Shown: positions 1 to 64,000 of the stretch, piece after piece
Layout: every line of letters begins with the position of its first letter
How positions within the stretch are numbered: the stretch's first letter is position 1
Assembly: GCF_025263685.1 (NCBI RefSeq)
Contig: NZ_CP092109.1
Span: forward strand, 1,861,001 to 1,925,000
Source of the DNA: Geoalkalibacter halelectricus
Lineage (GTDB): Bacteria; Desulfobacterota; Desulfuromonadia; Desulfuromonadales; Geoalkalibacteraceae
Length of the DNA: 64,000 bases
Reading direction: 5' to 3'
Translations under genes and position numbers: made by a program
The notes under the pieces: model-generated
Told to the model about the DNA's origin: nothing
What the model saw: only the letters and a program-made list of their open reading frames with translations
Database searches by the model: none

Positions 1-713
1 ATGCTGGCGAACTGCGGCGGGCCGAAGCCCCCCTGAAGGAACTTTGCGCCACATTGATCAACATCGATCATCATCCCTACTCAGAGCCGTTCGGCGAAAT
101 CAATTATGTGGATGAGAAGGCCAGCGCCACCGGCGCCCTGATCTACCGGGTGCTCAAGGAAGGCGGTCATCCCATCTCGCCCGACGTCGCCTTGTGCGTC
201 TATACCGCCATTCTTTCCGACACCGGCTCCTTTCGCTACTCCAATGCCGATTCCGAGGCCTTTCGCATTGCCGCGGACATGGTTGAGCAGGGTGGAATCA
301 ATCCCTGGGACGTGGCCGGCGGGCTTTACGAGAGTCAGGATGAAAAGCGCCTGCGTCTGCTTGCCCTGGCCCTTGCGACGCTGCAGGTTTCGGCCTGCGG
401 AAAGTTCGCCAGCCTGACCCTGACCGATGAAATGATGCGCCGCACTGGAGCCAGTCACGAACACACCGACGGTTTCGTTAACTATCCTCGCTCCATTCGC
501 GGCGTCGAGGTGGCGATTTTGTTTCGCCAGATCGGTCCCGATGCCTACAAGGTCGGATTTCGCAGCAAGGGCCGCGTCGATGTCGGTGCCCTGGCCCGCC
601 AATTGGGTGGCGGCGGCCACCATAACGCCGCCGGAGCCGAGGTTCAGGGCGCCCTGGAAGAGGTGCGCGCCTCGGTTTTTTCTCGCCTCCAGATCGGGTC
701 CGCGACCGATTAA
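1..713 (+). CDS. nrnA: DHH-family phosphoesterase NrnA, 5'-truncated by the window edge
   Basis: Bifunctional oligoribonuclease / 3'-phosphoadenosine 5'-phosphate phosphatase of the DHH/DHHA1 family, which degrades very short RNAs (nanoRNA) in the cytoplasm. The frame is open from base 3 to the stop at 711-713, so the N-terminal part lies outside the window. Visible are the DHH signature (NIDHHPYS, about 24 residues in), and the glycine-rich DHHA1 substrate loop GGGGHHNAAG near the C-terminus. The stop is 3 nt before truB, and the order nrnA-truB-rpsO-pnp is the conserved tail of the nusA-infB-rbfA cluster. A TTG at 54 could be mistaken for a start, but coding continues upstream of it. Confidence 0.93.
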   Translation, partial: AGELRRAEAPLKELCATLINIDHHPYSEPFGEINYVDEKASATGALIYRVLKEGGHPISPDVALCVYTAILSDTGSFRYSNADSEAFRIAADMVEQGGINPWDVAGGLYESQDEKRLRLLALALATLQVSACGKFASLTLTDEMMRRTGASHEHTDGFVNYPRSIRGVEVAILFRQIGPDAYKVGFRSKGRVDVGALARQLGGGGHHNAAGAEVQGALEEVRASVFSRLQIGSATD

Positions 714-716
714 GGC

Positions 717-1634
717 ATGGATGGACTGCTGTTGATCGATAAGCCGCGGGGGATCACCTCCCACGACGTGGTGGCGCGGGTTCGCCGCATTCTGCGCACC
801 CGCCGTGTCGGCCACACTGGAACTCTTGATCCCATGGCGACCGGGGTGCTTCCCGTCGCCGTCGGGCGCGCAACCCGCCTGGTCGAATTTCTCATGGCCG
901 ACAGCAAGACCTACCGGGCCACCCTCAAACTTGGTGAAATTACCGACACCCAGGATGCCGACGGGCAGATCGTCGAGCGACGCCAGGTCAGCGACATCAC
1001 CCAAGAGCGGGTCGTTGCCGCCTGTCGCGCGTTCCTCGGTGACATTGCCCAGACGCCTCCCATGTATTCGGCCCTGAAAAAAGACGGGGTACCCCTGTAC
1101 CGCCTGGCACGCCAGGGCATCGAGGTTGAGCGTGCCGCCCGCCGGGTGCGCATCGAGCGCATCGATCTGCTCTCCTGGGAACTTCCTTTTCTGGAGATCG
1201 AGGTGGACTGCTCCAAGGGCACCTATATCCGCACCCTGGCGCACGACCTCGGGGCTTTTCTTGGCCCCGGCGCGCATCTGGTGCAATTGTGCCGTACCCG
1301 TTCGGGCGCCTTTTCCCTGGAGGAATGTCTGGATCTGGAAAACTTGTCCGCGGACGCCTGTCCGGGGGCTACCCCGGGATTTTTGGAGTTGAGCGAAATC
1401 CTCAGAGGGGTTAGCCGCTTGGCGGTCGACGAGGCGGGCGCCGCGCGCCTGGCTCAGGGAATTCCACCGACGGCGCTACAGGTCGAGGCGACACCCGGCG
1501 AGGATGGTGACCTGGTCGTCCTGATGCGCGGGCGGCGCTTGTTGGCCGTGGCCCGTTACGCACCCGCACGTTTACTGGAAAAACGCGGAGATTTTGAATT
1601 GTTAAGGGTTTTTCCCGAGGCCGCGGCCGCGTGA
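717..1634 (+). CDS. truB: tRNA pseudouridine(55) synthase TruB
   Basis: Isomerises U55 of the tRNA T-loop to pseudouridine. The 305-residue length is normal for the family. The catalytic-aspartate motif GHTGTLDPMATGVLP is seen near residue 40, followed by KTYRATLKLG and, in the second half, the CSKGTYIRTLAHDLG motif of TruB proteins. A C-terminal PUA-like extension is present (about residues 235-300). ATG at 717 is used; it lies 3 nt after the nrnA stop, so the two are probably co-transcribed and translationally coupled. It is followed by a 106-nt gap before rpsO with no clear terminator. Confidence 0.97.
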   Translation: MDGLLLIDKPRGITSHDVVARVRRILRTRRVGHTGTLDPMATGVLPVAVGRATRLVEFLMADSKTYRATLKLGEITDTQDADGQIVERRQVSDITQERVVAACRAFLGDIAQTPPMYSALKKDGVPLYRLARQGIEVERAARRVRIERIDLLSWELPFLEIEVDCSKGTYIRTLAHDLGAFLGPGAHLVQLCRTRSGAFSLEECLDLENLSADACPGATPGFLELSEILRGVSRLAVDEAGAARLAQGIPPTALQVEATPGEDGDLVVLMRGRRLLAVARYAPARLLEKRGDFELLRVFPEAAAA

Positions 1635-1740
1635 TTAGCGCTTTACAGGTCTGGGGCAGTTGTGGTAGAAAACCTTCACGCTTTTTACGCAATCACCTGA
1701 GTCATCAGGATTTTACTTCACATTGAAAGGAGGTGGCACA

Positions 1741-2007
1741 GTGCTGGCCACGGAACGCAAACAGGAAATCATCGAACAGTTCAAGACCCATGAGAAGGAC
1801 ACCGGCTCACCCGAAGTCCAGATCGCCCTGCTTTCGCAGCGCATTACCTATCTGACCGAACACTTCAAGACCCACAAGAAGGATCACCATTCCCGTCGGG
1901 GGCTGTTGAAGATCGTTGGGCAGAGACGGCGCCTGCTCGATTACTTGAAGAGCAAGGACGTCGAACGGTACCGCAAGATTATCTCGGAACTCGGTATCCG
2001 CCGTTAA
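1741..2007 (+). CDS. rpsO: 30S ribosomal protein S15
   Basis: Primary 16S rRNA-binding protein of the small-subunit platform; 88 residues, full length. The conserved core is seen in [33 protein letters not shown] and the C-terminal [12 protein letters not shown]. The start is GTG at 1741, because a strong Shine-Dalgarno AAAGGAGGTG ends 5 nt upstream; a longer frame from TTG 1723 would put the start upstream of that site. Followed directly by a hairpin terminator and then pnp. In E. coli S15 represses its own translation through its leader; the leader here has not been shown to do so. Confidence 0.98.
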
Positions 2008-2012
2008 TCATA

Positions 2013-2052
2013 GGCAGCATGCCTTCTTTCCCCAAGGAGGATGCTGCCTTTG
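2013..2052 (+). terminator. rpsO terminator hairpin
   Basis: GGCAGCAT at 2013-2020 pairs with ATGCTGCC at 2041-2048, with an inner CCTT/AAGG pairing, followed by a T-rich stretch (TTTGCTTTT). It begins 5 nt after the rpsO stop. It may be partial, since rpsO-pnp are commonly co-transcribed. Confidence 0.7.
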
Positions 2053-2140
2053 CTTTTCGGTTTTTGTGTGACTGAGGAGGCTGACCGGAGAGAGCATCCG
2101 CATGGGCGGGTTCTGTCTCGGGCCATCCTCCTTTGGTCAT

Positions 2141-2184
2141 TTCCGCGGGTTCGCGGAACAACCAGGGACGCGCCAGGCGCGTCC
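2141..2184 (+). promoter_or_regulatory. pnp leader double hairpin
   Basis: Two perfect consecutive stem-loops lie just upstream of the pnp ribosome-binding site: TTCCGCG/CGCGGAA (2141-2147 with 2152-2158) and GGACGCGC/GCGCGTCC with a 3-nt loop (2166-2173 with 2177-2184). The second ends 6 nt before the TAAGGAG of pnp. In enterobacteria the pnp leader hairpin is cut by RNase III and PNPase then represses its own synthesis; a similar arrangement is inferred here from position and structure only. Confidence 0.55.
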
Positions 2185-2203
2185 GCAATGTAAGGAGAAC
2201 AGA

Positions 2204-4303
2204 ATGGCTTATCACAAGATTGAAGTTGATTTCAACGGACAACCCCTCACCATCGAAACCGGCAAGATGGCGCGTCAGGCCGACGGCGCCGTGGTTGTCA
2301 CCTACGGCGAGACCAAGGTGCTGTGCACCGCGGTTTCCTCCAGGAAAATGCGCGAAGGGCAGGATTTCTTTCCCCTGACCGTCAACTACCAGGAAAAATT
2401 CTACGCCGCCGGCAAGATTCCCGGCTCCTTCTTCCGTCGTGAGCGCGGGGCTTCCGAGCGCGAAACCCTCATTTGCCGCTTGATCGACCGCCCCATGCGC
2501 CCCCTGTTCCCCAAGGGCTATCTCTTCGAAACCCAGATCATGCCGACGGTCATTTCGGCCGACCTGGTCAACGACCCCGATACTCTGGCCATCGTCGCCG
2601 CTTCGGCCGCCGTCGAGGTGTCCGACATTCCTTTCAACGGTCCCATCGCCGGAGTGCGTGTCGGCCGCGTGGAAGGGCGCTTCGTGGCTAATCCCACCTT
2701 GCAGCAGATGGCTGACAGCGACCTGGACATCACCGTCGCCGGTTCGCGCGACGCGGTGATCATGGTGGAAGGCGAAGCGCAGTTTCTCTCCGAGGACGAG
2801 ATGCTCGAGGCCATTTTCTTCGGCCATCAAGCCATGCAGCCCCTGATCGACGCGCAGATCCAACTGCGGGATATGGTGGGTGTCGCCAAGCGCGAGTTCG
2901 CCTCCCCGGTGGTGGATGCCGAGCTTGAGGCGCGGGTCAACCAGTTGGCCGCCGACAAAATTCTCGCGGCGATGAAAATCCGTACCAAGCAGGAGCGCTA
3001 CGCCGCCCTGGCGGATGCCCGCGCAGCCGTCGCGGAAACTCTCGACGCCGAATTCCCCGAGCGTGGCGCTGAGATCGCCTCGCTGGTCGGCAAGGTGGAA
3101 AAGCGCGTCGTGCGGCGCATGATTCTCGACGAAAAGGTACGCATCGACGGCCGCGACATGGTGACCGTGCGCCCCATCGCCTGCGAGGTCGGCCTGCTGC
3201 CGCGCGCCCACGGCAGTGGTCTGTTTACCCGCGGCGAGACCCAGGCGCTGGTGGCCGTGGCCTTGGGCACCGCCGTGGACGAACAGCGCATGGACAACGT
3301 GCAGGGAATGGAATTCAAGAAATTTCTCCTGCACTATAATTTCCCGCCGTTTTGCGTCGGCGAAACCAGCATGCGCCTGTTTCCCGGCCGCCGCGAAATC
3401 GGCCACGGTTATCTGGCCGAGCGGTCCGTCGCCAAAGTGCTTCCCAAGCATGAGGATTTCCCCTACACCATCCGGATAGTCTCCGACATCCTCGAGTCCA
3501 ACGGCTCATCGTCCATGGCTTCGGTGTGCGGCTCGTCCCTGGCGCTGATGGATGCCGGGGTACCCATCAAGGAACCGGTCGCCGGCATCGCCATGGGATT
3601 GATCAAGGAGGGCGAGGATGTCGCCGTTCTCAGTGACATTCTCGGTGACGAGGATCATCTCGGCGATATGGACTTCAAGGTCACCGGCAGCGCCAAGGGT
3701 GTCACCGCCTTGCAGATGGACATCAAGATCACCGGGGTGACCAAGGACATCATGAAGGAAGCCCTCGCCCAGGCCCGTCAGGGACGCATCCATATCCTCG
3801 GCGAGATGGCCAAGGCCCTTGATGCCCCGCGTGGGGATCTCTCGCCCTATGCGCCGCGCATCACCACCATCCAGGTCAAATCCGACCAGGTGCGCACCGT
3901 CATCGGAACCGGCGGCAAGAATGTGCGCGCCATCATCGAAGCGACCGGCTGCGCCATCGACATTCAGGACGATGGGCGCATCCACATCGCTTCCTCGGAC
4001 GGCGAGGCCGCCAAGCAGGCCATCAAGATGATTCGCGACCTTACCCAGGAGGCCGAAGTCGGCAAGCTCTACCTGGGTACGGTGCGCAAAGTTATGGAAT
4101 TCGGCGCGTTCGTCGAAATTTTCCCGGGCACCGATGGTCTTGTGCATGTCTCCGAGTTGGCTAAGGAGCGCGTGCAGAAGGTGACCGATATCCTAAACGA
4201 GGGAGATCAGGTTCTCGTCAAGTGCATCGGCATCGACAAGTCGGGCAAGATCAAGTTGTCGCGCAAGGAAGCCTTGGGGCAGAGCCTGCAGGAAGAAGCA
4301 TAA
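2204..4303 (+). CDS. pnp: Polyribonucleotide nucleotidyltransferase (PNPase)
   Basis: Phosphorolytic 3'-5' exoribonuclease, core of the RNA degradosome; 699 residues, the usual length. Domain order: first RNase PH domain (GSFFRREGRASERE-like region near residue 75), alpha-helical linker, second RNase PH domain with the catalytic [10 protein letters not shown] and [15 protein letters not shown] stretch, a KH domain ([17 protein letters not shown]), and a C-terminal S1 domain ([20 protein letters not shown]). ATG 2204 is chosen because TAAGGAG lies 7 nt upstream and the protein then starts [10 protein letters not shown] as in homologues; a longer frame reaching back to 2102 would run through the hairpin leader. 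Confidence 0.98.
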
Positions 4304-4378
4304 CGGCAAGCGACGCGGGGAGAGAGTTCCTGCGCGCCCTAGTTGCCTGAACCTGGTTAGCAGGTTTTGTAGGTTTTG

Positions 4379-4423
4379 CGGGCCCTTGCTCGGGATCATC
4401 CCGGCGAGGGCCCGTTTTGCGTT
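4379..4423 (+). terminator. pnp rho-independent terminator
   Basis: CGGGCCCT near 4379 pairs with AGGGCCCG ending at 4414, with further pairing TCGGG/CCCGG inside, followed by TTTTGCGTTT. Lies 75 nt after the pnp stop and before dut. Confidence 0.85.
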
Positions 4424-4461
4424 TCGTAAGTGCCAGAAACTGTGGGAGGTTCCTACGCAAA

Positions 4462-4917
4462 ATGGAAATTGCCGTTCAGAAATTACGCCCCGAGGCGGTG
4501 ATGCCGCGCTACATGACCGATCTGGCCGCCGGTATGGATTTGTGCGCTGCGATCACCTGGCCCCTGACCCTGCGGCCCGGCGAGCGAGCCCTGGTGCCCA
4601 CCGGCTTGGCCCTGGCCATTCCCCGGGGGTATGAAGGGCAGGTTCGTCCGCGCTCCGGGCTGGCCCTCAATCACGGCGTGACCCTGGTTAACGCGCCGGG
4701 TACCATCGACGCTGATTATCGTGGAGAAATCGGCATCATTCTCATCAATCATGGCCAGATGGACTTTACCGTCAAGCCCGGGGATCGCATCGCGCAAATG
4801 GTGATCGCGCGCGTGGTGCAGGCAAGCCTGCGCGAGGTGGCCACGCTGGATGAGACCAGCCGCAATTCGGGCGGCTTCGGCCACACCGGTTTTCGCATCG
4901 AGATCGACAATGCCTGA
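4462..4917 (+). CDS. dut: dUTP diphosphatase
   Basis: Hydrolyses dUTP to dUMP and pyrophosphate, keeping uracil out of DNA and supplying dUMP for dTMP synthesis; homotrimeric family, about 150 residues as here (151). The five conserved motifs appear in order: [40 protein letters not shown] and [11 protein letters not shown]. In motif V the usual GST is GHT. ATG 4462 is chosen because GGGAGG precedes it and the protein begins [12 protein letters not shown]; an in-frame ATG at 4417 lies within the T-tract of the upstream terminator. Overlaps the next gene by 8 nt. Confidence 0.96.
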
Positions 4918-5182
4918 GCAGCCGAGAGCCGAAGACCTCATGACCTTCCCCTGCGAACACCTGTTCAAGGCCATGGGACCCAACAGTGTCGTGTTTATCG
5001 AAAAGGTCCGCCGGGCGGTGGCGCAAACCGTTCCTCTAAGTCAGGACGCCGTGCGAACACGCGCCAGCGGCAAGGGAAATTATCTCTCTGTTTCGGTGCG
5101 GGTGAACCTGGAGAATTTTTCGCAACTTACGCGGATTTATGCCGATTTGCGTAAAATTGACGAACTTAAATTCCTGCTTTGA
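4910..5182 (+). CDS. DUF493 (YbeD-like) family protein
   Basis: Small cytoplasmic protein of 90 residues. The pattern [11 protein letters not shown] at the N-terminus, then [19 protein letters not shown] and a C-terminal [15 protein letters not shown] fits the DUF493/YbeD ACT-like fold; the molecular role of this family is unknown. ATG 4910 overlaps the end of dut by 8 nt, suggesting translational coupling; an internal ATG at 4940 is an alternative start. An upstream in-frame ATG (4850) would lie deep within dut. Confidence 0.85.
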
Positions 5183-5256
5183 ATTTCCCTTTGGTGAAGT
5201 TGAAGTTGTGCTAGGATATTGAGGATCTTGATCCTTCATTACTCTGGAGTGCCGTC

Positions 5257-5871
5257 ATGGTTCTGGCAATCAATCCGCAAAACCCACAAGACCGCTTGAT
5301 CAACCAGGTGGTGGAAAAACTCAAGCAAGGCGGTGTCATCGCTTATCCCACCGATACCACCTACGGCATCGGCTGTGACATTTTCAATAAAAAGGGCGTA
5401 AAAAATATCTTTCAGATCAAAAAGCGCGACCTGCGCAAGCCCTTTTCCTTTATTTGCGCCGATCTGTCCGATGTGTCCAATTATGCCCAGGTTAGCAATT
5501 TTGCCTTCAAGATCATGAAGCGCCACCTTCCGGGGCCCTATACCTTTGTGCTTGAGGCGACCCGCATCGTTCCCGACAGCTTGGTGACCAAGCAGAAAAC
5601 CGTGGGGATTCGCATTCCGGAAAACCCCATCGCCCTCTCCATCGTGCGCGCTCTCGGTCATCCTCTGGTCACCACCAGCGCTAATATATCCGGCGAGGAT
5701 GTTTACCATGATCCACTGGATATCGAGGAGCACTTGGGACGCATGCTTGACTTGGTCATCGACGGCGGCATCCTGCGCGGCGATCCTTCGACCGTCATCA
5801 GCCTGATCGGCGACCGTGTCGAGGTGCTGCGCGAAGGAGCCGGTGATCTGAGCTGGATCCATCAGCTCTAA
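5257..5871 (+). CDS. Sua5/YciO/YrdC family protein (threonylcarbamoyl-AMP synthase-like)
   Basis: The 204-residue protein has the YrdC fold: GGVIAYPTDTTYGIGCDI near residue 27, KKRDLRKPFSFICADLS, the LPGPYTFVLEA stretch and HPLVTTSANISGED. The family makes L-threonylcarbamoyladenylate for the universal t6A modification of tRNA. The presence of KKRDLRKPF and the lack of a C-terminal Sua5 domain resemble the YciO branch, whose activity is weaker or unclear, so TsaC function is only probable. ATG 5257 is used; upstream 74 nt hold no clear promoter. The next gene starts 9 nt after its stop. Confidence 0.88.
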   Translation: MVLAINPQNPQDRLINQVVEKLKQGGVIAYPTDTTYGIGCDIFNKKGVKNIFQIKKRDLRKPFSFICADLSDVSNYAQVSNFAFKIMKRHLPGPYTFVLEATRIVPDSLVTKQKTVGIRIPENPIALSIVRALGHPLVTTSANISGEDVYHDPLDIEEHLGRMLDLVIDGGILRGDPSTVISLIGDRVEVLREGAGDLSWIHQL

Positions 5872-5880
5872 GGAGCTCCC

Positions 5881-6303
5881 GTGGTGAAATCCACCAAACT
5901 CTGGCCGGCATGGATTCTTGTCTGGGTGCTCATGGCCGCTCCACTCTCCCTCGGTTTTGCCGCGGAACAACGGCCCATGGGCAGCGTCGGTCTGCAGGTG
6001 GTGCCGACATCAAAAGGGGAACTGGTGGTTCTGGCGGTGGTGGAGAATTCACCGGCGCAGGCTGCCGGAGTGTTGCCCGGCGATTTGATTATCGCGGTGG
6101 ACGGATTTCCCCTGCGCGACAGCGATTTTGCCGAGGTGGTCAGCCAGTACCTGTGGGGGCCGGTGGGTAGCCATTCAGCCATTACTCTGTTGCGCCCTGG
6201 TCGTGAGGGGATCAAGCAGGTGCGCATCGAGCGTATTCGTCTCCAAAATGTCGATGTGCGCAGCCCACCGGGCGTGGAAATGCTGGCGCCCGCTAAGCAG
6301 TGA
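5881..6303 (+). CDS. Exported single-PDZ-domain protein
   Basis: A 140-residue protein with an N-terminal signal peptide (hydrophobic WILVWVLMAAPLSLGFA, likely cleavage after FAA) and one PDZ domain: SVGLQVVP, VVENSPAQAAGVLPGDLI and AVDGFPLRD. Predicted periplasmic; PDZ domains bind protein C-termini, but there is no protease domain here. GTG 5881 is chosen because AAGGAG ends 5 nt upstream; GTG 5884 is possible. Probably in an operon with the upstream YciO-like gene (9-nt gap). Its stop is followed at once by a palindromic repeat element. Confidence 0.85.
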   Translation: MVKSTKLWPAWILVWVLMAAPLSLGFAAEQRPMGSVGLQVVPTSKGELVVLAVVENSPAQAAGVLPGDLIIAVDGFPLRDSDFAEVVSQYLWGPVGSHSAITLLRPGREGIKQVRIERIRLQNVDVRSPPGVEMLAPAKQ

Positions 6304-6314
6304 CCCAATCTCAA

Positions 6315-6438
6315 CTGTTCAGCATGGGGTCGCACCCCCCATGACCAGGGGCGCTTTTCGCCGTCCATGGCCGCTTGCCTGGCGCCAACCCTGGCGCCAG
6401 ACACCCTCGCCATGGGGGCTGCGACCCCACACCGGGTG
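6315..6438 (+). repeat. Palindromic intergenic element, full copy 1
   Basis: About 125 bp. Outer arms at 6326-6343 and 6411-6428 are complementary over 17 of 18 bases (GGGGTCGCA...CCCCCATG). Inside are two further stems: GGCG/CGCC around a CTTTT loop, and CTGGCGCCA/TGGCGCCAG with a 4-nt loop (6379-6400), giving a three-way-junction shape. The element is flanked by CTGTTCAGCATG on the left and CCACACCGGGTGA on the right. Full relatives lie at 23150 and 25343, and single-arm versions at 41972 and 63325. Confidence 0.9.
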
Positions 6439-6477
6439 AATACAATCAGCCATCAAGGAAAACGAGAGGTTGAAACA

Positions 6478-6870
6478 ATGAAGGGAAAAAAACTCACGGT
6501 GGCATTTTACCGCCGCGATTTTAGGCGCCAGGAGTGGCGCAAGGCCTGGGACGAGGAGCAGCTTGCGGCGCTTTTCACTCGTTGCGCTGCGGAACTTTCA
6601 TCCCTGGGATATGAATTGCAACGGGTTGAGGATGAAAACTTCACCATGGAGATCAAAGGTTACGGCGATCTGCTCAACAGTGTCCGCATTCGCTGTCCGC
6701 AGCAAGGCATCGGCAATATGTGCCTGGGGCACATCATCGGGCAAAGCGCCAATCTCAACCTGGCGGAAGACATCGAGCGCGGCATCAACCGGGTTGCTTT
6801 TGCCCCGGAAACCATCGAGCCGGAGGGCAGCGACAAGATCGTCTGCCATAACTGCGGCTGCGGGTGCTGA
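6478..6870 (+). CDS. Hypothetical protein with C-terminal CHNCGCGC
   Basis: A 130-residue cytoplasmic protein I do not recognise. Basic N-terminus (KGKKLTVAFYRRDFRR), a mixed alpha/beta middle with a conserved-looking RCPQQGIGNMCLGHIIG segment, and a striking cysteine cluster at the extreme C-terminus (CHNCGCGC, five Cys including one from the CxxC). Such a tail suggests metal or Fe-S binding, or thiol chemistry; this is inference. ATG 6478 is chosen for the GAGAGG at about 10 nt upstream; upstream in-frame codons lie in the palindromic element. It converges with the next gene (8 nt between stops). Confidence 0.75.
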   Translation: MKGKKLTVAFYRRDFRRQEWRKAWDEEQLAALFTRCAAELSSLGYELQRVEDENFTMEIKGYGDLLNSVRIRCPQQGIGNMCLGHIIGQSANLNLAEDIERGINRVAFAPETIEPEGSDKIVCHNCGCGC

Positions 6871-6878
6871 TATCCGCG

Positions 6879-7265
6879 TCACTTCTTTTTCTTTTTGCCC
6901 AGGGTGAAGGGATGTGCCTGGCGGCTGATGATGAAGTCGGCGAAGATTTTGATCCAGATCATTGATCCTGCCACGGCGCTCCAGACCTCGAACTCGTGAA
7001 AAGGGCCGATGCTGATGCCGGTGGCGACCCACAGAGGAACCCCGAGGATAATCCACAGGGCGATAAAGCCGGCCAGTAAATTCAAGATTCCCGTCACCGG
7101 AGCCCACTTCCTCGGATTGGGCGGTGATTGGCCGCGCTTGAGGGCGACCTCGGAATAGTCGCGCTTGACGAAGATTCTCCAGGCGCGCCGCAGCCAGAAA
7201 AAGGCCATGGGAAACAGCGCCAGAAACAAAATCCAGATTAGAACAATCCCCGCATCAAATGCCAT
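6879..7265 (-). CDS. Small membrane protein of unknown function
   Basis: 128 residues with three hydrophobic segments (near residues 5-25, 58-80 and 92-112), a basic loop (RRAWRIFVKRD) after the first, and a lysine tail ending LGKKKKK. Predicted inner-membrane protein. ATG at 7265 has AGGAGAG 7 nt upstream. It is encoded on the same strand as the symporter genes but beyond their terminator, so it is probably a separate unit. No family recognised. Confidence 0.7.
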   Translation of the reverse strand: MAFDAGIVLIWILFLALFPMAFFWLRRAWRIFVKRDYSEVALKRGQSPPNPRKWAPVTGILNLLAGFIALWIILGVPLWVATGISIGPFHEFEVWSAVAGSMIWIKIFADFIISRQAHPFTLGKKKKK

Positions 7266-7336
7266 TCTTTAACTCTCCTGATTGTCTTTGCTGTTCTTTT
7301 ACCTGACCCGCTGGAATCAATCAATAATATTTGTTG

Positions 7337-7367
7337 GAAAAAAACCCCGCCGGCAAAACCGGCGGGG
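7337..7367 (-). terminator. Terminator of the symporter operon
   Basis: Perfect 9-bp stem CCCCGCCGG/CCGGCGGGG (7345-7353 with 7359-7367) and, on the minus strand, a T-run opposite 7338-7344. A second hairpin, CTTAGCGC/GCGCTAAG, sits closer to the gene at 7381-7403. Confidence 0.9.
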
Positions 7368-7412
7368 TCGGGTGATCAGACTTAGCGCGTGATCAGCGCT
7401 AAGGCGCGGTGC

Positions 7413-9218
7413 TTAGTGGGCTCCGCTGATGGTCTTGGAGCCGCGCGGAGTACGCACGTCCTCAACCATGTGCTGGATGTGATCCGGCGGCGGCGGGGTG
7501 AACTTGCTCACCACATAGGCGGTACCGAAGTTGATCAGCGCGCCGATGGCACCGAAAGCTTCCGGAGTGATCCCGAAGAAGGAGTTGGGGCCGCCGATCA
7601 GGCCGACAAACTCCGTGCCGCGGATAAAGAAGATCCCCTTGTGGGCGAACACGTAGATCAGGGTGACGGTCAGACCGGCGATCATGCCGGAGATCGCACC
7701 GTACTTGCACATGTTCTTGTTGAAGATACCCATCATCAGGGCCGGGAAGATAGAGCAGGCGGCGATACCGAAGGCCAGGGCCACGGTACCCGCCGCGAAC
7801 CCTGGTGGGTTGAGGCCCAGGTAACCGGCGACGACAATGGAGCCGGCCATGGCAATCTTACCGGCGAGCAGCTCCGATTTTTCGCTCATGTCGGGGAACC
7901 AGATCTTCTTCATCAAGTCATGGGAGATCGCCGAGGAGATCGCGAGGAGCAGACCGGCCGCGGTCGAAAGAGCGGCGGCGACGCCACCGGCGGCGACCAG
8001 CGCGATAACCCAGTTGGGCAGCAGGGCGATTTCCGGGTTGGCGAGAACGATGATGTCGGCGTTGACCGTCAGCTCGTTGCCCTGCCAACCGGCACGCTCT
8101 ACGTTGGCAAGAACCTCGGGGTTGGTGGTTCTTTCGTTGTAGTACTGAATGCGGCCGTCGTTGTTCTTGTCCTCCCAGCGCAGCAGGCCGGTGACTTCCC
8201 AGCGCTCCATCCAGGCAGGGCGCTCATCATAGACTAGACTGTTTTCCGGGGCGAACAGGTCGCCGCCGTCCATGACCGCGTGGTTGACGGTGGCATGCAG
8301 ATTCAGGCGCGCCATGGCGGCAACCGCGGGGGCGGTGGTGTAGAGAATGGCGATGAAGACCAGCGCCCAGCCGGCGGAGGAACGCGCCGAGGCGACGGTG
8401 GGAACAGTAAAGAAGCGGATGATGACGTGCGGCAGACCCGCGGTACCGATCATCAGCGAGATGGTGTAAACAAACATGTTGAGCTTGCTGCCGGGAATGG
8501 CCGTGGTGTACTGGCTGAAGCCGAGATCGGTCACGACCTGGTCGAGCTTGGCGAGCAGGCTGATGTCCTCACCCACCAGGGAGGAGCCCAGGCCCAACTG
8601 CGGAATGGGATTGCCGGTGAGTTGGAAGGAGATGAAGATCGCCGGAATGGTGTAGGCCGAGATCAGAACGCAGTACTGGGCGACCTGGGTGTAGGTGATG
8701 CCCTTCATGCCGCCGAACACTGCGTAGCAGAACACGATGCCCATGCCGAGGTAGATGCCCATCTCGTTGCTGACGCCGAGGAAGCGCGAGAAAGTCACGC
8801 CGACGCCGGTCATCTGGCCGATGATGTAAGTGATCGAGGCTACCAGCAGGCAGATAACCGCCGTGGCTGCCGCAGCTTTGGAGTAATAGCGGTCGTTGAT
8901 GAAGGCCGGCACGGTGAACTTACCGAACTTGCGCAGGTAAGGCGCCAACAGACAGGCCATGAGAACGTAGCCGCCGGTCCAGCCCATGAGGAAGAGGCCG
9001 CCGCCGTAGCCCATGTTCGAGATCAGGCCGGCCATGGAGATGAAGGAGGCCGCCGACATCCAGTCCGCTGCGGTGGCCATGCCGTTGGTGACCGGGTTGA
9101 CGCCGCCGCCGGCGACGTAGAAATCACTGGTGCTGCCAGCGCGGGCCCAGATGGCGATGCCGATGTAGAGCGCAAAGGTGGCACCGACGACGAGATAGGT
9201 AAGTATCTGAAGATCCAT
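7413..9218 (-). CDS. actP: Sodium:solute symporter, probable acetate/organic-acid permease
   Basis: A 601-residue inner-membrane transporter of the SSS family (VC_2705-type subfamily). About 13 hydrophobic segments are visible; the family core includes GGVNPVTNGMATAADWMSAA, GYGGGLFLMGWTGGY and GLPHVIIRFFTVP. A long hydrophilic extracytoplasmic insertion (about residues 310-395) carries an EF-hand-like loop DKNNDGRI. Homologues in Desulfuromonadia are linked to Na+-dependent acetate uptake; substrate here is inferred. The start at 9218 lies 15 nt after the DUF4212 gene stop, forming a two-gene operon; a CBS-nucleotidyltransferase gene is divergent upstream. Ends at a strong terminator. Confidence 0.88.
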   Translation of the reverse strand: MDLQILTYLVVGATFALYIGIAIWARAGSTSDFYVAGGGVNPVTNGMATAADWMSAASFISMAGLISNMGYGGGLFLMGWTGGYVLMACLLAPYLRKFGKFTVPAFINDRYYSKAAAATAVICLLVASITYIIGQMTGVGVTFSRFLGVSNEMGIYLGMGIVFCYAVFGGMKGITYTQVAQYCVLISAYTIPAIFISFQLTGNPIPQLGLGSSLVGEDISLLAKLDQVVTDLGFSQYTTAIPGSKLNMFVYTISLMIGTAGLPHVIIRFFTVPTVASARSSAGWALVFIAILYTTAPAVAAMARLNLHATVNHAVMDGGDLFAPENSLVYDERPAWMERWEVTGLLRWEDKNNDGRIQYYNERTTNPEVLANVERAGWQGNELTVNADIIVLANPEIALLPNWVIALVAAGGVAAALSTAAGLLLAISSAISHDLMKKIWFPDMSEKSELLAGKIAMAGSIVVAGYLGLNPPGFAAGTVALAFGIAACSIFPALMMGIFNKNMCKYGAISGMIAGLTVTLIYVFAHKGIFFIRGTEFVGLIGGPNSFFGITPEAFGAIGALINFGTAYVVSKFTPPPPDHIQHMVEDVRTPRGSKTISGAH

Positions 9219-9233
9219 TTAGAGTCGCCTCCC

Positions 9234-9488
9234 TTATTGCTCGTGAACGTCGAATTTTTTGTCGAGATTTCCCATCAGCTTGGCGTAGATGAAAATCAGG
9301 GCAATGAATACATACATGGAGCCTTGCTGCGCCCACCAGAAGCCCATGGGGTAGCCGCCGATGTGGATGTTGTTGAGGGCCGAGGCGAAAAGAATGCCGA
9401 AGCCGTAGGAAACCAGCGCCCAAATGCTCAGAATTATGGCCACCAGTTTCAATACCGCATGCCAATATGCTTTTCCGCTTTTGTCCAT
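9234..9488 (-). CDS. DUF4212 small subunit of solute symporter
   Basis: 84-residue membrane protein with two hydrophobic helices: AVLKLVAIILSIWALVSYG and GSMYVFIALIFIYAKLMG, between them the family-typical HIGGYPMGFWWAQQGS. DUF4212 proteins are found directly upstream of SSS-family acetate-type permeases and are thought to be their small partner. The start at 9488 is chosen because GAGGAGG lies 6 nt upstream; the frame extends back to 9512 but that would place the SD inside the gene. Co-transcribed with the permease. Confidence 0.9.
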   Translation of the reverse strand: MDKSGKAYWHAVLKLVAIILSIWALVSYGFGILFASALNNIHIGGYPMGFWWAQQGSMYVFIALIFIYAKLMGNLDKKFDVHEQ

Positions 9489-10099
9489 GAAAGCCTCCTC
9501 TCTGTGTTGCAAAAATATTGATTGCCAGCGAAACCTTGACGTGAATCAAATCCCGTTGTTTCAGATTGACCTTGTTTTAGCTTGGTTTGTTTCCGCCCCC
9601 TTTCCAAAAGTGTGTTTTCACGTTGACAGATTCACCGGATCAAACCAGCACCGAAACCGCCCGACAGCTGGGGACTCAGCGCACCATTCCCTTCCCTGTC
9701 GGGAAGTTAATAAAATGCCATTTCAAAAATACCATAGAAAAAAACATCTGCAGCAACCGGGGGTCTGAAAAATGTGCCTGAAGTTTCATTTAGGTCTTTT
9801 TGTAGAACGATATTTTGAAACCCTAGGCGGAAACATATTCTAAAACGCCCCAAAACGTCAACAAAAAAATAAAACCATGTTTTTATTTTTTTAAATAATT
9901 TTGCAAGCCACCGAAAAATAACCAAAAAAACCTAATACCCTGTCGCACGTTGAAAATTATTTTTTTTGGAACCGACGTTTGTCCGGAATTTCTTGCGGGT
10001 TAGGGCAGGGGAATTGTTCCGAGAATCCATTGCATCTCGTTCCGAAAAAGGGAAAAATGGATGGCTTGTGCCTCTTGATATTTTTTCCGTGGGGTGGTC
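9489..10099. other. 611-nt AT-rich divergent intergenic region
   Basis: Separates the permease operon (minus) from the CBS-nucleotidyltransferase (plus). It is markedly AT-rich compared with the rest of the window, with several A/T tracts. A long A/T inverted repeat is seen at 9863-9892 (AAAAAAATAAAA, CCATG, TTTTTATTTTTTT), able to act as a bidirectional hairpin or protein-binding bent DNA. No good sigma-70 pair or correctly spaced sigma-54 site was found by eye; no gene is supported within it. Confidence 0.6.
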
Positions 10100-11557
10100 A
10101 TGTCGAACAATTCCATCGGCGAAGAAGGTTTTTTCTTCCTTCGTGCCGAAACTCTCTGCCGGGGCCCGGTTGTCACCTGCGAACCCGAGGCGACGGTCGT
10201 GGAGGTCGCCGTCAAGATGGGTGAGCATGGTCTGTCCGGTCTGGTCGTGACCGAGGGCGAGGCGCCGGTCGGCATCGTTTCCACCCGGGACCTTCGCGAT
10301 CTGATTGCACGGACCGGTGGTCAACTGGGGGATTGTCGGGCCAGGGAGATCATGGAGGCCGATCTGGTCACGGTTCGGCCCAGGGATTATCTCTATGATG
10401 TGCTGTTTAAAATGGCCAAGCACAGCATTCACCGCATCCTGGTCGTCGACGACCAGGGAAGGCTCTTCGGCATCATCACCGATACGGACCTGCTCAGCCT
10501 GCAAACCCGCAGTCCGCTCTACCTGACGCGCGAGATCGAATCCGCGACCTCCGTCGCGCAACTGCGGGGAATCAACCAGCGCATTCTTGAAACCATCGGC
10601 AGTGCCTCGCGCTGGGGCGCGGACACCAAAAGCCTGGTGCAGCTCATCTGTCACTTCAATGATGCCTTCACTCTGCGCGCTATTGCCCTGATGGAAGCGG
10701 AGGAAGGTATTCGACTTCCCGAGGGCGCCGCCTATCTGGTGCTCGGCAGCGAGGGGCGCGGCGAGCAGACCCTGCGCACCGATCAGGACAGCGCCATGGT
10801 TTACGCGGATGACTTCCCGCGCGACCGCATGCCGCAGCTTAGATCCTTTGCCGAGCGCCTGGTGGATGCCCTTGAGGAGGTCGGCATTCCCCGGTGCCCC
10901 GGAAACACCCTCGCCAGTAATCCCGAATGGTGCCACAGCCTCTCCGGATGGAGGCGCCGCCTGGAGCAGTGGATTTCCGAGCCGCAGCCTGAAAGCATGG
11001 TCAATTTCAGCATGTTTCAGGATTTTCGCGCTCTTCATGGCGATCCCCGCCTGGAGCAGGATCTGCACGACCACGTCTTTGCCTGCGTTCAGCGCAACGG
11101 TCTCTACCTTCCCTACATGGCGCGGCATATCGAGCGCTTCGGCGCGCCCCTCGGCATGTTCGGACGCATCCGCGTCGAGCGTCGCGGTGAGCACCGCGGC
11201 AGCGTCGACATCAAGAAATCGGGGAGTTTCGCCCTGACGGAGGGCGTAAGTCTGTTGGCGCTGGAGGTCGGGGTTTTCAGCGGCACGACCTGGGATAAGG
11301 TCGACCAACTCGCCAGGCGCGGAGTTGTCTCGGTCCGGGATGCGCAAATTCTCAGCGAATCCTTCACTTACTTGATGCGGCTGCGGCTCGAGAAGCAGTT
11401 GCGGGCCCTGGCCGAGGCTCGTGAGCCCGATAATCATATCAACCCCGAGTTGATGAGCCCCAGGGATCGCGAGCGCCTGAGAGACGCCCTGAGAGGCGTC
11501 AATCTGCTGATGAAGATCCTCAGGGTTCGCTATAAGCTCGATTCCATCGCGCGCTAG
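10100..11557 (+). CDS. CBS-domain DUF294 nucleotidyltransferase
   Basis: 485 residues. Two CBS domains fill residues about 15-135 (GLSGLVVTEGEAPVGIVSTRD, HRILVVDDQGRLFGIITDTD), which usually sense adenine nucleotides. Then comes a DUF294 nucleotidyltransferase domain with the catalytic signature GSEGRGEQTLRTDQDSAMVY (GlnD-like GSxGR...TDQD), and a DUF294 C-terminal substrate-binding domain to the end. In many proteobacteria this protein is encoded beside SSS acetate-type permeases and DUF4212 genes, suggesting energy- or nucleotide-dependent control of uptake. ATG 10100 is chosen; GTG 10094 is an alternative and the SD (GGGGTGG) is weak. Stops 38 nt from the convergent IclR gene. Confidence 0.88.
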   Translation: MSNNSIGEEGFFFLRAETLCRGPVVTCEPEATVVEVAVKMGEHGLSGLVVTEGEAPVGIVSTRDLRDLIARTGGQLGDCRAREIMEADLVTVRPRDYLYDVLFKMAKHSIHRILVVDDQGRLFGIITDTDLLSLQTRSPLYLTREIESATSVAQLRGINQRILETIGSASRWGADTKSLVQLICHFNDAFTLRAIALMEAEEGIRLPEGAAYLVLGSEGRGEQTLRTDQDSAMVYADDFPRDRMPQLRSFAERLVDALEEVGIPRCPGNTLASNPEWCHSLSGWRRRLEQWISEPQPESMVNFSMFQDFRALHGDPRLEQDLHDHVFACVQRNGLYLPYMARHIERFGAPLGMFGRIRVERRGEHRGSVDIKKSGSFALTEGVSLLALEVGVFSGTTWDKVDQLARRGVVSVRDAQILSESFTYLMRLRLEKQLRALAEAREPDNHINPELMSPRDRERLRDALRGVNLLMKILRVRYKLDSIAR

Positions 11558-11595
11558 CATGTTTTGTATGGGTCCTGGTGCCATCCGCCGGTTTC

Positions 11596-12351
11596 TCAGT
11601 GGGTTTGCTTCAGGGCGTAGCCTAGGTAACCAAGTTTCGAGCAAATGGTTTCGCCTGCGTTTTTGAGCGCGGGAAGAAGCTGCTTTTCAATCCGTTCCGA
11701 CGGCATGCGAAATTCCGGTCCCACCAGAGCCAGAACGCCCGCCACTTCGGCGGCGGCATCAAACAGCGGCACCGCGATGCACGAGCCGCCCTCGCCGATT
11801 CCGTGGCAGTCTCCTGCAAACCCCTGGCGCCTGATGCTCTCCCGTTCTTCCTTGGTGAGTTTGTCCTTCAGGTCCTGTTCAATGTTGTCGTCAAAGGCCA
11901 GGAAGATTTTTCCCGCCGCGCAACTCTCCAGCGGCAAACGGCGTCCGACCAGTGAGACGACCTTGACTTGTTGCAGGTTGTCAACCATGTCAAGAAACAG
12001 GGCATCGTCGCTGCGACGCACAACCAGGTAGGCTGCTTCGTCGCACTCCCGCACCAGCTTTTCCATGACAGGCCGGGCCTTGCGCAGCAGGCCCATGCGC
12101 GAGAGCAGCTTCTGGCCGATCTCGTAGGCCGAGGGGCCAAGCTGATAATCGCGCGAGCCCTGACGGCGCTCGACATAGCCCCTGCGCTCGAAAGTGGCCA
12201 GCAGTCGGAAAACGCTGGCCTTGTTCAGTCCCATGCGCTCGCTCAGCCGTGATAGGCTGAGTTCCTCGTCCTCTTCACTGAGGGCTTCGAGCAAGGCCAG
12301 GGCGTTGTCCACCGATCGAATGCTGTAGCTTTCCTTTTCTCTGGCCGGCAC
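11596..12351 (-). CDS. IclR-family transcriptional regulator
   Basis: 251 residues: winged helix-turn-helix at residues about 10-70 (LSRLSERMGLNKASVFRLLATFERRGYV) and the IclR effector domain with SCAAGKIFLAF, the GFAGDCHGIGEGGSCIAVPLF signature and the C-terminal PALKNAGETICSKLGY. IclR regulators usually control catabolism of small carboxylates, so regulation of the neighbouring uptake genes is a reasonable inference. GTG 12351 is chosen because AAAGGAG precedes it by 7 nt. The upstream promoter overlaps a possible operator. Confidence 0.92.
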   Translation of the reverse strand: MPAREKESYSIRSVDNALALLEALSEEDEELSLSRLSERMGLNKASVFRLLATFERRGYVERRQGSRDYQLGPSAYEIGQKLLSRMGLLRKARPVMEKLVRECDEAAYLVVRRSDDALFLDMVDNLQQVKVVSLVGRRLPLESCAAGKIFLAFDDNIEQDLKDKLTKEERESIRRQGFAGDCHGIGEGGSCIAVPLFDAAAEVAGVLALVGPEFRMPSERIEKQLLPALKNAGETICSKLGYLGYALKQTH

Positions 12352-12439
12352 CTTGAACTCCTTTGCAAGAAGCTCCTTCAGCTCTCTGAAATTTCATCCA
12401 GAGTTTTGTGTCTTTTGCTGACGGGGCTTATGTTTTGTT

Positions 12440-12482
12440 TTTTGGATGGAAAAATAATACAGCGTTTTAGTCAGGTCAAGAA
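12440..12482 (-). promoter_or_regulatory. iclR-type gene promoter with overlapping operator half-site
   Basis: On the minus strand TTCTTG (12477-12482) is followed after 17 nt by TATTAT (12454-12459). The -10 overlaps TTTTTGGATGGAAAAATA (12440-12457); an inverted partner TTTCATCCA lies about 40 nt further downstream. Paired half-sites over the start of an IclR gene suggest autoregulation. Confidence 0.4.
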
Positions 12483-12850
12483 GTTAATTTTTACTTTTTA
12501 GGTTATGGGGACAGTCGATAAGTCGCGAAAATTCAATAAAAACAAATATATATGTTCTTTGCTTGGGATTTTTCTGGTAATGCTTAACAGATGTGGTGAT
12601 GATTTTTTCTCGGGGAGCGAAAACAATGAAAGGTGTTTTGGGAACAATGTTTATTTATTTTTTGAATGAGTTCTGTTTTGTTTCGATATTTTTTTCTGGG
12701 TGGGAGAAGGGGGGATTGGGAGGTTTTCACAACAAGTGTTTTATCTTTTGAAAATTAATTTTGCCGGGCCGACCGGAGAGCCCTTGCTTGACAGGGGGCA
12801 TTGCGGGTGCCGAAAATGGGCTTAAATCCAATTCCAGGAGCAGGAAACCG
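12483..12850. other. AT-rich intergenic region before the SMUG gene
   Basis: About 370 nt, AT-rich to 12760 and then GC-rich, between the divergent iclR-type and SMUG genes. No gene, terminator or convincing promoter pair was found by eye. The stretch just before 12851 contains the AGGAG used by the SMUG gene. Confidence 0.5.
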
Positions 12851-13570
12851 ATGAGGTTATGGGACATTCAGCGGCGTTTGGCCGCGGATCTGGATCGTCT
12901 GGTCTTTGCTGATCCGGTGCGCCACGTCTACAATCCGCTTGGTTATGCCGATGCCGCGCATCGCGAATACCTCGAACGCTATGGCGCGCAACCCAAGGAA
13001 GTGGTTTTTCTCGGCATGAATCCCGGCCCCTGGGGAATGGCGCAGACGGGTGTGCCTTTTGGCGAGGTGACCCTGGTGCGCGATTGGCTCGGTATCGAGA
13101 GACCGGTCGCGCGCCCGGCCTTCGAGCATCCCAAAAAACCCGTCACGGGTTTTGCTTGTCGACGCAGCGAAGTCAGCGGTCGGCGTCTGTGGGGCTTGTT
13201 TCGTGAGATTTTCGGCACACCGGAGAACTTTTTTCGCCGCTATTTCGTTTTGAATTACTGCCCCTTGTTGTTTCTGGAGGAAAGCGGTCGCAATCGCACT
13301 CCCGATCAATTGCCGGTGGCGGAGCGCGAGGCCTTGATGCGGTTGTGCGACGAGGCCCTGCGCGCCACTCTCGATTGTCTGGGCACCCGGCACCTGATCG
13401 GCGTCGGCGGGTATGCGGCGCAACGGGCCGGAGAAGCCTTGGCCGGCAGCGGCATCAAGGTCGGGCGCATTTTGCATCCCAGCCCCGCCAGCCCCGCCGC
13501 CAATCGCGATTGGGCCGGGCAGGCGCGTGTGCAACTGGCCGCCCAAGGGGTGATTCTCGAGGCCGGCTGA
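12851..13570 (+). CDS. SMUG1-type uracil-DNA glycosylase
   Basis: Removes uracil (and in some members other deaminated bases) from DNA at the start of base-excision repair. The 239-residue protein has the SMUG active-site motif LGMNPGPWGMAQTGVPFG (general-base position after GMNP) and, near the C-terminus, the minor-groove loop HPSPASPAAN. A SMUG1-like enzyme is known from Geobacter metallireducens, which fits the proposed host group. ATG 12851 (MRLWDIQRRL) is chosen because AGGAG precedes it; an in-frame codon at 12761 gives an atypical N-terminus. Complements dut, which keeps uracil out of DNA. Confidence 0.9.
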   Translation: MRLWDIQRRLAADLDRLVFADPVRHVYNPLGYADAAHREYLERYGAQPKEVVFLGMNPGPWGMAQTGVPFGEVTLVRDWLGIERPVARPAFEHPKKPVTGFACRRSEVSGRRLWGLFREIFGTPENFFRRYFVLNYCPLLFLEESGRNRTPDQLPVAEREALMRLCDEALRATLDCLGTRHLIGVGGYAAQRAGEALAGSGIKVGRILHPSPASPAANRDWAGQARVQLAAQGVILEAG

Positions 13571-13652
13571 GCGCTGTGCAGCGGTATACAATATGCTTGT
13601 TCCGGTGGCCCAACTGTGCTAGAAAAAACAAAATCTTGGCGGAGATACCGAC

Positions 13653-13817
13653 ATGGAGACCATCAAGACAGCCATGTTTGAATACCTGGTCGACCTGGCT
13701 CAGAAGCAGGACGACGGCAGCTACATCTTTCGGCTCGACGGCAGTGAATACCGCATTCAGGACGTATTGGAAATATCCCGGATCGCTGAAAAACACGGTT
13801 ATATTGTCATCTACTGA
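13653..13817 (+). CDS. 54-residue conserved-looking small protein
   Basis: Encodes METIKTAMFEYLVDLAQKQD... and ends HGYIVIY. A GGCGGAGA Shine-Dalgarno lies 8 nt before ATG 13653 and the stop is 13 nt before the rubrerythrin-like gene, so it is probably translated and co-transcribed with it. The predicted fold is helix-strand-strand-helix with an acidic character. I do not recognise a family. It is too short for usual gene finders' length cut-offs. Confidence 0.6.
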   Translation: METIKTAMFEYLVDLAQKQDDGSYIFRLDGSEYRIQDVLEISRIAEKHGYIVIY

Positions 13818-13830
13818 ATGGAGGAAAACC

Positions 13831-14310
13831 ATGAGTCAGAATAAAGGCAAGGTTTGCTATACCTACGAGGCCGCCCTGGAAAAAGCGGTGCAAATGGAGA
13901 ACGACGGCTTTCGCAACTACCTCAAGGCCATGCGCAAGCTCAAGGACAAGCAGGCCCGCATGATTCTCAAGGACGCCGCCCTCGATGAGCTTGAGCATAA
14001 GCATGCCCTGGAGCGCGCCCTGGTTGAAGGGACCATCGAAGGCGAGCACTCCATGGATCGGCCGGTGTCGACCATGAACCTCGACTATGTCCTGCATCAG
14101 AAGGAACTCAGCCCTGACGCCGATGCGCGTCAAGCCTTGGCCTATGCCATTCACCTGGAAAAGAACGCCATTGATTTTTACCAGAAGATGATGCAGGGCT
14201 GCGAAGGGGCGCCCATGGCCAAATTGTTCGAGAAATTGCACAACGACGAGACCCGCCATCTGCAAGAATTAGAGGATATGTACGAGCGCCATTTTATGGC
14301 CGAAAACTGA
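13831..14310 (+). CDS. Rubrerythrin/ferritin-like diiron protein
   Basis: 159 residues forming a four-helix ferritin-like domain without the C-terminal rubredoxin domain of classical rubrerythrin. Likely diiron ligands are in ALEKAVQMENDG, DELEHKHAL (ExxH), AIHLEKNAIDFYQ and HNDETRHLQELE (ExxRH). Such proteins detoxify peroxide or handle iron in anaerobes. ATG 13831 has GGAGG 6 nt upstream; reading upstream in the same frame would run through the SMUG gene. Followed by a strong terminator, so the SMUG, 54-residue and rubrerythrin genes may form one unit. Confidence 0.85.
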   Translation: MSQNKGKVCYTYEAALEKAVQMENDGFRNYLKAMRKLKDKQARMILKDAALDELEHKHALERALVEGTIEGEHSMDRPVSTMNLDYVLHQKELSPDADARQALAYAIHLEKNAIDFYQKMMQGCEGAPMAKLFEKLHNDETRHLQELEDMYERHFMAEN

Positions 14311-14321
14311 CCATCTCTTCA

Positions 14322-14359
14322 CCCCGGGGACGCACGAGGATGCGTCCCCGGGGCTTTTT
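14322..14359 (+). terminator. Rho-independent terminator after rubrerythrin gene
   Basis: Perfect 13-bp stem CCCCGGGGACGCA/TGCGTCCCCGGGG (14322-14334 with 14341-14353), 6-nt loop, then CTTTTTG. Confidence 0.95.
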
Positions 14360-14454
14360 GTCATTTCGACGCATTCTGTCACACCATCCCCTAGAATTAT
14401 TCTAAGACTCGCTTCCCGCGCCGGCTTTTTTCCCTTCCTCGGGGTGTTACGTCC

Positions 14455-17400
14455 ATGAGCGGATTTCATTTGTTCCTCAGCAACCGGCTGGAATTGCTGT
14501 TCGAGGAATTGGCCGAAGTGCTGAGTACCGCGCCCGCCGCGGTGCTGACGCCGGAGGTTATCCTGGTCCAGAGCCGCGGCATGCAGCGCTGGCTGTCCCT
14601 GCGGCTGGCCGAGCGCTTCGGTGCCTGGGCCAACGACCAAGGCAGCTTTCCCTTTCCCAACGCCTTCATGCGCCAGTGTTTTCGTGCCGTTCTGCCCGGC
14701 CTGCCGGACAAGTCCCGGTTCGAGCCCGCGCCCCTGACCTGGAGCATCCTCGCGTGTTTGCCCACCCTGCTCGCGCGCCCCGAATTCGCCCCGGTGCGCG
14801 CCTACCTCGGCGCCGCGCCCGACCCGCTGAAGTCTTATCAGTTTGCCCGACGGCTTGCTGATTTGTTCGACCAATACACGGTCTATCGCCCCGATCTGCT
14901 GCGCACCTGGGATCGGGGTCTGGAAACCGCCGACCAGGCCTGGCAGGCCCACTTGTGGCGCGAGCTGAACGCGGCTGCGGATGGGCCGCACAAGGCGGCC
15001 ATGCTGCACGATTTTCTCGCGGCGGCCCGATCCTCCCCGGAAGCCGCCGCGCACTTGCCCCACCGCGTGGCGGTCTTCGGCATTCCCGCCATGCCGCCCA
15101 TGCACCTGGCGGTCCTCGAAGCGCTCGCGCTGCATCTCGACGTCAATCTGTTTCTACTCAACCCCTCGCGCGAATACTGGGGCGACATCATCTCGGCGCG
15201 CGAAGCCGCCAAGCGTAAGAAGCAACTCAGCTTCGATGATCTTCTCGACACCGACCTGTACCTGGGCAGCGGCCATCCCCTGCTCGCTTCCCTGGGGGGA
15301 CTGGGGCGGGATTTCTTCCGGCTGCTCCTCGACCGGGTGGAATTTGAGGAACATCTGTGTTTCAGCGATCCCCAGGATGACACCCTGCTGCACTGCCTGC
15401 AAAGCGACATCCTGCTGTTGCGTCACCGACCCGATGGCAATGCGCCGGTCCTGAACCTGGACCCCGGGGACAACTCGGTGCAGGTGCACTCCTGCCATGG
15501 TCCCTTGCGCGAGATGGAAGTTCTACAGGATCAACTGCTTGCCCTCTTTGAGCGCCACCCCGACCTGATGCCCAACGACGTGTTGGTCATGCTTCCCGAC
15601 GTCGAAGCCTACGCTCCATATATTGGTGCCGTTTTCGGGGCCGAGAACCAAGGGGTGCCGCGCATTGCCTTTCGCATCGCCGACCGCGGATTGCGCGCCC
15701 AGAGCCCGGTGGTGGAAACCTTCCTCAAGCTGCCGGCCCTGGTCGGCAGCCGGTTCGGCGTCTCCCAGGTTCTCGACATTCTGGAAAATCCCGCGGTTTA
15801 CCGGCGCTTTGGCTTGTCCCTTGCCGATCTGGACCAAATTCGGGACTGGATCCGCCAGACCCGCATCCGCTGGGGCATCGACGGCGCCGACCGGCAGCGC
15901 CAAGATCTGCCCGCCTACGCGGAGAGCACCTGGCGCGCCGGACTCGAACGGCTATTGCTCGGCTATGCCCTGCCCGAGGACGCCGGTCTGTTCGCCGAGA
16001 TCTTTCCCCACGCCGTGGCGACTGGGGACCAGGCGCGCGTGCTGGGCTGTTTCATGGATTTCACCACGGCGCTTTTCGATTTGGCCGCCGGCCTGGCGGC
16101 GCCGCGCTCGCCCCAGGATTGGGCGCGGTGTTTCGAGGACGTTCTGGAGGGGTTTTTCACCGGCGATCAGGGCGATCCGGCGTTCGAGGATCTTCGCCAG
16201 GCCTTGCGCCAATTTCGCGAAACCGCGCGGTTGGCCGAATTCGACGCGCCTTTGCCCCTGGAGGTGGCGCGCGCTCATCTCAGCGCACTGCTGGAAGAGC
16301 GCGGCACCGCCCAAGGTTTTCTCGCCGGGGGCGTGACCTTTTGCGCCCTGCTGCCCATGCGCAGCATTCCTTTTCGCGTGATCGTGCTCTCCGGTATGAA
16401 CGACGGCGCTTTTCCCCGCGCCGAGCGCCCGCCCGGATTCGATCTCATGGCCCACAATCCCCAGCCGGGCGACCGCTCCCTGCGCCGCGAGGATCGCTAC
16501 CTGTTCCTGGAGGCCCTGGTCTCGGCGCGTGACTATTTCATCCTCACCTACGTCGGGCAAAACGCCCGCGACAACAGCACTGCGCCGCCTTCGGTGCTGG
16601 TGAGCGAATTGCTCGACTGCATCGCCGCCGGCTTTCTGGTGCCCGAGGGCCAGGTGTTCGATCACCTGGTGCGCAGGCATCACCTGCAGGCCTTTCACCC
16701 GGCGTACTTCGGCGAGGATCAACGCCTGTTCAGCTATTCGCGCGCCAACCGTGATGCTCTGGCGGCGCGCCTAGGCGCCACGCACTGCGCCGCGGTTTTC
16801 TCACCGGTCGCTCTGCCGGCGCCTGAGGATGAAATCACCGAGGTTGAAGTACAGGCCCTGATCCGTTTTGTGCGCCATCCGCAGCGGTATTTTCTCGAAG
16901 AGCGGCTCGGCATGTGCCTGCCCGAGCAGGAAGAGGCTCTGGAAGAGCGCGAAACTCTGGTCCTGGAGGGGCTCGAGCGCTATCAATTGATGATGGCGCT
17001 CATCGATGAACACCTCAGCGGCCGCGCCGACCCCGGTGCCTACCATCGCTACCGCGCCCGTGCCCTGTTGCCGCCCGGGACGCCCGGCGAGGCTGCCTTC
17101 GCCGAAGCCGACCGCGCGGCGCGCGCCTTCGTCGAACGCCTCAGGCCCTGGCGCGCTGCCGCCGCGTCGTTCTTGGAGGTGGATGTGGATCTCGGTGCCG
17201 CCCGGTTGTGCGGACGTCTCGTCCTGGGCGGCGTCAACGGCCCCTTGCGCTACCGTTACGCGCGTCTCAAGGCCCGCGATCGGCTCGCCGCCTGGATCGC
17301 TCATCTGGCGGTGTGCGCGCAGCGCGGCGAGACTTGCCACACCTTGCTCATCGGCAGCGAAGAGATCTGCCGTTTCGCGGGAATCGCAGCGGATCAGGCG

Positions 17401-17700
17401 CAAGCCTGGCTTAGGGATGTGCTGGAACTTTACGCGCGCGGACAGTGCCGGGCGCTGCACTTTTTCCCCGAATCCGGCGCGGCTTTTGCCGCCAAGGTGC
17501 GCGCCGAGCAGCCCGTGGAGAGCGCCCTGGAGGCGGCGCGCAAGGTCTGGCACGGCAGCGAGCAACGGCGCGGGGAGAGCGACGATCCCTGGCTGCGCTA
17601 CAGCCTGCGCGGCGCCGAGCCCTTCACCGAGGAGTTTTGCCGTCTGACCCTGCGGATCTATGCGCCCTTGCTCAGCGGGCTCGAGGAGGTGAGGGCATGA
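14455..17700 (+). CDS. recC: Exodeoxyribonuclease V subunit gamma (RecC)
   Basis: 1081 residues, the usual length. RecC is the Chi-recognising scaffold of the RecBCD helicase-nuclease, built from inactive helicase and nuclease folds. Recognisable stretches are QSRGMQRWLSLRLAERFG near the N-terminus, AYAPYIGAVFG, SIPFRVIVLSGMNDGAFPR and YLFLEALVSARDYFILTYVG. ATG 14455 follows the upstream terminator by 95 nt, so recC starts the operon. Its stop overlaps the recB start (ATGA), implying translational coupling and equal subunit synthesis. Confidence 0.96.
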   Translation: MSGFHLFLSNRLELLFEELAEVLSTAPAAVLTPEVILVQSRGMQRWLSLRLAERFGAWANDQGSFPFPNAFMRQCFRAVLPGLPDKSRFEPAPLTWSILACLPTLLARPEFAPVRAYLGAAPDPLKSYQFARRLADLFDQYTVYRPDLLRTWDRGLETADQAWQAHLWRELNAAADGPHKAAMLHDFLAAARSSPEAAAHLPHRVAVFGIPAMPPMHLAVLEALALHLDVNLFLLNPSREYWGDIISAREAAKRKKQLSFDDLLDTDLYLGSGHPLLASLGGLGRDFFRLLLDRVEFEEHLCFSDPQDDTLLHCLQSDILLLRHRPDGNAPVLNLDPGDNSVQVHSCHGPLREMEVLQDQLLALFERHPDLMPNDVLVMLPDVEAYAPYIGAVFGAENQGVPRIAFRIADRGLRAQSPVVETFLKLPALVGSRFGVSQVLDILENPAVYRRFGLSLADLDQIRDWIRQTRIRWGIDGADRQRQDLPAYAESTWRAGLERLLLGYALPEDAGLFAEIFPHAVATGDQARVLGCFMDFTTALFDLAAGLAAPRSPQDWARCFEDVLEGFFTGDQGDPAFEDLRQALRQFRETARLAEFDAPLPLEVARAHLSALLEERGTAQGFLAGGVTFCALLPMRSIPFRVIVLSGMNDGAFPRAERPPGFDLMAHNPQPGDRSLRREDRYLFLEALVSARDYFILTYVGQNARDNSTAPPSVLVSELLDCIAAGFLVPEGQVFDHLVRRHHLQAFHPAYFGEDQRLFSYSRANRDALAARLGATHCAAVFSPVALPAPEDEITEVEVQALIRFVRHPQRYFLEERLGMCLPEQEEALEERETLVLEGLERYQLMMALIDEHLSGRADPGAYHRYRARALLPPGTPGEAAFAEADRAARAFVERLRPWRAAAASFLEVDVDLGAARLCGRLVLGGVNGPLRYRYARLKARDRLAAWIAHLAVCAQRGETCHTLLIGSEEICRFAGIAADQAQAWLRDVLELYARGQCRALHFFPESGAAFAAKVRAEQPVESALEAARKVWHGSEQRRGESDDPWLRYSLRGAEPFTEEFCRLTLRIYAPLLSGLEEVRA

Positions 17701-20700
17701 ACATCCCGGCGCGGGAATTCGATCTCATCCAAGCCCCCCTTGCGGGACGCAACCTCATCGAAGCCAGCGCGGGAACGGGCAAGACCTACGCCATTGCCGG
17801 AATCTACCTGCGGCTGGTGGTCGAGGCTGGCCTGGGCGTCGAGCAGATCCTGGTCGTCACCTTCACCGAGGCGGCCACCGAGGAGTTGCGCGACCGCTTG
17901 CGCGAGCGTCTGCGCGGTGCCCTGGCGGTGTTTTGCGGCGCGCCGAGTGAAGACCCGCTGCTGTGCGCCCTGCATGCCGCCAGCTCCGATCGCCGCCGTG
18001 ATGCCCAGCGGCTGCGCGACGCTCTGACCTGTTTTGACGAGGCGGCCATTTTCACCATTCACGGTTTCTGCCATCGTACCCTGCAGGAGAAGGTGTTTGA
18101 AAGCGGCGGCCTGTTCGAAACCGAACTGGTGACCGAGCAGGACGATCTGCTGCGCGACACCGTCGAGGACTTCTGGCGGCGTCATTTCATCCAGGCCGAG
18201 CCCCGCTGGCTGGGCTGGTCGCAGAGTCGGGGCGCGCATCCCGCCGGATTGTGGGCCTTCGTCAAGGATCAGGGCAAGGCGGCCGACCTGCGGGTGATCC
18301 CAGCCGCCTCGCCGGTGGAGGACGCGGAACTGGTGGAGGAACTCGATTCGGCCTTCGCCGCTGCGGGCGAAGCCTGGTCGCGCTGGCGCGAGGACGTTCT
18401 GGAGCTGTTGCTGACCAGTCCGGCCCTGAACCGCAACACCTATCGCACCGCAAGCATTCCCGCCTGGGGAGAGCAGCTTTCCAACTGGTTCGCCGCGGGC
18501 GAGGCCCTGGCGCCGCTCGATATCCTGGAGCGCTTCACCACCGCCAAGCTCGCCGCGTCGCTGAAGAAAAACCAGACGGCGCCCCAGCATCCCTTCTTTG
18601 ATCTGTGCGACGCGTTGTCCAGCGCCCGCGCGGCTCTGGAAGAAGTCTGGGGTAGGCGGCTGATGGCGCTCAAGGGCGAGCTGCTGGACTGGCTGCGCCA
18701 GGAATTGCCGCGGCGCAAGCGGCGCCTGAATCTGCGCGCCTTCGATGATCTGCTGCTTGACCTGCGCGCGGCCTTGCAGCGCGAGGGCGGGGCGGAACTG
18801 GCCCGGGAGCTGCGGCGGCGCTATCCGGCGGCGCTCATCGATGAATTCCAGGACACCGACCCGGTACAATACGCCATTTTCCGCGCCATTTATCCCAGCG
18901 GCGATAATCTGGTGTGCCTCATCGGCGATCCCAAGCAGGCGATCTACAGTTTTCGCGGCGCCGACATCTTCGCCTACCTGGCGGCCGCCGGCGAGGTGGA
19001 GAATCGCTACACCCTCAAGACCAACTGGCGCTCCGACGCGCCCCTGGTGCGGGCGGTGAACCGTGTTTTCAGCCGCTGTCCGCGCCCCTTCGTGTTTGAT
19101 GAAATCGCTTATTCCGAAGTCGATCACGCGCCCGGGCGCGACGCATCGACCCTGCTGCTGGACGGGCGGCCCGCCGGCGCGGCCCTGCGTCTGTGGTTCA
19201 TGGAGCGCGGCGGCGAAAAAAAACTGACCGTCCAACGCGCCGTGCCCCAACTGGCCGAAGCGGTGGCCGGCGAGATCGCGCGGCTGCTTGATCTCGCCGC
19301 CCAGGGGCGCCTGACCCTGGAGGGCCGGCCGGTGAGGCCGGGGGATATGGCAGTGCTGGTGCGCGCCAATTACCAGGCGCGCCTGGTTCAGCAGGCCCTG
19401 CGCGCGCGGCGGATTCCAAGTGTCCTGTACAGCAGTGAAAGCCTCTTTGCGGCACCCGAGATGGCCGAGCTGCACCTGGTTTTAACGGCGGTCGCCGATC
19501 CCGCCGGGGATGCCGCCCTGCGCGCCGCCCTCGGCACTCAACTGCTCGGGTACGACGCCGCCGGCCTGGAGGCTGCGACTCTCGACGAAGCGCGCTGGGA
19601 TGCACTGTGCGAACGGTTCATCGAGTACCATGAACTCTGGGCGTCGCGCGGCTTCATCGCCATGACCGGCGCTCTGCTCGGACGCGAACAGATTCGCGCC
19701 CGGCTGCTGGCCCACGACGACGGCGAACGGCGGCTGACCAATCTGCTGCACGGCATCGAGGTGCTTCACCAGGCGGCGGTGGAGAACCGTCTGGGCATGG
19801 ACGGCCTGCTGACCTGGCTGGGTACGCGCCTGGTCGAAAAGCCCGTGCGCGACGTCTATCAATTGCGCCTGGAAACGGATGAAGACGCCGTCAAGCTGGT
19901 CACCATCCACCGCAGCAAGGGGCTGGAATATCCCATCGTGTTCTGTCCCTTCAACTGGAAGGGGGCATCCCTGGGCAAAGGGCAGGAGGTGCGCTTTCAT
20001 GATCCCGCCGCGCGGCGCGCCCTGACCCTCGATCTCGGCTCACCAACCTGGGACGAGCATAAGCGACTGGCCGAGCAGGAGCTGCTGGCGGAGAATTTGC
20101 GGCTGCTTTATGTCGCCCTGACGCGCGCCCGCAACCACTGCACCCTGGTGTGGGGCGCCTTCAACCAGGGCGAATCCTCGGCGCTTGCCTACCTGTTTCA
20201 CCAGCCCCCCGACACCGAGGGCGCAAGCCTGTTTCCGGATCAACTCGGCGTTCACGTCCAGACTCTCGATGATGACGCCCTGCGGGCGGATCTCAGGGCG
20301 CTGGAAGGCGAAGCCGGCGCAGACTTAGAAGTGGCGACCCTGCCCGCGCCGGGCGCGCACCTCTGGCAACCTGCGGATCAGGATCGGGGTGAACCGCGTT
20401 GTCGAACCTTCCAGGGACGCATCGCCGCCGACTGGCGCATTGCCAGCTTTTCCTCCCTGACCGCCAAGCGCGGTGAGTCCATCGATATGCCCGACCGCGA
20501 CGTCGCTGTGGTTACCGCGGACGAGGCGCTTCTCCCTGTGCGCCCGCCATTCACGGATATTCTCGATTTTCCGCGCGGCGCGCGCGCCGGTTCCTGCCTG
20601 CACGAAATCTTTGAAGAGATCGACTTCGGTGCCACCGCAGCGCCGTGGGCGCGTGACCTGGTGGGGCGCAAGCTGCATCTGTACGGCTTCGACGCCCAAT

Positions 20701-21299
20701 GGACGGCGGCGGTGCATGCCATGGTGGCGCGCGTTCTTGAGACCCCCCTGCCGGGCGCCTTCGGCCCCTTGCGCCTCGCCGAGATCCCCAGGGTGGAGCG
20801 TCTGGCGGAGCTGGAATTTCATTTCCCCGTCACGCGCCTCACCGCACCGGGCCTGAGCGAAATCCTTGCCCGCCATCTCGCCCCGGCAGCCGCCGCCGCT
20901 CCGGATCTGTCCCCGGCCCCCCTGGATTTCACCACCCTGCATGGATACGTCAAGGGCTATATCGACCTGGTGTTCTGTCACGACGGGCGCTACTACATCC
21001 TCGACTGGAAGTCCAATTACCTCGGTCCCCAGCGCGGCGATTACCGCCGGCCGTCCCTGACGCGGGCCATGGTTCGCGATGCCTACGTGCTGCAATATCA
21101 CCTCTACAGCCTGGCCTTGCACCGCTGGTTGCGCGCCCGCCTGCCCGGGTACGATTACGAGACGCATTTCGGTGGGGTTTTCTATCTGTTCGTGCGCGGG
21201 ATCGGCGCGCCGGGCGGCGAGGGATGCGGAATCTATCATGATCGGCCCGCCAGACGGCTGATCCTCGATCTGGACGGATTTCTGGGAGGGGCGCCATGA
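17697..21299 (+). CDS. recB: Exodeoxyribonuclease V subunit beta (RecB)
   Basis: 1200 residues. 3'-5' helicase plus the single nuclease active site of RecBCD. Helicase motifs: Walker A EASAGTGKTYAIAG, TFTEAATEELRDRLRERL, ALIDEFQDTDPVQYAIF (Walker B), GDPKQAIYSFRGADIF, TNWRS, TIHRSKGLEYPIVF and LLYVALTRAR. The C-terminal nuclease has LHEIFEEIDF, IDLVFCHDGRYYILDWKSN (catalytic D and K) and QYHLYSLAL. ATG 17697 overlaps the recC stop by 4 nt; the frame is open further upstream but only as a shadow of recC. Overlaps recD by 4 nt. Confidence 0.97.
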   Translation: MNIPAREFDLIQAPLAGRNLIEASAGTGKTYAIAGIYLRLVVEAGLGVEQILVVTFTEAATEELRDRLRERLRGALAVFCGAPSEDPLLCALHAASSDRRRDAQRLRDALTCFDEAAIFTIHGFCHRTLQEKVFESGGLFETELVTEQDDLLRDTVEDFWRRHFIQAEPRWLGWSQSRGAHPAGLWAFVKDQGKAADLRVIPAASPVEDAELVEELDSAFAAAGEAWSRWREDVLELLLTSPALNRNTYRTASIPAWGEQLSNWFAAGEALAPLDILERFTTAKLAASLKKNQTAPQHPFFDLCDALSSARAALEEVWGRRLMALKGELLDWLRQELPRRKRRLNLRAFDDLLLDLRAALQREGGAELARELRRRYPAALIDEFQDTDPVQYAIFRAIYPSGDNLVCLIGDPKQAIYSFRGADIFAYLAAAGEVENRYTLKTNWRSDAPLVRAVNRVFSRCPRPFVFDEIAYSEVDHAPGRDASTLLLDGRPAGAALRLWFMERGGEKKLTVQRAVPQLAEAVAGEIARLLDLAAQGRLTLEGRPVRPGDMAVLVRANYQARLVQQALRARRIPSVLYSSESLFAAPEMAELHLVLTAVADPAGDAALRAALGTQLLGYDAAGLEAATLDEARWDALCERFIEYHELWASRGFIAMTGALLGREQIRARLLAHDDGERRLTNLLHGIEVLHQAAVENRLGMDGLLTWLGTRLVEKPVRDVYQLRLETDEDAVKLVTIHRSKGLEYPIVFCPFNWKGASLGKGQEVRFHDPAARRALTLDLGSPTWDEHKRLAEQELLAENLRLLYVALTRARNHCTLVWGAFNQGESSALAYLFHQPPDTEGASLFPDQLGVHVQTLDDDALRADLRALEGEAGADLEVATLPAPGAHLWQPADQDRGEPRCRTFQGRIAADWRIASFSSLTAKRGESIDMPDRDVAVVTADEALLPVRPPFTDILDFPRGARAGSCLHEIFEEIDFGATAAPWARDLVGRKLHLYGFDAQWTAAVHAMVARVLETPLPGAFGPLRLAEIPRVERLAELEFHFPVTRLTAPGLSEILARHLAPAAAAAPDLSPAPLDFTTLHGYVKGYIDLVFCHDGRYYILDWKSNYLGPQRGDYRRPSLTRAMVRDAYVLQYHLYSLALHRWLRARLPGYDYETHFGGVFYLFVRGIGAPGGEGCGIYHDRPARRLILDLDGFLGGAP

Positions 21300-23149
21300 G
21301 CGACGCCGCCGCCGTGCTGGAGCGTTTGCCCCTGTCCTCCATGAGCCGCCATTTCGCCCGCTTCGTGGCCGGACTGGCGCAGCCATCCCCCGGTGTCCTG
21401 GAACTGGCCGCGGCCCTGGTCAGCCAGGCGGCCGAGCAGGGCCATGTGTGCCTGGATCTGGGCGCGCCGGGAAATATTTCGGCCGAGGACGGCCAGGACT
21501 TGTCCGCTTCCCTGCCCGCGCCCGCGGAATGGAGTGCTGCCCTGCGTGCCTGTCCCCAGGTGGCGCGCCCAGGCGAAATCGCCCCCCTGGTGCTCGACGA
21601 CCGGGGTCGGCTCTATCTCTACCGCTATTGGCGCCACGAGCAAAGCCTGGCCGCGGAAATGCGGCGGCGCGCCGCTGGGCGGATCGGCGTCACCGACGAG
21701 GCGCGGCTGCGCGACGGGCTGGCGCGTTTGTTCGGCGGCGGCGCGGACACCCCCACCGACTGGCAGCGCGTGGCGGCCCTGGCCGCGGTACTCCACCCTC
21801 TGTGCGTGATCTCCGGTGGCCCCGGCACGGGCAAAACCTCCACGGTGGTCAAGATTCTCGCCCTGTTGCTGGAACAGGCGGGCGACAATCCCCTGCGCAT
21901 CGCCCTGGCCGCGCCCACCGGCAAGGCGGCAGCGCGTCTTGCCGAAGCCATCGGGCAGGCGCGCGACGGCCTGGCCCTTGACGAGGGTCTGCGCCGGCGC
22001 ATTCCCCATGAGGCCCAAACCCTGCACCGGCTGCTCGGCAGCGGACGGCGGCCCGGTTTTCGCCACCATCGCGACAACCCCTTGCCCGCCGAGGTGGTCA
22101 TCGTCGATGAGGCGTCCATGGTCGATCTGTCCCTCATGGCGGCCCTGGTGGATGCCCTGGATCCCGCCGCGCGCCTGATTTTGCTCGGCGACCGCGATCA
22201 ACTGGCGTCCGTCGAGGCCGGGGCGGTGCTCGGCGATCTCTGCGGACCCGCCGAGGTCGGTTTTTCCGCCGCCTTCACGCAATCCGCGTGCACCCTAAGC
22301 GGCGATATTCTGCCGCAGGCGGCGCCGGACCAGGTTGCGCCCCTTGCGGACAACGTGATTCAACTGCGGCGCAGCTATCGTTTCGCGCCGGGCAGCGGCA
22401 TCGCCCAAGTGGCACAAGCCATCAAACAGGGCGAGGGTTCCCGTACCCTGGCGCTGCTGCGCGACCCCGCTCTAACCGACATCGCCTGGCGCCCCCTACC
22501 AAGCCGGGAAGGATTCACGACGGCTCTTGAGCCGCTACTGCTTGAAGCCTTCGCGCCCTACCTGCAAGCCACCGATCCCGGCCAGGCCCTGGCAGCTTTT
22601 GAGCGCTTTCGTCTGCTCTGCGCCCTGCGGCGCGGCCCCTGGGGCGTGGAAAGCCTCAATCGTCTGGCCGAAAGGCTCTTGGCGCGGCAGGGTCTGGTGG
22701 CGCCCCAATCCCCTTATTATCATGGGCGCCCCATTCTGGTGACGGGCAACGACTATCGCCAGGGGCTTTTTAACGGCGATGTCGGGCTGATCTGGTCCGA
22801 CCCCGAGTCCGGCGGCGCCTTGCGGGCCTTTTTCTCCCAGGGCGGCGGGCTGCGCAAGATTCTTCCGAGTCGCCTCCCGGGGCATGAAACGGTCTTCGCC
22901 ATGACCGTGCATAAGAGTCAGGGCAGCGAGTTCGATCGCGTCCTGCTGCTTCTGCCCGATGCCGACACCGCCCTGCTCAGCCGCGAACTGCTCTACACCG
23001 CCGTGACGCGCGCCCGCGCCGCCGTGGACATCTGGGCGGATGAGGCGCTGCTGAGCGGCGCGGTGGGGCGGCGCATTCAGCGTTCCTCGGGGTTGCGCGA
23101 TGCCTTGTGGGATACCCCGCACTCGGCCGGCGGGGTAAAATATGATTAG
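21296..23149 (+). CDS. recD: Exodeoxyribonuclease V subunit alpha (RecD)
   Basis: 617 residues, a 5'-3' SF1B helicase that gives RecBCD its fast motor. Motifs: GGPGTGKTSTVVKIL (Walker A), LAAPTGKAAARLAE, VIVDEASMVDLSLMAAL (Walker B), LLGDRDQLASVEAGAVLGD, TVHKSQGSEFDRVLLLLP and LLYTAVTRAR. ATG 21296 overlaps the recB stop (ATGA), the third gene of a tightly coupled recCBD operon. The stop at 23149 abuts a full palindromic element, which is likely part of the operon's 3' untranslated region. Confidence 0.97.
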   Translation: MSDAAAVLERLPLSSMSRHFARFVAGLAQPSPGVLELAAALVSQAAEQGHVCLDLGAPGNISAEDGQDLSASLPAPAEWSAALRACPQVARPGEIAPLVLDDRGRLYLYRYWRHEQSLAAEMRRRAAGRIGVTDEARLRDGLARLFGGGADTPTDWQRVAALAAVLHPLCVISGGPGTGKTSTVVKILALLLEQAGDNPLRIALAAPTGKAAARLAEAIGQARDGLALDEGLRRRIPHEAQTLHRLLGSGRRPGFRHHRDNPLPAEVVIVDEASMVDLSLMAALVDALDPAARLILLGDRDQLASVEAGAVLGDLCGPAEVGFSAAFTQSACTLSGDILPQAAPDQVAPLADNVIQLRRSYRFAPGSGIAQVAQAIKQGEGSRTLALLRDPALTDIAWRPLPSREGFTTALEPLLLEAFAPYLQATDPGQALAAFERFRLLCALRRGPWGVESLNRLAERLLARQGLVAPQSPYYHGRPILVTGNDYRQGLFNGDVGLIWSDPESGGALRAFFSQGGGLRKILPSRLPGHETVFAMTVHKSQGSEFDRVLLLLPDADTALLSRELLYTAVTRARAAVDIWADEALLSGAVGRRIQRSSGLRDALWDTPHSAGGVKYD

Positions 23150-23275
23150 CTGTTCGGCATGGGAGTCGCAACCCGCATGACAAGGGGCGCTTTTCGCCGT
23201 CCCTGGCCGCTTGACTGGCGCCATCCCTGGCGCCAGACACCCTCTTCATGCGGGTTGCGACTCCCACACCGGATG
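23150..23275 (+). repeat. Palindromic intergenic element, full copy 2
   Basis: Arms 23161-23180 and 23246-23265 form a perfect 20-bp inverted repeat (GGGAGTCGCAACCCGCATGA). The inner stem CTGGCGCCA/TGGCGCCAG lies at 23215-23236. The left flank CTGTTCGGCATG begins in the base after the recD stop. Compared with copy 1, both arms differ at the same paired positions, so pairing is kept. Confidence 0.92.
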
Positions 23276-23337
23276 AGGAGACTAAAAAATTAAAATGAAC
23301 GGAAAAAAAGACGAAGAGCTGTCTCTTTGAAAATTGC

Positions 23338-23348
23338 TTTGCTATAAT
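23338..23348 (+). promoter_or_regulatory. Extended -10 promoter for the HDOD gene
   Basis: TTTGCTATAAT: a perfect TATAAT at 23343-23348 with the TGn extension. The -35 region at 17 nt is poor, as is common for extended -10 promoters. Start codon is 71 nt downstream. Confidence 0.5.
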
Positions 23349-23419
23349 TTCGCAGGTCAGTGTCCGGGATGTTGATTCCCGAGGCGCGGGCGCGAATTCA
23401 GCAAGGAATTGAGGCTTAA

Positions 23420-24271
23420 ATGAATGTTGATTTCCAGACCGTGGTTAACTCCGTGGGCGATCTGCCGCCCATGCCGGCCGTGGCCGTCAAGGTCATCGAG
23501 CAGCTGCAGGACTCCACCACCTCCGCCGCCGGTCTGGCGGATACCGTCGCTCATGATCCGGCCCTGTCCGCGCGAGTGCTCAAGATCGCCAACTCCTCGT
23601 TTTATTCCATGAAGCGCCAGGTCAAGACCCTGGAAAGCGCCATCGTGCTGCTCGGCGAGCGTACCCTGCGCAGCCTGGTGCTGGCCGCCAGCCTCAAGGG
23701 CATGAACAAATCCTTTGGACTGCTGGAGAAAATGCTCTGGGAGGATTCCATCGGCTGCGCCATCGGCGCCAAGGTTCTGGCGCGCCGCTTCGACACCGTC
23801 GATTCCGAGGAAGCCTTCCTCGGCGGGCTGTTTCGCCACATCGGCAAGGTGGTGCTCAATTACAGCCGCCCCGAAACCTTTCAGGACCTCATGCAGGCGG
23901 TCTACAACGGCGAAGGGAGCATCCAGGAACTCGAAAGACGCTACTTTCCCTACAGTCACGCCCTGGTGGGCGCCGCCGTGCTGAAAAAATGGAATTTTTC
24001 CGACAGTCTCATCGAGTGTACCCTGCACCACGCCGACCTCAATATCGACGAGCGCGAAGAGCCCTCCCTGTATCGACTCACCGCCACCGTGCACCTCGCC
24101 GGCGCCATCTGCACCAAACTCGGCATCGGTCAGCGCTCGCCCGACGAGAACCTTGAGCTCGCGACTCAGCCGAGCGCTCAGGCTCTGGGGCTTGATATCG
24201 GCGAACTGGCCGACACATTGGACGCCATCCGCATCGTGTTCAACGAGAACCGTTCATATTTTCTGGGATAA
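23420..24271 (+). CDS. HDOD-domain signalling protein
   Basis: 283 residues, almost entirely one HDOD domain (residues about 15-215): DLPPMPAVAVKVIEQL, the DPALSARVLKIANSSFYS signature, and AIVLLGERTLRSLVLAAS. HDOD proteins are output or scaffold partners in chemotaxis, motility and cyclic-di-GMP signalling. At the place where relatives have a degenerate HD pair, this protein has GGLFRHIGKVVL, so a metal-dependent phosphohydrolase activity is not expected. No other domain is fused. It converges with the HD-GYP gene (12 nt between stops), suggesting a local signalling pair. Confidence 0.88.
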   Translation: MNVDFQTVVNSVGDLPPMPAVAVKVIEQLQDSTTSAAGLADTVAHDPALSARVLKIANSSFYSMKRQVKTLESAIVLLGERTLRSLVLAASLKGMNKSFGLLEKMLWEDSIGCAIGAKVLARRFDTVDSEEAFLGGLFRHIGKVVLNYSRPETFQDLMQAVYNGEGSIQELERRYFPYSHALVGAAVLKKWNFSDSLIECTLHHADLNIDEREEPSLYRLTATVHLAGAICTKLGIGQRSPDENLELATQPSAQALGLDIGELADTLDAIRIVFNENRSYFLG

Positions 24272-24283
24272 GGAAAAAACCGC

Positions 24284-25258
24284 TCAGACGCGAAACAGCT
24301 TGATGAAATGCCCGAAAAGATCCTGGTCCACATCGGCCAGGATTTTTTCTTTCATCATCTTGAGCGTCTCGTAGGTGCTGTGGCGGGTGTGGTAGGGGCG
24401 GTCGGAAGTGAGCGCCTCGTAGACATCGGCGATGCGGCAGATGCGCGCGTAGGGATGAATATCCTTGGCGCGAATCTGGTTGGGGTAGCCGCTGCCGTCA
24501 TCCTTTTCGTGATGCTGGAGGATGATGATGCGGGCCTCGTCGGTCATCTGCCCGGTTTCGGCGAGAATCTCGAAACCGTCGCGCGGGTGCTTCTTCACCG
24601 TCTGCCATTCATCGGCATCCAGGGGGCCCGGCTTGTTGAGAACCTCCAGGGGAATTTTGCACTTGCCCAGATCGTGCAGGAAAAAACCGGCGGCCATGTT
24701 TTGCAGGTCATGCTCCGAGGAACTGCCGAAGAAAATCCGCGCCAGGGCGATGCTGAAAATCCCCACGTTGGTGCAATGGGTGTAGGTGTTGACGTCGTGG
24801 GCGGTCATCTGCACCATGCAGCGCGTGGCGCGGTCATCGCGCACCACCAGATCCACCGAGGGGCGAATCACCTCCAGGGCCTGCTCGATAAAGCTGGCCC
24901 GCGGGTCACTGTAGACCTTGGTCATGATGTCGCGGCAGGCGGCATGAACGAACTGCGCCTTGGTCTCCGACGGACAATTGGGGTTGCGCACCACCTGGCA
25001 CAGCGCATCCTTGAGGTAGCGGTAGAAAACCGGGGCGTCCTCCTCCTGAATGTAGAGCTCCTGAACGCCCGTCTCCATCAGGTTCTGCCGGTGGTTTTGG
25101 GAAAAGCCCAGGCCCTTGCGCGCAAAAAGGGTGTAGCGTCGCGGTCCGACCTGTAAAAAAAGGTCGCAAGGCGCACTGATCTCGGGATGCAGACAACCCA
25201 GGTCGATGGGCCGATAGTCCTTCTCAGCCTCGGTGTCTACCTGCAGATGAGTCAGCAT
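24284..25258 (-). CDS. HD-GYP cyclic-di-GMP phosphodiesterase-like protein
   Basis: 324 residues from ATG 25258. The C-terminal two thirds are an HD-GYP domain with all key motifs: THCTNVGIFSIALA, the HD pair in GFFLHDLGKCKIP, VKKHPRDGFEIL, and the GYP loop HHEKDDGSGYPNQI, so an active c-di-GMP phosphodiesterase is expected. The N-terminal part (about 100 residues) is a DUF3391-like domain of unknown role. Start is uncertain: ATG 25258 gives a typical N-terminus but has no SD; ATG 25312 has GAAGG upstream. Another frame starting at 25565 ends 1 nt before 25258, which could allow coupling. Confidence 0.88.
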   Translation of the reverse strand: MLTHLQVDTEAEKDYRPIDLGCLHPEISAPCDLFLQVGPRRYTLFARKGLGFSQNHRQNLMETGVQELYIQEEDAPVFYRYLKDALCQVVRNPNCPSETKAQFVHAACRDIMTKVYSDPRASFIEQALEVIRPSVDLVVRDDRATRCMVQMTAHDVNTYTHCTNVGIFSIALARIFFGSSSEHDLQNMAAGFFLHDLGKCKIPLEVLNKPGPLDADEWQTVKKHPRDGFEILAETGQMTDEARIIILQHHEKDDGSGYPNQIRAKDIHPYARICRIADVYEALTSDRPYHTRHSTYETLKMMKEKILADVDQDLFGHFIKLFRV

Positions 25259-25342
25259 CTTATAAGGAATGCTCTTGCGCGCCGCCAAAGGCGACGCTCT
25301 CGGAGGCATCATGCATGCGAGCCTTCGCAAAAAGAGAGCAAC

Positions 25343-25463
25343 AATTCAGCCTGGAGTCGCAGCCCCCATGGCAAGGGGCGCTTTTCGCCGTCCATGGCCA
25401 CTTGACCGGCGCCACCCCTGGCGCCAGACACCCTCGCCATGGGGGCTGCGACCCCACACCGGG
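25343..25463 (+). repeat. Palindromic intergenic element, full copy 3
   Basis: Arms 25353-25371 and 25437-25455 pair over 18 of 19 bases (GGAGTCGCAGCCCCCATGG). The inner stem lies at 25406-25427 (CCGGCGCCA/TGGCGCCAG, one mismatch). Located in the 5' region of the HD-GYP gene, unlike copies 1 and 2, which follow stop codons. Confidence 0.9.
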
Positions 25464-25587
25464 AGGGTAGATACAAAAGAGGAAAGATTTTAGCTTTTTA
25501 ATGCGATTATCATGCCACGAGGAAGGCAGCGATTGGAAGCCTTCCAGCCGCGAAAAACACGGCATTTACAGCTCCTTAGCCGAATAA

Positions 25588-25601
25588 AGAATACGTCAAA
25601 T
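25588..25601. repeat. 14-bp direct repeat, left border of CRISPR island
   Basis: AGAATACGTCAAAT, identical and in the same orientation to 38087-38100 just upstream of cas3. The two copies bracket the whole CRISPR-Cas island. Confidence 0.6.
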
Positions 25602-25966
25602 AACGGACAGGGAAGGGCAGGCAGGGCCTTTGACGGGAATTGTCGCCGCACTGCCGAATACAGGCAGGGCAGGGCGTAAAGCCATCCTCTCTCCGAGCAC
25701 TCTTTACCCTTGCCTGGCCCGGCCGCTTGGGTTAAGGTCGAGATTGTTGGATTTTTTTGCTGTTGTGCAGTGTGGAACCAGGGGGAAGGCGTGATGTTTG
25801 AGGATCATAGCCGGAGAAAAAATGAAAAAGCCGCCGCGGGCTGAGAAGTCCCTGGGCGGCTTTTGTTGTTTTGGGTAGGGGGAAGTGGGGGCCGGTCCTC
25901 AAAAAACGGATTGTCGGTTTTTGAGGGGGGGTAGGTGACGATTATCTTTAAGGATGAGGAGACATA
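25602..25966. other. Gene-free stretch at the island edge, with a hairpin terminator
   Basis: Contains a terminator-like hairpin at 25825-25870: AAAAAGCCGCC pairs with GGCGGCTTTT (25855-25864), followed by GTTGTTTTG; flanking A and T tracts make it bidirectional. No protein gene is supported upstream of 25967. GGGAAGGGCAGGCAGGGC-like runs near 25610 and 25665 are short imperfect duplications. Confidence 0.6.
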
Positions 25967-26386
25967 ATGGAATTAAGGAGTATCGAGTGGGGCGACGATA
26001 GTGCCGAAAGAGACGTTGATCTTCTTTCCTATTTTATCGATACTGAAAGCTATGATCGCTTGGCTCGCAAGTCGAAGACGATCGTAATTGGACGTAAAGG
26101 ATCTGGGAAGAGCGCGTTAAGGAAAAAGTTGGAAAATGACTTCTCTAAAGATTCGGATACGCACGTTATTAACATATCTCCAAAGTATTCCTCAATCCGA
26201 AATATTTTGAATGAAAAGTCTCTTTCTGAAGGGTTTGGTGAAGAAATATTCTTTCAACATAGTTGGCTAAGGCAAATGATGCTTGATAGCCTTTGCTTGG
26301 TTGGCCATCGTACCAAGGGTAAGTATGCATCGGAAAGTCTAGAGTTTGCCAGGCAAATATCGCGAGATCTTAATAGAACTTCCTGA
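25967..26386 (+). pseudogene. Truncated P-loop ATPase (remnant, probably horizontally acquired)
   Basis: 139 codons that encode only the N-terminal part of a P-loop ATPase. YFIDTESYDRLARKSKTIVI is followed by the Walker A motif GRKGSGKSALRKKL (residues about 42-55). No Walker B or later domain follows; relatives with this N-terminus run to several hundred residues. The sequence is clearly more AT-rich than its neighbours, a sign of transfer. The open frame stops 4 nt from the convergent fragment at 26390, suggesting that an insertion or deletion removed the remainder. ATPases of this kind are common in defence islands. Start ATG 25967 follows a GATGAGGAGACATA-type SD. Confidence 0.6.
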
Positions 26387-26389
26387 AGT

Positions 26390-26530
26390 TTAGAGTTTCG
26401 CGATCTTTGAAAATTTGCCGAAGTCGTAAAAATAGTGCTTGACAGGACGACCACCTTGTGTGGCCGCGCCTTCAAAGCGATTGATATTGGAGCGGAGAAG
26501 CGCCGCTCGGGCCTTTTGCAAACAGCCCAC
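26390..26530 (-). CDS. 46-residue protein fragment of unknown family
   Basis: Minus-strand frame from GTG 26530 to TAA 26390. The translation is protein-like: KARAALLRSNINRFEGAATQ and then GGRPVKHYFYDFGKF, ending SKIAKL. No family recognised. It lies between the truncated ATPase and the IS-like end, so it may be the C-terminus of a gene lost in a deletion rather than an intact gene. Low confidence. Confidence 0.3.
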   Translation of the reverse strand: MGCLQKARAALLRSNINRFEGAATQGGRPVKHYFYDFGKFSKIAKL

Positions 26531-26604
26531 CAAACATCAACCCCAACCCCGGGGGGTCAATTCTGAATGTCGCCGGGGGGTCAGTTTCTGATGTCGCTTG
26601 ACAC
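26531..26604 (-). mobile_element. Probable insertion-sequence end (IS21-like terminal repeats)
   Basis: On the minus strand the segment starts TGTCAAGCGACATCAGAAAC immediately after an intact half CRISPR repeat. It then shows two spaced copies of a GACATTCAGAATTGACCCCCC-like unit (the plus strand has GGGGGGTCAATTCTGAATGTCG and GGGGGGTCAGTTTCTGATGTCG). Multiple internal terminal repeats of this type occur at IS21-family ends. No transposase gene is present, so this is a remnant. The family call is from memory of such ends, without a database search. Confidence 0.45.
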
Positions 26605-29415
26605 CCGCGCAGGGGGCGACAAAATCGCGGTCGCTGTAATGCCAAATGGAGAGTGGTTTCAATCCACGCCCCCGCGCAGGGGGCGACGCGGGTAGGCCAT
26701 GGGCTGGTCCCGGTCAACACGTTTCAATCCACGCCCCCGCGCAGGGGGCGACATTCGAGGCAAATAAAAAGCGGGACACGTGACCTTGTTTCAATCCACG
26801 CCCCCGCGCAGGGGGCGACAAGATTCCAGATGCCGCGCTGTCTCGCGTACCGGGGTTTCAATCCACGCCCCCGCGCAGGGGGCGACGGTCATGTGCGGAG
26901 GAATACGGCGCAGGGGTCGGTTTCAATCCACGCCCCCGCGCAGGGGGCGACGTTTTCGTATCCGTATACAATCACTGTAGTTTCTCGTTTCAATCCACGC
27001 CCCCGCGCAGGGGGCGACCATGAAGGCCCCGTCGCGCTCGATAAGGTAGTGCGTTTCAATCCACGCCCCCGCGCAGGGGGCGACCGGAGGGTATCGGCCC
27101 CGATGAGCGCATCGCATGCGCGTTTCAATCCACGCCCCCGCGCAGGGGGCGACAATTCCCCTGTCGGCGAGTGATCGCAGTTTGCGCCCGTTTCAATCCA
27201 CGCCCCCGCGCAGGGGGCGACGCCAGGATCGCATGACACGTGCACTGCGAGTCTCAGTTTCAATCCACGCCCCCGCGCAGGGGGCGACGGTCCGCGACTA
27301 GATTTATTGTACCTACATGCATGTTTCAATCCACGCCCCCGCGCAGGGGGCGACAGCCCGTCAATCATGGCAGCACCTCGAATTCCAGGTTTCAATCCAC
27401 GCCCCCGCGCAGGGGGCGACTCTCAACGCTCGACACAAGTAAGGGATTGTCTGCTGTTTCAATCCACGCCCCCGCGCAGGGGGCGACGCCAAACATCAAT
27501 TGACACACTGGTGCAAGCGGTGTTTCAATCCACGCCCCCGCGCAGGGGGCGACGGACAAAAACGCTTTCATGCTCACAGCTCCATCAGTTTCAATCCACG
27601 CCCCCGCGCAGGGGGCGACAGGCCCCAACGGAGACGATGGGACGCGACGAAATTGTTTCAATCCACGCCCCCGCGCAGGGGGCGACTATCTACACTATTA
27701 GCTAAAATAATCGATGAGAAGTTTCAATCCACGCCCCCGCGCAGGGGGCGACCTACCGCGATCACTCATCATTTCCCAGGCCCATTGTTTCAATCCACGC
27801 CCCCGCGCAGGGGGCGACCCCGGTGCGCGTGATCGTGCCCGGAAGAATTGGGGTTTCAATCCACGCCCCCGCGCAGGGGGCGACAGGCGTTGGTTGGGGC
27901 ATTCGGCCAGCACGTCTTGTTTCAATCCACGCCCCCGCGCAGGGGGCGACACGATTTGCTCGGATCTCCGGACGGTGGCCTGGGTTTCAATCCACGCCCC
28001 CGCGCAGGGGGCGACCAGAAAAACCGGGATCGGGGGTACTATGACGATTGTTTCAATCCACGCCCCCGCGCAGGGGGCGACAGGTAAACAAGATGGAAAA
28101 GCAGACTGACGAAAGTTTCAATCCACGCCCCCGCGCAGGGGGCGACGTGGCGATCCATGCAGGACGTGAGACGTGGGAGGTTTCAATCCACGCCCCCGCG
28201 CAGGGGGCGACCACCCCGGAATTCGCGGCAGAGATGCGCGAGGTCGGTTTCAATCCACGCCCCCGCGCAGGGGGCGACTAACTTACAAAACAGTGGCGAA
28301 CTGCGTCTGATTGTTTCAATCCACGCCCCCGCGCAGGGGGCGACGTTTTCCCTGCGCATCAACAACGGTCCAACAGATGTTTCAATCCACGCCCCCGCGC
28401 AGGGGGCGACCTCTTTCTCGGCCCGGGCACGGGCCATGCGCTCATTGTTTCAATCCACGCCCCCGCGCAGGGGGCGACGCGCTATTGCTGCAAGGGCTGC
28501 GCTGCGCTGCACGTGTTTCAATCCACGCCCCCGCGCAGGGGGCGACGATGTTTTGCCGACCACAAAAGACACGCGAATCGTCGTTTCAATCCACGCCCCC
28601 GCGCAGGGGGCGACACGCGCTCAACGCCAAGTTCCTGAACGAGTACTTGTTTCAATCCACGCCCCCGCGCAGGGGGCGACGTCCCGAATGCAAGTTTCGT
28701 CAATTCGCCGCGGTGTTTCAATCCACGCCCCCGCGCAGGGGGCGACCCGCACAGGCTTCGGTTTCGGCTTAGCATGTAAAAGTTTCAATCCACGCCCCCG
28801 CGCAGGGGGCGACCGCTGTCCGTCTCCTCGGTCGCAGTACATCACTGCGTTTCAATCCACGCCCCCGCGCAGGGGGCGACGTCGATCCCCTTGATTCGCT
28901 CGATCTCGCTGGAGCCGTTTCAATCCACGCCCCCGCGCAGGGGGCGACCCACATCGCTGAAAACAGGCTGACGATCTGGGAAGTTTCAATCCACGCCCCC
29001 GCGCAGGGGGCGACAGGGAAGCGCCGGGGTGCTTCGGGAAAGGGAAAGGGTTTCAATCCACGCCCCCGCGCAGGGGGCGACGGCCGGGGCCGGTGAAGAC
29101 CCAGATGTATTGCTCGTTTCAATCCACGCCCCCGCGCAGGGGGCGACGGCCACCAACAACGTGGCCCTGGGCAAGGACCACGTGTTTCAATCCACGCCCC
29201 CGCGCAGGGGGCGACCACACCCCGCCCGACTTAAACCGCCGCCCATTGCTGTTTCAATCCACGCCCCCGCGCAGGGGGCGACGGTCGGATGTCGATAAAT
29301 CGCAGATCTTCCTTGCGGTTTCAATCCACGCCCCCGCGCAGGGGGCGACAGGTGGAGCGTGAGCGGCTGCTGGACGGCAACTGGTTTCAATCCACGCCCC
29401 CGCGCAGGGGGCGAC
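26605..29415 (-). CRISPR. Type I-C CRISPR array, 42 repeats plus one truncated repeat
   Basis: 42 repeats of 32 bp, identical by eye, the first at 26656-26687 and the last at 29384-29415. They have a period of 65-69 bp, giving 41 spacers of 33-37 nt. In the transcribed (minus) sense each repeat begins GTCGCCCCC, forms a 7-bp CGCCCCC/GGGGGCG stem over a TGCGC loop and ends GTGGATTGAAAC, the handle typical of subtype I-C. The leader and cas2 lie at the 29.4-kb end, so the newest spacers are there. At the distal end a half repeat (17 leader-side bases intact, ending 26620) precedes a 35-nt spacer; its other half is replaced by an IS-like end. Open frames crossing the array on both strands are artefacts of the repeat period. 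Confidence 0.98.
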
Positions 29416-29580
29416 TGTTCTTATATAAGCTGCTGATTCTTCTGTGTTTCTTCTTCAACCGTTGCGAACCTTATACGCCAATTACAAATAAAGCACCCAA
29501 AAGTCATCCGAAAAACCTGGAACTTCCCTAAAGCCAAGGGTTGCGAACCAACCAGAAAATCCACCACCGCTTGGGGTTCG
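29416..29580 (-). promoter_or_regulatory. CRISPR leader
   Basis: 165 nt between cas2 and the first leader-proximal repeat. It contains GTTGCGAACC twice (29461-29470 and 29540-29549, plus-strand sense), an A/T-rich core and TTATATAAG next to the first repeat. This is the expected place for the array promoter and for Cas1-Cas2 (and possibly IHF) binding during spacer acquisition. No clear -35/-10 pair was picked. Confidence 0.75.
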
Positions 29581-29871
29581 CTAAAGAATCAATGGGCCTT
29601 CCTGATCAATCGCCTCCCTTGCACCGATATGCTCGACTTTTCTTCGCCACCCCGTCCCCAGAAAATAAAACCGCAAACTGTCCTGTGATTCGTCGATGAC
29701 ATCAATCAACTGCTGCCGCATGGCAACCCATTGCCCCGGGTCGACAATGCACTCAAAAACCGAATACTGCACCCGCTGACCGTGATTCGTGCAGATTTTT
29801 GCTACTCGGCGCAGACGTTTCGCACCACCAGGGTCAGACGTCGCCACATCGTAACTGACAAGCACCATCAT
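29581..29871 (-). CDS. cas2: CRISPR-associated endoribonuclease Cas2
   Basis: 96 residues. Core partner of Cas1 in spacer integration. The ferredoxin-like fold starts MMVLVSYDVATSDPGGAKRL with the conserved Asp after SY, then CTNHGQRVQYSVFECIVDP and the C-terminal strand region. The start lies 4 nt after the cas1 stop, so it is the last gene of the operon, followed by the leader and array. Confidence 0.97.
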   Translation of the reverse strand: MMVLVSYDVATSDPGGAKRLRRVAKICTNHGQRVQYSVFECIVDPGQWVAMRQQLIDVIDESQDSLRFYFLGTGWRRKVEHIGAREAIDQEGPLIL

Positions 29872-29875
29872 GCCG

Positions 29876-30907
29876 TCACCGCCAGATAAACGGAGGATAT
29901 TCGTCCAGATCGCCGCGAAGGTAGCGGCTCAATAGCTGCGCCTGGGCAAACATCAGCATCCCCAAAGGGATTTTCTCCTTGAGAAAAGGATGTTCGATCT
30001 CGACCTGTTTGCGCTTCTGGTACTCGGTGAGCAGAACCTTGCGGCTGTCGTCTTCCATCACCACGGCTCCGGATTCCAAGGTCCGGAAACCTTTTTTCCG
30101 CATCTGGCCGAGGTTGATCAGTGAAAGAGCCAGCCGGTCCGCCAGCACCGGCCGAAATTCCTCCATCAAATCCAGGGCCAAGCTCAGGCGCCCGGGCCGG
30201 TCACGATGCAAAAAACCGACTGCCGGATCAAGCCCCACGGTTTCCAACGCCGAGCGGGCATCGTGATAAAGCAGCGAGTAGAGAAACGACAGCAGGCAGT
30301 TGACCCGATCCAGGGGAGGACGGCGGTTACGCCCGGCAAATACAAAGTCATCTTTCTGGGATACGATCAAATCGTTGAAATGACCGAAGTAGTCATTCGC
30401 CGCCCGACCTTCGATGCCCCGAATGTTATCGAGGGATTCCTCCTGGAGCAAGTTGCGGGCGACCTTGGCGAACAAGGCGACCTTTTTGGGCATCTCCGGT
30501 GCGTTGATCTTTTCGCCGTGATCGCGCAGTGCCCGGCTCATGACCGTGCGACAGTTCACGACTTTTCCCAGAACAAACAAACGCGCCAGGCGTGCCGAAG
30601 CAACCGGGTCATCGGCTTGGCGATACTGCGCGCGGCGCAGCAGTACATTTCCCGCCACCGGCCCCTGCACGCGGGCCAGAAACCGCCCATGGGCGGTCAT
30701 GAAGCTGACGCTGACATCATTTTCGGCGCAATGCCCAAGCAGAAAGGGGCTGCATGTCACCTGACCGAAGCAGACGATGGAACTCAGCGTGTGAATCGGC
30801 AGCCGCAACCTGGTTTCACGCTCGATGTTGACGGCGACCGTTTCTCCCTCCTTATTCAGATAAGCCCCTTGCGTCGTTACGTAGAGCGTGTTGAGCATCT
30901 TTCTCAT
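29876..30907 (-). CDS. cas1: CRISPR-associated integrase Cas1 (subtype I-C)
   Basis: 343 residues. Integrates new spacers at the leader-repeat junction with Cas2. MLNTLYVTTQGAYLNKEGET at the N-terminus, the active-site regions NIRGIEGRAANDYFGHF (Glu), GFLHRDRPGRLSLALDLMEE (His, Asp) and the C-terminal LSRYLRGDLDEYPPFIWR are typical of I-C Cas1. The start MRKMLNTL at 30907 is chosen; earlier in-frame codons would overlap cas4 deeply. It already overlaps the cas4 3' end by 56 nt, so cas4 and cas1 are separate but tightly linked, not fused as in some Geobacter. Confidence 0.96.
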   Translation of the reverse strand: MRKMLNTLYVTTQGAYLNKEGETVAVNIERETRLRLPIHTLSSIVCFGQVTCSPFLLGHCAENDVSVSFMTAHGRFLARVQGPVAGNVLLRRAQYRQADDPVASARLARLFVLGKVVNCRTVMSRALRDHGEKINAPEMPKKVALFAKVARNLLQEESLDNIRGIEGRAANDYFGHFNDLIVSQKDDFVFAGRNRRPPLDRVNCLLSFLYSLLYHDARSALETVGLDPAVGFLHRDRPGRLSLALDLMEEFRPVLADRLALSLINLGQMRKKGFRTLESGAVVMEDDSRKVLLTEYQKRKQVEIEHPFLKEKIPLGMLMFAQAQLLSRYLRGDLDEYPPFIWR

Positions 30908-31529
30908 GGTCCGCCCCCCTGAGCATTCCCGCCAGATATTTTCTGACCGATCGACCGGTCGTGCAGCTTTTCGGCAGGCATGCGGCAATAAGTGAACACT
31001 GATCGCACTTCGCGGAATAAACCGCTTTGGGCGTGATGCCCGTACGGAAGAGATGGTGCACCTGCGCAACAGTTTCTTCCGTCAGCCTTCTGAGCTCATC
31101 GTTAAACGCGACGCTGCGCCGACGTTTATTCTGGCCGTAAAAAAGAGCGCCGTCGTCAATCTTTTTCCCCAGCATCTCCTCAAGACACAGAGCTTGCGCG
31201 CAAAGCTGCACCTCGTCGCAACGATTGCTCTTGGGCCTGCCGCGCTTGTATTCGACGGGACAAATCCTGCCGTCGGCATGAAATTCCACGACGTCGGCCT
31301 GTCCGCTCAACCCGAGCCGGGCCGAACGAACGTGAAGGGTGCGAACAATTCGTACACCGCTCTTCACCTCCCTTTCACGACTATCGACGCGCTCATGCAG
31401 AATGCGCCCTTCGGCGGTGTAACGATTTTCCGTCCAGATCTGCTCAAGATGAATCAGGGCGCACTGGCGCGGACAAAACAGATAATGCTGCAACGCCGAA
31501 AGCATGACGTAATCGGACTCGGCATACAT
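30852..31529 (-). CDS. cas4: CRISPR-associated exonuclease Cas4
   Basis: 225 residues. A RecB-like nuclease with a 4Fe-4S cluster that trims prespacers and selects the PAM with Cas1-Cas2. The N-terminal Cys is in HYLFCPRQCALIHLEQ, the nuclease motifs are GRILHERVD, LSGQADVVEF, PVEYKRGRPK (catalytic D/E-x-K region) and QLCAQALCLEE, and the C-terminal Cys cluster is KCDQCSLIAACLP. ATG 31529 is chosen for TTGGAG 8 nt upstream. Overlaps cas1 by 56 nt and starts 57 nt after the HEAT/nuclease gene. Confidence 0.95.
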   Translation of the reverse strand: MYAESDYVMLSALQHYLFCPRQCALIHLEQIWTENRYTAEGRILHERVDSREREVKSGVRIVRTLHVRSARLGLSGQADVVEFHADGRICPVEYKRGRPKSNRCDEVQLCAQALCLEEMLGKKIDDGALFYGQNKRRRSVAFNDELRRLTEETVAQVHHLFRTGITPKAVYSAKCDQCSLIAACLPKSCTTGRSVRKYLAGMLRGADHEKDAQHALRNDARGLSE

Positions 31530-31586
31530 AAACAAGCTCCAAATCTCACTAGCCGTTTCTACGCGGCGCAGCACAGGCGCAGCGAG

Positions 31587-32453
31587 TCATTGATACTTGG
31601 CCAGCTTGCCCAGCAGCGTTTCGCGCATACGCGGCTTGTCACCGGGATAAAGAGAAACCAGCCGTTTGCCCTGCTGCTGGTAAAGCTGCTGCTTCTTGAG
31701 CATACCGATCTTATAGTCGGCGGTGTCCATGCCCCAGTACTCGATATAGACATCGAATTCCGGCAGATAGAAATCGGGGCGGATGGCATAGCCGTCAAGA
31801 ATGCGGAAGCGCTCGTCGTAGCGATAACGAATCCTTTCCGCGTGCAACGCCTCGCAAATGAGCCGCTCACCGTCGGACTGCACCCAGGTTCCGTCCTTGG
31901 CGCGAATGTTTTTCTGCAACTGTACCTTGGTTTCGAAGTTGCGCCGTTCGAGAAAAACCTCATCGAAGCAATAATTGCAGAACGGGCGCTGAAACGCCTT
32001 TTGGCTGCGAGTGAACTCATCGGCTTCGAGCTTGACCCCGCAACGTTGGCAGCAATGCTCGGCTTGCCTCTCTGCGATGCGACTCGCCTCTTCAATCACT
32101 TCGATGGCCGATTTGGCGCAGTTGTTGTTGTAGTCTTTTTCAACAGGGCTGATGGCCATGTCACGCAAATCGGCCAGGGCGCATTTTGCATGGGTGCCGT
32201 AGGCGCTCAGGGCCTTGGCCGCATATTGGCGCACCTGGGGAAAGTCATCCTGTAATAGCGGCTGCAAGGCGGCAACCGCCGCAGCGGCGTCGGCCAAACC
32301 CGCCAACTTGCCGATGGCCGACGCCGCCAACCGCCGCACATTGGCAACGGGCAAGCGGGTCAATTCAACCAATTCCATCAAACCTCGCGGATCGCCCGAA
32401 TTGCCCAGGGCAACCGCACGCTCACGAAATTTCTTTTCAAGCTTCTGATCCAT
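31587..32453 (-). CDS. HEAT-repeat, zinc-finger, PD-(D/E)XK-like nuclease inserted in the cas operon
   Basis: 288 residues, not a known core cas gene. Residues 1-125 are HEAT-like helical repeats (NVRRLAASAIGKLA, QVRQYAAKALSAYG). Residues 135-162 form a CxxC-x20-CxxC zinc ribbon (CQRCGVKLEADEF, RPFCNYC). Residues 190-270 look like a restriction-endonuclease fold: SDGERLICEAL (E196), IRPDFYLPEF (D227) and VYIEYWGMD (E238), followed by a lysine-rich helix and KRLVSLYPGD, as in Vsr/DUF559-like nucleases. ATG 32453 has GGAGGGGG 7 nt upstream. Same strand as, and between, cas7 and cas4, with short gaps (65 and 57 nt), so co-expressed. Function is inferred: an accessory nuclease for interference or adaptation, or an unrelated cargo gene. 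Confidence 0.85.
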   Translation of the reverse strand: MDQKLEKKFRERAVALGNSGDPRGLMELVELTRLPVANVRRLAASAIGKLAGLADAAAAVAALQPLLQDDFPQVRQYAAKALSAYGTHAKCALADLRDMAISPVEKDYNNNCAKSAIEVIEEASRIAERQAEHCCQRCGVKLEADEFTRSQKAFQRPFCNYCFDEVFLERRNFETKVQLQKNIRAKDGTWVQSDGERLICEALHAERIRYRYDERFRILDGYAIRPDFYLPEFDVYIEYWGMDTADYKIGMLKKQQLYQQQGKRLVSLYPGDKPRMRETLLGKLAKYQ

Positions 32454-32474
32454 CTTCAATCCCCCTCCAAGGGT

Positions 32475-32514
32475 CGGCCCAGGGGGGGCGACCGTCTGAC
32501 CTCCCCCCTGGCCG
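32475..32514 (-). promoter_or_regulatory. GC-rich hairpin between cas7 and the HEAT/nuclease gene
   Basis: An inverted repeat of about 12 bp with a 1-nt bulge (CGGCCCAGGGGGG with CCCCCCTGGCCG) and no T-tract, so it is not a classic terminator. Likely to stabilise the cas7 3' end or attenuate downstream genes. Confidence 0.5.
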
Positions 32515-32518
32515 GAAA

Positions 32519-33379
32519 TTACAGTTTTTCGATGATTTCAACACCAGACGGAGCTGCGTCGATCCTTACGTCATAATCCTTGAAAGATCGTGCCGGACCT
32601 TCGGTGTGATTGTTGCGCCGAATTTCCACCAGATCGAAGAGCTTATGGGCCGGGGCATTGCCCATTTTCGAGTCATGCCTGAAAACAACGAGCTTGCGGC
32701 TGCTCATCAACCCGCGGGCCGCGGAGCGGTCATGCTCGAACATGTTGATGAGCGCCTCCCACAGAAGGTTCAGGTCGTCCTCGCTGAAGCCGGTCTTTTC
32801 GGCCAGGGGCGCCGACACGAAGCCCTGCGCGACATAGAGCCCGTAGGGCACGATATGTTTGCGGCCCATGGTGCGTTCTTTTTCAAGGTCTTTTTCATTG
32901 GTGACGGCCATGCGGGTGATGCTGATTTCCTGCGGCACGATGGGTTCAATGCTTTTGGCAAACGCCAATTGCACCGGACCACGCACCTGCCCACAATTCA
33001 CTTCGGTGGTCATGACCGCGCCAAAGGAGCGGATGTCGAAAAAGTTGGCGCACATCCAGCCGGTGACCTTTTGCGCGTCCTCGACCTTCTTCGGCAGCTT
33101 CTTGGCCTCCGGTTTCAGTTCGTAGGCCTTGTAGGCCAGTTCATTGGTCTGGTTGAGAACCGCCTTTTCCTGCACATAGATATTGAACCCTTCCACGCCC
33201 CCCCTGGCCAGGGCGACATGGTTGCGGATCTTGCGCTTGAGACAGACGTCCGTGACCAGGCCATGGCCCGTCTCGGGGTCGATGCGCGGCATGTTACCCG
33301 CATCGGGATCACCGTTGGGGTTGCCGTTTTCCACGTCGAAAAGCAGCACGAATTCATAGCGGTTGGCGATAGCGGTCAT
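32519..33379 (-). CDS. cas7c: Cascade backbone protein Cas7c (Csd2)
   Basis: 286 residues. RAMP protein that polymerises along the crRNA in the type I-C effector. Seen: [20 protein letters not shown] (Csd2/Csh2 hallmark near the N-terminus), [13 protein letters not shown], and [23 protein letters not shown] 33379 has CAGGAGGGATGATCC upstream. It starts 3 nt after the cas8c stop. Confidence 0.96.
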
Positions 33380-33382
33380 GGA

Positions 33383-33757
33383 TCATCCCTCCTGATTCTT
33401 TTTGGTGAAAAAGTCTTTGCGCTGATGGTAGTAGCCGATCATGAACTGCCCCTGCTCCGTTGCCGGAAGGGTTCTGGGAAAGGCGCTGATTTCCGCCATG
33501 ATGTCCTGGGTCAGGATCTCCAGATGGTGCGCCCTGCCCTTTTTTTCCGGATCCTTGCGCAACTTGGAGACATGATTGGCCGCGTTTTTCAGCAACAGGT
33601 GGAAGACCTGGCCCGGCGTGGCCGAGGCCGAGGCGAGATAGCGGTCCTTGATGGTGGCGTTGGACCCCGGGACGGCTTCCTCCTGGGCTTTTTCCAGGAC
33701 GGCGAACAGCCGCCCCAGAAGATAGGGCAGATCTTTTTTCTGGATGTCGAGCGACAC
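33383..33757 (-). CDS. cas11c: Predicted internal Cas11c small subunit
   Basis: In type I-C systems the small subunit is known to be translated from an internal start in cas8c. Here an in-frame GTG at 33757 (start SLDIQKKDLPYLLGRLFAVL) is preceded by GGAGG at 33763-33767, 5 nt away, which is an excellent ribosome-binding site within coding sequence. The product would be 124 residues, rich in helices, close to the size reported for Cas11c (about 120). ATG 33769 is a less well placed alternative. Confidence 0.7.
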   Translation of the reverse strand: MSLDIQKKDLPYLLGRLFAVLEKAQEEAVPGSNATIKDRYLASASATPGQVFHLLLKNAANHVSKLRKDPEKKGRAHHLEILTQDIMAEISAFPRTLPATEQGQFMIGYYHQRKDFFTKKNQEG

Positions 33758-35134
33758 GGGCACCTCCATTTGATGGTTACGCATGAGAAAGGCCTTGAGC
33801 AAGGCGGCACGGAAATAGGTGACGACATGTTCGGCGCGGATGCGCCCAAGAACGGCGGCCAAGAGATTTTGCGGATAGCGGCAGCCGGTCAGCATGGCCT
33901 TGGCCATGGCGCCGGCGAGAACCGCCGGGATGTTTTCGTTCTTTCCCAAAGGGGCGATCTGGCAGAGCAACCGCCACAGAGGCGGAAACTCAGGCTCGTT
34001 GTCGAACTGGCGAACCATGTCCAACTGCTGGAAATGTCTGCCGATGCGTTCCAGAAAGGAGCCCAGGCTGTTGGTTTCCCAAAAGCGAATGGACAGCCGC
34101 GCGGCATTGGGAGCCAAGGCAAGAAGGTAGAACTGCACGGATTCGTCGAGATCCGGCAGGATGTCCGCCGCCCGGCGCCCATCGCGAATGGCGTGGAGCA
34201 GGCTGCTGATTTTCCCGGCGGTGTGCGGATCGTCCTCAACACCGGCGGTGTCGACGGCTGCATCGGAGGGCTCGATGAGGTCGGCGAGAAATTCTTCCGC
34301 CGGACTGGCCCGCTGCGCCCAGAAAACCAGAGTGGTGTCGCCGATGTGAACCTTCCGGCGACTTTTGCCGGCCAGCAGGCCATTGAGCGCCGTGGTGTAG
34401 GCAAAGGCCGAATCTTCAGAAACCGAGGCCTTGTCCTGGGCGTAGGAAACGAACGCCGGCTTGTTGAACGAGACGATATAGCCGCCCGAGGTCTGCCCGC
34501 CCCTTACTCCCTTGATCGGCGTGTGCACCGGAGCGAGGGGCGCATCCTTGGCGCCGGAAATCAGGCATTGAACCAGCGCGGCACTCTCCTTGTCCCGATT
34601 GAACCGAGCCCAGGCCTTTTGGACGGGGGGACGGTTGTGGATGAACCCAGGGACGCCGTCGAGGCGAAATACTAGGTTTGCGTTGCAAACCTCTTCCCAG
34701 GGCGCAAATTGACCGATGACATCCTCGGCGCGGCCGCGATCCCAATCCCGCAGGAATTTGACGACCGCTGAAAACCCGGGATCGTCGATCTCCGCGCCGA
34801 CATGTTGCAAAAAATCCTGAAAGGCGGCGAATCGCTCCTGGTTCTTTTCCGTCGCTCCTTCAGCATCCGCCCCCAGCACATAGCTCGATTTGTCCCAAAG
34901 AAAATTGGACTTGACCCCGGACGTGCGCGTCACGGCCGCCGGAACCGGCAACTTTCTGGCCCGCGCTTTACCGTTTTCGATTTCCCGCAGATCTTCAACA
35001 TTTTGCAATACCCCATTCACATCGAGAACCAGCGCGAAGGAGATACTCTCAATGCTGGTTCCGAAAGGCGGCATACCCGAATCGGGATTCTCGGCCATGC
35101 GCTCGTAATAGCCATTCAGGGCTTGCAGAATCAT
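33383..35134 (-). CDS. cas8c: Cascade large subunit Cas8c (Csd1)
   Basis: 583 residues. The I-C large subunit recognises the PAM and recruits Cas3. The N-terminal MILQALNGYYERMAENPDSG and the stretch GVKSNFLWDKSSYVLGAD are typical of Csd1. The C-terminal 124 residues are also predicted to be made separately as Cas11c. ATG 35134 overlaps the cas5c stop (ATGA), indicating coupling. Confidence 0.95.
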   Translation of the reverse strand: MILQALNGYYERMAENPDSGMPPFGTSIESISFALVLDVNGVLQNVEDLREIENGKARARKLPVPAAVTRTSGVKSNFLWDKSSYVLGADAEGATEKNQERFAAFQDFLQHVGAEIDDPGFSAVVKFLRDWDRGRAEDVIGQFAPWEEVCNANLVFRLDGVPGFIHNRPPVQKAWARFNRDKESAALVQCLISGAKDAPLAPVHTPIKGVRGGQTSGGYIVSFNKPAFVSYAQDKASVSEDSAFAYTTALNGLLAGKSRRKVHIGDTTLVFWAQRASPAEEFLADLIEPSDAAVDTAGVEDDPHTAGKISSLLHAIRDGRRAADILPDLDESVQFYLLALAPNAARLSIRFWETNSLGSFLERIGRHFQQLDMVRQFDNEPEFPPLWRLLCQIAPLGKNENIPAVLAGAMAKAMLTGCRYPQNLLAAVLGRIRAEHVVTYFRAALLKAFLMRNHQMEVPVSLDIQKKDLPYLLGRLFAVLEKAQEEAVPGSNATIKDRYLASASATPGQVFHLLLKNAANHVSKLRKDPEKKGRAHHLEILTQDIMAEISAFPRTLPATEQGQFMIGYYHQRKDFFTKKNQEG

Positions 35135-35796
35135 GACCGCACCTCCGACGCCAAGGGTGAGGGCGGGCTGATGATGCCGTTCTCCATGACAGCCCGGAAA
35201 AACAGGGGCGTCATCTGGTTGTCGAAATCCAGGTCCAGCAGCATGTAGCCGAGTTCCTTGGATTGTCCGGCATAGGGCGAAGAAGGGATTTCCCCTTCGA
35301 GCAGTTCGAAATAGGCGGGGAATTCACGGCAGCCGAGGCAGGGTTGGTGAAAAAACTGGCCGGCCGCGGCCCGGCGGTTGAAGATGGCCAGGTGCTTTCC
35401 CTCATTGTCGTCAGGGCCGGCCTTGTCGGTGAGTTGAAAATGCGCCTCGATCACATATTCGACATCGCGCAACAGCGTCGCGGCGCGCTGCTGGCGATTG
35501 TCGCCGTCATCGACAAGAAAATAGAGGCGCTTGTTCTCGCGCATGGCGGTGGCAGGATTGGGTTTGGGGATTTTCGAGCTGACCTCGTTACGCCGCAGGT
35601 TGTCGAACTTGATGGGCCGCAGCACATGGATGCGATCCACCACCCAGCGGATGGCCGGCTTCCAGTGAATCGCCTCCAAAATGCCCCGCGCCGCCGAAGG
35701 GGTCATCACATCATAGGAGACGCGCTCCACCTTCATTTCCGGCCGCGTGAAACAGGCATAATCCCCCCAGACTCTCAACTTGACGCCATAGGCCAT
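35131..35796 (-). CDS. cas5c: Cas5c, crRNA-processing endoribonuclease of type I-C
   Basis: 221 residues. Type I-C lacks Cas6; Cas5c cuts the repeat hairpin and caps the crRNA 5' handle. The protein begins MAYGVKLRVWGDYACFTRPE and has YDVMTPSAARGILEAIHWKP and DRIHVLRPIKFDNLRRNEV, all family hallmarks. ATG 35796 is chosen for AAAGGAG 5 nt upstream; the frame extends to 35820 without an SD. Overlaps cas8c by 4 nt. Confidence 0.96.
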   Translation of the reverse strand: MAYGVKLRVWGDYACFTRPEMKVERVSYDVMTPSAARGILEAIHWKPAIRWVVDRIHVLRPIKFDNLRRNEVSSKIPKPNPATAMRENKRLYFLVDDGDNRQQRAATLLRDVEYVIEAHFQLTDKAGPDDNEGKHLAIFNRRAAAGQFFHQPCLGCREFPAYFELLEGEIPSSPYAGQSKELGYMLLDLDFDNQMTPLFFRAVMENGIISPPSPLASEVRS

Positions 35797-35832
35797 AGCT
35801 TCTCCTTTCTGCCTTGCCAAGGGTTCAGAAAA

Positions 35833-38031
35833 TCAAATGCACAAATCCTCCGGATTCCAAACCTCACCGCCTTCCGCGCACAGCCCCACCTCGGGGCGAT
35901 AGGCCGCCTCGTTGCACAGAAGGGGAAATTCACCATGAATCAGTTCCAAGGCGCCTGCGGCACCCAGCGCCGCGTATTCCCTGGAGCGCACGCCGACCGT
36001 GTATTGCTGCAATTTGCGCAGGGTGGTGCGCGGGAACTGGGTGTAGCGCAGTTCCTGCACCAGCGCCCGGGCTTGCGGCTCAATGGGGATGATCACGCCG
36101 ATGGTTTCGTCCTCGATGAAGCGAAACAGGCGCGCCGTCTCCCTGAACGGCCAAATGAGATCCTGGTCCAACTTGGGGTTGAGCAAGCTCAGTATCTGCT
36201 TCTTATCCAAATCTTCCGCGTCGTACAGCAGATGGAAGTAGCGACGCATGGCCTCAAGCCCCAAGGGATCGGCGTCCGGCAAAGCGCGCAGGGTTTCGCC
36301 GGCACGCGAAGCGCAACGCCTGACCCAGGGCATGCGCGGCGGGTTCAGCGCCTCGAACACGACCACCCTGCCCTTGTGCGACAGGCGGCCCTCACGGTTG
36401 CAACGCCCGGCCGCCTGGGCGATGGAATCCAACCCAGCCATGGCGCGATAAACAACGGGGAAATCCAAATCGACACCGGCCTCGACCAGAGAGGTCGAAA
36501 TCACCCGGCAGGGCGGTTTCTCCTTGAGCCGGGCACGGATTTCGTCGAGCACTCGCCGCCGATGAACGGGGTACATGTTGGTCGACAGATGGTACAAACC
36601 TTCCGTCTCGCCCAGGGCCTGCCGAGCTTTCTCGAACAGCGCCCGGGCATGCGCCCTGGTGGAGACGATGCACAGCACCTGCAGTTCGCCTACCAGCTGT
36701 GCGGTCAGATCCTCATCGCAGAGCTTGCCGACAAACCGCACCGCGGTGCGTTGCAGGCCTTGGTAGAGGCGCTGGGGATCATCCATGATTTCTTGAACCT
36801 GCGGCAGCGCCATGCGCAAACTGCTTTGATCGTCCAGCGCCGGTTGGGTCGCGGTGCAGAGCACCACGGTGCAGCCATAACGCTCGACCAATTCACGCAG
36901 GGCGGCGAGGCAGGCTTCCAGATACTCGGTGGGAATCGCCTGAGCCTCATCGAGCACGATGACGCTGCCGGCGATGTTGTGCAGCTTGCGGCAACGCGAT
37001 GTCTTGTTGCTGAACAGAGATTCGAAAAACTGCACGTTGGTGGTGACGACGACGGGCGCATCCCAGTTCTCGGCGGCCAATCCGCGCCGCCGGTGGTAGG
37101 CCTCGTCCTCGGCATCTTCGCTCTCTTTGTAGTTGCAATGGTGCTCCAGAACGCTGTCTTCACCGAGGGCCTTCTGGAATTCCCGGGCATTTTGTTCAAT
37201 GATGGAGGTAAAGGGAATGGCGTAGATGACCCGCCGCAGGCCATGGGCCACCGCATGGTCGAGGGCAAAGGCCAGGGACGAAAAAGTTTTTCCGCCCCCG
37301 GTAGGCACGGTGAGAGAGAAGAATCCGCGCGGCAAAGGTGCTTTTTCTCGGCACTGGGCAAGAATGGCCTGGCGCAGGGTGTTGACGGGGGTCGGCGGAG
37401 CCGAGCGGGCTTTTTCCAGAAGAAATTCGTTGAGCCTTTGTTGCAGGCTGCCGAGTAAAACGGCGCCGTCGGGTTGCGTCCGCAGCCGGGCCTTTTCAGG
37501 GGTGCAGAAGGCTTCGGTATCGAGAAAATCAGCATCCACCAGACAGGAAAAAACCATCCGGGTAAAAAAGGCCAGGCTGAACGCCGTTCGATCCTTGGGC
37601 AACTTGAAAGGCGGCGACAACTCCCCGGGAAATTCGATTCCAGGCAGCAAGTCCACATCCGGAGGAATCTTGCCGTTCTTCAGGCGGAAATGCAGCTCTC
37701 CTTCCTGAACCCCGCCATCGGGCAACCCGCCGTGATGGCCGACAATCACATAGGAAATGAGCAGCCCGAGGCGCCCCAGACGATCCCGCGCCAAACGCGC
37801 GCCGAAAGTCGAATGATCCACCCTGGCCGGACTGCCTTCGAGTCGGGCTGTGAACGCCTGCGTCGCCTTGCCGGCGTCGTGCAGCAATCCGGCGCAACGC
37901 CCCCAGCTTCCCGCCCCGAAAACCTCGGCAAACTCCTCGGCGCGTCGGGCTACGTTGTTCAAATGCTCAAGAAGAGGCTGCCATCCGGACTTGTCCGCGC
38001 TTTCACTGGAATGAGCATAAAAATCAAACAT
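35833..38031 (-). CDS. cas3: Cas3 nuclease-helicase (HD plus SF2)
   Basis: 732 residues. Recruited by Cascade to nick and processively degrade target DNA. HD nuclease: EHLNNVARRAEEFAEVF, GLLHDAGKATQAF, DHSTFGARLA. Helicase: TVPTGGGKTFSSLAFALD (Walker A), VIVLDEAQAIPTEYLEAC (DEAQ box), LCTATQPAL (motif III), STSLVEAGVDLDFPVVYRA and AQAAGRCNREG (motif VI). ATG 38031 is chosen for GGGAGGG 8 nt upstream. First gene of the cas operon; 36 nt separate it from cas5c. Confidence 0.97.
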   Translation of the reverse strand: MFDFYAHSSESADKSGWQPLLEHLNNVARRAEEFAEVFGAGSWGRCAGLLHDAGKATQAFTARLEGSPARVDHSTFGARLARDRLGRLGLLISYVIVGHHGGLPDGGVQEGELHFRLKNGKIPPDVDLLPGIEFPGELSPPFKLPKDRTAFSLAFFTRMVFSCLVDADFLDTEAFCTPEKARLRTQPDGAVLLGSLQQRLNEFLLEKARSAPPTPVNTLRQAILAQCREKAPLPRGFFSLTVPTGGGKTFSSLAFALDHAVAHGLRRVIYAIPFTSIIEQNAREFQKALGEDSVLEHHCNYKESEDAEDEAYHRRRGLAAENWDAPVVVTTNVQFFESLFSNKTSRCRKLHNIAGSVIVLDEAQAIPTEYLEACLAALRELVERYGCTVVLCTATQPALDDQSSLRMALPQVQEIMDDPQRLYQGLQRTAVRFVGKLCDEDLTAQLVGELQVLCIVSTRAHARALFEKARQALGETEGLYHLSTNMYPVHRRRVLDEIRARLKEKPPCRVISTSLVEAGVDLDFPVVYRAMAGLDSIAQAAGRCNREGRLSHKGRVVVFEALNPPRMPWVRRCASRAGETLRALPDADPLGLEAMRRYFHLLYDAEDLDKKQILSLLNPKLDQDLIWPFRETARLFRFIEDETIGVIIPIEPQARALVQELRYTQFPRTTLRKLQQYTVGVRSREYAALGAAGALELIHGEFPLLCNEAAYRPEVGLCAEGGEVWNPEDLCI

Positions 38032-38160
38032 ATCGGTTCCCTCCCAACCAGATCCTAGCATATCACATTCTAATTGCCATCGAGACAGAATACGTCAAAT
38101 CACAATATCAGCAGTCACCGACCTCGCAAGAAAAGCCTCGCCCGCGCCTGGGGGGGACGG
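38032..38160 (-). promoter_or_regulatory. cas operon promoter region with CRISPR-repeat-like motif
   Basis: Minus-strand TTGCGA (38124-38129) and TATTGT (38102-38107), 16 nt apart, are the best promoter pair. A second -35-like TTGACG lies in the 14-bp border repeat. Just upstream, 38130-38158 reads GTCCCCCCCAGGCGCGGGCG, resembling the first part of the CRISPR repeat with one indel. Confidence 0.45.
38087..38100. repeat. 14-bp direct repeat, right border of CRISPR island
   Basis: AGAATACGTCAAAT, identical to 25588-25601. On the minus strand it lies at the probable transcription start of the cas operon. Confidence 0.6.
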
Positions 38161-38260
38161 GGGTGGCGCTGCACTCTTGCGCGAAAGGCGCAAATATGCC
38201 ATGAATAACGCCGCGCCCTTCGTCGGGTGCCTACTTTCGGGAAACTGATACCTATACGCC

Positions 38261-39613
38261 ATGAGAATCCTCATCGTCGGCACCGGCCAGGTCGGCTATT
38301 TCCTCTGTGAACGCCTCTCCGAGGAAGGCCACGAGGTCACCCTCATCGACAACGACCCGGAGCACCTCAACCGCGCCCAGGAGCGCCTCAACGTCCTGGG
38401 CATTCTGGGCAACGGGGCCAGCGCCGAAATCCTCGAACAGGGCGGCATCAAGGCCGCCGACATCTTCATCGCCGTCACCGACATGGACGAGGTCAACATC
38501 CTGGCCTGCCTGCTGGCGCGCGAATACGGCGTCGGGCGGCGCATCGCGCGGGTGCGCAGCATCGAGTATTCGGGCCGGGGCGCGGTTTTGTCGAAGGAAA
38601 AGCTCGGCATCGATCTGCTCATCAATCCCAAGGACGCCGTGGCCGAGGAGATGATCAAGATCGCCTCGCGCCAGGGCGCCTTCGACGTCGCCGAATTCGT
38701 CGAGGGGCAGATTCAGTTTATCGGCTACCGCATCGGCGACAAAAGCCCCCTGTGCGATCTGACCCTCAAGGAATTGGGCGAGATCCGCGGCATGTACCGC
38801 TTCGTCGTCACCGCGGTGACGCGCGGGGAAAAAACCATCATCCCACGCGGCGACGACACCATCCGCGCCGGCGACAGCATCTTCATCTTCGCTCACCACA
38901 ACGATTTGCCGGCCATCCAGTATCTGCTGCAACCCGAGCCGGAAAAGGCCTGCCGCCTGCGCCGCGCCTTCATTTTGGGCGGCGGCGGCATCGGATTGCA
39001 AATCGCGCAACGACTGGAACAACTGCACTTCAACGTGCGCCTCATCGAGCGCGATGAAAAGCGTTGTGAATTCCTCGCTTCCAAGCTGCGCAAGTCCATG
39101 ATCATTCACACCGACGGCACCGACATCCGCACCCTGAGCGACGAGGGCATCGAGGGCGCCGATGTGTTCATGGCCGTCACCGGCAACGACGAGGACAACA
39201 TCCTGTGCTCGCTGCTGGCGAAAAAGCACGGGGCCAAGCGCGCCCTGGTGCTGGTAAACAAGCCCGAATACCTCAACCTGGCGCCGTCGTTGGGCATCGA
39301 CGCCTGCGTGTCGCCGCGTCTGGCCGCGGGCGCGGTCATCCTCAAGCACGTGCGGCGCGGCAAGGTGCTGTCCCTGGCCACCGTGGAAGGCAGCAACGCC
39401 GAGGTTCTGGAATTGCAGATCGGCGAGGACAGCCGCATTCTCGACCATCCCCTAAAGAGCCTGCATTTTCCGCGCGGCGCCATCATCGGGGCCATCGTGC
39501 GCGACCGCGAGTACCTGATCCCCACGGGCGAGACGGTTCTGCGGCCCCTGGATCGGGTGGTGGTGTTCGCCCTGCCCGAGGCCTTGCACAAGGTCGAGAG
39601 GTTTTTCGAGTAG
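38261..39613 (+). CDS. trkA: Trk potassium-uptake regulatory subunit TrkA
   Basis: 450 residues, cytoplasmic. Two tandem RCK modules, each with an NAD-binding GxGxxG and a TrkA-C domain: VGTGQVGYFLCERLSEEG then D in TLIDND, and LGGGGIGLQIAQRL with LIERDE; TrkA-C parts around residues 140-225 and 365-450. NAD(H)/ATP binding gates TrkH. ATG 38261 has no strong SD. Its stop is 1 nt before the trkH start, so the pair is coupled. Confidence 0.96.
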   Translation: MRILIVGTGQVGYFLCERLSEEGHEVTLIDNDPEHLNRAQERLNVLGILGNGASAEILEQGGIKAADIFIAVTDMDEVNILACLLAREYGVGRRIARVRSIEYSGRGAVLSKEKLGIDLLINPKDAVAEEMIKIASRQGAFDVAEFVEGQIQFIGYRIGDKSPLCDLTLKELGEIRGMYRFVVTAVTRGEKTIIPRGDDTIRAGDSIFIFAHHNDLPAIQYLLQPEPEKACRLRRAFILGGGGIGLQIAQRLEQLHFNVRLIERDEKRCEFLASKLRKSMIIHTDGTDIRTLSDEGIEGADVFMAVTGNDEDNILCSLLAKKHGAKRALVLVNKPEYLNLAPSLGIDACVSPRLAAGAVILKHVRRGKVLSLATVEGSNAEVLELQIGEDSRILDHPLKSLHFPRGAIIGAIVRDREYLIPTGETVLRPLDRVVVFALPEALHKVERFFE

Positions 39614-39614
39614 C

Positions 39615-41057
39615 ATGAACGTCATTTTGGTTCTGCGCATCCTCGGGATCCTTCTGGCGTTTTTAGCCGCGGTGCTGCTCGCGCCCATCCCCTTTTCGCT
39701 CTATTACGCCGACGGCGCCTGGCCGAGTCTGTTGGCTTCTTCCCTGATCTGCGGGGTGCTCGGCGGGGGGTTGATCCTTAAATGCCGCAGCCAAAAAGAG
39801 CTGGCGGTGCGCGACGGCTTCGCCGTCGTCACCCTGGGCTGGAGCGCCTACGCCCTGTTCGGCTCCTTGCCTTATCTGCTCAGCGGGTCCATTCCCTCGG
39901 TGATGGACGCCGTGTTTGAAACCATGAGCGGCTTTACCACCACCGGCGCCACCATTCTCACCGACATCGAAGCCCTGGCGCCGAGCATCCTCTTCTGGCG
40001 TGCCCTGACCCAGTGGCTGGGGGGCATGGGCTTTATCGTTCTCTCCCTGGCCATCTTGCCCATGCTCGGCGTCGGCGGCATGCAGATGTTCAAGGCGGAG
40101 ATGCCGGGACCAACCGCGGATCGCCTAAAACCGCGCATTCAGGATACGGCCAAGCTGTTGTGGGGCGTGTATGTCCTGCTCACCGGCGCGCAGACCCTGC
40201 TGCTCATGTTCGGCGGCCTGAGCTTTTTCGATGCGCTCTGCCACGCCTTCACCACCCTGGCTTCGGGCGGCTTTTCACCGAAAAACGCTTCGGTGGGCGC
40301 CTATGAGAGCGCCTATGTCGATTGGGTGATTATTCTTTTCATGTTCCTGGCGGCGGTCAATTTCGCCCTGCACTATCAGGTTTTGCGCGGGCGCGGGCGC
40401 GAGCTGTGGCGCAACGAGGAATTTCGGGTTTTTTTCGGGCTGGTTCTGGGCATCATCGCCCTGGTGATGTGGGCCAATCACGACGCGGTGTACACATCCC
40501 TGCTCGACAATCTGCGCTACAGCAGCTTTCAGGTGGTTTCCATCATCACCACCACCGGCTTCGGCACGGCCGATTACGCCCTGTGGCCGGGCATGTCGCA
40601 ATTGCTGTTGTTTTTCGCCATGTTCGTCGGCGGCTGCGCCGGCTCCACCGCCGGCGGCATGAAAATCGCGCGACTGCTTCTGCTGTTCAAGCACGCGCAT
40701 GTGCAGATCTTTCGCTCGATCCACCCGCGCGCGGTGCGGTTGGTGAAGCTCGGCGACGCTCCGGTGGATCGCGAGGTGATGCAGGCCATCCTCGGCTTTT
40801 TCGCCTTGTGGATGGGCATCTTCATGGTCGCAACCGTTCTCATGGCCGCCACAGGCCTCGACATGGTTTCCGCCGCAGGCTCGGTCATCGCAACGCTGGG
40901 CGTCATCGGTCCGGGTTTCGGCAGCGTGGGGCCCGCGGAAAACTACGCGCACATCGTTCCCTTCGGCAAAAGCGTGCTGGTGCTCTGCATGCTGCTCGGA
41001 CGCCTGGAACTGTTCACCGTGTTGGTGTTGTTTTTCCCCTCCTTCTGGCGCAAATAA
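39615..41057 (+). CDS. trkH: Trk potassium channel subunit TrkH
   Basis: 480 residues, about ten membrane helices with four pore loops of the SKT family: [43 protein letters not shown] and [15 protein letters not shown]. Forms the K+ channel gated by TrkA. Starts ATG 39615 immediately after trkA. The stop codon lies inside a hairpin that may end transcription. Confidence 0.95.
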
Positions 41058-41091
41058 CCCGCCGCGCCTGCAACCGGCGCCGAGGCGGGTT
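41056..41091 (+). terminator. Hairpin at the end of trkH
   Basis: AACCCGCC (41056-41063) pairs with GGCGGGTT (41084-41091), with an inner GCGCC/GGCGC stem, followed by ATAATTTCT. Only a weak T-tract, so termination may be partial; the next gene begins 11 nt later. Confidence 0.5.
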
Positions 41092-41102
41092 ATAATTTCT
41101 CC

Positions 41103-41957
41103 ATGCGCAATCCTTTCGTACAACGACTCCGGTTCGGCCCGGCAGCGCTTCTTCTGCTCGTTCTGCTTGCCCCCGCACCGACGGAGGCCGCCCTGGAACA
41201 CACCTTTCTTTTTTTCCCGACGGCGCAGATTCTCTGGACCCCGGATCAACGCGGCCTGCCCTATGAGGATGTGTGGCTCGACACCGAAGACGGCGTGCGG
41301 GTGCATGCCTGGTTCGTGCCGGGGCGCGCGGACGACGATCTGCCCGCGCTTCTGTTTTTTCACGGCAACGCCGGAAACATCAGCCACCGCGTACATAATC
41401 TCGAACTACTGCACCACAGGCTGGGCCTGCCGGTGCTGATTCTGAGCTATCGCGGCTACGGCCAAAGCCAGGGGCGCGCCGGCGAACAGGGGTTGTATAA
41501 GGACGCCCGCGCGGCCCAGGCCTGGCTGGAGCAACGGGGTTACGGCGCCGAGCGCCAGATTTACTTCGGTCGCTCCATCGGAGCCGCCGTGGCTCTGCAA
41601 CTGGCCGTGGAGCGCCCCCCGGCCGGCCTCATACTGGAGAGCCCCTTTACCTCCATCGCGGACATGGGACGCCACCATTACCGCTTTCTCTACGCTCTGC
41701 TCGGCTGGATGGTCGATGCCCGCTTCGATAATCGCAGCAAGATCGATGCGATCCGCTCTCCCCTGATGATCATTCACGGCCAACGCGATAACATTGTGCC
41801 GCCGCGCATGGGCGAGGAACTCCACGACCTGGCGCCGCAGCCGAAAAAGTTGGTGTGGCTGCCACGCGCGGGCCACAACGACACCCTCGACGCCAACCCC
41901 GACATCTACTGGGACGCCTGGCGGGAGTTCCTCGACACCCTGGCCACCAATCGTTAA
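41103..41957 (+). CDS. Exported alpha/beta hydrolase (Bem46-like)
   Basis: 284 residues with a signal peptide or anchor (PAALLLLVLLAPAPTEAA). The alpha/beta-hydrolase fold shows the oxyanion region LLFFHGNAGNISHRVHNLEL, the nucleophile elbow YFGRSIGAAVAL (GxSxG), the acid in IIHGQRDNIVPPRMG and the His in PRAGHNDTLD. Likely a periplasmic esterase or peptidase-like enzyme; substrate unknown. ATG 41103 is 45 nt after trkH. A single-arm palindromic element follows the stop. Confidence 0.85.
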   Translation: MRNPFVQRLRFGPAALLLLVLLAPAPTEAALEHTFLFFPTAQILWTPDQRGLPYEDVWLDTEDGVRVHAWFVPGRADDDLPALLFFHGNAGNISHRVHNLELLHHRLGLPVLILSYRGYGQSQGRAGEQGLYKDARAAQAWLEQRGYGAERQIYFGRSIGAAVALQLAVERPPAGLILESPFTSIADMGRHHYRFLYALLGWMVDARFDNRSKIDAIRSPLMIIHGQRDNIVPPRMGEELHDLAPQPKKLVWLPRAGHNDTLDANPDIYWDAWREFLDTLATNR

Positions 41958-41971
41958 TTCAAAAACAATCC

Positions 41972-42004
41972 TGGTGTGGGCTCGCCCCCCATGCTGAACA
42001 GTTA
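41972..42004 (-). repeat. Palindromic element, single-arm copy 4
   Basis: GGTGTGGGCTCGCCCCCC followed by ATGCTGAACAGTTAC: in reverse this is the left flank of the full element joined directly to one arm and the right flank (CCACACC), with the interior missing. Lies 15 nt after the hydrolase stop. Confidence 0.75.
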
Positions 42005-42339
42005 CAAAAAAACAGCCCGGACGATTCCCATCGCCCAGGCTCACTGCAATCACGGCAAATTGTTCTGGTTAAACCTGGATCCGTGATGTCCGACCGAGCC
42101 AGAGCGCAAGTCATTGACCTGCCCAAGCATTCAAAAAATCACCGATGAACCTATGGGTGCACCTCAGATTTTTTGAAATACTTATTCAGGCCAAGCACTT
42201 ACACTCTTTTCCCGCCCGGACCTCACGGATTCAGGTTAAAGACCAGCCCCTCCAGGTCAGAAATCAAAATCCGGCGCCCCTCCCGCGCACGGCAATCAAC
42301 CAAGGATCACAAATTAGCGCAAATTCCTTTCCATGCCTA
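42005..42339. other. Intergenic region with an 11-bp inverted repeat
   Basis: Between two convergent genes. TTCAAAAAATC at 42130-42140 and GATTTTTTGAA at 42167-42177 are perfectly complementary across a 26-nt loop that itself contains GGTGCACC; it may serve as a bidirectional terminator. Nothing else recognised. Confidence 0.5.
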
Positions 42340-42389
42340 TCAGGAGAAACCTGAAAATGAGCGTGGTTTTTGCTGAAAACGGGGTAAGG
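42340..42389 (-). repeat. 50-bp dispersed direct repeat, copy 1
   Basis: 48 of 50 bases identical to 45753-45802, same orientation. Here it encodes the last 15 codons and stop of the exported-protein gene. Contains the small stem TCAGG/CCTGA. Confidence 0.8.
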
Positions 42390-43086
42390 GGTAGAGATTT
42401 CCGTTCAAATCCACCACCAGACCACGACCAGGAGTGAAGATCCCGGGTTCTTTCTCAAGCCGATAATCGCCCGGAATGAAAAAGCGCTGGGCGTCCCGAT
42501 CCCAATAGACGATAGGTGCATGAACCCTTTGCCGCAACGACAAACACTCGATGATCACCTCTTCCAGGCGGCTTTCGCCACGGGCAAAATCCAAAACCGC
42601 CTGACGGGCCCCGACGCGCAAAACGGGTTGCAGATCCTGGCGATAGACCAGGCTCATCCCGGCAATTTTGCCGCGCGTCACCCGACCGACCCCGCGCAGT
42701 TGCGTCAGGCCTTCGATTCCCTGGGCAAAATCGACGGATTCCGCAGCCTCTTCCATCTCCGTTCCGGCGGTGAAACGTTCCTGAAACTCGAAACGGGCGT
42801 TGACCAGCACCGCTTCGTTGACGGATCTGACCCGCACCGCCCCGAACTGGCGGGGCTTGATCAGGAACTGGTCCGTCTGGATGCGACTGACCAGTTGATC
42901 CTCGATGTAGGTGGAATAGGTCAGGCCGCGCACCTGCATATGGGCAGAGGTCAACGGATCAAGGCTCGCCGGATTGTTCGGCGAGGAAGATTGAACACCT
43001 TGGCCGAGAAAAATTCCGAGGACGGCGAGGCAACAAACCAAGCCGACCAGGGCCAATTTTTGAATTCTCAGCTGAATCTGCCGCAC
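42340..43086 (-). CDS. Exported or membrane-anchored protein of unknown function
   Basis: 248 residues. One N-terminal hydrophobic helix (ALVGLVCCLAVLGIFLGQGV) that could be a signal peptide or anchor, then a beta-rich domain. VRGLTYSTYIEDQLVSRIQTD resembles the start of LptC-like periplasmic domains, but I cannot support an LptC call. GTG 43086 is chosen for AGGAG 7 nt upstream. The C-terminus (PRFQQKPRSFSGFS) lies in a dispersed 50-bp repeat. It follows the lipoprotein gene by 66 nt across a perfect hairpin. Confidence 0.7.
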   Translation of the reverse strand: MRQIQLRIQKLALVGLVCCLAVLGIFLGQGVQSSSPNNPASLDPLTSAHMQVRGLTYSTYIEDQLVSRIQTDQFLIKPRQFGAVRVRSVNEAVLVNARFEFQERFTAGTEMEEAAESVDFAQGIEGLTQLRGVGRVTRGKIAGMSLVYRQDLQPVLRVGARQAVLDFARGESRLEEVIIECLSLRQRVHAPIVYWDRDAQRFFIPGDYRLEKEPGIFTPGRGLVVDLNGNLYPLPRFQQKPRSFSGFS

Positions 43087-43099
43087 GAGACATCTCCTG

Positions 43100-43131
43100 T
43101 TTGCGGGGTCACCTCAGGGTGACCCCGCAAA
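43100..43131 (-). promoter_or_regulatory. Perfect 14-bp hairpin before the exported-protein gene
   Basis: TTTGCGGGGTCACC pairs with GGTGACCCCGCAAA over a 4-nt loop. On the minus strand it is followed by the SD AGGAG within 3-4 nt and not by a T-tract, so it could be an attenuator or a processing site rather than a simple terminator. Confidence 0.55.
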
Positions 43132-43152
43132 ATCCTAGAGCGAGTTCACACC

Positions 43153-45462
43153 TCAGGGACTGCTGGACGCAAAGCCGTCGGGATGGCTCGAAAAGTAACC
43201 GAAGCACTCAAGGCTTTGCTGGTTGAAAGTCTGCGACCAGAACACATCGAGAAACAGCCAGCCGTCCTGGCGCCCGTCACCCTCTGCGAGGCTGGCTTGC
43301 AGGGAGTAATCATTATCTCCATCAAGGAACAGCTTGCCGTCTTCAACGCTCCAAGTGCCGGTTACTGTTGTCCAAGTAGGCCAGATTTGAACGTCAAAGC
43401 TGAAGGTACCCTCAGAGGAAAGGGACAACTCGCCATACACACCACACCAACCACCGACATAGAAATCCCGGTCATCCAACATCTTTTCACTGAACTGGGT
43501 AAGCCCCATCAACAGATCCGGCGAGCCGTCCTCATCGAGATCGGCATTGATGTCAAAGCCTTCCACCAGGATGCCGCCCAGGGTTGGATCGGGGAAGAGG
43601 CCGGGAACGCTGCCTTCATAGGCCGGAAGCTGGTCGCGCAGATCGATCCCTTTGAAGAATTGGCTGAAATCAACGATCCTGCCCTCGTTGGTCACGATTG
43701 CCTCGTTCAAGGAATCCTTCGCGGCAGCCAGATCTTCCTTGAGTCTGGCCAGATTCTCTTCCGTTTTCTCCTGAGAGGGCTCGCAGACATACCACCAAGC
43801 TTGATTATCCCAGTAACATTCTTCTGCGGTAAAATCGATGAAATGATTTTGCCGCTCGTCCAGGGAGCCTTCGACGCGATCCAACGCAGCCAGCCAATCG
43901 TCAAGGGTACCCGTAGCGAAGACTTTGGCCTCGGCAAGCTTGGAGGCATCCTTCAGGCTGCCGAGAGTCGGGTTGTTGGTCAGGAAGTCCTCGATGGTAT
44001 ATTCCTCTTCCTGATTGAAATCCTGCTCCTCAGCGGCGATGTCGACATCCATGTCATAGGCTTCCTGGACATGGAGCTGAAACAGCATGGCCTTGGCCAG
44101 ACCGCGCGTAAAGAGCAGGTCGGCGTAATCAAATTCAGTAACGGCATCGGTCACCGGATCGGTCCAGGAATAGGTGAAGCCGGTACTGACTTTGTTGAAG
44201 TCGCTAATGGCAGCATTCAACTCCACGGTCAACTTATCAAATAAAAAGGCCTGCACCTCGCCGCTGGTGGGAGAATCGGCGGGAAGCGGAAGGTTCTTGC
44301 ATTCCTCCCAGCCGAAATCATTATCGAAACACTCCTGCGGATAGGAAATGGTCGAAAAATCCTTGCGCAGATCGTTGCCCTTCTCGAAACCGAAAGCATC
44401 GAGGAGATCGCCCAAGGTGTTGAAGTTGCCGTCCACCGCAGTGCTGTAGGGATTGGCAAGACTCAGGACACGGGCAAAGGCACCGAAAAAATAGGCCACG
44501 TCCTTGTCGCTCTGGGTTGCGCTGGTATCGCCTGAAGCCAGAGCCAGGGCATGCTTGAAGTAAGCGGCCGCGTCAATGAGATGGTCGGTGGAATTGTTGA
44601 TGGTTCCCTTGTCGAAGGCCTCGAAAGCTTTGGCCAGATAACCGGCCAGGCTGGTGTCAGGTTTATCGATGACGATTTCCCCATCGTCCCCAACCTCGAC
44701 TGCAACCACCCCGTTGTTTTCTTCGGCTTTTTCAATCAGCTCAGCGACTTTTTCCCCGACCTTCTCGATCGCTGCTGTGAGATCTTTTTCTTCGGTTTTG
44801 ACTTGGTTGACAATAAAATCGGCAGCCGCCACACCCGCGCCGATTTTAGCCTGGGAGCTGCCGCTTGCATCATCAAGCACCTTTTCAATAAATGCGGCAA
44901 CCGACTTGACGGTGTTCTCGATCAAGGAGAGGTTTTCCACCTTATTGTCGAGAATGGTCAGCGCCGTATTCACCGCCATGGCCGCCACCAGCAGCCTATT
45001 GTCACCCTGCCCAGCGTACACCATAGGATCTTGGTAGAGTTCCGCAACTTCAATTTCGAGCATCTCTGCTGCAGCCTCTTCGCTCACACCCTCGGCCACC
45101 AAGGTTGTCAAAGGTGAGGTCACCAGAACGCCCGAGGCATTGACTTTGCGTTTTAGGGTGCCGTTGAACGGCAAGCCATTGTGCAAACCCTTTTCCACCA
45201 TGACAAGCGATGAACCGGAGGCAAAAGGTTTATCAAAGGTGAAGCGCCCATCTTCATCCGAGGGGGTGGATCTCTGAATCGTATTTCCGGCGGCATCCTT
45301 CTCTTCAAACACCGCCCCCACAATATACGGGTCGACGGCAATTCCAACTCCTCCCTCCGCTTGCTGAATCGGTGTCGTGCTCCCCCCTCCGCCACATGCG
45401 GCCAGAAAGAACCCAATGGTGAGTAACGCGCCCAGTTTTTTCCATGCTCTCCATCTCTTCAT
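43153..45462 (-). CDS. Large lipoprotein of unknown function
   Basis: 769 residues. Lipoprotein signal peptide with lipobox FFLAACGGGG (Cys about residue 23). After a low-complexity GGGGSTT linker come a small beta domain (residues about 38-105, carboxypeptidase-regulatory-like: DEDGRFTFDKPFASG), a long helical, acidic region of about 500 residues, and a C-terminal beta domain (about 640-769). A calcium-loop-like DINADLDEDGSPDLL precedes the last domain. Predicted outer-membrane or periplasmic; no family recognised. ATG 45462 has GGAGGG 6 nt upstream. A strong promoter lies at 45724-45752, with a 165-bp mobile element between promoter and gene. Confidence 0.8.
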   Translation of the reverse strand: MKRWRAWKKLGALLTIGFFLAACGGGGSTTPIQQAEGGVGIAVDPYIVGAVFEEKDAAGNTIQRSTPSDEDGRFTFDKPFASGSSLVMVEKGLHNGLPFNGTLKRKVNASGVLVTSPLTTLVAEGVSEEAAAEMLEIEVAELYQDPMVYAGQGDNRLLVAAMAVNTALTILDNKVENLSLIENTVKSVAAFIEKVLDDASGSSQAKIGAGVAAADFIVNQVKTEEKDLTAAIEKVGEKVAELIEKAEENNGVVAVEVGDDGEIVIDKPDTSLAGYLAKAFEAFDKGTINNSTDHLIDAAAYFKHALALASGDTSATQSDKDVAYFFGAFARVLSLANPYSTAVDGNFNTLGDLLDAFGFEKGNDLRKDFSTISYPQECFDNDFGWEECKNLPLPADSPTSGEVQAFLFDKLTVELNAAISDFNKVSTGFTYSWTDPVTDAVTEFDYADLLFTRGLAKAMLFQLHVQEAYDMDVDIAAEEQDFNQEEEYTIEDFLTNNPTLGSLKDASKLAEAKVFATGTLDDWLAALDRVEGSLDERQNHFIDFTAEECYWDNQAWWYVCEPSQEKTEENLARLKEDLAAAKDSLNEAIVTNEGRIVDFSQFFKGIDLRDQLPAYEGSVPGLFPDPTLGGILVEGFDINADLDEDGSPDLLMGLTQFSEKMLDDRDFYVGGWCGVYGELSLSSEGTFSFDVQIWPTWTTVTGTWSVEDGKLFLDGDNDYSLQASLAEGDGRQDGWLFLDVFWSQTFNQQSLECFGYFSSHPDGFASSSP

Positions 45463-45495
45463 GCAATGCCCTCCAGACATGTGGTGAGTGGGCCT

Positions 45496-45660
45496 AGGAG
45501 GCTGTTGGACTATCTATGAGCTGGCTGTAAATCCGGCTGTTTGGCCCGGATTCCGGCTCCTTTTCGGCACGTAGCTACGGCTATGCACTCTCAAAGGAGC
45601 CAAAATCCGGACTGAAACATCCATATTTTCGCTTCGGCCTGGATAGTCCGACAGCCTCCT
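45496..45660. mobile_element. 165-bp inverted-repeat element (MITE-like), copy A
   Basis: Ends AGGAGGCTGTTGGACTATC (45496-45514) and GATAGTCCGACAGCCTCCT (45642-45660) are inverted repeats with one mismatch. Inner complementary segments GGCTCCTTTT/AAAGGAGCC make the whole element foldable. A second 165-bp copy lies at 63816-63980 in opposite orientation. No coding capacity. It sits in the 5' untranslated region of the lipoprotein gene. Confidence 0.85.
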
Positions 45661-45723
45661 GGCGGCCCGGTTGAATGTGACCAACTCTAAAAATTTAAAA
45701 ATTTTCTAATTTTTCAGAAAATA

Positions 45724-45752
45724 AAAATAGTTTAATTTCTTAGCTTTGTCAA
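45724..45752 (-). promoter_or_regulatory. Strong sigma-70-type promoter for the lipoprotein gene
   Basis: Minus strand TTGACA (45747-45752), 17 nt, TATTTT (45724-45729), in AT-rich DNA. The 165-bp element lies between it and the start codon, giving a leader of about 255 nt. Confidence 0.65.
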
Positions 45753-45802
45753 TCAGGAGAAACCTGAAAATGAGGGTGGTTTTTGCTGAAAATGGGGTAA
45801 GG
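45753..45802 (-). repeat. 50-bp dispersed direct repeat, copy 2
   Basis: Matches 42340-42389 at 48 of 50 bases. On the minus strand it ends directly against the TTGACA of the lipoprotein promoter and follows the regulator gene by 35 nt. Confidence 0.8.
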
Positions 45803-45837
45803 AAATGGAGGAGAAAGGCGGAGGCAGGGCGAGGCCC

Positions 45838-46491
45838 TTAGAGGGCAATTAGCCCTTCGCGGATGGCAAACCTCACCAGGTCGGGATAGCTATCGATGCG
45901 CAGCTTCTGCATGAGGTTCTGGCGGTGGCTTTCGACGGTTTTGGGGCTGAGGCTGAGAAGGTTGGCGATATCGCGGGCGCTGCGCCCTTCGGCGAGCAGT
46001 TGCAGGATTTCGCGCTCGCGCGATGAGAGACGTTCCAGGGGGGAGATCTCGCGCCCCGCCTCTTCGTCGCCGACGAGGAGGGTATCGATGACCTGATCGA
46101 TGATGTGGGTGCTCAGGTACATGCGCCCCGAGGCCACCGCCTCGATGGCCTGCAATAGCTCGTGGATGGCGGCTTCCTTGACCACGTAGCCGCGTGCGCC
46201 GGCTTTGAGGGCCGATAGAATTGTCTTGCGATCCTTGTGGCTCGACAGGGCGAGCACCTTGGCGGCGGAATTTTCCGCCAGGATCTGCTGGGTGGCCTCG
46301 ATGCCGTTGAGCAGCGGCATGGACAGATCCATAACCACCACATCGGGCTTGAGTTCCTTGGCGAGCCGCACCGCCGTGCGCCCGTCGCCGGCGGTGGCCA
46401 CCACCTGGATGCGCTCGTCGGGCTGAAACAGGGCCTTGATGCACTCGTGGAAAACCTCGTGATCATCGGCAAACAGCACTTTGATCTTCAT
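45838..46491 (-). CDS. NarL/FixJ-family response regulator
   Basis: 217 residues. Receiver domain with the acidic pair in LFADDHEVF, phospho-acceptor Asp in PDVVVMDLSMP, conserved S/T in VLALSSHKD and Lys in GYVVKEA. LuxR-type HTH at residues about 150-215: LSSREREILQLLAEGRSARD and SPKTVESHRQNLMQKL. No histidine kinase gene is nearby, so it is an orphan. It reads toward the lipoprotein gene on the same strand, with a separate promoter between them. Confidence 0.93.
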   Translation of the reverse strand: MKIKVLFADDHEVFHECIKALFQPDERIQVVATAGDGRTAVRLAKELKPDVVVMDLSMPLLNGIEATQQILAENSAAKVLALSSHKDRKTILSALKAGARGYVVKEAAIHELLQAIEAVASGRMYLSTHIIDQVIDTLLVGDEEAGREISPLERLSSREREILQLLAEGRSARDIANLLSLSPKTVESHRQNLMQKLRIDSYPDLVRFAIREGLIAL

Positions 46492-46552
46492 TGCGGCCTC
46501 CGCCCTTGAGTCATTCGATCCCTTAGCCCGGATTATTTATGAGGACTTCGGG

Positions 46553-47350
46553 TTAAATCGGCAACATGACGAATCCCATTTGCCGCCCCGTATGGCCCTG
46601 ATCGCGGCGATGGGAGAAAAACAGCTCGCGATGGCAGCAGGTGCACTCGCCGGCGGCTTCGATGTGCTCGGCGGCCAAGCCGGCTTGGCGCAGCTGCAGG
46701 GTGCAGCAGGCGCGCAGGTCAAGCTGCCATTTGCCCAGATCCTTTTCCACGGCGATGGCGTCCCAATCGGCGTCGGCGGCACGAAAGGCGTCGCGCACGG
46801 GCCGATCGACCTCATACTTGTGGGCACCGATGCCGGGACCGACGGCCGCACGCAGATTCTCGGGCCGGCTGCCGAACAGATTTCCCATGGCGCGCACCGC
46901 CTTGGGAAGGATCCGCGCGGCGGCACCGCGCCAGCCGACATGAACCACCCCGGCGGCCCGCGTCAGGGGATCATGGAACACCACGGGATAACAATCGGCC
47001 ACCAGGACACCGATAAGGATGCCGGGCTGATTGGTGAGAATTCCGTCGCATTCCACCTGCTGAAAGTGCGCCAGATCGGGATTGGGCTCATCGATCACCA
47101 GCAGATCGGCACCGTGGACCTGGCGGGTGGTGAGCAGCAGGTGGGGTTGCAGGTCAAAGGCACGCGCCAGGGTGGAGCGGTTGGCTTCGACGTTGTGCCG
47201 GGGATCATCGGTGTTGAAACCGAGGTTGAGGGAATTGAAGGGTGCACGGCTGACGCCGCCGTTGCGAGTGGTGAATCCAGCCACCACCTGCGCATCCTGG
47301 GCCCAGCCGGGTTGCAGATAGCTGATCTTGCCTTGACGAACCTGCTTCAT
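46553..47350 (-). CDS. pgeF: Peptidoglycan editing factor PgeF (YfiH/DUF152)
   Basis: 265 residues. Multicopper-polyphenol-oxidase-fold enzyme that in E. coli removes mis-incorporated residues from muropeptide precursors. Metal-site motifs: FTTRNGGVSRAPFNSLNLG, LTTRQVHGADLLVID, VLVADCYPVVFHDP and VVHVGWRGAAARIL, and the C-terminal CTCCHRELFFSHRRDQGHTG. ATG 47350 (MKQVRQGK) is chosen; the frame continues to a TTG at 47419 that overlaps the rluD stop, a possible but less likely start. Downstream of rluD in an operon. Confidence 0.92.
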   Translation of the reverse strand: MKQVRQGKISYLQPGWAQDAQVVAGFTTRNGGVSRAPFNSLNLGFNTDDPRHNVEANRSTLARAFDLQPHLLLTTRQVHGADLLVIDEPNPDLAHFQQVECDGILTNQPGILIGVLVADCYPVVFHDPLTRAAGVVHVGWRGAAARILPKAVRAMGNLFGSRPENLRAAVGPGIGAHKYEVDRPVRDAFRAADADWDAIAVEKDLGKWQLDLRACCTLQLRQAGLAAEHIEAAGECTCCHRELFFSHRRDQGHTGRQMGFVMLPI

Positions 47351-47415
47351 GACAGGAAAAAGTCTCCGGGGATTTAATGGTCGTAGCGAAAGATTAATCT
47401 TTGTTTCCGGCGAGG

Positions 47416-48396
47416 TCAACCCTGGTCTTCAATAAGGTATTTTTCGTCTAGATAGGTCAGGATGGCTTGCAGGTCGGGGGGCGCGGCCGCCTGGAACTCA
47501 AGCGCTTCGCCGCTGGCGGGATGCACGAAGCCGAGCAGCCGTGCATGCAGGGCCTGGCGGCCGAGCTTTCGCACCAGGCTGCGCAGTTCGGTGTCGTTGA
47601 GTGCGTTGGTGCGCGCGCTGCTGCCGTAGACCGGGTCACCCACCAGGGGCAGGTTGAGATCGGCGAAGTGCACGCGAATCTGGTGGGTGCGGCCGGTTTC
47701 CAGGGTCAGGTCGAGCAAGGTCAGGCGATCGCGGTCAAAGCGTTTGAGCACCTGCCAGCGCGTCACCGCGCGGCGCCCGCGCGAGGCACGGCTGCTCATC
47801 TTCTTGCGCTCGACGGCATGGCGGCTGATGGGCCGGTCGATTTCGCCCTGATCGTTCTGCACCAACCCGTGCACCAGGGCCAGGTAGTGCCGCTTAATGG
47901 AGTGGGCTTTGAACTGCCGGGCCAGATCCTGATGCGCGGCGTCGTTCTTGGCCGCCACCAGCACGCCCGAAGTATCCTTGTCGAGGCGATGCACGATGCC
48001 GGGGCGCAGCTCGCCGCCGATGCCGGCGAGATCCTCGCAGTGATGCAGCAGGGCATTGACCAGGGTGCCGGAAAAATGCCCCGCGCCAGGATGCACCACC
48101 AGACCGGCAGGCTTGTTGATGACGATGAGATGAGAATCCTCGTAGAGAATGTCCAGCCCGATGGCCTCGGGTTGCGGCGCGATGGGGGTCGGAGCGGGGA
48201 TCTCGATGCTCAGGGTCTCACCGCCCTTGAGCTTCTCGCCGGCCTTGGCGGCACGCCCATCGACAAGAACCCGCTGCTCGTCGATCAGTTTTTTCACCTG
48301 GGAGCGGCTAAACTCCGGAAACTGGTCGGCGAGAAACTGATCGAGGCGCTGACCGGCGGCCTGCGGGGGAAAATTCAGGATGTGGTTCGAGGGCAT
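47416..48396 (-). CDS. rluD: RluD-type 23S rRNA pseudouridine synthase
   Basis: 326 residues. N-terminal S4 RNA-binding domain (RLDQFLADQFPEFSRSQVKK), then the RluA-family catalytic domain with PAGLVVHPGAG, the catalytic-Asp motif GIVHRLDKDTSGVLV and ETGRTHQIRVHFADL. Most like RluD, which modifies helix 69 of 23S rRNA. ATG 48396 directly follows the stop of the upstream small gene. Confidence 0.93.
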   Translation of the reverse strand: MPSNHILNFPPQAAGQRLDQFLADQFPEFSRSQVKKLIDEQRVLVDGRAAKAGEKLKGGETLSIEIPAPTPIAPQPEAIGLDILYEDSHLIVINKPAGLVVHPGAGHFSGTLVNALLHHCEDLAGIGGELRPGIVHRLDKDTSGVLVAAKNDAAHQDLARQFKAHSIKRHYLALVHGLVQNDQGEIDRPISRHAVERKKMSSRASRGRRAVTRWQVLKRFDRDRLTLLDLTLETGRTHQIRVHFADLNLPLVGDPVYGSSARTNALNDTELRSLVRKLGRQALHARLLGFVHPASGEALEFQAAAPPDLQAILTYLDEKYLIEDQG

Positions 48397-48666
48397 CTAC
48401 CAGATGGCGCTTTCGATTTTTCCCGCCTGCTTGACCATGACATCGACAATGGCGCGGTCATAGAGGTGATCGCGCCCCGCCAGATCGGGCGAGACTCGGG
48501 TGTTGAAATGCTCGCGCCCTTCTTCGAGTTCCTCGGCCAGTACATCGAAAAGGTTGTCGTTCTTGATGCCCGAGGCAACCTTCTCCTGATTGTAGAGGGC
48601 GATGTCCGAAACTATGGCACGGGCCAAGCGAAAAGCCAGATCGGGGTTGTCAACCAGCCTGGGCAT
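48397..48666 (-). CDS. Small protein of unknown function
   Basis: 89 residues from ATG 48666, which has GGGAGG 4 nt upstream. Acidic and mostly helical, with DLAFRLARAIVSDIALYNQE and DVLAEELEEGREHF. No hydrophobic segment, so cytoplasmic. Its stop abuts the rluD start codon, implying co-translation. Similar small proteins precede rluD in related genomes, as far as I recall; function unknown. Confidence 0.75.
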   Translation of the reverse strand: MPRLVDNPDLAFRLARAIVSDIALYNQEKVASGIKNDNLFDVLAEELEEGREHFNTRVSPDLAGRDHLYDRAIVDVMVKQAGKIESAIW

Positions 48667-48790
48667 AAATCCTCCCTGGGGCGCAGGGTCGTTGGGGACG
48701 CCGCGCGACGGATAGTGGATGATCAACCCGAATCTTAACGAAAAATTTCATTTGTGTCAATTAATCCGAAGAGCTAATTTCCAGGGACTC

Positions 48791-49525
48791 CTAAACTTGT
48801 TGGAGAAAGGTCAGCAAGTTTTGATGATCGCCGCGATAATCGCTCTGATAAGCGCCGCCGAGGCGGTCGATCAGCCAGGTGTCCACCAGCCAGGTGGGGA
48901 TGCCGACCAGGCCCGCGGCCAGATCATGCTCGGTGTCGTTGCCGACCATCAGGCATTCTTCGGGAGCCAGGCCGAAACCGTCAAGGATATCGGTGAAATA
49001 GCCCGGATGGGGTTTGCAGAAGCGGGTATTTTCATAGCTGGTGACCAGGTGATAGGGAAAATCATCCAGTCCGCCCCAGCGCAGCCGCGCCTCCACCAAT
49101 TGGCGTGGGAAAACGGGGTTGGTGGCGATCACCACGGTCCAGTCGCGCTCAAAACACAGCGCGAGGATGTCGCGCGCCAGCCCGAGCGGCTCGATCAGCG
49201 GCGCCAAACCGTGCAGACCGTCATCGAGATAGTTTTCGAAGCGGCGTCCGAATTCCTCGGGGGCGATGCCGAGATGGCGCTGCAGGGCGCCCAGAAACAG
49301 TTGCTGATTGGTGCATTGATCGCCGTCGTCGCGCAACAGGGCGAAGGTGGCGCTGATCACCGTATCGACAAACCGCGAGCGGGGCGCGAGATCGGAAAAA
49401 TGCGCGGCCAGGCCACCGACATAGGCGGGGATAAAGGAGTTCATTTCCACCTGCAGCAAGGTGCCGTCAAGATCGAACAGCACCGCGCGCGGCGATTTTT
49501 GCGGTTGTTGGGCCGAAAGGGTCAT
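48791..49525 (-). CDS. HAD-superfamily hydrolase
   Basis: 244 residues. Motif I VLFDLDGTLLQVE (nucleophile Asp), motif II VIATNPVFP (T/S position), motif III Lys in NTRFCKPHPGYF and motif IV VGNDTEHDLAAG. A helical cap lies between motifs I and II. Likely a small-molecule phosphatase; substrate unknown. Divergent from the XRE-cupin gene. Confidence 0.88.
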   Translation of the reverse strand: MTLSAQQPQKSPRAVLFDLDGTLLQVEMNSFIPAYVGGLAAHFSDLAPRSRFVDTVISATFALLRDDGDQCTNQQLFLGALQRHLGIAPEEFGRRFENYLDDGLHGLAPLIEPLGLARDILALCFERDWTVVIATNPVFPRQLVEARLRWGGLDDFPYHLVTSYENTRFCKPHPGYFTDILDGFGLAPEECLMVGNDTEHDLAAGLVGIPTWLVDTWLIDRLGGAYQSDYRGDHQNLLTFLQQV

Positions 49526-49649
49526 GAAAACATCCGGGGGATCCAGAAGGTTGAAGGCGATTCCACTTGATCTTAACAGAGGATGCGCCCTGGTGAAAAC
49601 GTGGAAATACGCAAAATCCCGGCCCCAGCGAACGCGCAGGAGTATTTCC

Positions 49650-49678
49650 TTGACGGATGAACCTGCACACAGTACAAA
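49650..49678 (+). promoter_or_regulatory. Promoter of the XRE-cupin gene
   Basis: TTGACG (49650-49655), 17 nt, TACAAA (49673-49678); start codon 35 nt downstream. Confidence 0.5.
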
Positions 49679-49712
49679 AATTCCAAGTCTTTAGCGGCGA
49701 GGACAAGACAAA

Positions 49713-50306
49713 ATGGACAACATCCGCGACGAAGTCAAGGAACTCCAGATCGGCATCAAGGTACGGCGCCTGCGCCAGGAAAAACGCCTGACCCTGCAAG
49801 CCCTCTCCGACGCCACCGGCCTCTCCAAACCTCTGCTCTCGCAGATCGAGAACGATCAGGTCATCCCGCCCCTGGCGACCTTGCTGCGCATCTCCAAGGC
49901 TCTCAAGGTAGGCATCCACAGTTTTTTCGAGGAAGAGGGCGACGGCGAAAAATGCATCCTGGTGCGCGCCGATCAGCGCCGCCCCCTGCAGCGCCGCCAC
50001 CTGCCCGACCATCCCGTGGCCGCCTACACCTATCACTCCCTGGCCTACGGACGCAAAAATAAGCACATGGAGCCCTTTCTGGTCGAATTCCAGCGGGGCG
50101 AATGGCACGAGGAGTTGATGGTGCGCCACGAAGGCGAGGAGTTTCTGTTCCTGCTCTCGGGCGAACTCGAGTTGCACTACGGCGATCAGGTCATGATTCT
50201 CAAACCCGGCGATTCGGTCTATTACGACTCCTCCGAACCCCACGGCTACATTGCGCGCTCGCCCCTGCGCACCCAGGCGGTGGCGGTGCTCTATTCCAAG
50301 GAATAA
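49713..50306 (+). CDS. XRE-family regulator with C-terminal cupin
   Basis: 197 residues. HTH_3 domain at residues about 12-68 (VRRLRQEKRLTLQALSDATG, LSKPLLSQIENDQVIPPLATL), then a cupin_2 sensor domain (residues about 115-195: EFLFLLSGELELHYGDQ, LKPGDSVYYDSSEPHGY). Such regulators bind a small ligand through the cupin and often control metabolism of amino acids or polyamines. The next gene, elbB, has its own promoter within the 100-nt gap. Confidence 0.9.
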   Translation: MDNIRDEVKELQIGIKVRRLRQEKRLTLQALSDATGLSKPLLSQIENDQVIPPLATLLRISKALKVGIHSFFEEEGDGEKCILVRADQRRPLQRRHLPDHPVAAYTYHSLAYGRKNKHMEPFLVEFQRGEWHEELMVRHEGEEFLFLLSGELELHYGDQVMILKPGDSVYYDSSEPHGYIARSPLRTQAVAVLYSKE

Positions 50307-50337
50307 GCGGTCGGGCCGAAAAGCCGGTGGCAAGCGG

Positions 50338-50365
50338 TTGACAAGAGCTCTTCATCGCCTATAGT
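50338..50365 (+). promoter_or_regulatory. Strong promoter of elbB
   Basis: TTGACA (50338-50343), 16 nt, TATAGT (50360-50365); 42 nt to the elbB start. Confidence 0.65.
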
Positions 50366-50407
50366 TCTTAGTTCTAGGACCTTTTGCGACCCAAGGAGGA
50401 TGAAACC

Positions 50408-51073
50408 ATGGCGAAAAAAATTGGTGTGGTTCTGGCCGGCTGCGGCGTTTACGACGGCTCGGAAATTCACGAGGCGGTCATCACCCTGCTGGCCATCGAT
50501 CGCGCGGGCGCCGAGGCCGTCTGCATGGCCCCCAATATCGACCAGATGCACGTCGTCAACCACCTGAGCGGAGAGGTTGCCGAGGGTGAAAAACGCAACG
50601 TGCTGGTCGAAGCCGCGCGCATCGCCCGCGGCAAGATCAAGGATCTGGCAACCGTCAAGGCCGGCGACATCGATGCCCTCATCCTGCCGGGCGGTTTTGG
50701 CGCGGCCAAGAACCTGTGCGATTTCGCCGTCAAGGGTGCCGATTGCAACGTCAACCCCGAGGTGGCACGGCTGGTGCGCGAAGTGGTGGAGGCGAAAAAG
50801 CCCCTGGCGGCGGTGTGCATCGCCCCGGCCCTGGTGGCGCGGGTGCTGGGCAACGAAAAGCTTGCCCATAAGCTGACCATCGGCACCGACAAGGGAACCG
50901 CCGAGGCCCTTGAAACCATGGGCGCCCAGCATGTGAGCTGCCCGGTGAGCGAATTCATCGTGGACGAAAAGAACAAAATTGTCTCGACTCCGGCTTACAT
51001 GCTGGCCGGGCGCATCAGCGAAGCGGCCGAGGGCATCGAAAAAACCGTGCGTGTCGTCCTCGAAATGGCTTAG
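50408..51073 (+). CDS. elbB: ElbB-type DJ-1/PfpI family glyoxalase
   Basis: 221 residues. GVVLAGCGVYDGSEIHEAV, the ALILPGGFGAAKNLCDFAVKG motif and the nucleophile elbow PLAAVCIAPALVARVL (reactive Cys) are typical of ElbB (isoprenoid-biosynthesis-associated glyoxalase). The E. coli protein has weak glyoxalase activity. ATG 50408 is chosen for AAGGAGG 8 nt upstream. Monocistronic: own promoter and terminator. Confidence 0.93.
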   Translation: MAKKIGVVLAGCGVYDGSEIHEAVITLLAIDRAGAEAVCMAPNIDQMHVVNHLSGEVAEGEKRNVLVEAARIARGKIKDLATVKAGDIDALILPGGFGAAKNLCDFAVKGADCNVNPEVARLVREVVEAKKPLAAVCIAPALVARVLGNEKLAHKLTIGTDKGTAEALETMGAQHVSCPVSEFIVDEKNKIVSTPAYMLAGRISEAAEGIEKTVRVVLEMA

Positions 51074-51095
51074 AATTCCGCACCCTGCATCCCCA

Positions 51096-51133
51096 CCAAA
51101 GGCGAATCCCGCGGGATTCGCCTTTGGTTTTGG
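51096..51133 (+). terminator. elbB terminator
   Basis: Perfect stem CCAAAGGCGAATCCC/GGGATTCGCCTTTGG (51096-51110 with 51112-51126), then TTTTGG. Confidence 0.9.
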
Positions 51134-51150
51134 CCCGCAGTCCCCTCGGC

Positions 51151-51178
51151 TTGCCAGACGGCACAAATCGTCTAGAAT
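51151..51178 (+). promoter_or_regulatory. Promoter of the rubredoxin operon
   Basis: TTGCCA (51151-51156), 16 nt, TAGAAT (51173-51178); 57 nt to the rubredoxin start. Confidence 0.6.
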
Positions 51179-51234
51179 GAATGAGCTGTTATCCCTTTCA
51201 CCGGTCCTCGGACCGCACCAGGAGGATTTTCACC

Positions 51235-51393
51235 ATGGACAAATACCGCTGCGTTATCTGTGATTACATTTACGACCCCGCCGAGGGCGATCCCGGTAGC
51301 GGCATCAATCCCGGAACTTCTTTTGCCGACCTGCCCGACGATTGGGTGTGCCCCTTGTGCGGCGCGGACAAGAGCAACTTCGAGAAAATCTAA
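51235..51393 (+). CDS. Rubredoxin
   Basis: 52 residues, classic length. One Fe bound by four Cys in [12 protein letters not shown] and [11 protein letters not shown]. Electron carrier to oxygen/peroxide reductases such as rubrerythrin in anaerobes. ATG 51235 has CAGGAGG 9 nt upstream. First gene of an operon with ferredoxin (20-nt gap). Confidence 0.97.
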
Positions 51394-51412
51394 CCACCAA
51401 GGAGCGGCGGCC

Positions 51413-51604
51413 ATGGCCCGAAACCCCGTTGTCGACCAGGAAGCCTGCATCAGCTGCAACCTGTGCGTCGACCTGGTTCCCGAGGTCTTTCGCCTGAATG
51501 CCGACGGACTTGCCGAGGTCTACGCTGCGAACGGAGCGCCGGAGGAAAAAATTCAGGACGCCATCGACAACTGTCCGGTCAACTGCATCGCCTGGGAGGA
51601 TTAA
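51413..51604 (+). CDS. Small 4Fe-4S ferredoxin
   Basis: 63 residues. CISCNLC (Cys 13, 16, 19) with the fourth ligand in NCPVNCIAWED near the C-terminus, so a single 4Fe-4S cluster of the D. gigas/Thermotoga type. Candidate electron donor for the radical-SAM LipA encoded 670 nt downstream or for the thioredoxin reductase region. ATG 51413 is preceded by AAGGAGCGG. Confidence 0.95.
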   Translation: MARNPVVDQEACISCNLCVDLVPEVFRLNADGLAEVYAANGAPEEKIQDAIDNCPVNCIAWED

Positions 51605-51621
51605 CCCCCGTCGCGACGGCC

Positions 51622-52305
51622 ATGACGAACGCGCGAAGTTTCATGACCCTGCGGGCGGGCCGCCTGGACTATTCCTCCGGTCTCGCCTTGCAGGAATTGT
51701 TAGTGGAGCGTCGCCTCAACGGCGGCCCGGATCTGCTCGTGCTGCTGGAGCACGAACCGGTCATCACCCTCGGCCGCGGCGCCCGTGACGAGCACGTGCT
51801 GCTCGGGCACGAGGAACTGGCGCGCCGCGGCATCGAGATCCATCGGGTGGGGCGCGGCGGCGACGTCACCTGGCACGGTCCCGGCCAACTGGTCGCTTAT
51901 CCGATCATTCACCTCGATGGGCTCGGTCGCGATCTGCATGCCTATTTGCGCCGTCTGGAAGAGACCCTGATTCTTACCCTCGCGGCCTTTGGCGTCCCTG
52001 GTCAGCGCCGCGCGGGAAAAACCGGCGTATGGGTCGAGGCACGCAAAATCGCCTCCATCGGTGTGGGAGTGCGGCGCTGGGTTGCCTGGCACGGCCTGGC
52101 CCTCAACGTCGATCCGGACCTGGAGGGTTTTCGCGCCATCGTGCCCTGCGGGCTGAGCGAGGTGGCCATGACCTCCCTGGGGCGCGAATGCGCGCGCTCC
52201 ATCGCCATGGCGGAGGTGGAAGACGCCTTGATCGAAGCCTTTGCCACAACCTTTTCCCTGAGTTTTGACGGCGAATATGAGCCACCCCCAGCGACACAAG
52301 CCTGA
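51622..52305 (+). CDS. lipB: Lipoyl(octanoyl) transferase LipB
   Basis: 227 residues. Transfers octanoyl from acyl carrier protein to the lipoyl domain Lys. Motifs: EHEPVITLGRGA, RGGDVTWHGPGQLVAYPI, KTGVWVEARKIASIGVGV (catalytic Lys) and IVPCGLSEVAMTSLG (catalytic Cys). ATG 51622 is 17 nt after the ferredoxin stop; an upstream in-frame region overlaps ferredoxin as a shadow. Overlaps lipA by 29 nt. Confidence 0.95.
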   Translation: MTNARSFMTLRAGRLDYSSGLALQELLVERRLNGGPDLLVLLEHEPVITLGRGARDEHVLLGHEELARRGIEIHRVGRGGDVTWHGPGQLVAYPIIHLDGLGRDLHAYLRRLEETLILTLAAFGVPGQRRAGKTGVWVEARKIASIGVGVRRWVAWHGLALNVDPDLEGFRAIVPCGLSEVAMTSLGRECARSIAMAEVEDALIEAFATTFSLSFDGEYEPPPATQA

Positions 52306-53170
52306 TTGGCTTAAGGTGCGCCTGCCTCAAGGACCCGGCTGGGCGCGCATCGACCGCTACCACCGCGAGCAGGGTCTGCACAGCGTGTGCCGCAGCGCCG
52401 CCTGCCCCAACCAGGGAGAATGCTGGAGCCGCGGTACCGCCACCTTCATGATTCTGGGCAACCTCTGCACCCGCGCCTGCGCCTTTTGCAACGTGCGGGC
52501 CGGCGCTCCCGCCCCTCCCGATCCCGACGAGCCCGCGCGGGTCGCCCAGGCCATCGGCGAGCTTGATTTACGTCATGCCGTGGTCACTTCCGTGACCCGC
52601 GACGATCTGGACGACGGCGGCGCAAGCCATTTTGCCTGCCTGGTTCACGAAGTCCGCGACCGCGCCCCGCACTGCCGCATTGAACTGCTGATTCCCGACC
52701 TCGGCGGCAACCTCGACGCCCTGGAGCTGATCCTCGCCGCCGCACCCGACGTGCTCGGCCACAATATCGAAACCATCCCGCGTCTCTATCCCCAGGTGCG
52801 CCAAGGCGCCCACTACCAACGCTCCCTGGCCATACTGGCCGCGATCCACCAGCGCGCGCCGCACATCCCCACCAAATCGGGGCTGATGCTCGGTCTCGGC
52901 GAAACCCAGGAAGAAATTCTCGCCGTACTGGCCGATTTGCGCCAGGTCGGCTGCGCGCTTTTGACCCTCGGCCAATACCTGGCCCCCACGCGCCGGCACC
53001 ATCCCGTGGTTCGCTATCCACATCCCGATGAATTCGCGCATTTGCGTCGACAAGCCCTGGCGCTTGGCTTTGCCCACGTCGAGGCGGGCCCCCTGGTGCG
53101 CTCGTCCTACCATGCCCAGCAGCAGTTCGAGGAGGCCACGGATGTCCACCGCCTGCCAAACCCCGCTTGA
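52277..53170 (+). CDS. lipA: Lipoyl synthase LipA
   Basis: 297 residues, radical SAM. Auxiliary cluster CRSAACPNQGEC (Cx4Cx5C), radical-SAM cluster CTRACAFC (Cx3Cx2C) and the C-terminal RSSYHA serine ligand are all present. Inserts two sulfurs into protein-bound octanoate. ATG 52277 gives MSHPQRHKPDWL; TTG 52265 is an alternative. Overlaps lipB (29 nt) and trxB (29 nt). The product modifies OdhB, encoded at 58184-59380. Confidence 0.96.
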   Translation: MSHPQRHKPDWLKVRLPQGPGWARIDRYHREQGLHSVCRSAACPNQGECWSRGTATFMILGNLCTRACAFCNVRAGAPAPPDPDEPARVAQAIGELDLRHAVVTSVTRDDLDDGGASHFACLVHEVRDRAPHCRIELLIPDLGGNLDALELILAAAPDVLGHNIETIPRLYPQVRQGAHYQRSLAILAAIHQRAPHIPTKSGLMLGLGETQEEILAVLADLRQVGCALLTLGQYLAPTRRHHPVVRYPHPDEFAHLRRQALALGFAHVEAGPLVRSSYHAQQQFEEATDVHRLPNPA

Positions 53171-54089
53171 AACACTGATTCTCGGCTCCGGCCCCGCCGG
53201 ACTCACCGCCGCCATCTACACCGCCCGCGCGCGCTGCTGCCCGGTGGTCATCCACGGCCTGCAGCCCGGCGGACAATTGACCACCACCACCATCATCGAA
53301 AACTATCCCGGCTTCGTCGAAGGCATCGACGGCAACGAACTCATGCAGCGCATGCAGCAACAGGCCGAGCGCTTCGGTACCCTGATGGTGGAGGGCGAGG
53401 TCACGCGCGTCGAATTGACCAAGACGCCTTTTCGCATCTGGCTCGGCGATGAGTGCTACCAGAGCAAGACCCTGATCATCGCCACCGGCGCCTCGCCCAA
53501 GATGCTCGGCCTCTCCAACGAATGGGAACTCTATGGCCGCGGCGTGTCGGTATGCGCCACCTGCGACGGTTTTTTCTACAAGGACAAGGAAGTGGTGGTG
53601 GTCGGCGGCGGCGATACCGCCATGGAGGAGGCGGCGTTTCTCGCCCGCTTCGCGCGCCAGGTTACCGTCGTGCATCGCCGCGACGAGCTGCGCGCCTCGC
53701 CGCCCCTGCAAAAGCGCGCCATGGACAACAAAAAAATTGATTTTCGCTGGGACACCGAAGTGATCGGCATTCACGGCGACAAGCAGCAAGGCGTCAGGGG
53801 CTTGCGCCTCAAGAACGTGCAGAGCGGCGCGGAGGAAGATTTTGCCTGCGACGGCGTGTTCATCGCCATCGGCCACACGCCTAACACCGACCTGTTCAAG
53901 GGGCAGCTGCACATGGATCAGGACGGTTACATCCTCACCAAAAACGGCTGCGAAACCAATATCCCCGGCGTTTTTGCCGCCGGCGACGTGCAGGATCCCA
54001 ACTTTCGTCAGGCCATCACCGCCGCCGGCTCGGGCTGCATGGCCGCCATGCTGGCGGAACGCTATCTGGACAATCTTGGAGACGAGTGA
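53142..54089 (+). CDS. trxB: Thioredoxin reductase
   Basis: 315 residues. FAD site LGSGPAGLTAAIYTARA, redox-active CATC in SVCATCDGFF, NADPH site VVVGGGDTAMEEA followed by VVHRRDELRA, and the C-terminal GVFAAGDVQDPNFRQAITAA. ATG 53142 has CGAGGAGG 6 nt upstream; earlier in-frame codons would extend into lipA. Part of the rubredoxin-lip-trxB operon. Confidence 0.95.
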   Translation: MSTACQTPLETLILGSGPAGLTAAIYTARARCCPVVIHGLQPGGQLTTTTIIENYPGFVEGIDGNELMQRMQQQAERFGTLMVEGEVTRVELTKTPFRIWLGDECYQSKTLIIATGASPKMLGLSNEWELYGRGVSVCATCDGFFYKDKEVVVVGGGDTAMEEAAFLARFARQVTVVHRRDELRASPPLQKRAMDNKKIDFRWDTEVIGIHGDKQQGVRGLRLKNVQSGAEEDFACDGVFIAIGHTPNTDLFKGQLHMDQDGYILTKNGCETNIPGVFAAGDVQDPNFRQAITAAGSGCMAAMLAERYLDNLGDE

Positions 54090-54148
54090 CGAGGACAATC
54101 AAGCGACCGCACCAATGACTGAACACACCTTTTCATAGGGGGTTTGAC

Positions 54149-55345
54149 ATGAGCAGCAAAGGAACCATCGGCATACTCACCGGCGGCGGCGATGTCCCGG
54201 GCCTCAATCCGGCGATCCGCGCCATCACCATCCGCGCCCTGCGCGAAGGCTACCAAGTGCTCGGCATTCGCCGCGGCTGGGCGGGGCTGGTGGAGCTGGT
54301 CCCCGACCGCCAGGCCGACAACAGCGCCAACGTGCAGGTATTGACCAAGGACATCGTCAACCGCGCCGGACGCACCGGCGGGACCTTTCTGCACACCTCG
54401 CGCACCCGTCCCAGCCATCTGCCCAAATCCAACCTGCCCGAACACCTGCGGGATAAATACACCGCCGAGATCAACGACGTCACGCCGGAGGTGCTGCGCA
54501 ACATCGAATTTCTCGGCCTCGACTTTCTCATCCCCATCGGCGGCGATGACACCCTGAGCTACGCCCAACGCCTGCACGAGGAAAGCGTCAAGGTGGTCGC
54601 CATCCCTAAGACCATGGACAACGACGTGCCGGGCACCGACTACTGCATCGGCTTTTCCACCTGCGTCACGCGCACCATCGAACTGACCCACCGCCTGCGC
54701 ACCTCGGCGGGCAGCCACGAGCGCTACCTGATCATTGAGGTGTTCGGCCGTTACGCGGGCTTTACCGCGCTGCTGCCGACCATGGCCGGGGCGGCGGATC
54801 GCTGCATCATTCCTGAATATCCCGTCGACATCGAGCAACTGGCGCGCCTGGCCACCGAGGACCGCAATCGCCATCCAAGTAAATATTCGGTGATTCTGGT
54901 TTCCGAGGGCGCCAAGCTGCAGCACCAGGAGGAGATGTCCTTCGAAGGTCAGGAGGTCGACCAGTACGGCCACCGCAAGCTCGGCGGCATCGGCGACAAG
55001 GTATCGGCTCTGCTCAAGGATCTCTCGCCGCGCTTCAACAACGGTCGGCGCATCAACGTGCTCAACCAGCGCCTCGGCTACCTGGTACGCAGCGGCGAGC
55101 CCGACGCCCTGGATTCCATCGTGCCCATGGCCTTCGGCAACATCGCCCTCGACCTGGTGCTCTCCGGCACCTCCGGGCGGCTGGTGGCCATCCACAACGG
55201 CAGCTACGACACGGTGCCCATCACCGCGGTCACCGGCCAGAAAAAAATCGTCGACGTCGAAAAGTACTACAACATCGAGCGACTGCGCCCCAAATACGAA
55301 TCCTTCATGCGCCAGCCGCTGTTCATCATGACCAGCGACATTTGA
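54149..55345 (+). CDS. 6-phosphofructokinase, probably pyrophosphate-dependent
   Basis: 398 residues. PfkA fold: GILTGGGDVPGLNPAIRA, IPIGGDDTLSYA, VAIPKTMDNDVPGTD and VEVFGRYAGF-like LIIEVFGRYAGFTAL. Two diagnostic positions read GGDD and PKTMDND, the Asp and Lys found in PPi-dependent enzymes, whereas ATP enzymes usually have GGDG and PGTIDND. Group III ATP enzymes can also carry acidic residues at the first position, so the donor is not certain. Starts 59 nt after trxB. Confidence 0.88.
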   Translation: MSSKGTIGILTGGGDVPGLNPAIRAITIRALREGYQVLGIRRGWAGLVELVPDRQADNSANVQVLTKDIVNRAGRTGGTFLHTSRTRPSHLPKSNLPEHLRDKYTAEINDVTPEVLRNIEFLGLDFLIPIGGDDTLSYAQRLHEESVKVVAIPKTMDNDVPGTDYCIGFSTCVTRTIELTHRLRTSAGSHERYLIIEVFGRYAGFTALLPTMAGAADRCIIPEYPVDIEQLARLATEDRNRHPSKYSVILVSEGAKLQHQEEMSFEGQEVDQYGHRKLGGIGDKVSALLKDLSPRFNNGRRINVLNQRLGYLVRSGEPDALDSIVPMAFGNIALDLVLSGTSGRLVAIHNGSYDTVPITAVTGQKKIVDVEKYYNIERLRPKYESFMRQPLFIMTSDI

Positions 55346-55347
55346 GC

Positions 55348-55596
55348 ATGTTCAACGACGCTTCGTATCAGTTCCGCTGGGAGAATCTCGGCGACATCGA
55401 GCCAGGCCGCCCCAATCTGGGCAACCAGACCCATGTGGCGGTCTATCGCCTGATGCAATTCACCCCGCGCGAGGTGCTCGTCAGCAATTTCGGCGTCGAA
55501 AATACAAATGCGCCGCTGATTGCCTCGGGCAAACTCGCCGGGCGTGAATTCCGCCGGAGTGATTCGCACACCACAAAGCCGCCGGCGCAACCATGA
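55348..55596 (+). pseudogene. Truncated V4R/DUF2507-like protein
   Basis: 82 codons. MFNDASYQFRWENLGDIEPG and HVAVYRLMQFTPREVLVSNF followed by GKLAGREF resemble the N-terminus of a longer small-molecule-binding family seen in Desulfuromonadia; after REF the frame runs through RRSDSHTTKPPAQP to a stop that overlaps the next start codon (ATGA). The rest of the expected domain is missing. ATG 55348 is 2 nt after the pfk stop. Family call is from memory, moderate confidence; it could instead be an intact short gene. Confidence 0.45.
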
Positions 55597-56084
55597 CCAC
55601 CCTGTTGTTGTTGCTGCTGGCGGTTGTCCTGGTGCTGCTCGGCCTGGCGGGCCTGATTCTGCCGGCTCTGCCTGCCGCGCCGCTGATTTTTTCCGGATTG
55701 CTGCTGGCCGCCTGGGCCGAGGATTTTGCCTACGTGGGGTGGCGCACGCTCACGGCCCTGGGGGGACTGGCTGGTCTGGCCATGCTGGCCGATTTCGTGG
55801 CCGGTGCTTTTGGCGCCAAGCATTTCGGGGCGACGCACCGCGCGGTGATCGGCGCCGCGATCGGCGCCGTGGTCGGATTGTTCTTCGGGTTCCTCGGCAT
55901 CCTGTTCGGCCCCTTCCTGGGCGCCGTCGCCGGCGAACTCACCGCGCGCAACGATCTGCGCGCCGCCGGGCGCGCCGGCATCGGGGCTCTCATCGGCCTA
56001 GTGCTGGGGGTGGCCGCCAAAACCGCCCTGGCCTTCACCATGATCGGTCTGTTTCTGCTGGTGAGAATCCTTGCGGGCAGTTGA
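55593..56084 (+). CDS. DUF456 membrane protein
   Basis: 163 residues, mostly hydrophobic with glycine-rich helices: LLLLLLAVVLVLLGLAGLIL, ALGGLAGLAMLADFVAGAFG and two GxxxG-rich segments (IGAAIGAVVGLFFGFLG, IGALIGLVLGVAAK). Fits DUF456, inner-membrane proteins of unknown role. ATG 55593 overlaps the preceding truncated gene by 4 nt. Confidence 0.85.
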   Translation: MTTLLLLLLAVVLVLLGLAGLILPALPAAPLIFSGLLLAAWAEDFAYVGWRTLTALGGLAGLAMLADFVAGAFGAKHFGATHRAVIGAAIGAVVGLFFGFLGILFGPFLGAVAGELTARNDLRAAGRAGIGALIGLVLGVAAKTALAFTMIGLFLLVRILAGS

Positions 56085-56098
56085 TTCGCCCGCGCGAC

Positions 56099-56494
56099 CT
56101 ATTGCCGCCGATCCTCGTCCCCCGCTCGCTCCAACCAGCGCTTGAGCCTCTCGATGACCCTGCTTGCCTCATGCACGGTCAGCCGCCGCAGTTCGTCCTT
56201 GCCCGTGGCATGTGCGACAAAAGACCGCAACGCCTGCTCGCTCGGATGGCGCACGGCGCCGCTTGCCTCAAGTTTGTGCCAGAGAACATGGATCAGGCCG
56301 CGTTGGGCAAAGGAGGCCGGGCGCCAGCCTTTGTTGCGGAAATGCTCGACGAGATCAGCGGCCTGCGCGGAGTCAAGGTCGGCGGCCGAATCGCAGTGAT
56401 AGCGCTCACGCAGAATCGCGCGGTAGGCGCTTTCATCAAGACCCAGTTCTTTCTTGGCGATGTGAATTTTGGCCAGGTCGCGACGCTCAGGCAT
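56099..56494 (-). CDS. GemA-like (DUF1018) protein
   Basis: 131 residues. RRDLAKIHIAKKELGLDESA, YRAILRERYHCDSAADLDS and LVEHFRNKGWRP match the DUF1018/GemA pattern known from Mu-like phages, where GemA modulates host gene expression and DNA topology. No other Mu-like gene is nearby, so it is a domesticated or orphan member. ATG 56494 is chosen; an earlier ATG at 56503 also exists. The C-terminus is Arg/Glu-rich and helical. Confidence 0.8.
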   Translation of the reverse strand: MPERRDLAKIHIAKKELGLDESAYRAILRERYHCDSAADLDSAQAADLVEHFRNKGWRPASFAQRGLIHVLWHKLEASGAVRHPSEQALRSFVAHATGKDELRRLTVHEASRVIERLKRWLERAGDEDRRQ

Positions 56495-56557
56495 GTTCAT
56501 CACCTCTTCTCGGGATCATTTTAACATACCCTTTGCGGCCGACCACGGCCTGGCAGG

Positions 56558-56758
56558 CTAATGATTGGCGCGAGCCATTTTGCGCGCCTTTTTGCGCAGT
56601 CTGCGCGCGGCTTCCTCTTCCTTGCGCTTGCGCCGCTGGCTGGGCTTTTCGTAAAAGCGGCGTTTTTTGAGGTCACGGAAAAAGCCATCCTGCTGCAGTT
56701 TGCGCTTCATGACCTTCATGGCCTTGTTTAGATCATCGTTGTGGACTTTGATTTCCAT
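56558..56758 (-). CDS. rpsU: 30S ribosomal protein S21
   Basis: 66 residues, very basic. MEIKVHNDDLNKAMKVMKRK, then DLKKRRFYEKPSQRRKRKEE and a lysine/arginine tail, typical of S21, which aids translation initiation. ATG 56758 has AAAGGAG 10 nt upstream. Confidence 0.97.
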   Translation of the reverse strand: MEIKVHNDDLNKAMKVMKRKLQQDGFFRDLKKRRFYEKPSQRRKRKEEEAARRLRKKARKMARANH

Positions 56759-57140
56759 GCGCGAACTCTCCTTTGCTGAGGTTAAAAAGGGATAGCCGCG
56801 CGCAGGACGCGCGGGCGAAATAAGACGGCGCGTCGCCCCCGATAAACGGGGCGATCGGACGCCGGGGACGGTAAAAGAGCAAGGAACGCTTTGCCTCCCT
56901 GCCCTTTTGAGGTCAGGGAACAGACTGGCGGAGTGAGTGTGCGGACTTGGCGCAGGGCCTGCGGGAGGGGGAATTTAGCGGGCAATCTGTTTTACGCGGG
57001 TGAAAAAACATGTCTCACTTTCTGAAAATTTTATTCTCTTGATGTTTTCTTGACGAGCTTCATCACTAACATGCCTGCACGGATAAGTCAAAAAGCTCTC
57101 TTTTCCAGTGGCAAGCCAGGGCGCGCAGACCGGCGAACTC
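56759..57140 (-). promoter_or_regulatory. rpsU upstream region with leader hairpins
   Basis: Minus-strand TCGTCA (57051-57056), 17 nt, TAAAAT (57028-57033) is a plausible promoter, giving a leader of about 260 nt. The leader contains a GC-rich hairpin at 56833-56854 (TCGCCCC/GGGGCGA) and CGCGCG/GCGCG pairing at about 56790-56810. A minus-strand open frame 56782-56985 lies here but shows no protein-like composition and is not called. Long structured leaders are common in ribosomal-protein genes. Confidence 0.4.
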
Positions 57141-57725
57141 TCAGGGATTCTGAGCGCAGAGCTTTTTTAGCAGCCAAGCCATGTTGGCGCCGAGCACCTG
57201 CATGGTGGCTAACCCCTCCTCGTCCTGGTCCACCTCGCCGATATCGCGGCCGACGCCGAGGTTCCAGTAGTTGGAACCGGGCACGATCATCTGGCTGATG
57301 AGGAAAAAGTGATTGAGGCTGTCGAAGGCGTGAATGGCGCCGCCGCGCCGCACGGCGATGACCGCCGCGCCAACCTTGCGCTGAAACATCTCGCCGTTGG
57401 CGCGCGCCGTCATACCGGCGCGATCCACCAGAGCCTTCATTTCACTGGTGATGTCGGCGAAATAGGTGGGTGAGGCCAGGAGCATGCCGTCGGCGGCGCT
57501 CATTTTCTCGATCCATTCGTTGACCTTGTCGTCATCCACCGCGCAGCGGCCGTCCTTGCGCTGCCAGCATTGGTAGCAGGCGATGCAGCCGCGCAGCCGC
57601 TCGCCGGCCATCTGCACCAGTTCCGTTTCGATGCCTTCCTTTTCCAATTCAGCGAAGACGTGCCGCACCAGGCGAGCGGTGTTACCGTCGCGCCGCGCGC
57701 TGCCATTGAATGCGATGACTTTCAT
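57141..57725 (-). CDS. Flavodoxin-fold NADPH-dependent FMN reductase / iron-sulfur flavoprotein-like
   Basis: 194 residues. FMN-phosphate loop FNGSARRDGNTARLV at the N-terminus, then GCIACYQCWQRKDGRC (three or four Cys as in iron-sulfur flavoproteins, though spacing is looser), and LLASPTYFADITSEMKAL. Likely cytoplasmic electron transfer or quinone/nitro reduction. Start ATG 57725. The C-terminus ends KKLCAQNP. Confidence 0.88.
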   Translation of the reverse strand: MKVIAFNGSARRDGNTARLVRHVFAELEKEGIETELVQMAGERLRGCIACYQCWQRKDGRCAVDDDKVNEWIEKMSAADGMLLASPTYFADITSEMKALVDRAGMTARANGEMFQRKVGAAVIAVRRGGAIHAFDSLNHFFLISQMIVPGSNYWNLGVGRDIGEVDQDEEGLATMQVLGANMAWLLKKLCAQNP

Positions 57726-57789
57726 GATATTGAGCCTTTCGATGCAAAAGAGCCTTGGTCATTTTTCCGGGAAAGGAGCACGCGCCGCG

Positions 57790-58182
57790 TTACGCGCGCC
57801 GCAAGCCGTTCACCTCGCTGATCTGGGTGTTGAGGGTCCAATAGTCGTAAATGATGCCAAGAAGAAACAGCCCGCCGGTGAGCAGATAGAGCAAACCGGT
57901 GAGCCACTTGCCGAGGTAGAAGCGATGAATGCCGAAAATGCCGAGAAACGTGAGCAGAACCCAGGCGACGTTGAAGTCCACCGGTCCGGCGATGAAGCGC
58001 AGATCGGCGCTGCGATCCATGGAAGGGATCAAAAACAAATCGATGATCCAGCCGATAAAAAACAGCCCCAGGGTGAAAAAGTAAATGGTACCGCTGATGG
58101 GCCGCCCGTAATAGAAGCGATGGGCGCCCATGAAGCCGAAAATCCACAGAACGTAGCCGATGAGCTTGCTGTGGGTGTCCAT
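57790..58182 (-). CDS. TM2-domain protein (tandem)
   Basis: 130 residues with two TM2-type modules: GFMGAHRFYYGRPISGTIYF and GIFGIHRFYLGKWLTGLLYL, each followed by a second helix (GLFFIGWIIDLFLIP; GGLFLLGIIYDYWTL). Inner-membrane protein of unknown function. Ends close to the odhB operon; its start (58182) overlaps nothing and lies 1 nt from the odhB stop, so it may be the third gene of that operon. Confidence 0.88.
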   Translation of the reverse strand: MDTHSKLIGYVLWIFGFMGAHRFYYGRPISGTIYFFTLGLFFIGWIIDLFLIPSMDRSADLRFIAGPVDFNVAWVLLTFLGIFGIHRFYLGKWLTGLLYLLTGGLFLLGIIYDYWTLNTQISEVNGLRRA

Positions 58183-58183
58183 T

Positions 58184-59380
58184 TTACATCTCCAGCAGCA
58201 TTTCTTCAGGCTCCTCGACCAGTTCCTTGATGCGCTTGAGAAAACCCACCGCCTGGCGCCCGTCGATGATGCGGTGATCGTAAGAGAGGGCCAGATTCAT
58301 CATCGGTCGGATGACGATTTCGCCGTCGCGCACCACCGGGCGCTCCTGAATGGCGTGCATGCCGAGCACCGCGCTCTGCGGCGGGTTGAGAATTGGGGTC
58401 GAGTTGAGGGAGCCGTACACCCCGCCGTTGGTGATGGTGAAGGTGCCGCCTTCGAGATCGCTCATTTCCAGTTTGTTGTTCTTGATTTTCTCGACGTAGG
58501 CGGCGAGCTGCTGCTCGATCTCGGCGAAGCTCAAATGCTCGCAGTCGCGCAGCACCGGCACTACCAGCCCCTTTTCCGCGCCCACGGCGATGCCGATGTC
58601 GTAGAAATGATGATAAACGATGTCGTCGCCGTCGATGCGCGCATTGACCTCTTCGAATTCCTTGAGCGCCTCGACACTGGCCTTGACGAAAAAGGACATG
58701 AAGCCAAGCTTGACCCCATGGCGCTTCTCAAAACTCTCCTGGTGCTTTTTGCGCAGCGCCAGCACGCGGCTCATGTCGGCCTCGTTGAAGGTGGTGAGCA
58801 TGGCGGTCTGCTGGCGCGCTTCGAGCAAGCGCTGAGCGATGCGCTTGCGAATGTTGGTCATGGGGCGACGGGTGCTGCGTCCCTGGTCGTCCTTCGCGGG
58901 CGACTTAGGCGGCTCCCGGTCACCCGCGGCGACGGGCGGGGCGGTTTTTTTTCCGGAGTCGCGCTCCTTTCGGGCCGCGCCCTTTTCTTCCTTTTCTTCC
59001 TTTTCTTCCTTTTCTTCCTTTTCTTCCTTTTCTTCCTTTTCTTCCTTCGGCTCCTTCTCCTCCTTCTCCTCCTTCTCGCCCTTTTCGCCCTTCTCGCCCT
59101 TCTCCTCTTCTTCTTCCTGCTGGCCCTCGTCTTTCTTGTTCGCGCCTTCCTCGCCCTCTTCGATGGTGGCGATCACCGCGCCGACCTTGACCGTTTCGCC
59201 CTCCTCGACCTCGATGCGCAGGACGCCATCGGCATCGGCGTTGAGTTCGAGGGAGATCTTGTCGGTTTCCAACTCGCAGAGCAGATCACCCTCACTGACC
59301 TGCTCTCCGTCCTTTTTATGCCAGTGGGCGATTTGGGCCTCGTGGACCGACTCACCAACCTCGGGAACTTTAACGTCCAT
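58184..59380 (-). CDS. odhB: 2-oxoglutarate dehydrogenase E2 (dihydrolipoyl succinyltransferase)
   Basis: 398 residues. Lipoyl domain (residues 1-80) with lipoylated Lys41 in [11 protein letters not shown]; a charged linker of about 85 residues (81-165) rich in Glu/Lys; then the catalytic domain starting [15 protein letters not shown], with [20 protein letters not shown] and the active-site His in [15 protein letters not shown]. The peripheral-subunit-binding domain normally found between lipoyl and catalytic parts is not recognisable. E3 (Lpd) is not in the window. Lies 18 nt after sucA in the same operon. Confidence 0.94.
58983..59045. repeat. 9-bp tandem repeat in odhB
   Basis: Seven perfect copies of TTTTCTTCC, each encoding EEK on the minus strand, in the linker of OdhB. 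Copy-number change would keep frame. Confidence 0.95.
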
Positions 59381-59398
59381 GAAAAACTCCTTGATGGG

Positions 59399-62086
<2,688 letters not shown>

Positions 62087-62160
62087 GAGTCGGAGCTGTC
62101 CGTGAGAAAGAGGATGAAGGAATTTTTGCCCCCGGGCATGGCGCCCAAAGGCCGGAAAAA

Positions 62161-62189
62161 ATTATAACATCCCCTTTTTCACCCGCAAA
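62161..62189 (-). promoter_or_regulatory. sucA-odhB promoter
   Basis: Minus-strand TTTGCG (62184-62189), 17 nt, perfect TATAAT (62161-62166); 75 nt to the sucA start. Confidence 0.5.
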
Positions 62190-62219
62190 CCGCCCCGCCT
62201 CGGGAACCGGCCGCGCCCC

Positions 62220-62690
62220 TTAGCGCACGATCATCCAGCTGCCGTCGGGCTGGCGGCAGGCGGTGCCGTAGGCCTGCTGGGCCTGTCCGCCGATGTTGAC
62301 GGTCTGCATGTATTCGCGACAGTATTGGCCCTCGGCGGTCTGAAAGGTGCGCACCGGCGTCAGAGTGCCCGAATTGCCGCTGTCGGGATTGTGCCAGGTG
62401 CTTGCCTGGTGGCTGCGGTTGTATTCCAGGGATTGCTGGGCGTTACGCTCCATCCACATGCGATCGGCGCGGTCGAGACTGCGGCCGACCTCCTGCCCGA
62501 TGAGCGCGCCGGCCAGGGTCCCGACCGCCACCCCCACCAGTTGGCCGCGGCCCTTGCCGACCTGGGCGCCGAGCAGGGCGCCGCCGCCGGCACCGATGAG
62601 CGTCCCGGCCGTTTCCTTGGGGCCGGTGCTGGTCGCGCAACCGGAGAGAGCCATGGCCACCAGCAGCAAAATGACGAGAATCTTTTTCAT
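62220..62690 (-). CDS. Glycine-zipper outer-membrane lipoprotein (17-kDa antigen-like)
   Basis: 156 residues. Signal peptide with lipobox MALSGCATST, then a glycine-zipper 2TM segment (GTLIGAGGGALLGAQVGKGR, LVGVAVGTLAGALIGQEVGR) and a C-terminal domain with EGQYCREYMQTVNIGGQAQQ and GTACRQPDGSWMIVR, as in the rickettsial 17-kDa surface antigen family. ATG 62690 has AGGAG 8 nt upstream; the frame extends to 62747 without a signal-peptide context. Confidence 0.9.
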   Translation of the reverse strand: MKKILVILLLVAMALSGCATSTGPKETAGTLIGAGGGALLGAQVGKGRGQLVGVAVGTLAGALIGQEVGRSLDRADRMWMERNAQQSLEYNRSHQASTWHNPDSGNSGTLTPVRTFQTAEGQYCREYMQTVNIGGQAQQAYGTACRQPDGSWMIVR

Positions 62691-62810
62691 GGATGCCACT
62701 CCTGTCTGCAATGGGATGCGATCACGGCCGACGGGTGCAACCTTCATCCCTTGCCTCTAGTTTACCACCATCGCACCCGGTATGGGCCGAGGGGCGCAGC
62801 GCCGTCTCTC

Positions 62811-63293
62811 TCAGACGACGGGCCCGGCCTCGTGGCGCGCCGCGGGCACCTTGCGCGCCTGCAGCGGCTTGACCAGACAAGCGGCGCCCTGCGTGAGGTG
62901 ATGACGGAAGAACTCGTTGGCGTGCACCTCGGGGGGCACCTCCGTAGCGGCAAGGGCACGGTAGCCGCGCTCCGCGAAAAAGGCACCGCTCTCCCCGCCG
63001 GCGGCCAGGTAAAATTGGCGCGCGCCCTGCAAAGCCGCAAACCGCTCGATGCGCACCAGCAGCAGGGATCCGATGCCGCGACCGCGAAACGCCGGGGCCA
63101 CCGCCGGCGGGCGCAACAGCGCGGCCTCACCCAACACTTCCATGCCGACTATCCCCGCCAATTGCCCCTCCGCACGGCACATCAGCAGATGTTTGACTTT
63201 TTCGGCATCAAGATCCGCGTGATAGAGGCCGCACTCGGCCGACAAGGCCTTGATGGACGGCAGCAAGGGAGGTTGGGCGAAAATAAAGATCAT
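62811..63293 (-). CDS. GNAT-family N-acetyltransferase
   Basis: 160 residues. Acetyl-CoA pyrophosphate loop APAFRGRGIGSLLLVRIE and a following QGARQFYLAAGGESGAFFAERGYRA strand-helix typical of GNAT. ALLRPPAVAPAFRGRG resembles the arsinothricin/phosphinothricin-type branch. Substrate unknown. Start ATG 63293 has AGGAG 6 nt upstream. Confidence 0.88.
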   Translation of the reverse strand: MIFIFAQPPLLPSIKALSAECGLYHADLDAEKVKHLLMCRAEGQLAGIVGMEVLGEAALLRPPAVAPAFRGRGIGSLLLVRIERFAALQGARQFYLAAGGESGAFFAERGYRALAATEVPPEVHANEFFRHHLTQGAACLVKPLQARKVPAARHEAGPVV

Positions 63294-63324
63294 GACAACT
63301 CCTCAGAAATAAAAATCGTAACTA

Positions 63325-63366
63325 TTCACCCGCCTGTGGGATCGCAACCCCAAGGCTGATCAGTTA
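63325..63366 (+). repeat. Palindromic element, single-arm copy 5
   Basis: TTCACCCGCCTGTGGGATCG then CAACCCCAAGGCTGATCAGTTAC: the right flank plus one arm joined to the left flank (in reverse). It shares the terminal GTTACAAAA with copy 4. Between the VanZ stop and the GNAT start. Confidence 0.7.
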
Positions 63367-63376
63367 CAAAATGTCA

Positions 63377-63790
63377 TCATCGCCAGAAACGGCGCTGGAA
63401 CCAGGAGCAGAACCACAGGGCCAGAACGATGCCGAGGGAATTGAAAGCCACATCGCTCAGGGAGCCGAAGCGGCCGGGAACGGTGGTCTGGTACAACTCG
63501 TCGAGCACGCCATAGGAAAAAGCGATCAGACCCGCCGCGACCAGGCGGGTGCGTCCCGCAACACCCAGGGCCGCCAGCGCCCCGAACCACAGAAAGGCGA
63601 GAAAGCCGTAGAGAGGAATATGGAGAAAGTTCTGCAGCGTGGGCGGCATCCAGCCCAAGGCGCTTTTTTCCGGCGCGGCCAGGTCAAAGGAAATGGAGGA
63701 AAGACCGAATATCGCCACCATGAGCAGCAGCGGCAGGACCACGGCAATGCGTCGCTGCGCGGGAGAAAACCGATCTCGGACTTGGGGCAT
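63377..63790 (-). CDS. VanZ-like family membrane protein
   Basis: 137 residues, four hydrophobic segments (VVLPLLLMVAIFGLSSISF, FLHIPLYGFLAFLWFGALAA, LVAAGLIAFSYGVLDELYQ, DVAFNSLGIVLALWFCSWF). The DELYQ...GR...D pattern within SYGVLDELYQTTVPGRFGS and SDVAFNSLG is the VanZ/teicoplanin-resistance signature. Function in non-resistant bacteria is unclear. Start ATG 63790 is near a 165-bp element. Confidence 0.88.
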   Translation of the reverse strand: MPQVRDRFSPAQRRIAVVLPLLLMVAIFGLSSISFDLAAPEKSALGWMPPTLQNFLHIPLYGFLAFLWFGALAALGVAGRTRLVAAGLIAFSYGVLDELYQTTVPGRFGSLSDVAFNSLGIVLALWFCSWFQRRFWR

Positions 63791-63815
63791 GGTAAGAATC
63801 CTGATTGGCGGCCCT

Positions 63816-63980
63816 AGGAGGCTGTCGGACTATCCGGGCCGCAGCGAAAGTCTGGATGTTTGAGTCCGGATTTTGGCTCCTTTGAGAGTGCATAGCCGTA
63901 GCTACGTGCCGAAAAGGAGCCGGAATCCGGGCCAAACAGCCGGATTTGCAGCCGGCTCATGGATAGTCCGACAGCCTCCT
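63816..63980. mobile_element. 165-bp inverted-repeat element (MITE-like), copy B
   Basis: Ends AGGAGGCTGTCGGACTATCC and GGATAGTCCGACAGCCTCCT are perfect 20-bp inverted repeats. Reverse-complemented, the sequence aligns with 45496-45660 along its full 165 bp with roughly a dozen differences. No coding capacity. Lies upstream of the VanZ gene, probably in its promoter region. Confidence 0.88.
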
Positions 63981-64000
63981 AGAGAGCGGCCGCGCCGGCT

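Follow-up and report, generated by a model that had tools for sequence, protein, structure and literature searches.

The question raised by this locus is what a 288-residue protein, encoded in the middle of a type I-C cas operon, does there, and whether it serves the CRISPR system or only travels with it. The window (the whole stretch of DNA that we analysed, 64,000 nucleotides of Geoalkalibacter halelectricus) holds a complete type I-C operon, for which the PADLOC models give the order Cas3c, Cas5c, Cas8c, Cas7c, the gene in question, Cas4c, Cas1c, Cas2c. Throughout the text we refer to this gene and its product as HCP, for HEAT, CxxC zinc motif and PD-(D/E)XK. The original prediction had placed HCP between cas7 and cas4, on the same strand and with a strong Shine-Dalgarno sequence of its own, and the open reading frame (ATG at 32453, stop at 31589-31587, on the minus strand like the operon), the PADLOC order and the sequence before the ATG agree with it on all these points (Table 1).

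Table 1. Features of HCP and of its operon in the window; domain boundaries are given with the residue numbers of HCP.
Feature	Position	Strand	Basis
HCP gene, 288 aa	31587..32453	-	ORF; PADLOC PDLC01150 E=9.6e-181 over 1-288
Shine-Dalgarno GGAGGGGG	32461..32468	-	strong; 7 nt 5' of HCP ATG
HEAT-repeat solenoid, residues 3-130	32064..32447	-	Pfam HEAT_2 1.6e-9; AlphaFold helices; alphaRep/HEAT structure matches
Zinc-ribbon-like segment, residues 133-162, C135/C138/C159/C162	31968..32057	-	cysteines invariant, 46 homologues
Predicted PD-(D/E)XK-type nuclease domain, residues 188-288	31590..31892	-	invariant residues; predicted fold
Nuclease-domain residues E196; D227; E238; also K254	31866-31868; 31773-31775; 31740-31742	-	
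Flanking-element half TGACTCGCTGCGCCTGTGCTGCGCCGCGTAG	31559..31589	-	begins at HCP stop codon
Degenerate CRISPR-repeat-like sequence GTCGCCCCCCC...GGGGGATTGAA	32455..32492	-	between cas7 and HCP
cas8, cas5, cas3 (I-C)	33383..38061	-	PADLOC: Cas8c 2e-166, Cas5c 3e-77, Cas3c 1e-228
cas7 (I-C)	32519..33379	-	PADLOC: Cas7c 2e-125
cas4	30852..31574	-	PADLOC: Cas4c 6e-91; start at 31529 likelier than GTG at 31574
cas1	29876..30907	-	PADLOC: Cas1c 8e-155
cas2	29581..29871	-	PADLOC: Cas2c 2e-42
CRISPR array, type I-C repeat, >40 repeats	26589..29415 (bounds approximate)	-	downstream of cas2

The repeat-like sequence that precedes HCP ends in GGATTGAA, as the array repeats do, and aligns to the array repeat with a score of 33, a value reached by ~2e-4 of random window stretches; it was not found upstream of HCP in the nearest relatives (L002, L003). 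These features hint, weakly, that it may be a relic of a CRISPR repeat. Just past the far end of the array, at 25967-26386, there is a short P-loop-type ORF of 139 aa that looks truncated.

HCP had been described as a protein that is not commonly listed among accessory Cas proteins; this did not hold, because the PADLOC-DB model HEAT_CxxC_PDDEXK matches the whole protein (residues 1-288 of 288), and the family is therefore already catalogued. A literature search, which did not cover the CRISPR-linkage survey of Shmakov et al. 2018, returned no paper describing it. As far as could be found, HCP is catalogued but functionally undescribed, and its spread across CRISPR subtypes, its copies without cas genes and its flanking element are new relative to the PADLOC entry, which only names the family.

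At the level of the protein, the HEAT-like repeats proposed from the sequence are confirmed by Pfam, in which they are the only match above the cut-off, and by the predicted helices; a Zn_ribbon_2 match is weak (0.0056) and falls below the cut-off. The CxxC-x20-CxxC motif is also present as described, and its four cysteines are invariant, together with E196, D227, E238 and K254, in 46 homologues with 38-89% identity to the window protein, in CRISPR-linked copies and in copies without cas genes alike. The RPDFYLP surroundings are also kept across these homologues, and E238 sits in Y-I-E-Y-W-G. The AlphaFold model calculated from the HCP alignment (mean pLDDT 89, pTM 0.52) begins with a HEAT solenoid, followed by a zinc-ribbon-like segment and then by a C-terminal domain whose elements stand in the order of PD-(D/E)XK enzymes. 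Folded alone (pLDDT 85, pTM 0.79), this domain is predicted to be alpha-beta-beta-beta-alpha-beta, with E196 in helix 194-205, D227 before strand 228-230 and E238 in strand 235-239; in the models, therefore, both the fold order and the location of acidic residues on the first helix and central strands correspond to a PD-(D/E)XK core. The part of the prediction that concerned the fold and the three acidic residues thus stands, but the canonical (D/E)xK lysine is missing, as E238-Y-W240 reads ExW; its place could be taken by the invariant K254 of the following helix, which would then be the pocket lysine that had been expected.

Comparisons with known structures point in the same direction with low scores: the nearest PDB folds to the nuclease domain are the catalytic domain of I-Bth0305I, archaeal Bax1, PvuRts1I and, lower, TnsA, all weak (best E 6e-3), and the best match in a PDB sequence search with the nuclease-domain profile is T7 endonuclease I (E=0.25). 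Similar domains are found inside UvrD-type helicases, and among the PADLOC candidates the C-terminal domain of HCP is homologous to PDC-S69 (E=4.5e-18) and PDC-S68 (7.9e-10). Altogether, the predicted fold and the conserved residues support a PD-(D/E)XK-type nuclease, and it is from them that we infer nuclease activity for HCP.

We have studied the distribution of HCP in a scan with one genome per species. Of the 75 loci recovered, 72 (L019-L090) are HCP proper; loci were typed with the Cas proteins of the window, with profiles built from the loci and with PADLOC. Forty of the 72 lie among type I cas genes (26 I-C, 11 I-G, 2 I-E, and one untyped type I locus in which HCP is beside cas3), and the position of HCP differs between subtypes. 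In the I-C loci it is nearly always between cas7 and the cas4-cas1-cas2 block, the gene that precedes it being cas3 in L055 and L056. In the I-G loci cas3 adjoins HCP in 8 of 11 cases, and no cas1 is seen in 8 of 11, within the DNA sampled around HCP and on contigs that are short. The two I-E loci are L031 and L047; in L031 HCP stands between cas8e (read from sequence) and cas11e. No cas genes are seen at the other 32 loci, some of which are on short contigs. The neighbours of these copies (20 genes examined) are mostly housekeeping genes, for example recJ, uvrA, trpA, carB and aconitase, with no common partner; polA, recognised by reading, is also found beside them. HCP occurs across a wide range of phyla. 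It does not appear to be plasmid or phage cargo, as no full-length match was found there and the viral scan yielded only distant nuclease-domain matches. In one locus, L039, two tandem copies (10001-10861 and 15062-15886; 65% and 55% identical to that of the window) are separated by a subtilase-like gene.

In the order to which the window belongs, HCP is present in 6 of 19 genomes that carry cas8c and in none of 79 that do not (Fisher p=2.6e-5), and its positions coincide with those of cas8c; in a sample of Verrucomicrobiota it is present in 39 of 241 genomes, with about ten copies within 7 kb of cas1. Thus, other I-C loci do show HCP between cas7 and cas4, the recurrence that the original prediction had named as support, and the association with I-C is beyond chance. 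HCP is genuinely linked to type I CRISPR, though not to it alone: the linkage extends beyond I-C to I-G and I-E, and almost half of the loci (32/72) have no visible cas genes, so that HCP is not found only with CRISPR. A core Cas protein of I-C would be present in most loci of that type, but 13 of the 19 cas8c genomes lack HCP; it is an optional accessory common to three type I subtypes, and neither a core nor an exclusive Cas protein.

The history of the gene is consistent with this picture. In a tree built by a quick method, and containing some long branches, I-C, I-E and no-cas copies are intermixed, the starred branches alone forcing at least 7 changes, while those from I-G come close to forming a single group; one MAG holds an I-C copy (L053) and an I-E copy (L047) that are sisters with 85% identity. 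Identity of HCP to the window protein does not track that of the cas genes (87% for HCP vs 48% for Cas7 in L019; 73% vs 84% in L032), which indicates that HCP has moved relative to them. Strong purifying selection acts on CRISPR-linked and no-cas copies alike (omega 0.05-0.10 for pairs of either kind), and in most pairs dS is close to 1 or higher; HCP is therefore an old, functional gene in both settings. In the HCP-bearing loci Cas1, Cas4 and the Cas3 HD domain have their catalytic-type residues conserved; HCP is thus an addition, and the idea that it replaces a broken Cas nuclease can be ruled out.

HCP is not the only occupant of its site. I-C loci without HCP have either an empty junction (L134, L138, L139) or other cargo, and BRO, RhuM/Fic, IVP-like, DUF559 and VapBC genes occur at the cas7-cas4 junction of I-C loci with or without HCP, a variety that fits plain hitch-hiking. 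Cargo named by eye at cas7-cas4 or cas4-cas1 junctions (L137, L140-L144, L019, L021, L027, L062) comprises DUF559, BRO-like, RhuM/Fic-like, four-helix IVP-like, VapBC-like and MNT-like nucleotidyltransferase genes. In L056 a 128-bp duplicate of the cas4 start (6743-6871) lies directly in front of HCP (6879-7772), as if an incoming HCP-cas4 block had displaced an older cas4; direct or inverted repeats flank HCP in L025, L043, L063 and L079, those of L079 being inverted repeats of ~117 bp (9760-9878 and 10824-10943) around a no-cas copy. The HCP loci examined showed neither a transposase nor an exact insertion boundary or target duplication, and no common target was found among the sites.

The most unexpected part of the finding is a conserved structured element in the intergenic DNA directly upstream or downstream of many HCP copies. 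Within 350 bp of HCP, motifs such as GACGCnGTGGAG and GACTTGTTnCG are found 14-15 times, against a single occurrence in the rest of the sampled loci. In one large clade the element is directly 5' of the HCP start codon, in no-cas and in I-C/I-E copies; in I-G copies half-motifs tend to stand on both sides of HCP, in opposite orientation. The window has no match to the full element model, only the half-motif, which in its clade begins at the stop codon; this half-motif stands at the corresponding place in L002, L003, L019, L021, L023, L027, L036 and L046, and its pattern occurs once in the 4.1-Mb genome of the window, at HCP. The flanking-element motif was not found at the empty I-C junctions. 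A covariance model was built from 12 upstream elements and run over 76 sources (1.13 Mb): nearly all its matches adjoin HCP, and with E<0.01 all 27 do (25 element-bearing loci), of which 12 are the training sequences, which match by construction, and the others were not used in building the model. Most of the 27 end within ~35 nt of the HCP start, and L040, L068 and L076 have one downstream; examples are L032:9910-9987, L038:9909-9986, L041:6508-6585 and L040:10876-10952. When 17 whole genomes were scanned, every match below E=1e-9 stood beside HCP; those found elsewhere were weaker (E above 7e-3), as chance alone would produce.

The stems of the element are kept by paired changes, with 83% of cells paired vs at most 46% when the structure is slid, a difference that arises partly by construction, as the structures were derived from the alignment; there are 21 double-change cells (0/500 shuffles), stems 1 and 3 covary, and hairpin 3 does so in 3/4 pairs. 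The half-sites GACTTGTT and AACAAGTC are conserved by sequence. G-U and A-C mismatches are about equally common (23 vs 20), so that the element may act as RNA or as DNA; the covariation of stems 1 and 3 speaks for a possible RNA pseudoknot, but the sequence conservation of the half-sites and the types of mismatch do not. Other identities can be set aside: the element has no Rfam match, strong matches only beside HCP are not those of a genome-wide repeat family, and, given that attC core sites read RYYYAAC ... GTTRRRY, its half-sites run in the opposite order to those of an integron cassette. The element is most likely a binding, control or recognition site of HCP itself.

These results can be interpreted in several ways. 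The account to which we lean, tentatively, is that HCP is a DNA endonuclease module able to work on its own, which type I systems have taken up repeatedly, probably to assist interference. The HEAT solenoid and zinc motif would position it on DNA or on a partner, and the C-terminal domain (E196, D227, E238) would cut; gene and element would form a small unit that has repeatedly entered type I cas operons (I-C, I-G, I-E) or ordinary chromosomal sites. In a cas operon HCP would most likely serve interference as an optional helper, cutting or trimming single-stranded or branched DNA produced by Cascade-Cas3, and the trimmed DNA may also feed Cas4-Cas1-Cas2; we infer this substrate, the cooperation with Cas3 and the role of the element from context. 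A role in interference, and not in adaptation, is suggested by the frequent cas3 neighbour in I-G and by the place of HCP among the effector genes in I-E. One of the readings proposed at the outset, that HCP trims prespacers with Cas4-Cas1-Cas2, agrees with its location directly upstream of cas4 in I-C, but it is weakened by the same I-G and I-E arrangements, by the lack of cas1 in most I-G loci in the DNA sampled, by the presence of an intact Cas4 and by the no-cas copies, and we give it the least credence of all. As 32 of 72 loci are without visible cas genes, any function of HCP must make sense without CRISPR, and an autonomous endonuclease acting on DNA intermediates is the simplest account that fits both kinds of copies. 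The absence of HCP from most I-C genomes counts against it.

Alternatively, HCP may be a pure passenger: an independent nuclease of innate defence or DNA repair that does not interact with Cas proteins and sits at cas module junctions because these tolerate cargo. The no-cas copies beside polA, recJ, uvrA, trpA, carB and others, the other cargo at the same cas7-cas4 junction and the intermixing on the tree all favour it, as does the variable region downstream of polA, where HCP is present in 6 of 25 genomes. (This region, L146-L170 in a Pontiellaceae-type family, differs between the genomes and resembles a variable site; with such a frequency, and in one family, HCP is not a functional partner of polA as a rule.) We nevertheless consider a pure passenger somewhat unlikely, because 40 of 72 loci in three type I subtypes, at different positions, are far above the share of genomes taken up by cas loci, and because the link to cas8c in the order of the window is strict. 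A selfish, homing-like endonuclease, copied with its element into cut targets and with CRISPR operons as a favoured landing site, would explain the unit-specific element, the repeats around HCP in four loci, the duplicated cas4 start in L056, the wide phylum range and the best, though weak, fold match, which is to a homing-endonuclease domain; it is improbable, since there are no target-site duplications, defined ends, common target or plasmid or phage copies among those found, the empty I-C junctions have no motif, and the dS of most pairs, near or above 1, speaks for a long and stable residence of the gene. A further reading is decidedly unlikely, if less so: HCP and the element would be an undescribed mobile endonuclease unit that settles in type I CRISPR operons and in exchange brings them a second interference nuclease, with the element, as RNA or folded DNA, possibly acting as its guide or control.

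Much less is known of the accessory nucleases in type I CRISPR than of those in type III. Found in I-C, I-G and I-E loci and alone, under strong selection and with its own element, HCP offers a way to study how a stand-alone nuclease is recruited into CRISPR immunity, and lets one ask if Cas3 is the only nuclease that serves type I interference.

Among known systems, the PADLOC family HEAT_CxxC_PDDEXK has the same named domain order as HCP, with HEAT repeats, two CxxC and the conserved nuclease residues. The phage-defence candidates PDC-S69 and PDC-S68 resemble it in the C-terminal nuclease domain, whereas its N-terminal HEAT and zinc parts are unmatched in them. The Vsr, DUF559, I-Bth0305I and Bax1 nucleases share with HCP the order of the fold, the E...PD...E pattern and a structural similarity that scores weakly (best E 6e-3); HCP differs in having ExW in place of (D/E)xK and no known recognition sequence. 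Finally, HEARO and IscB-type units also consist of an endonuclease gene and an adjacent conserved structured element; the layout is shared with HCP, but the nuclease folds are unrelated, and the element of HCP, recognised in DNA sequence, belongs to no Rfam family.
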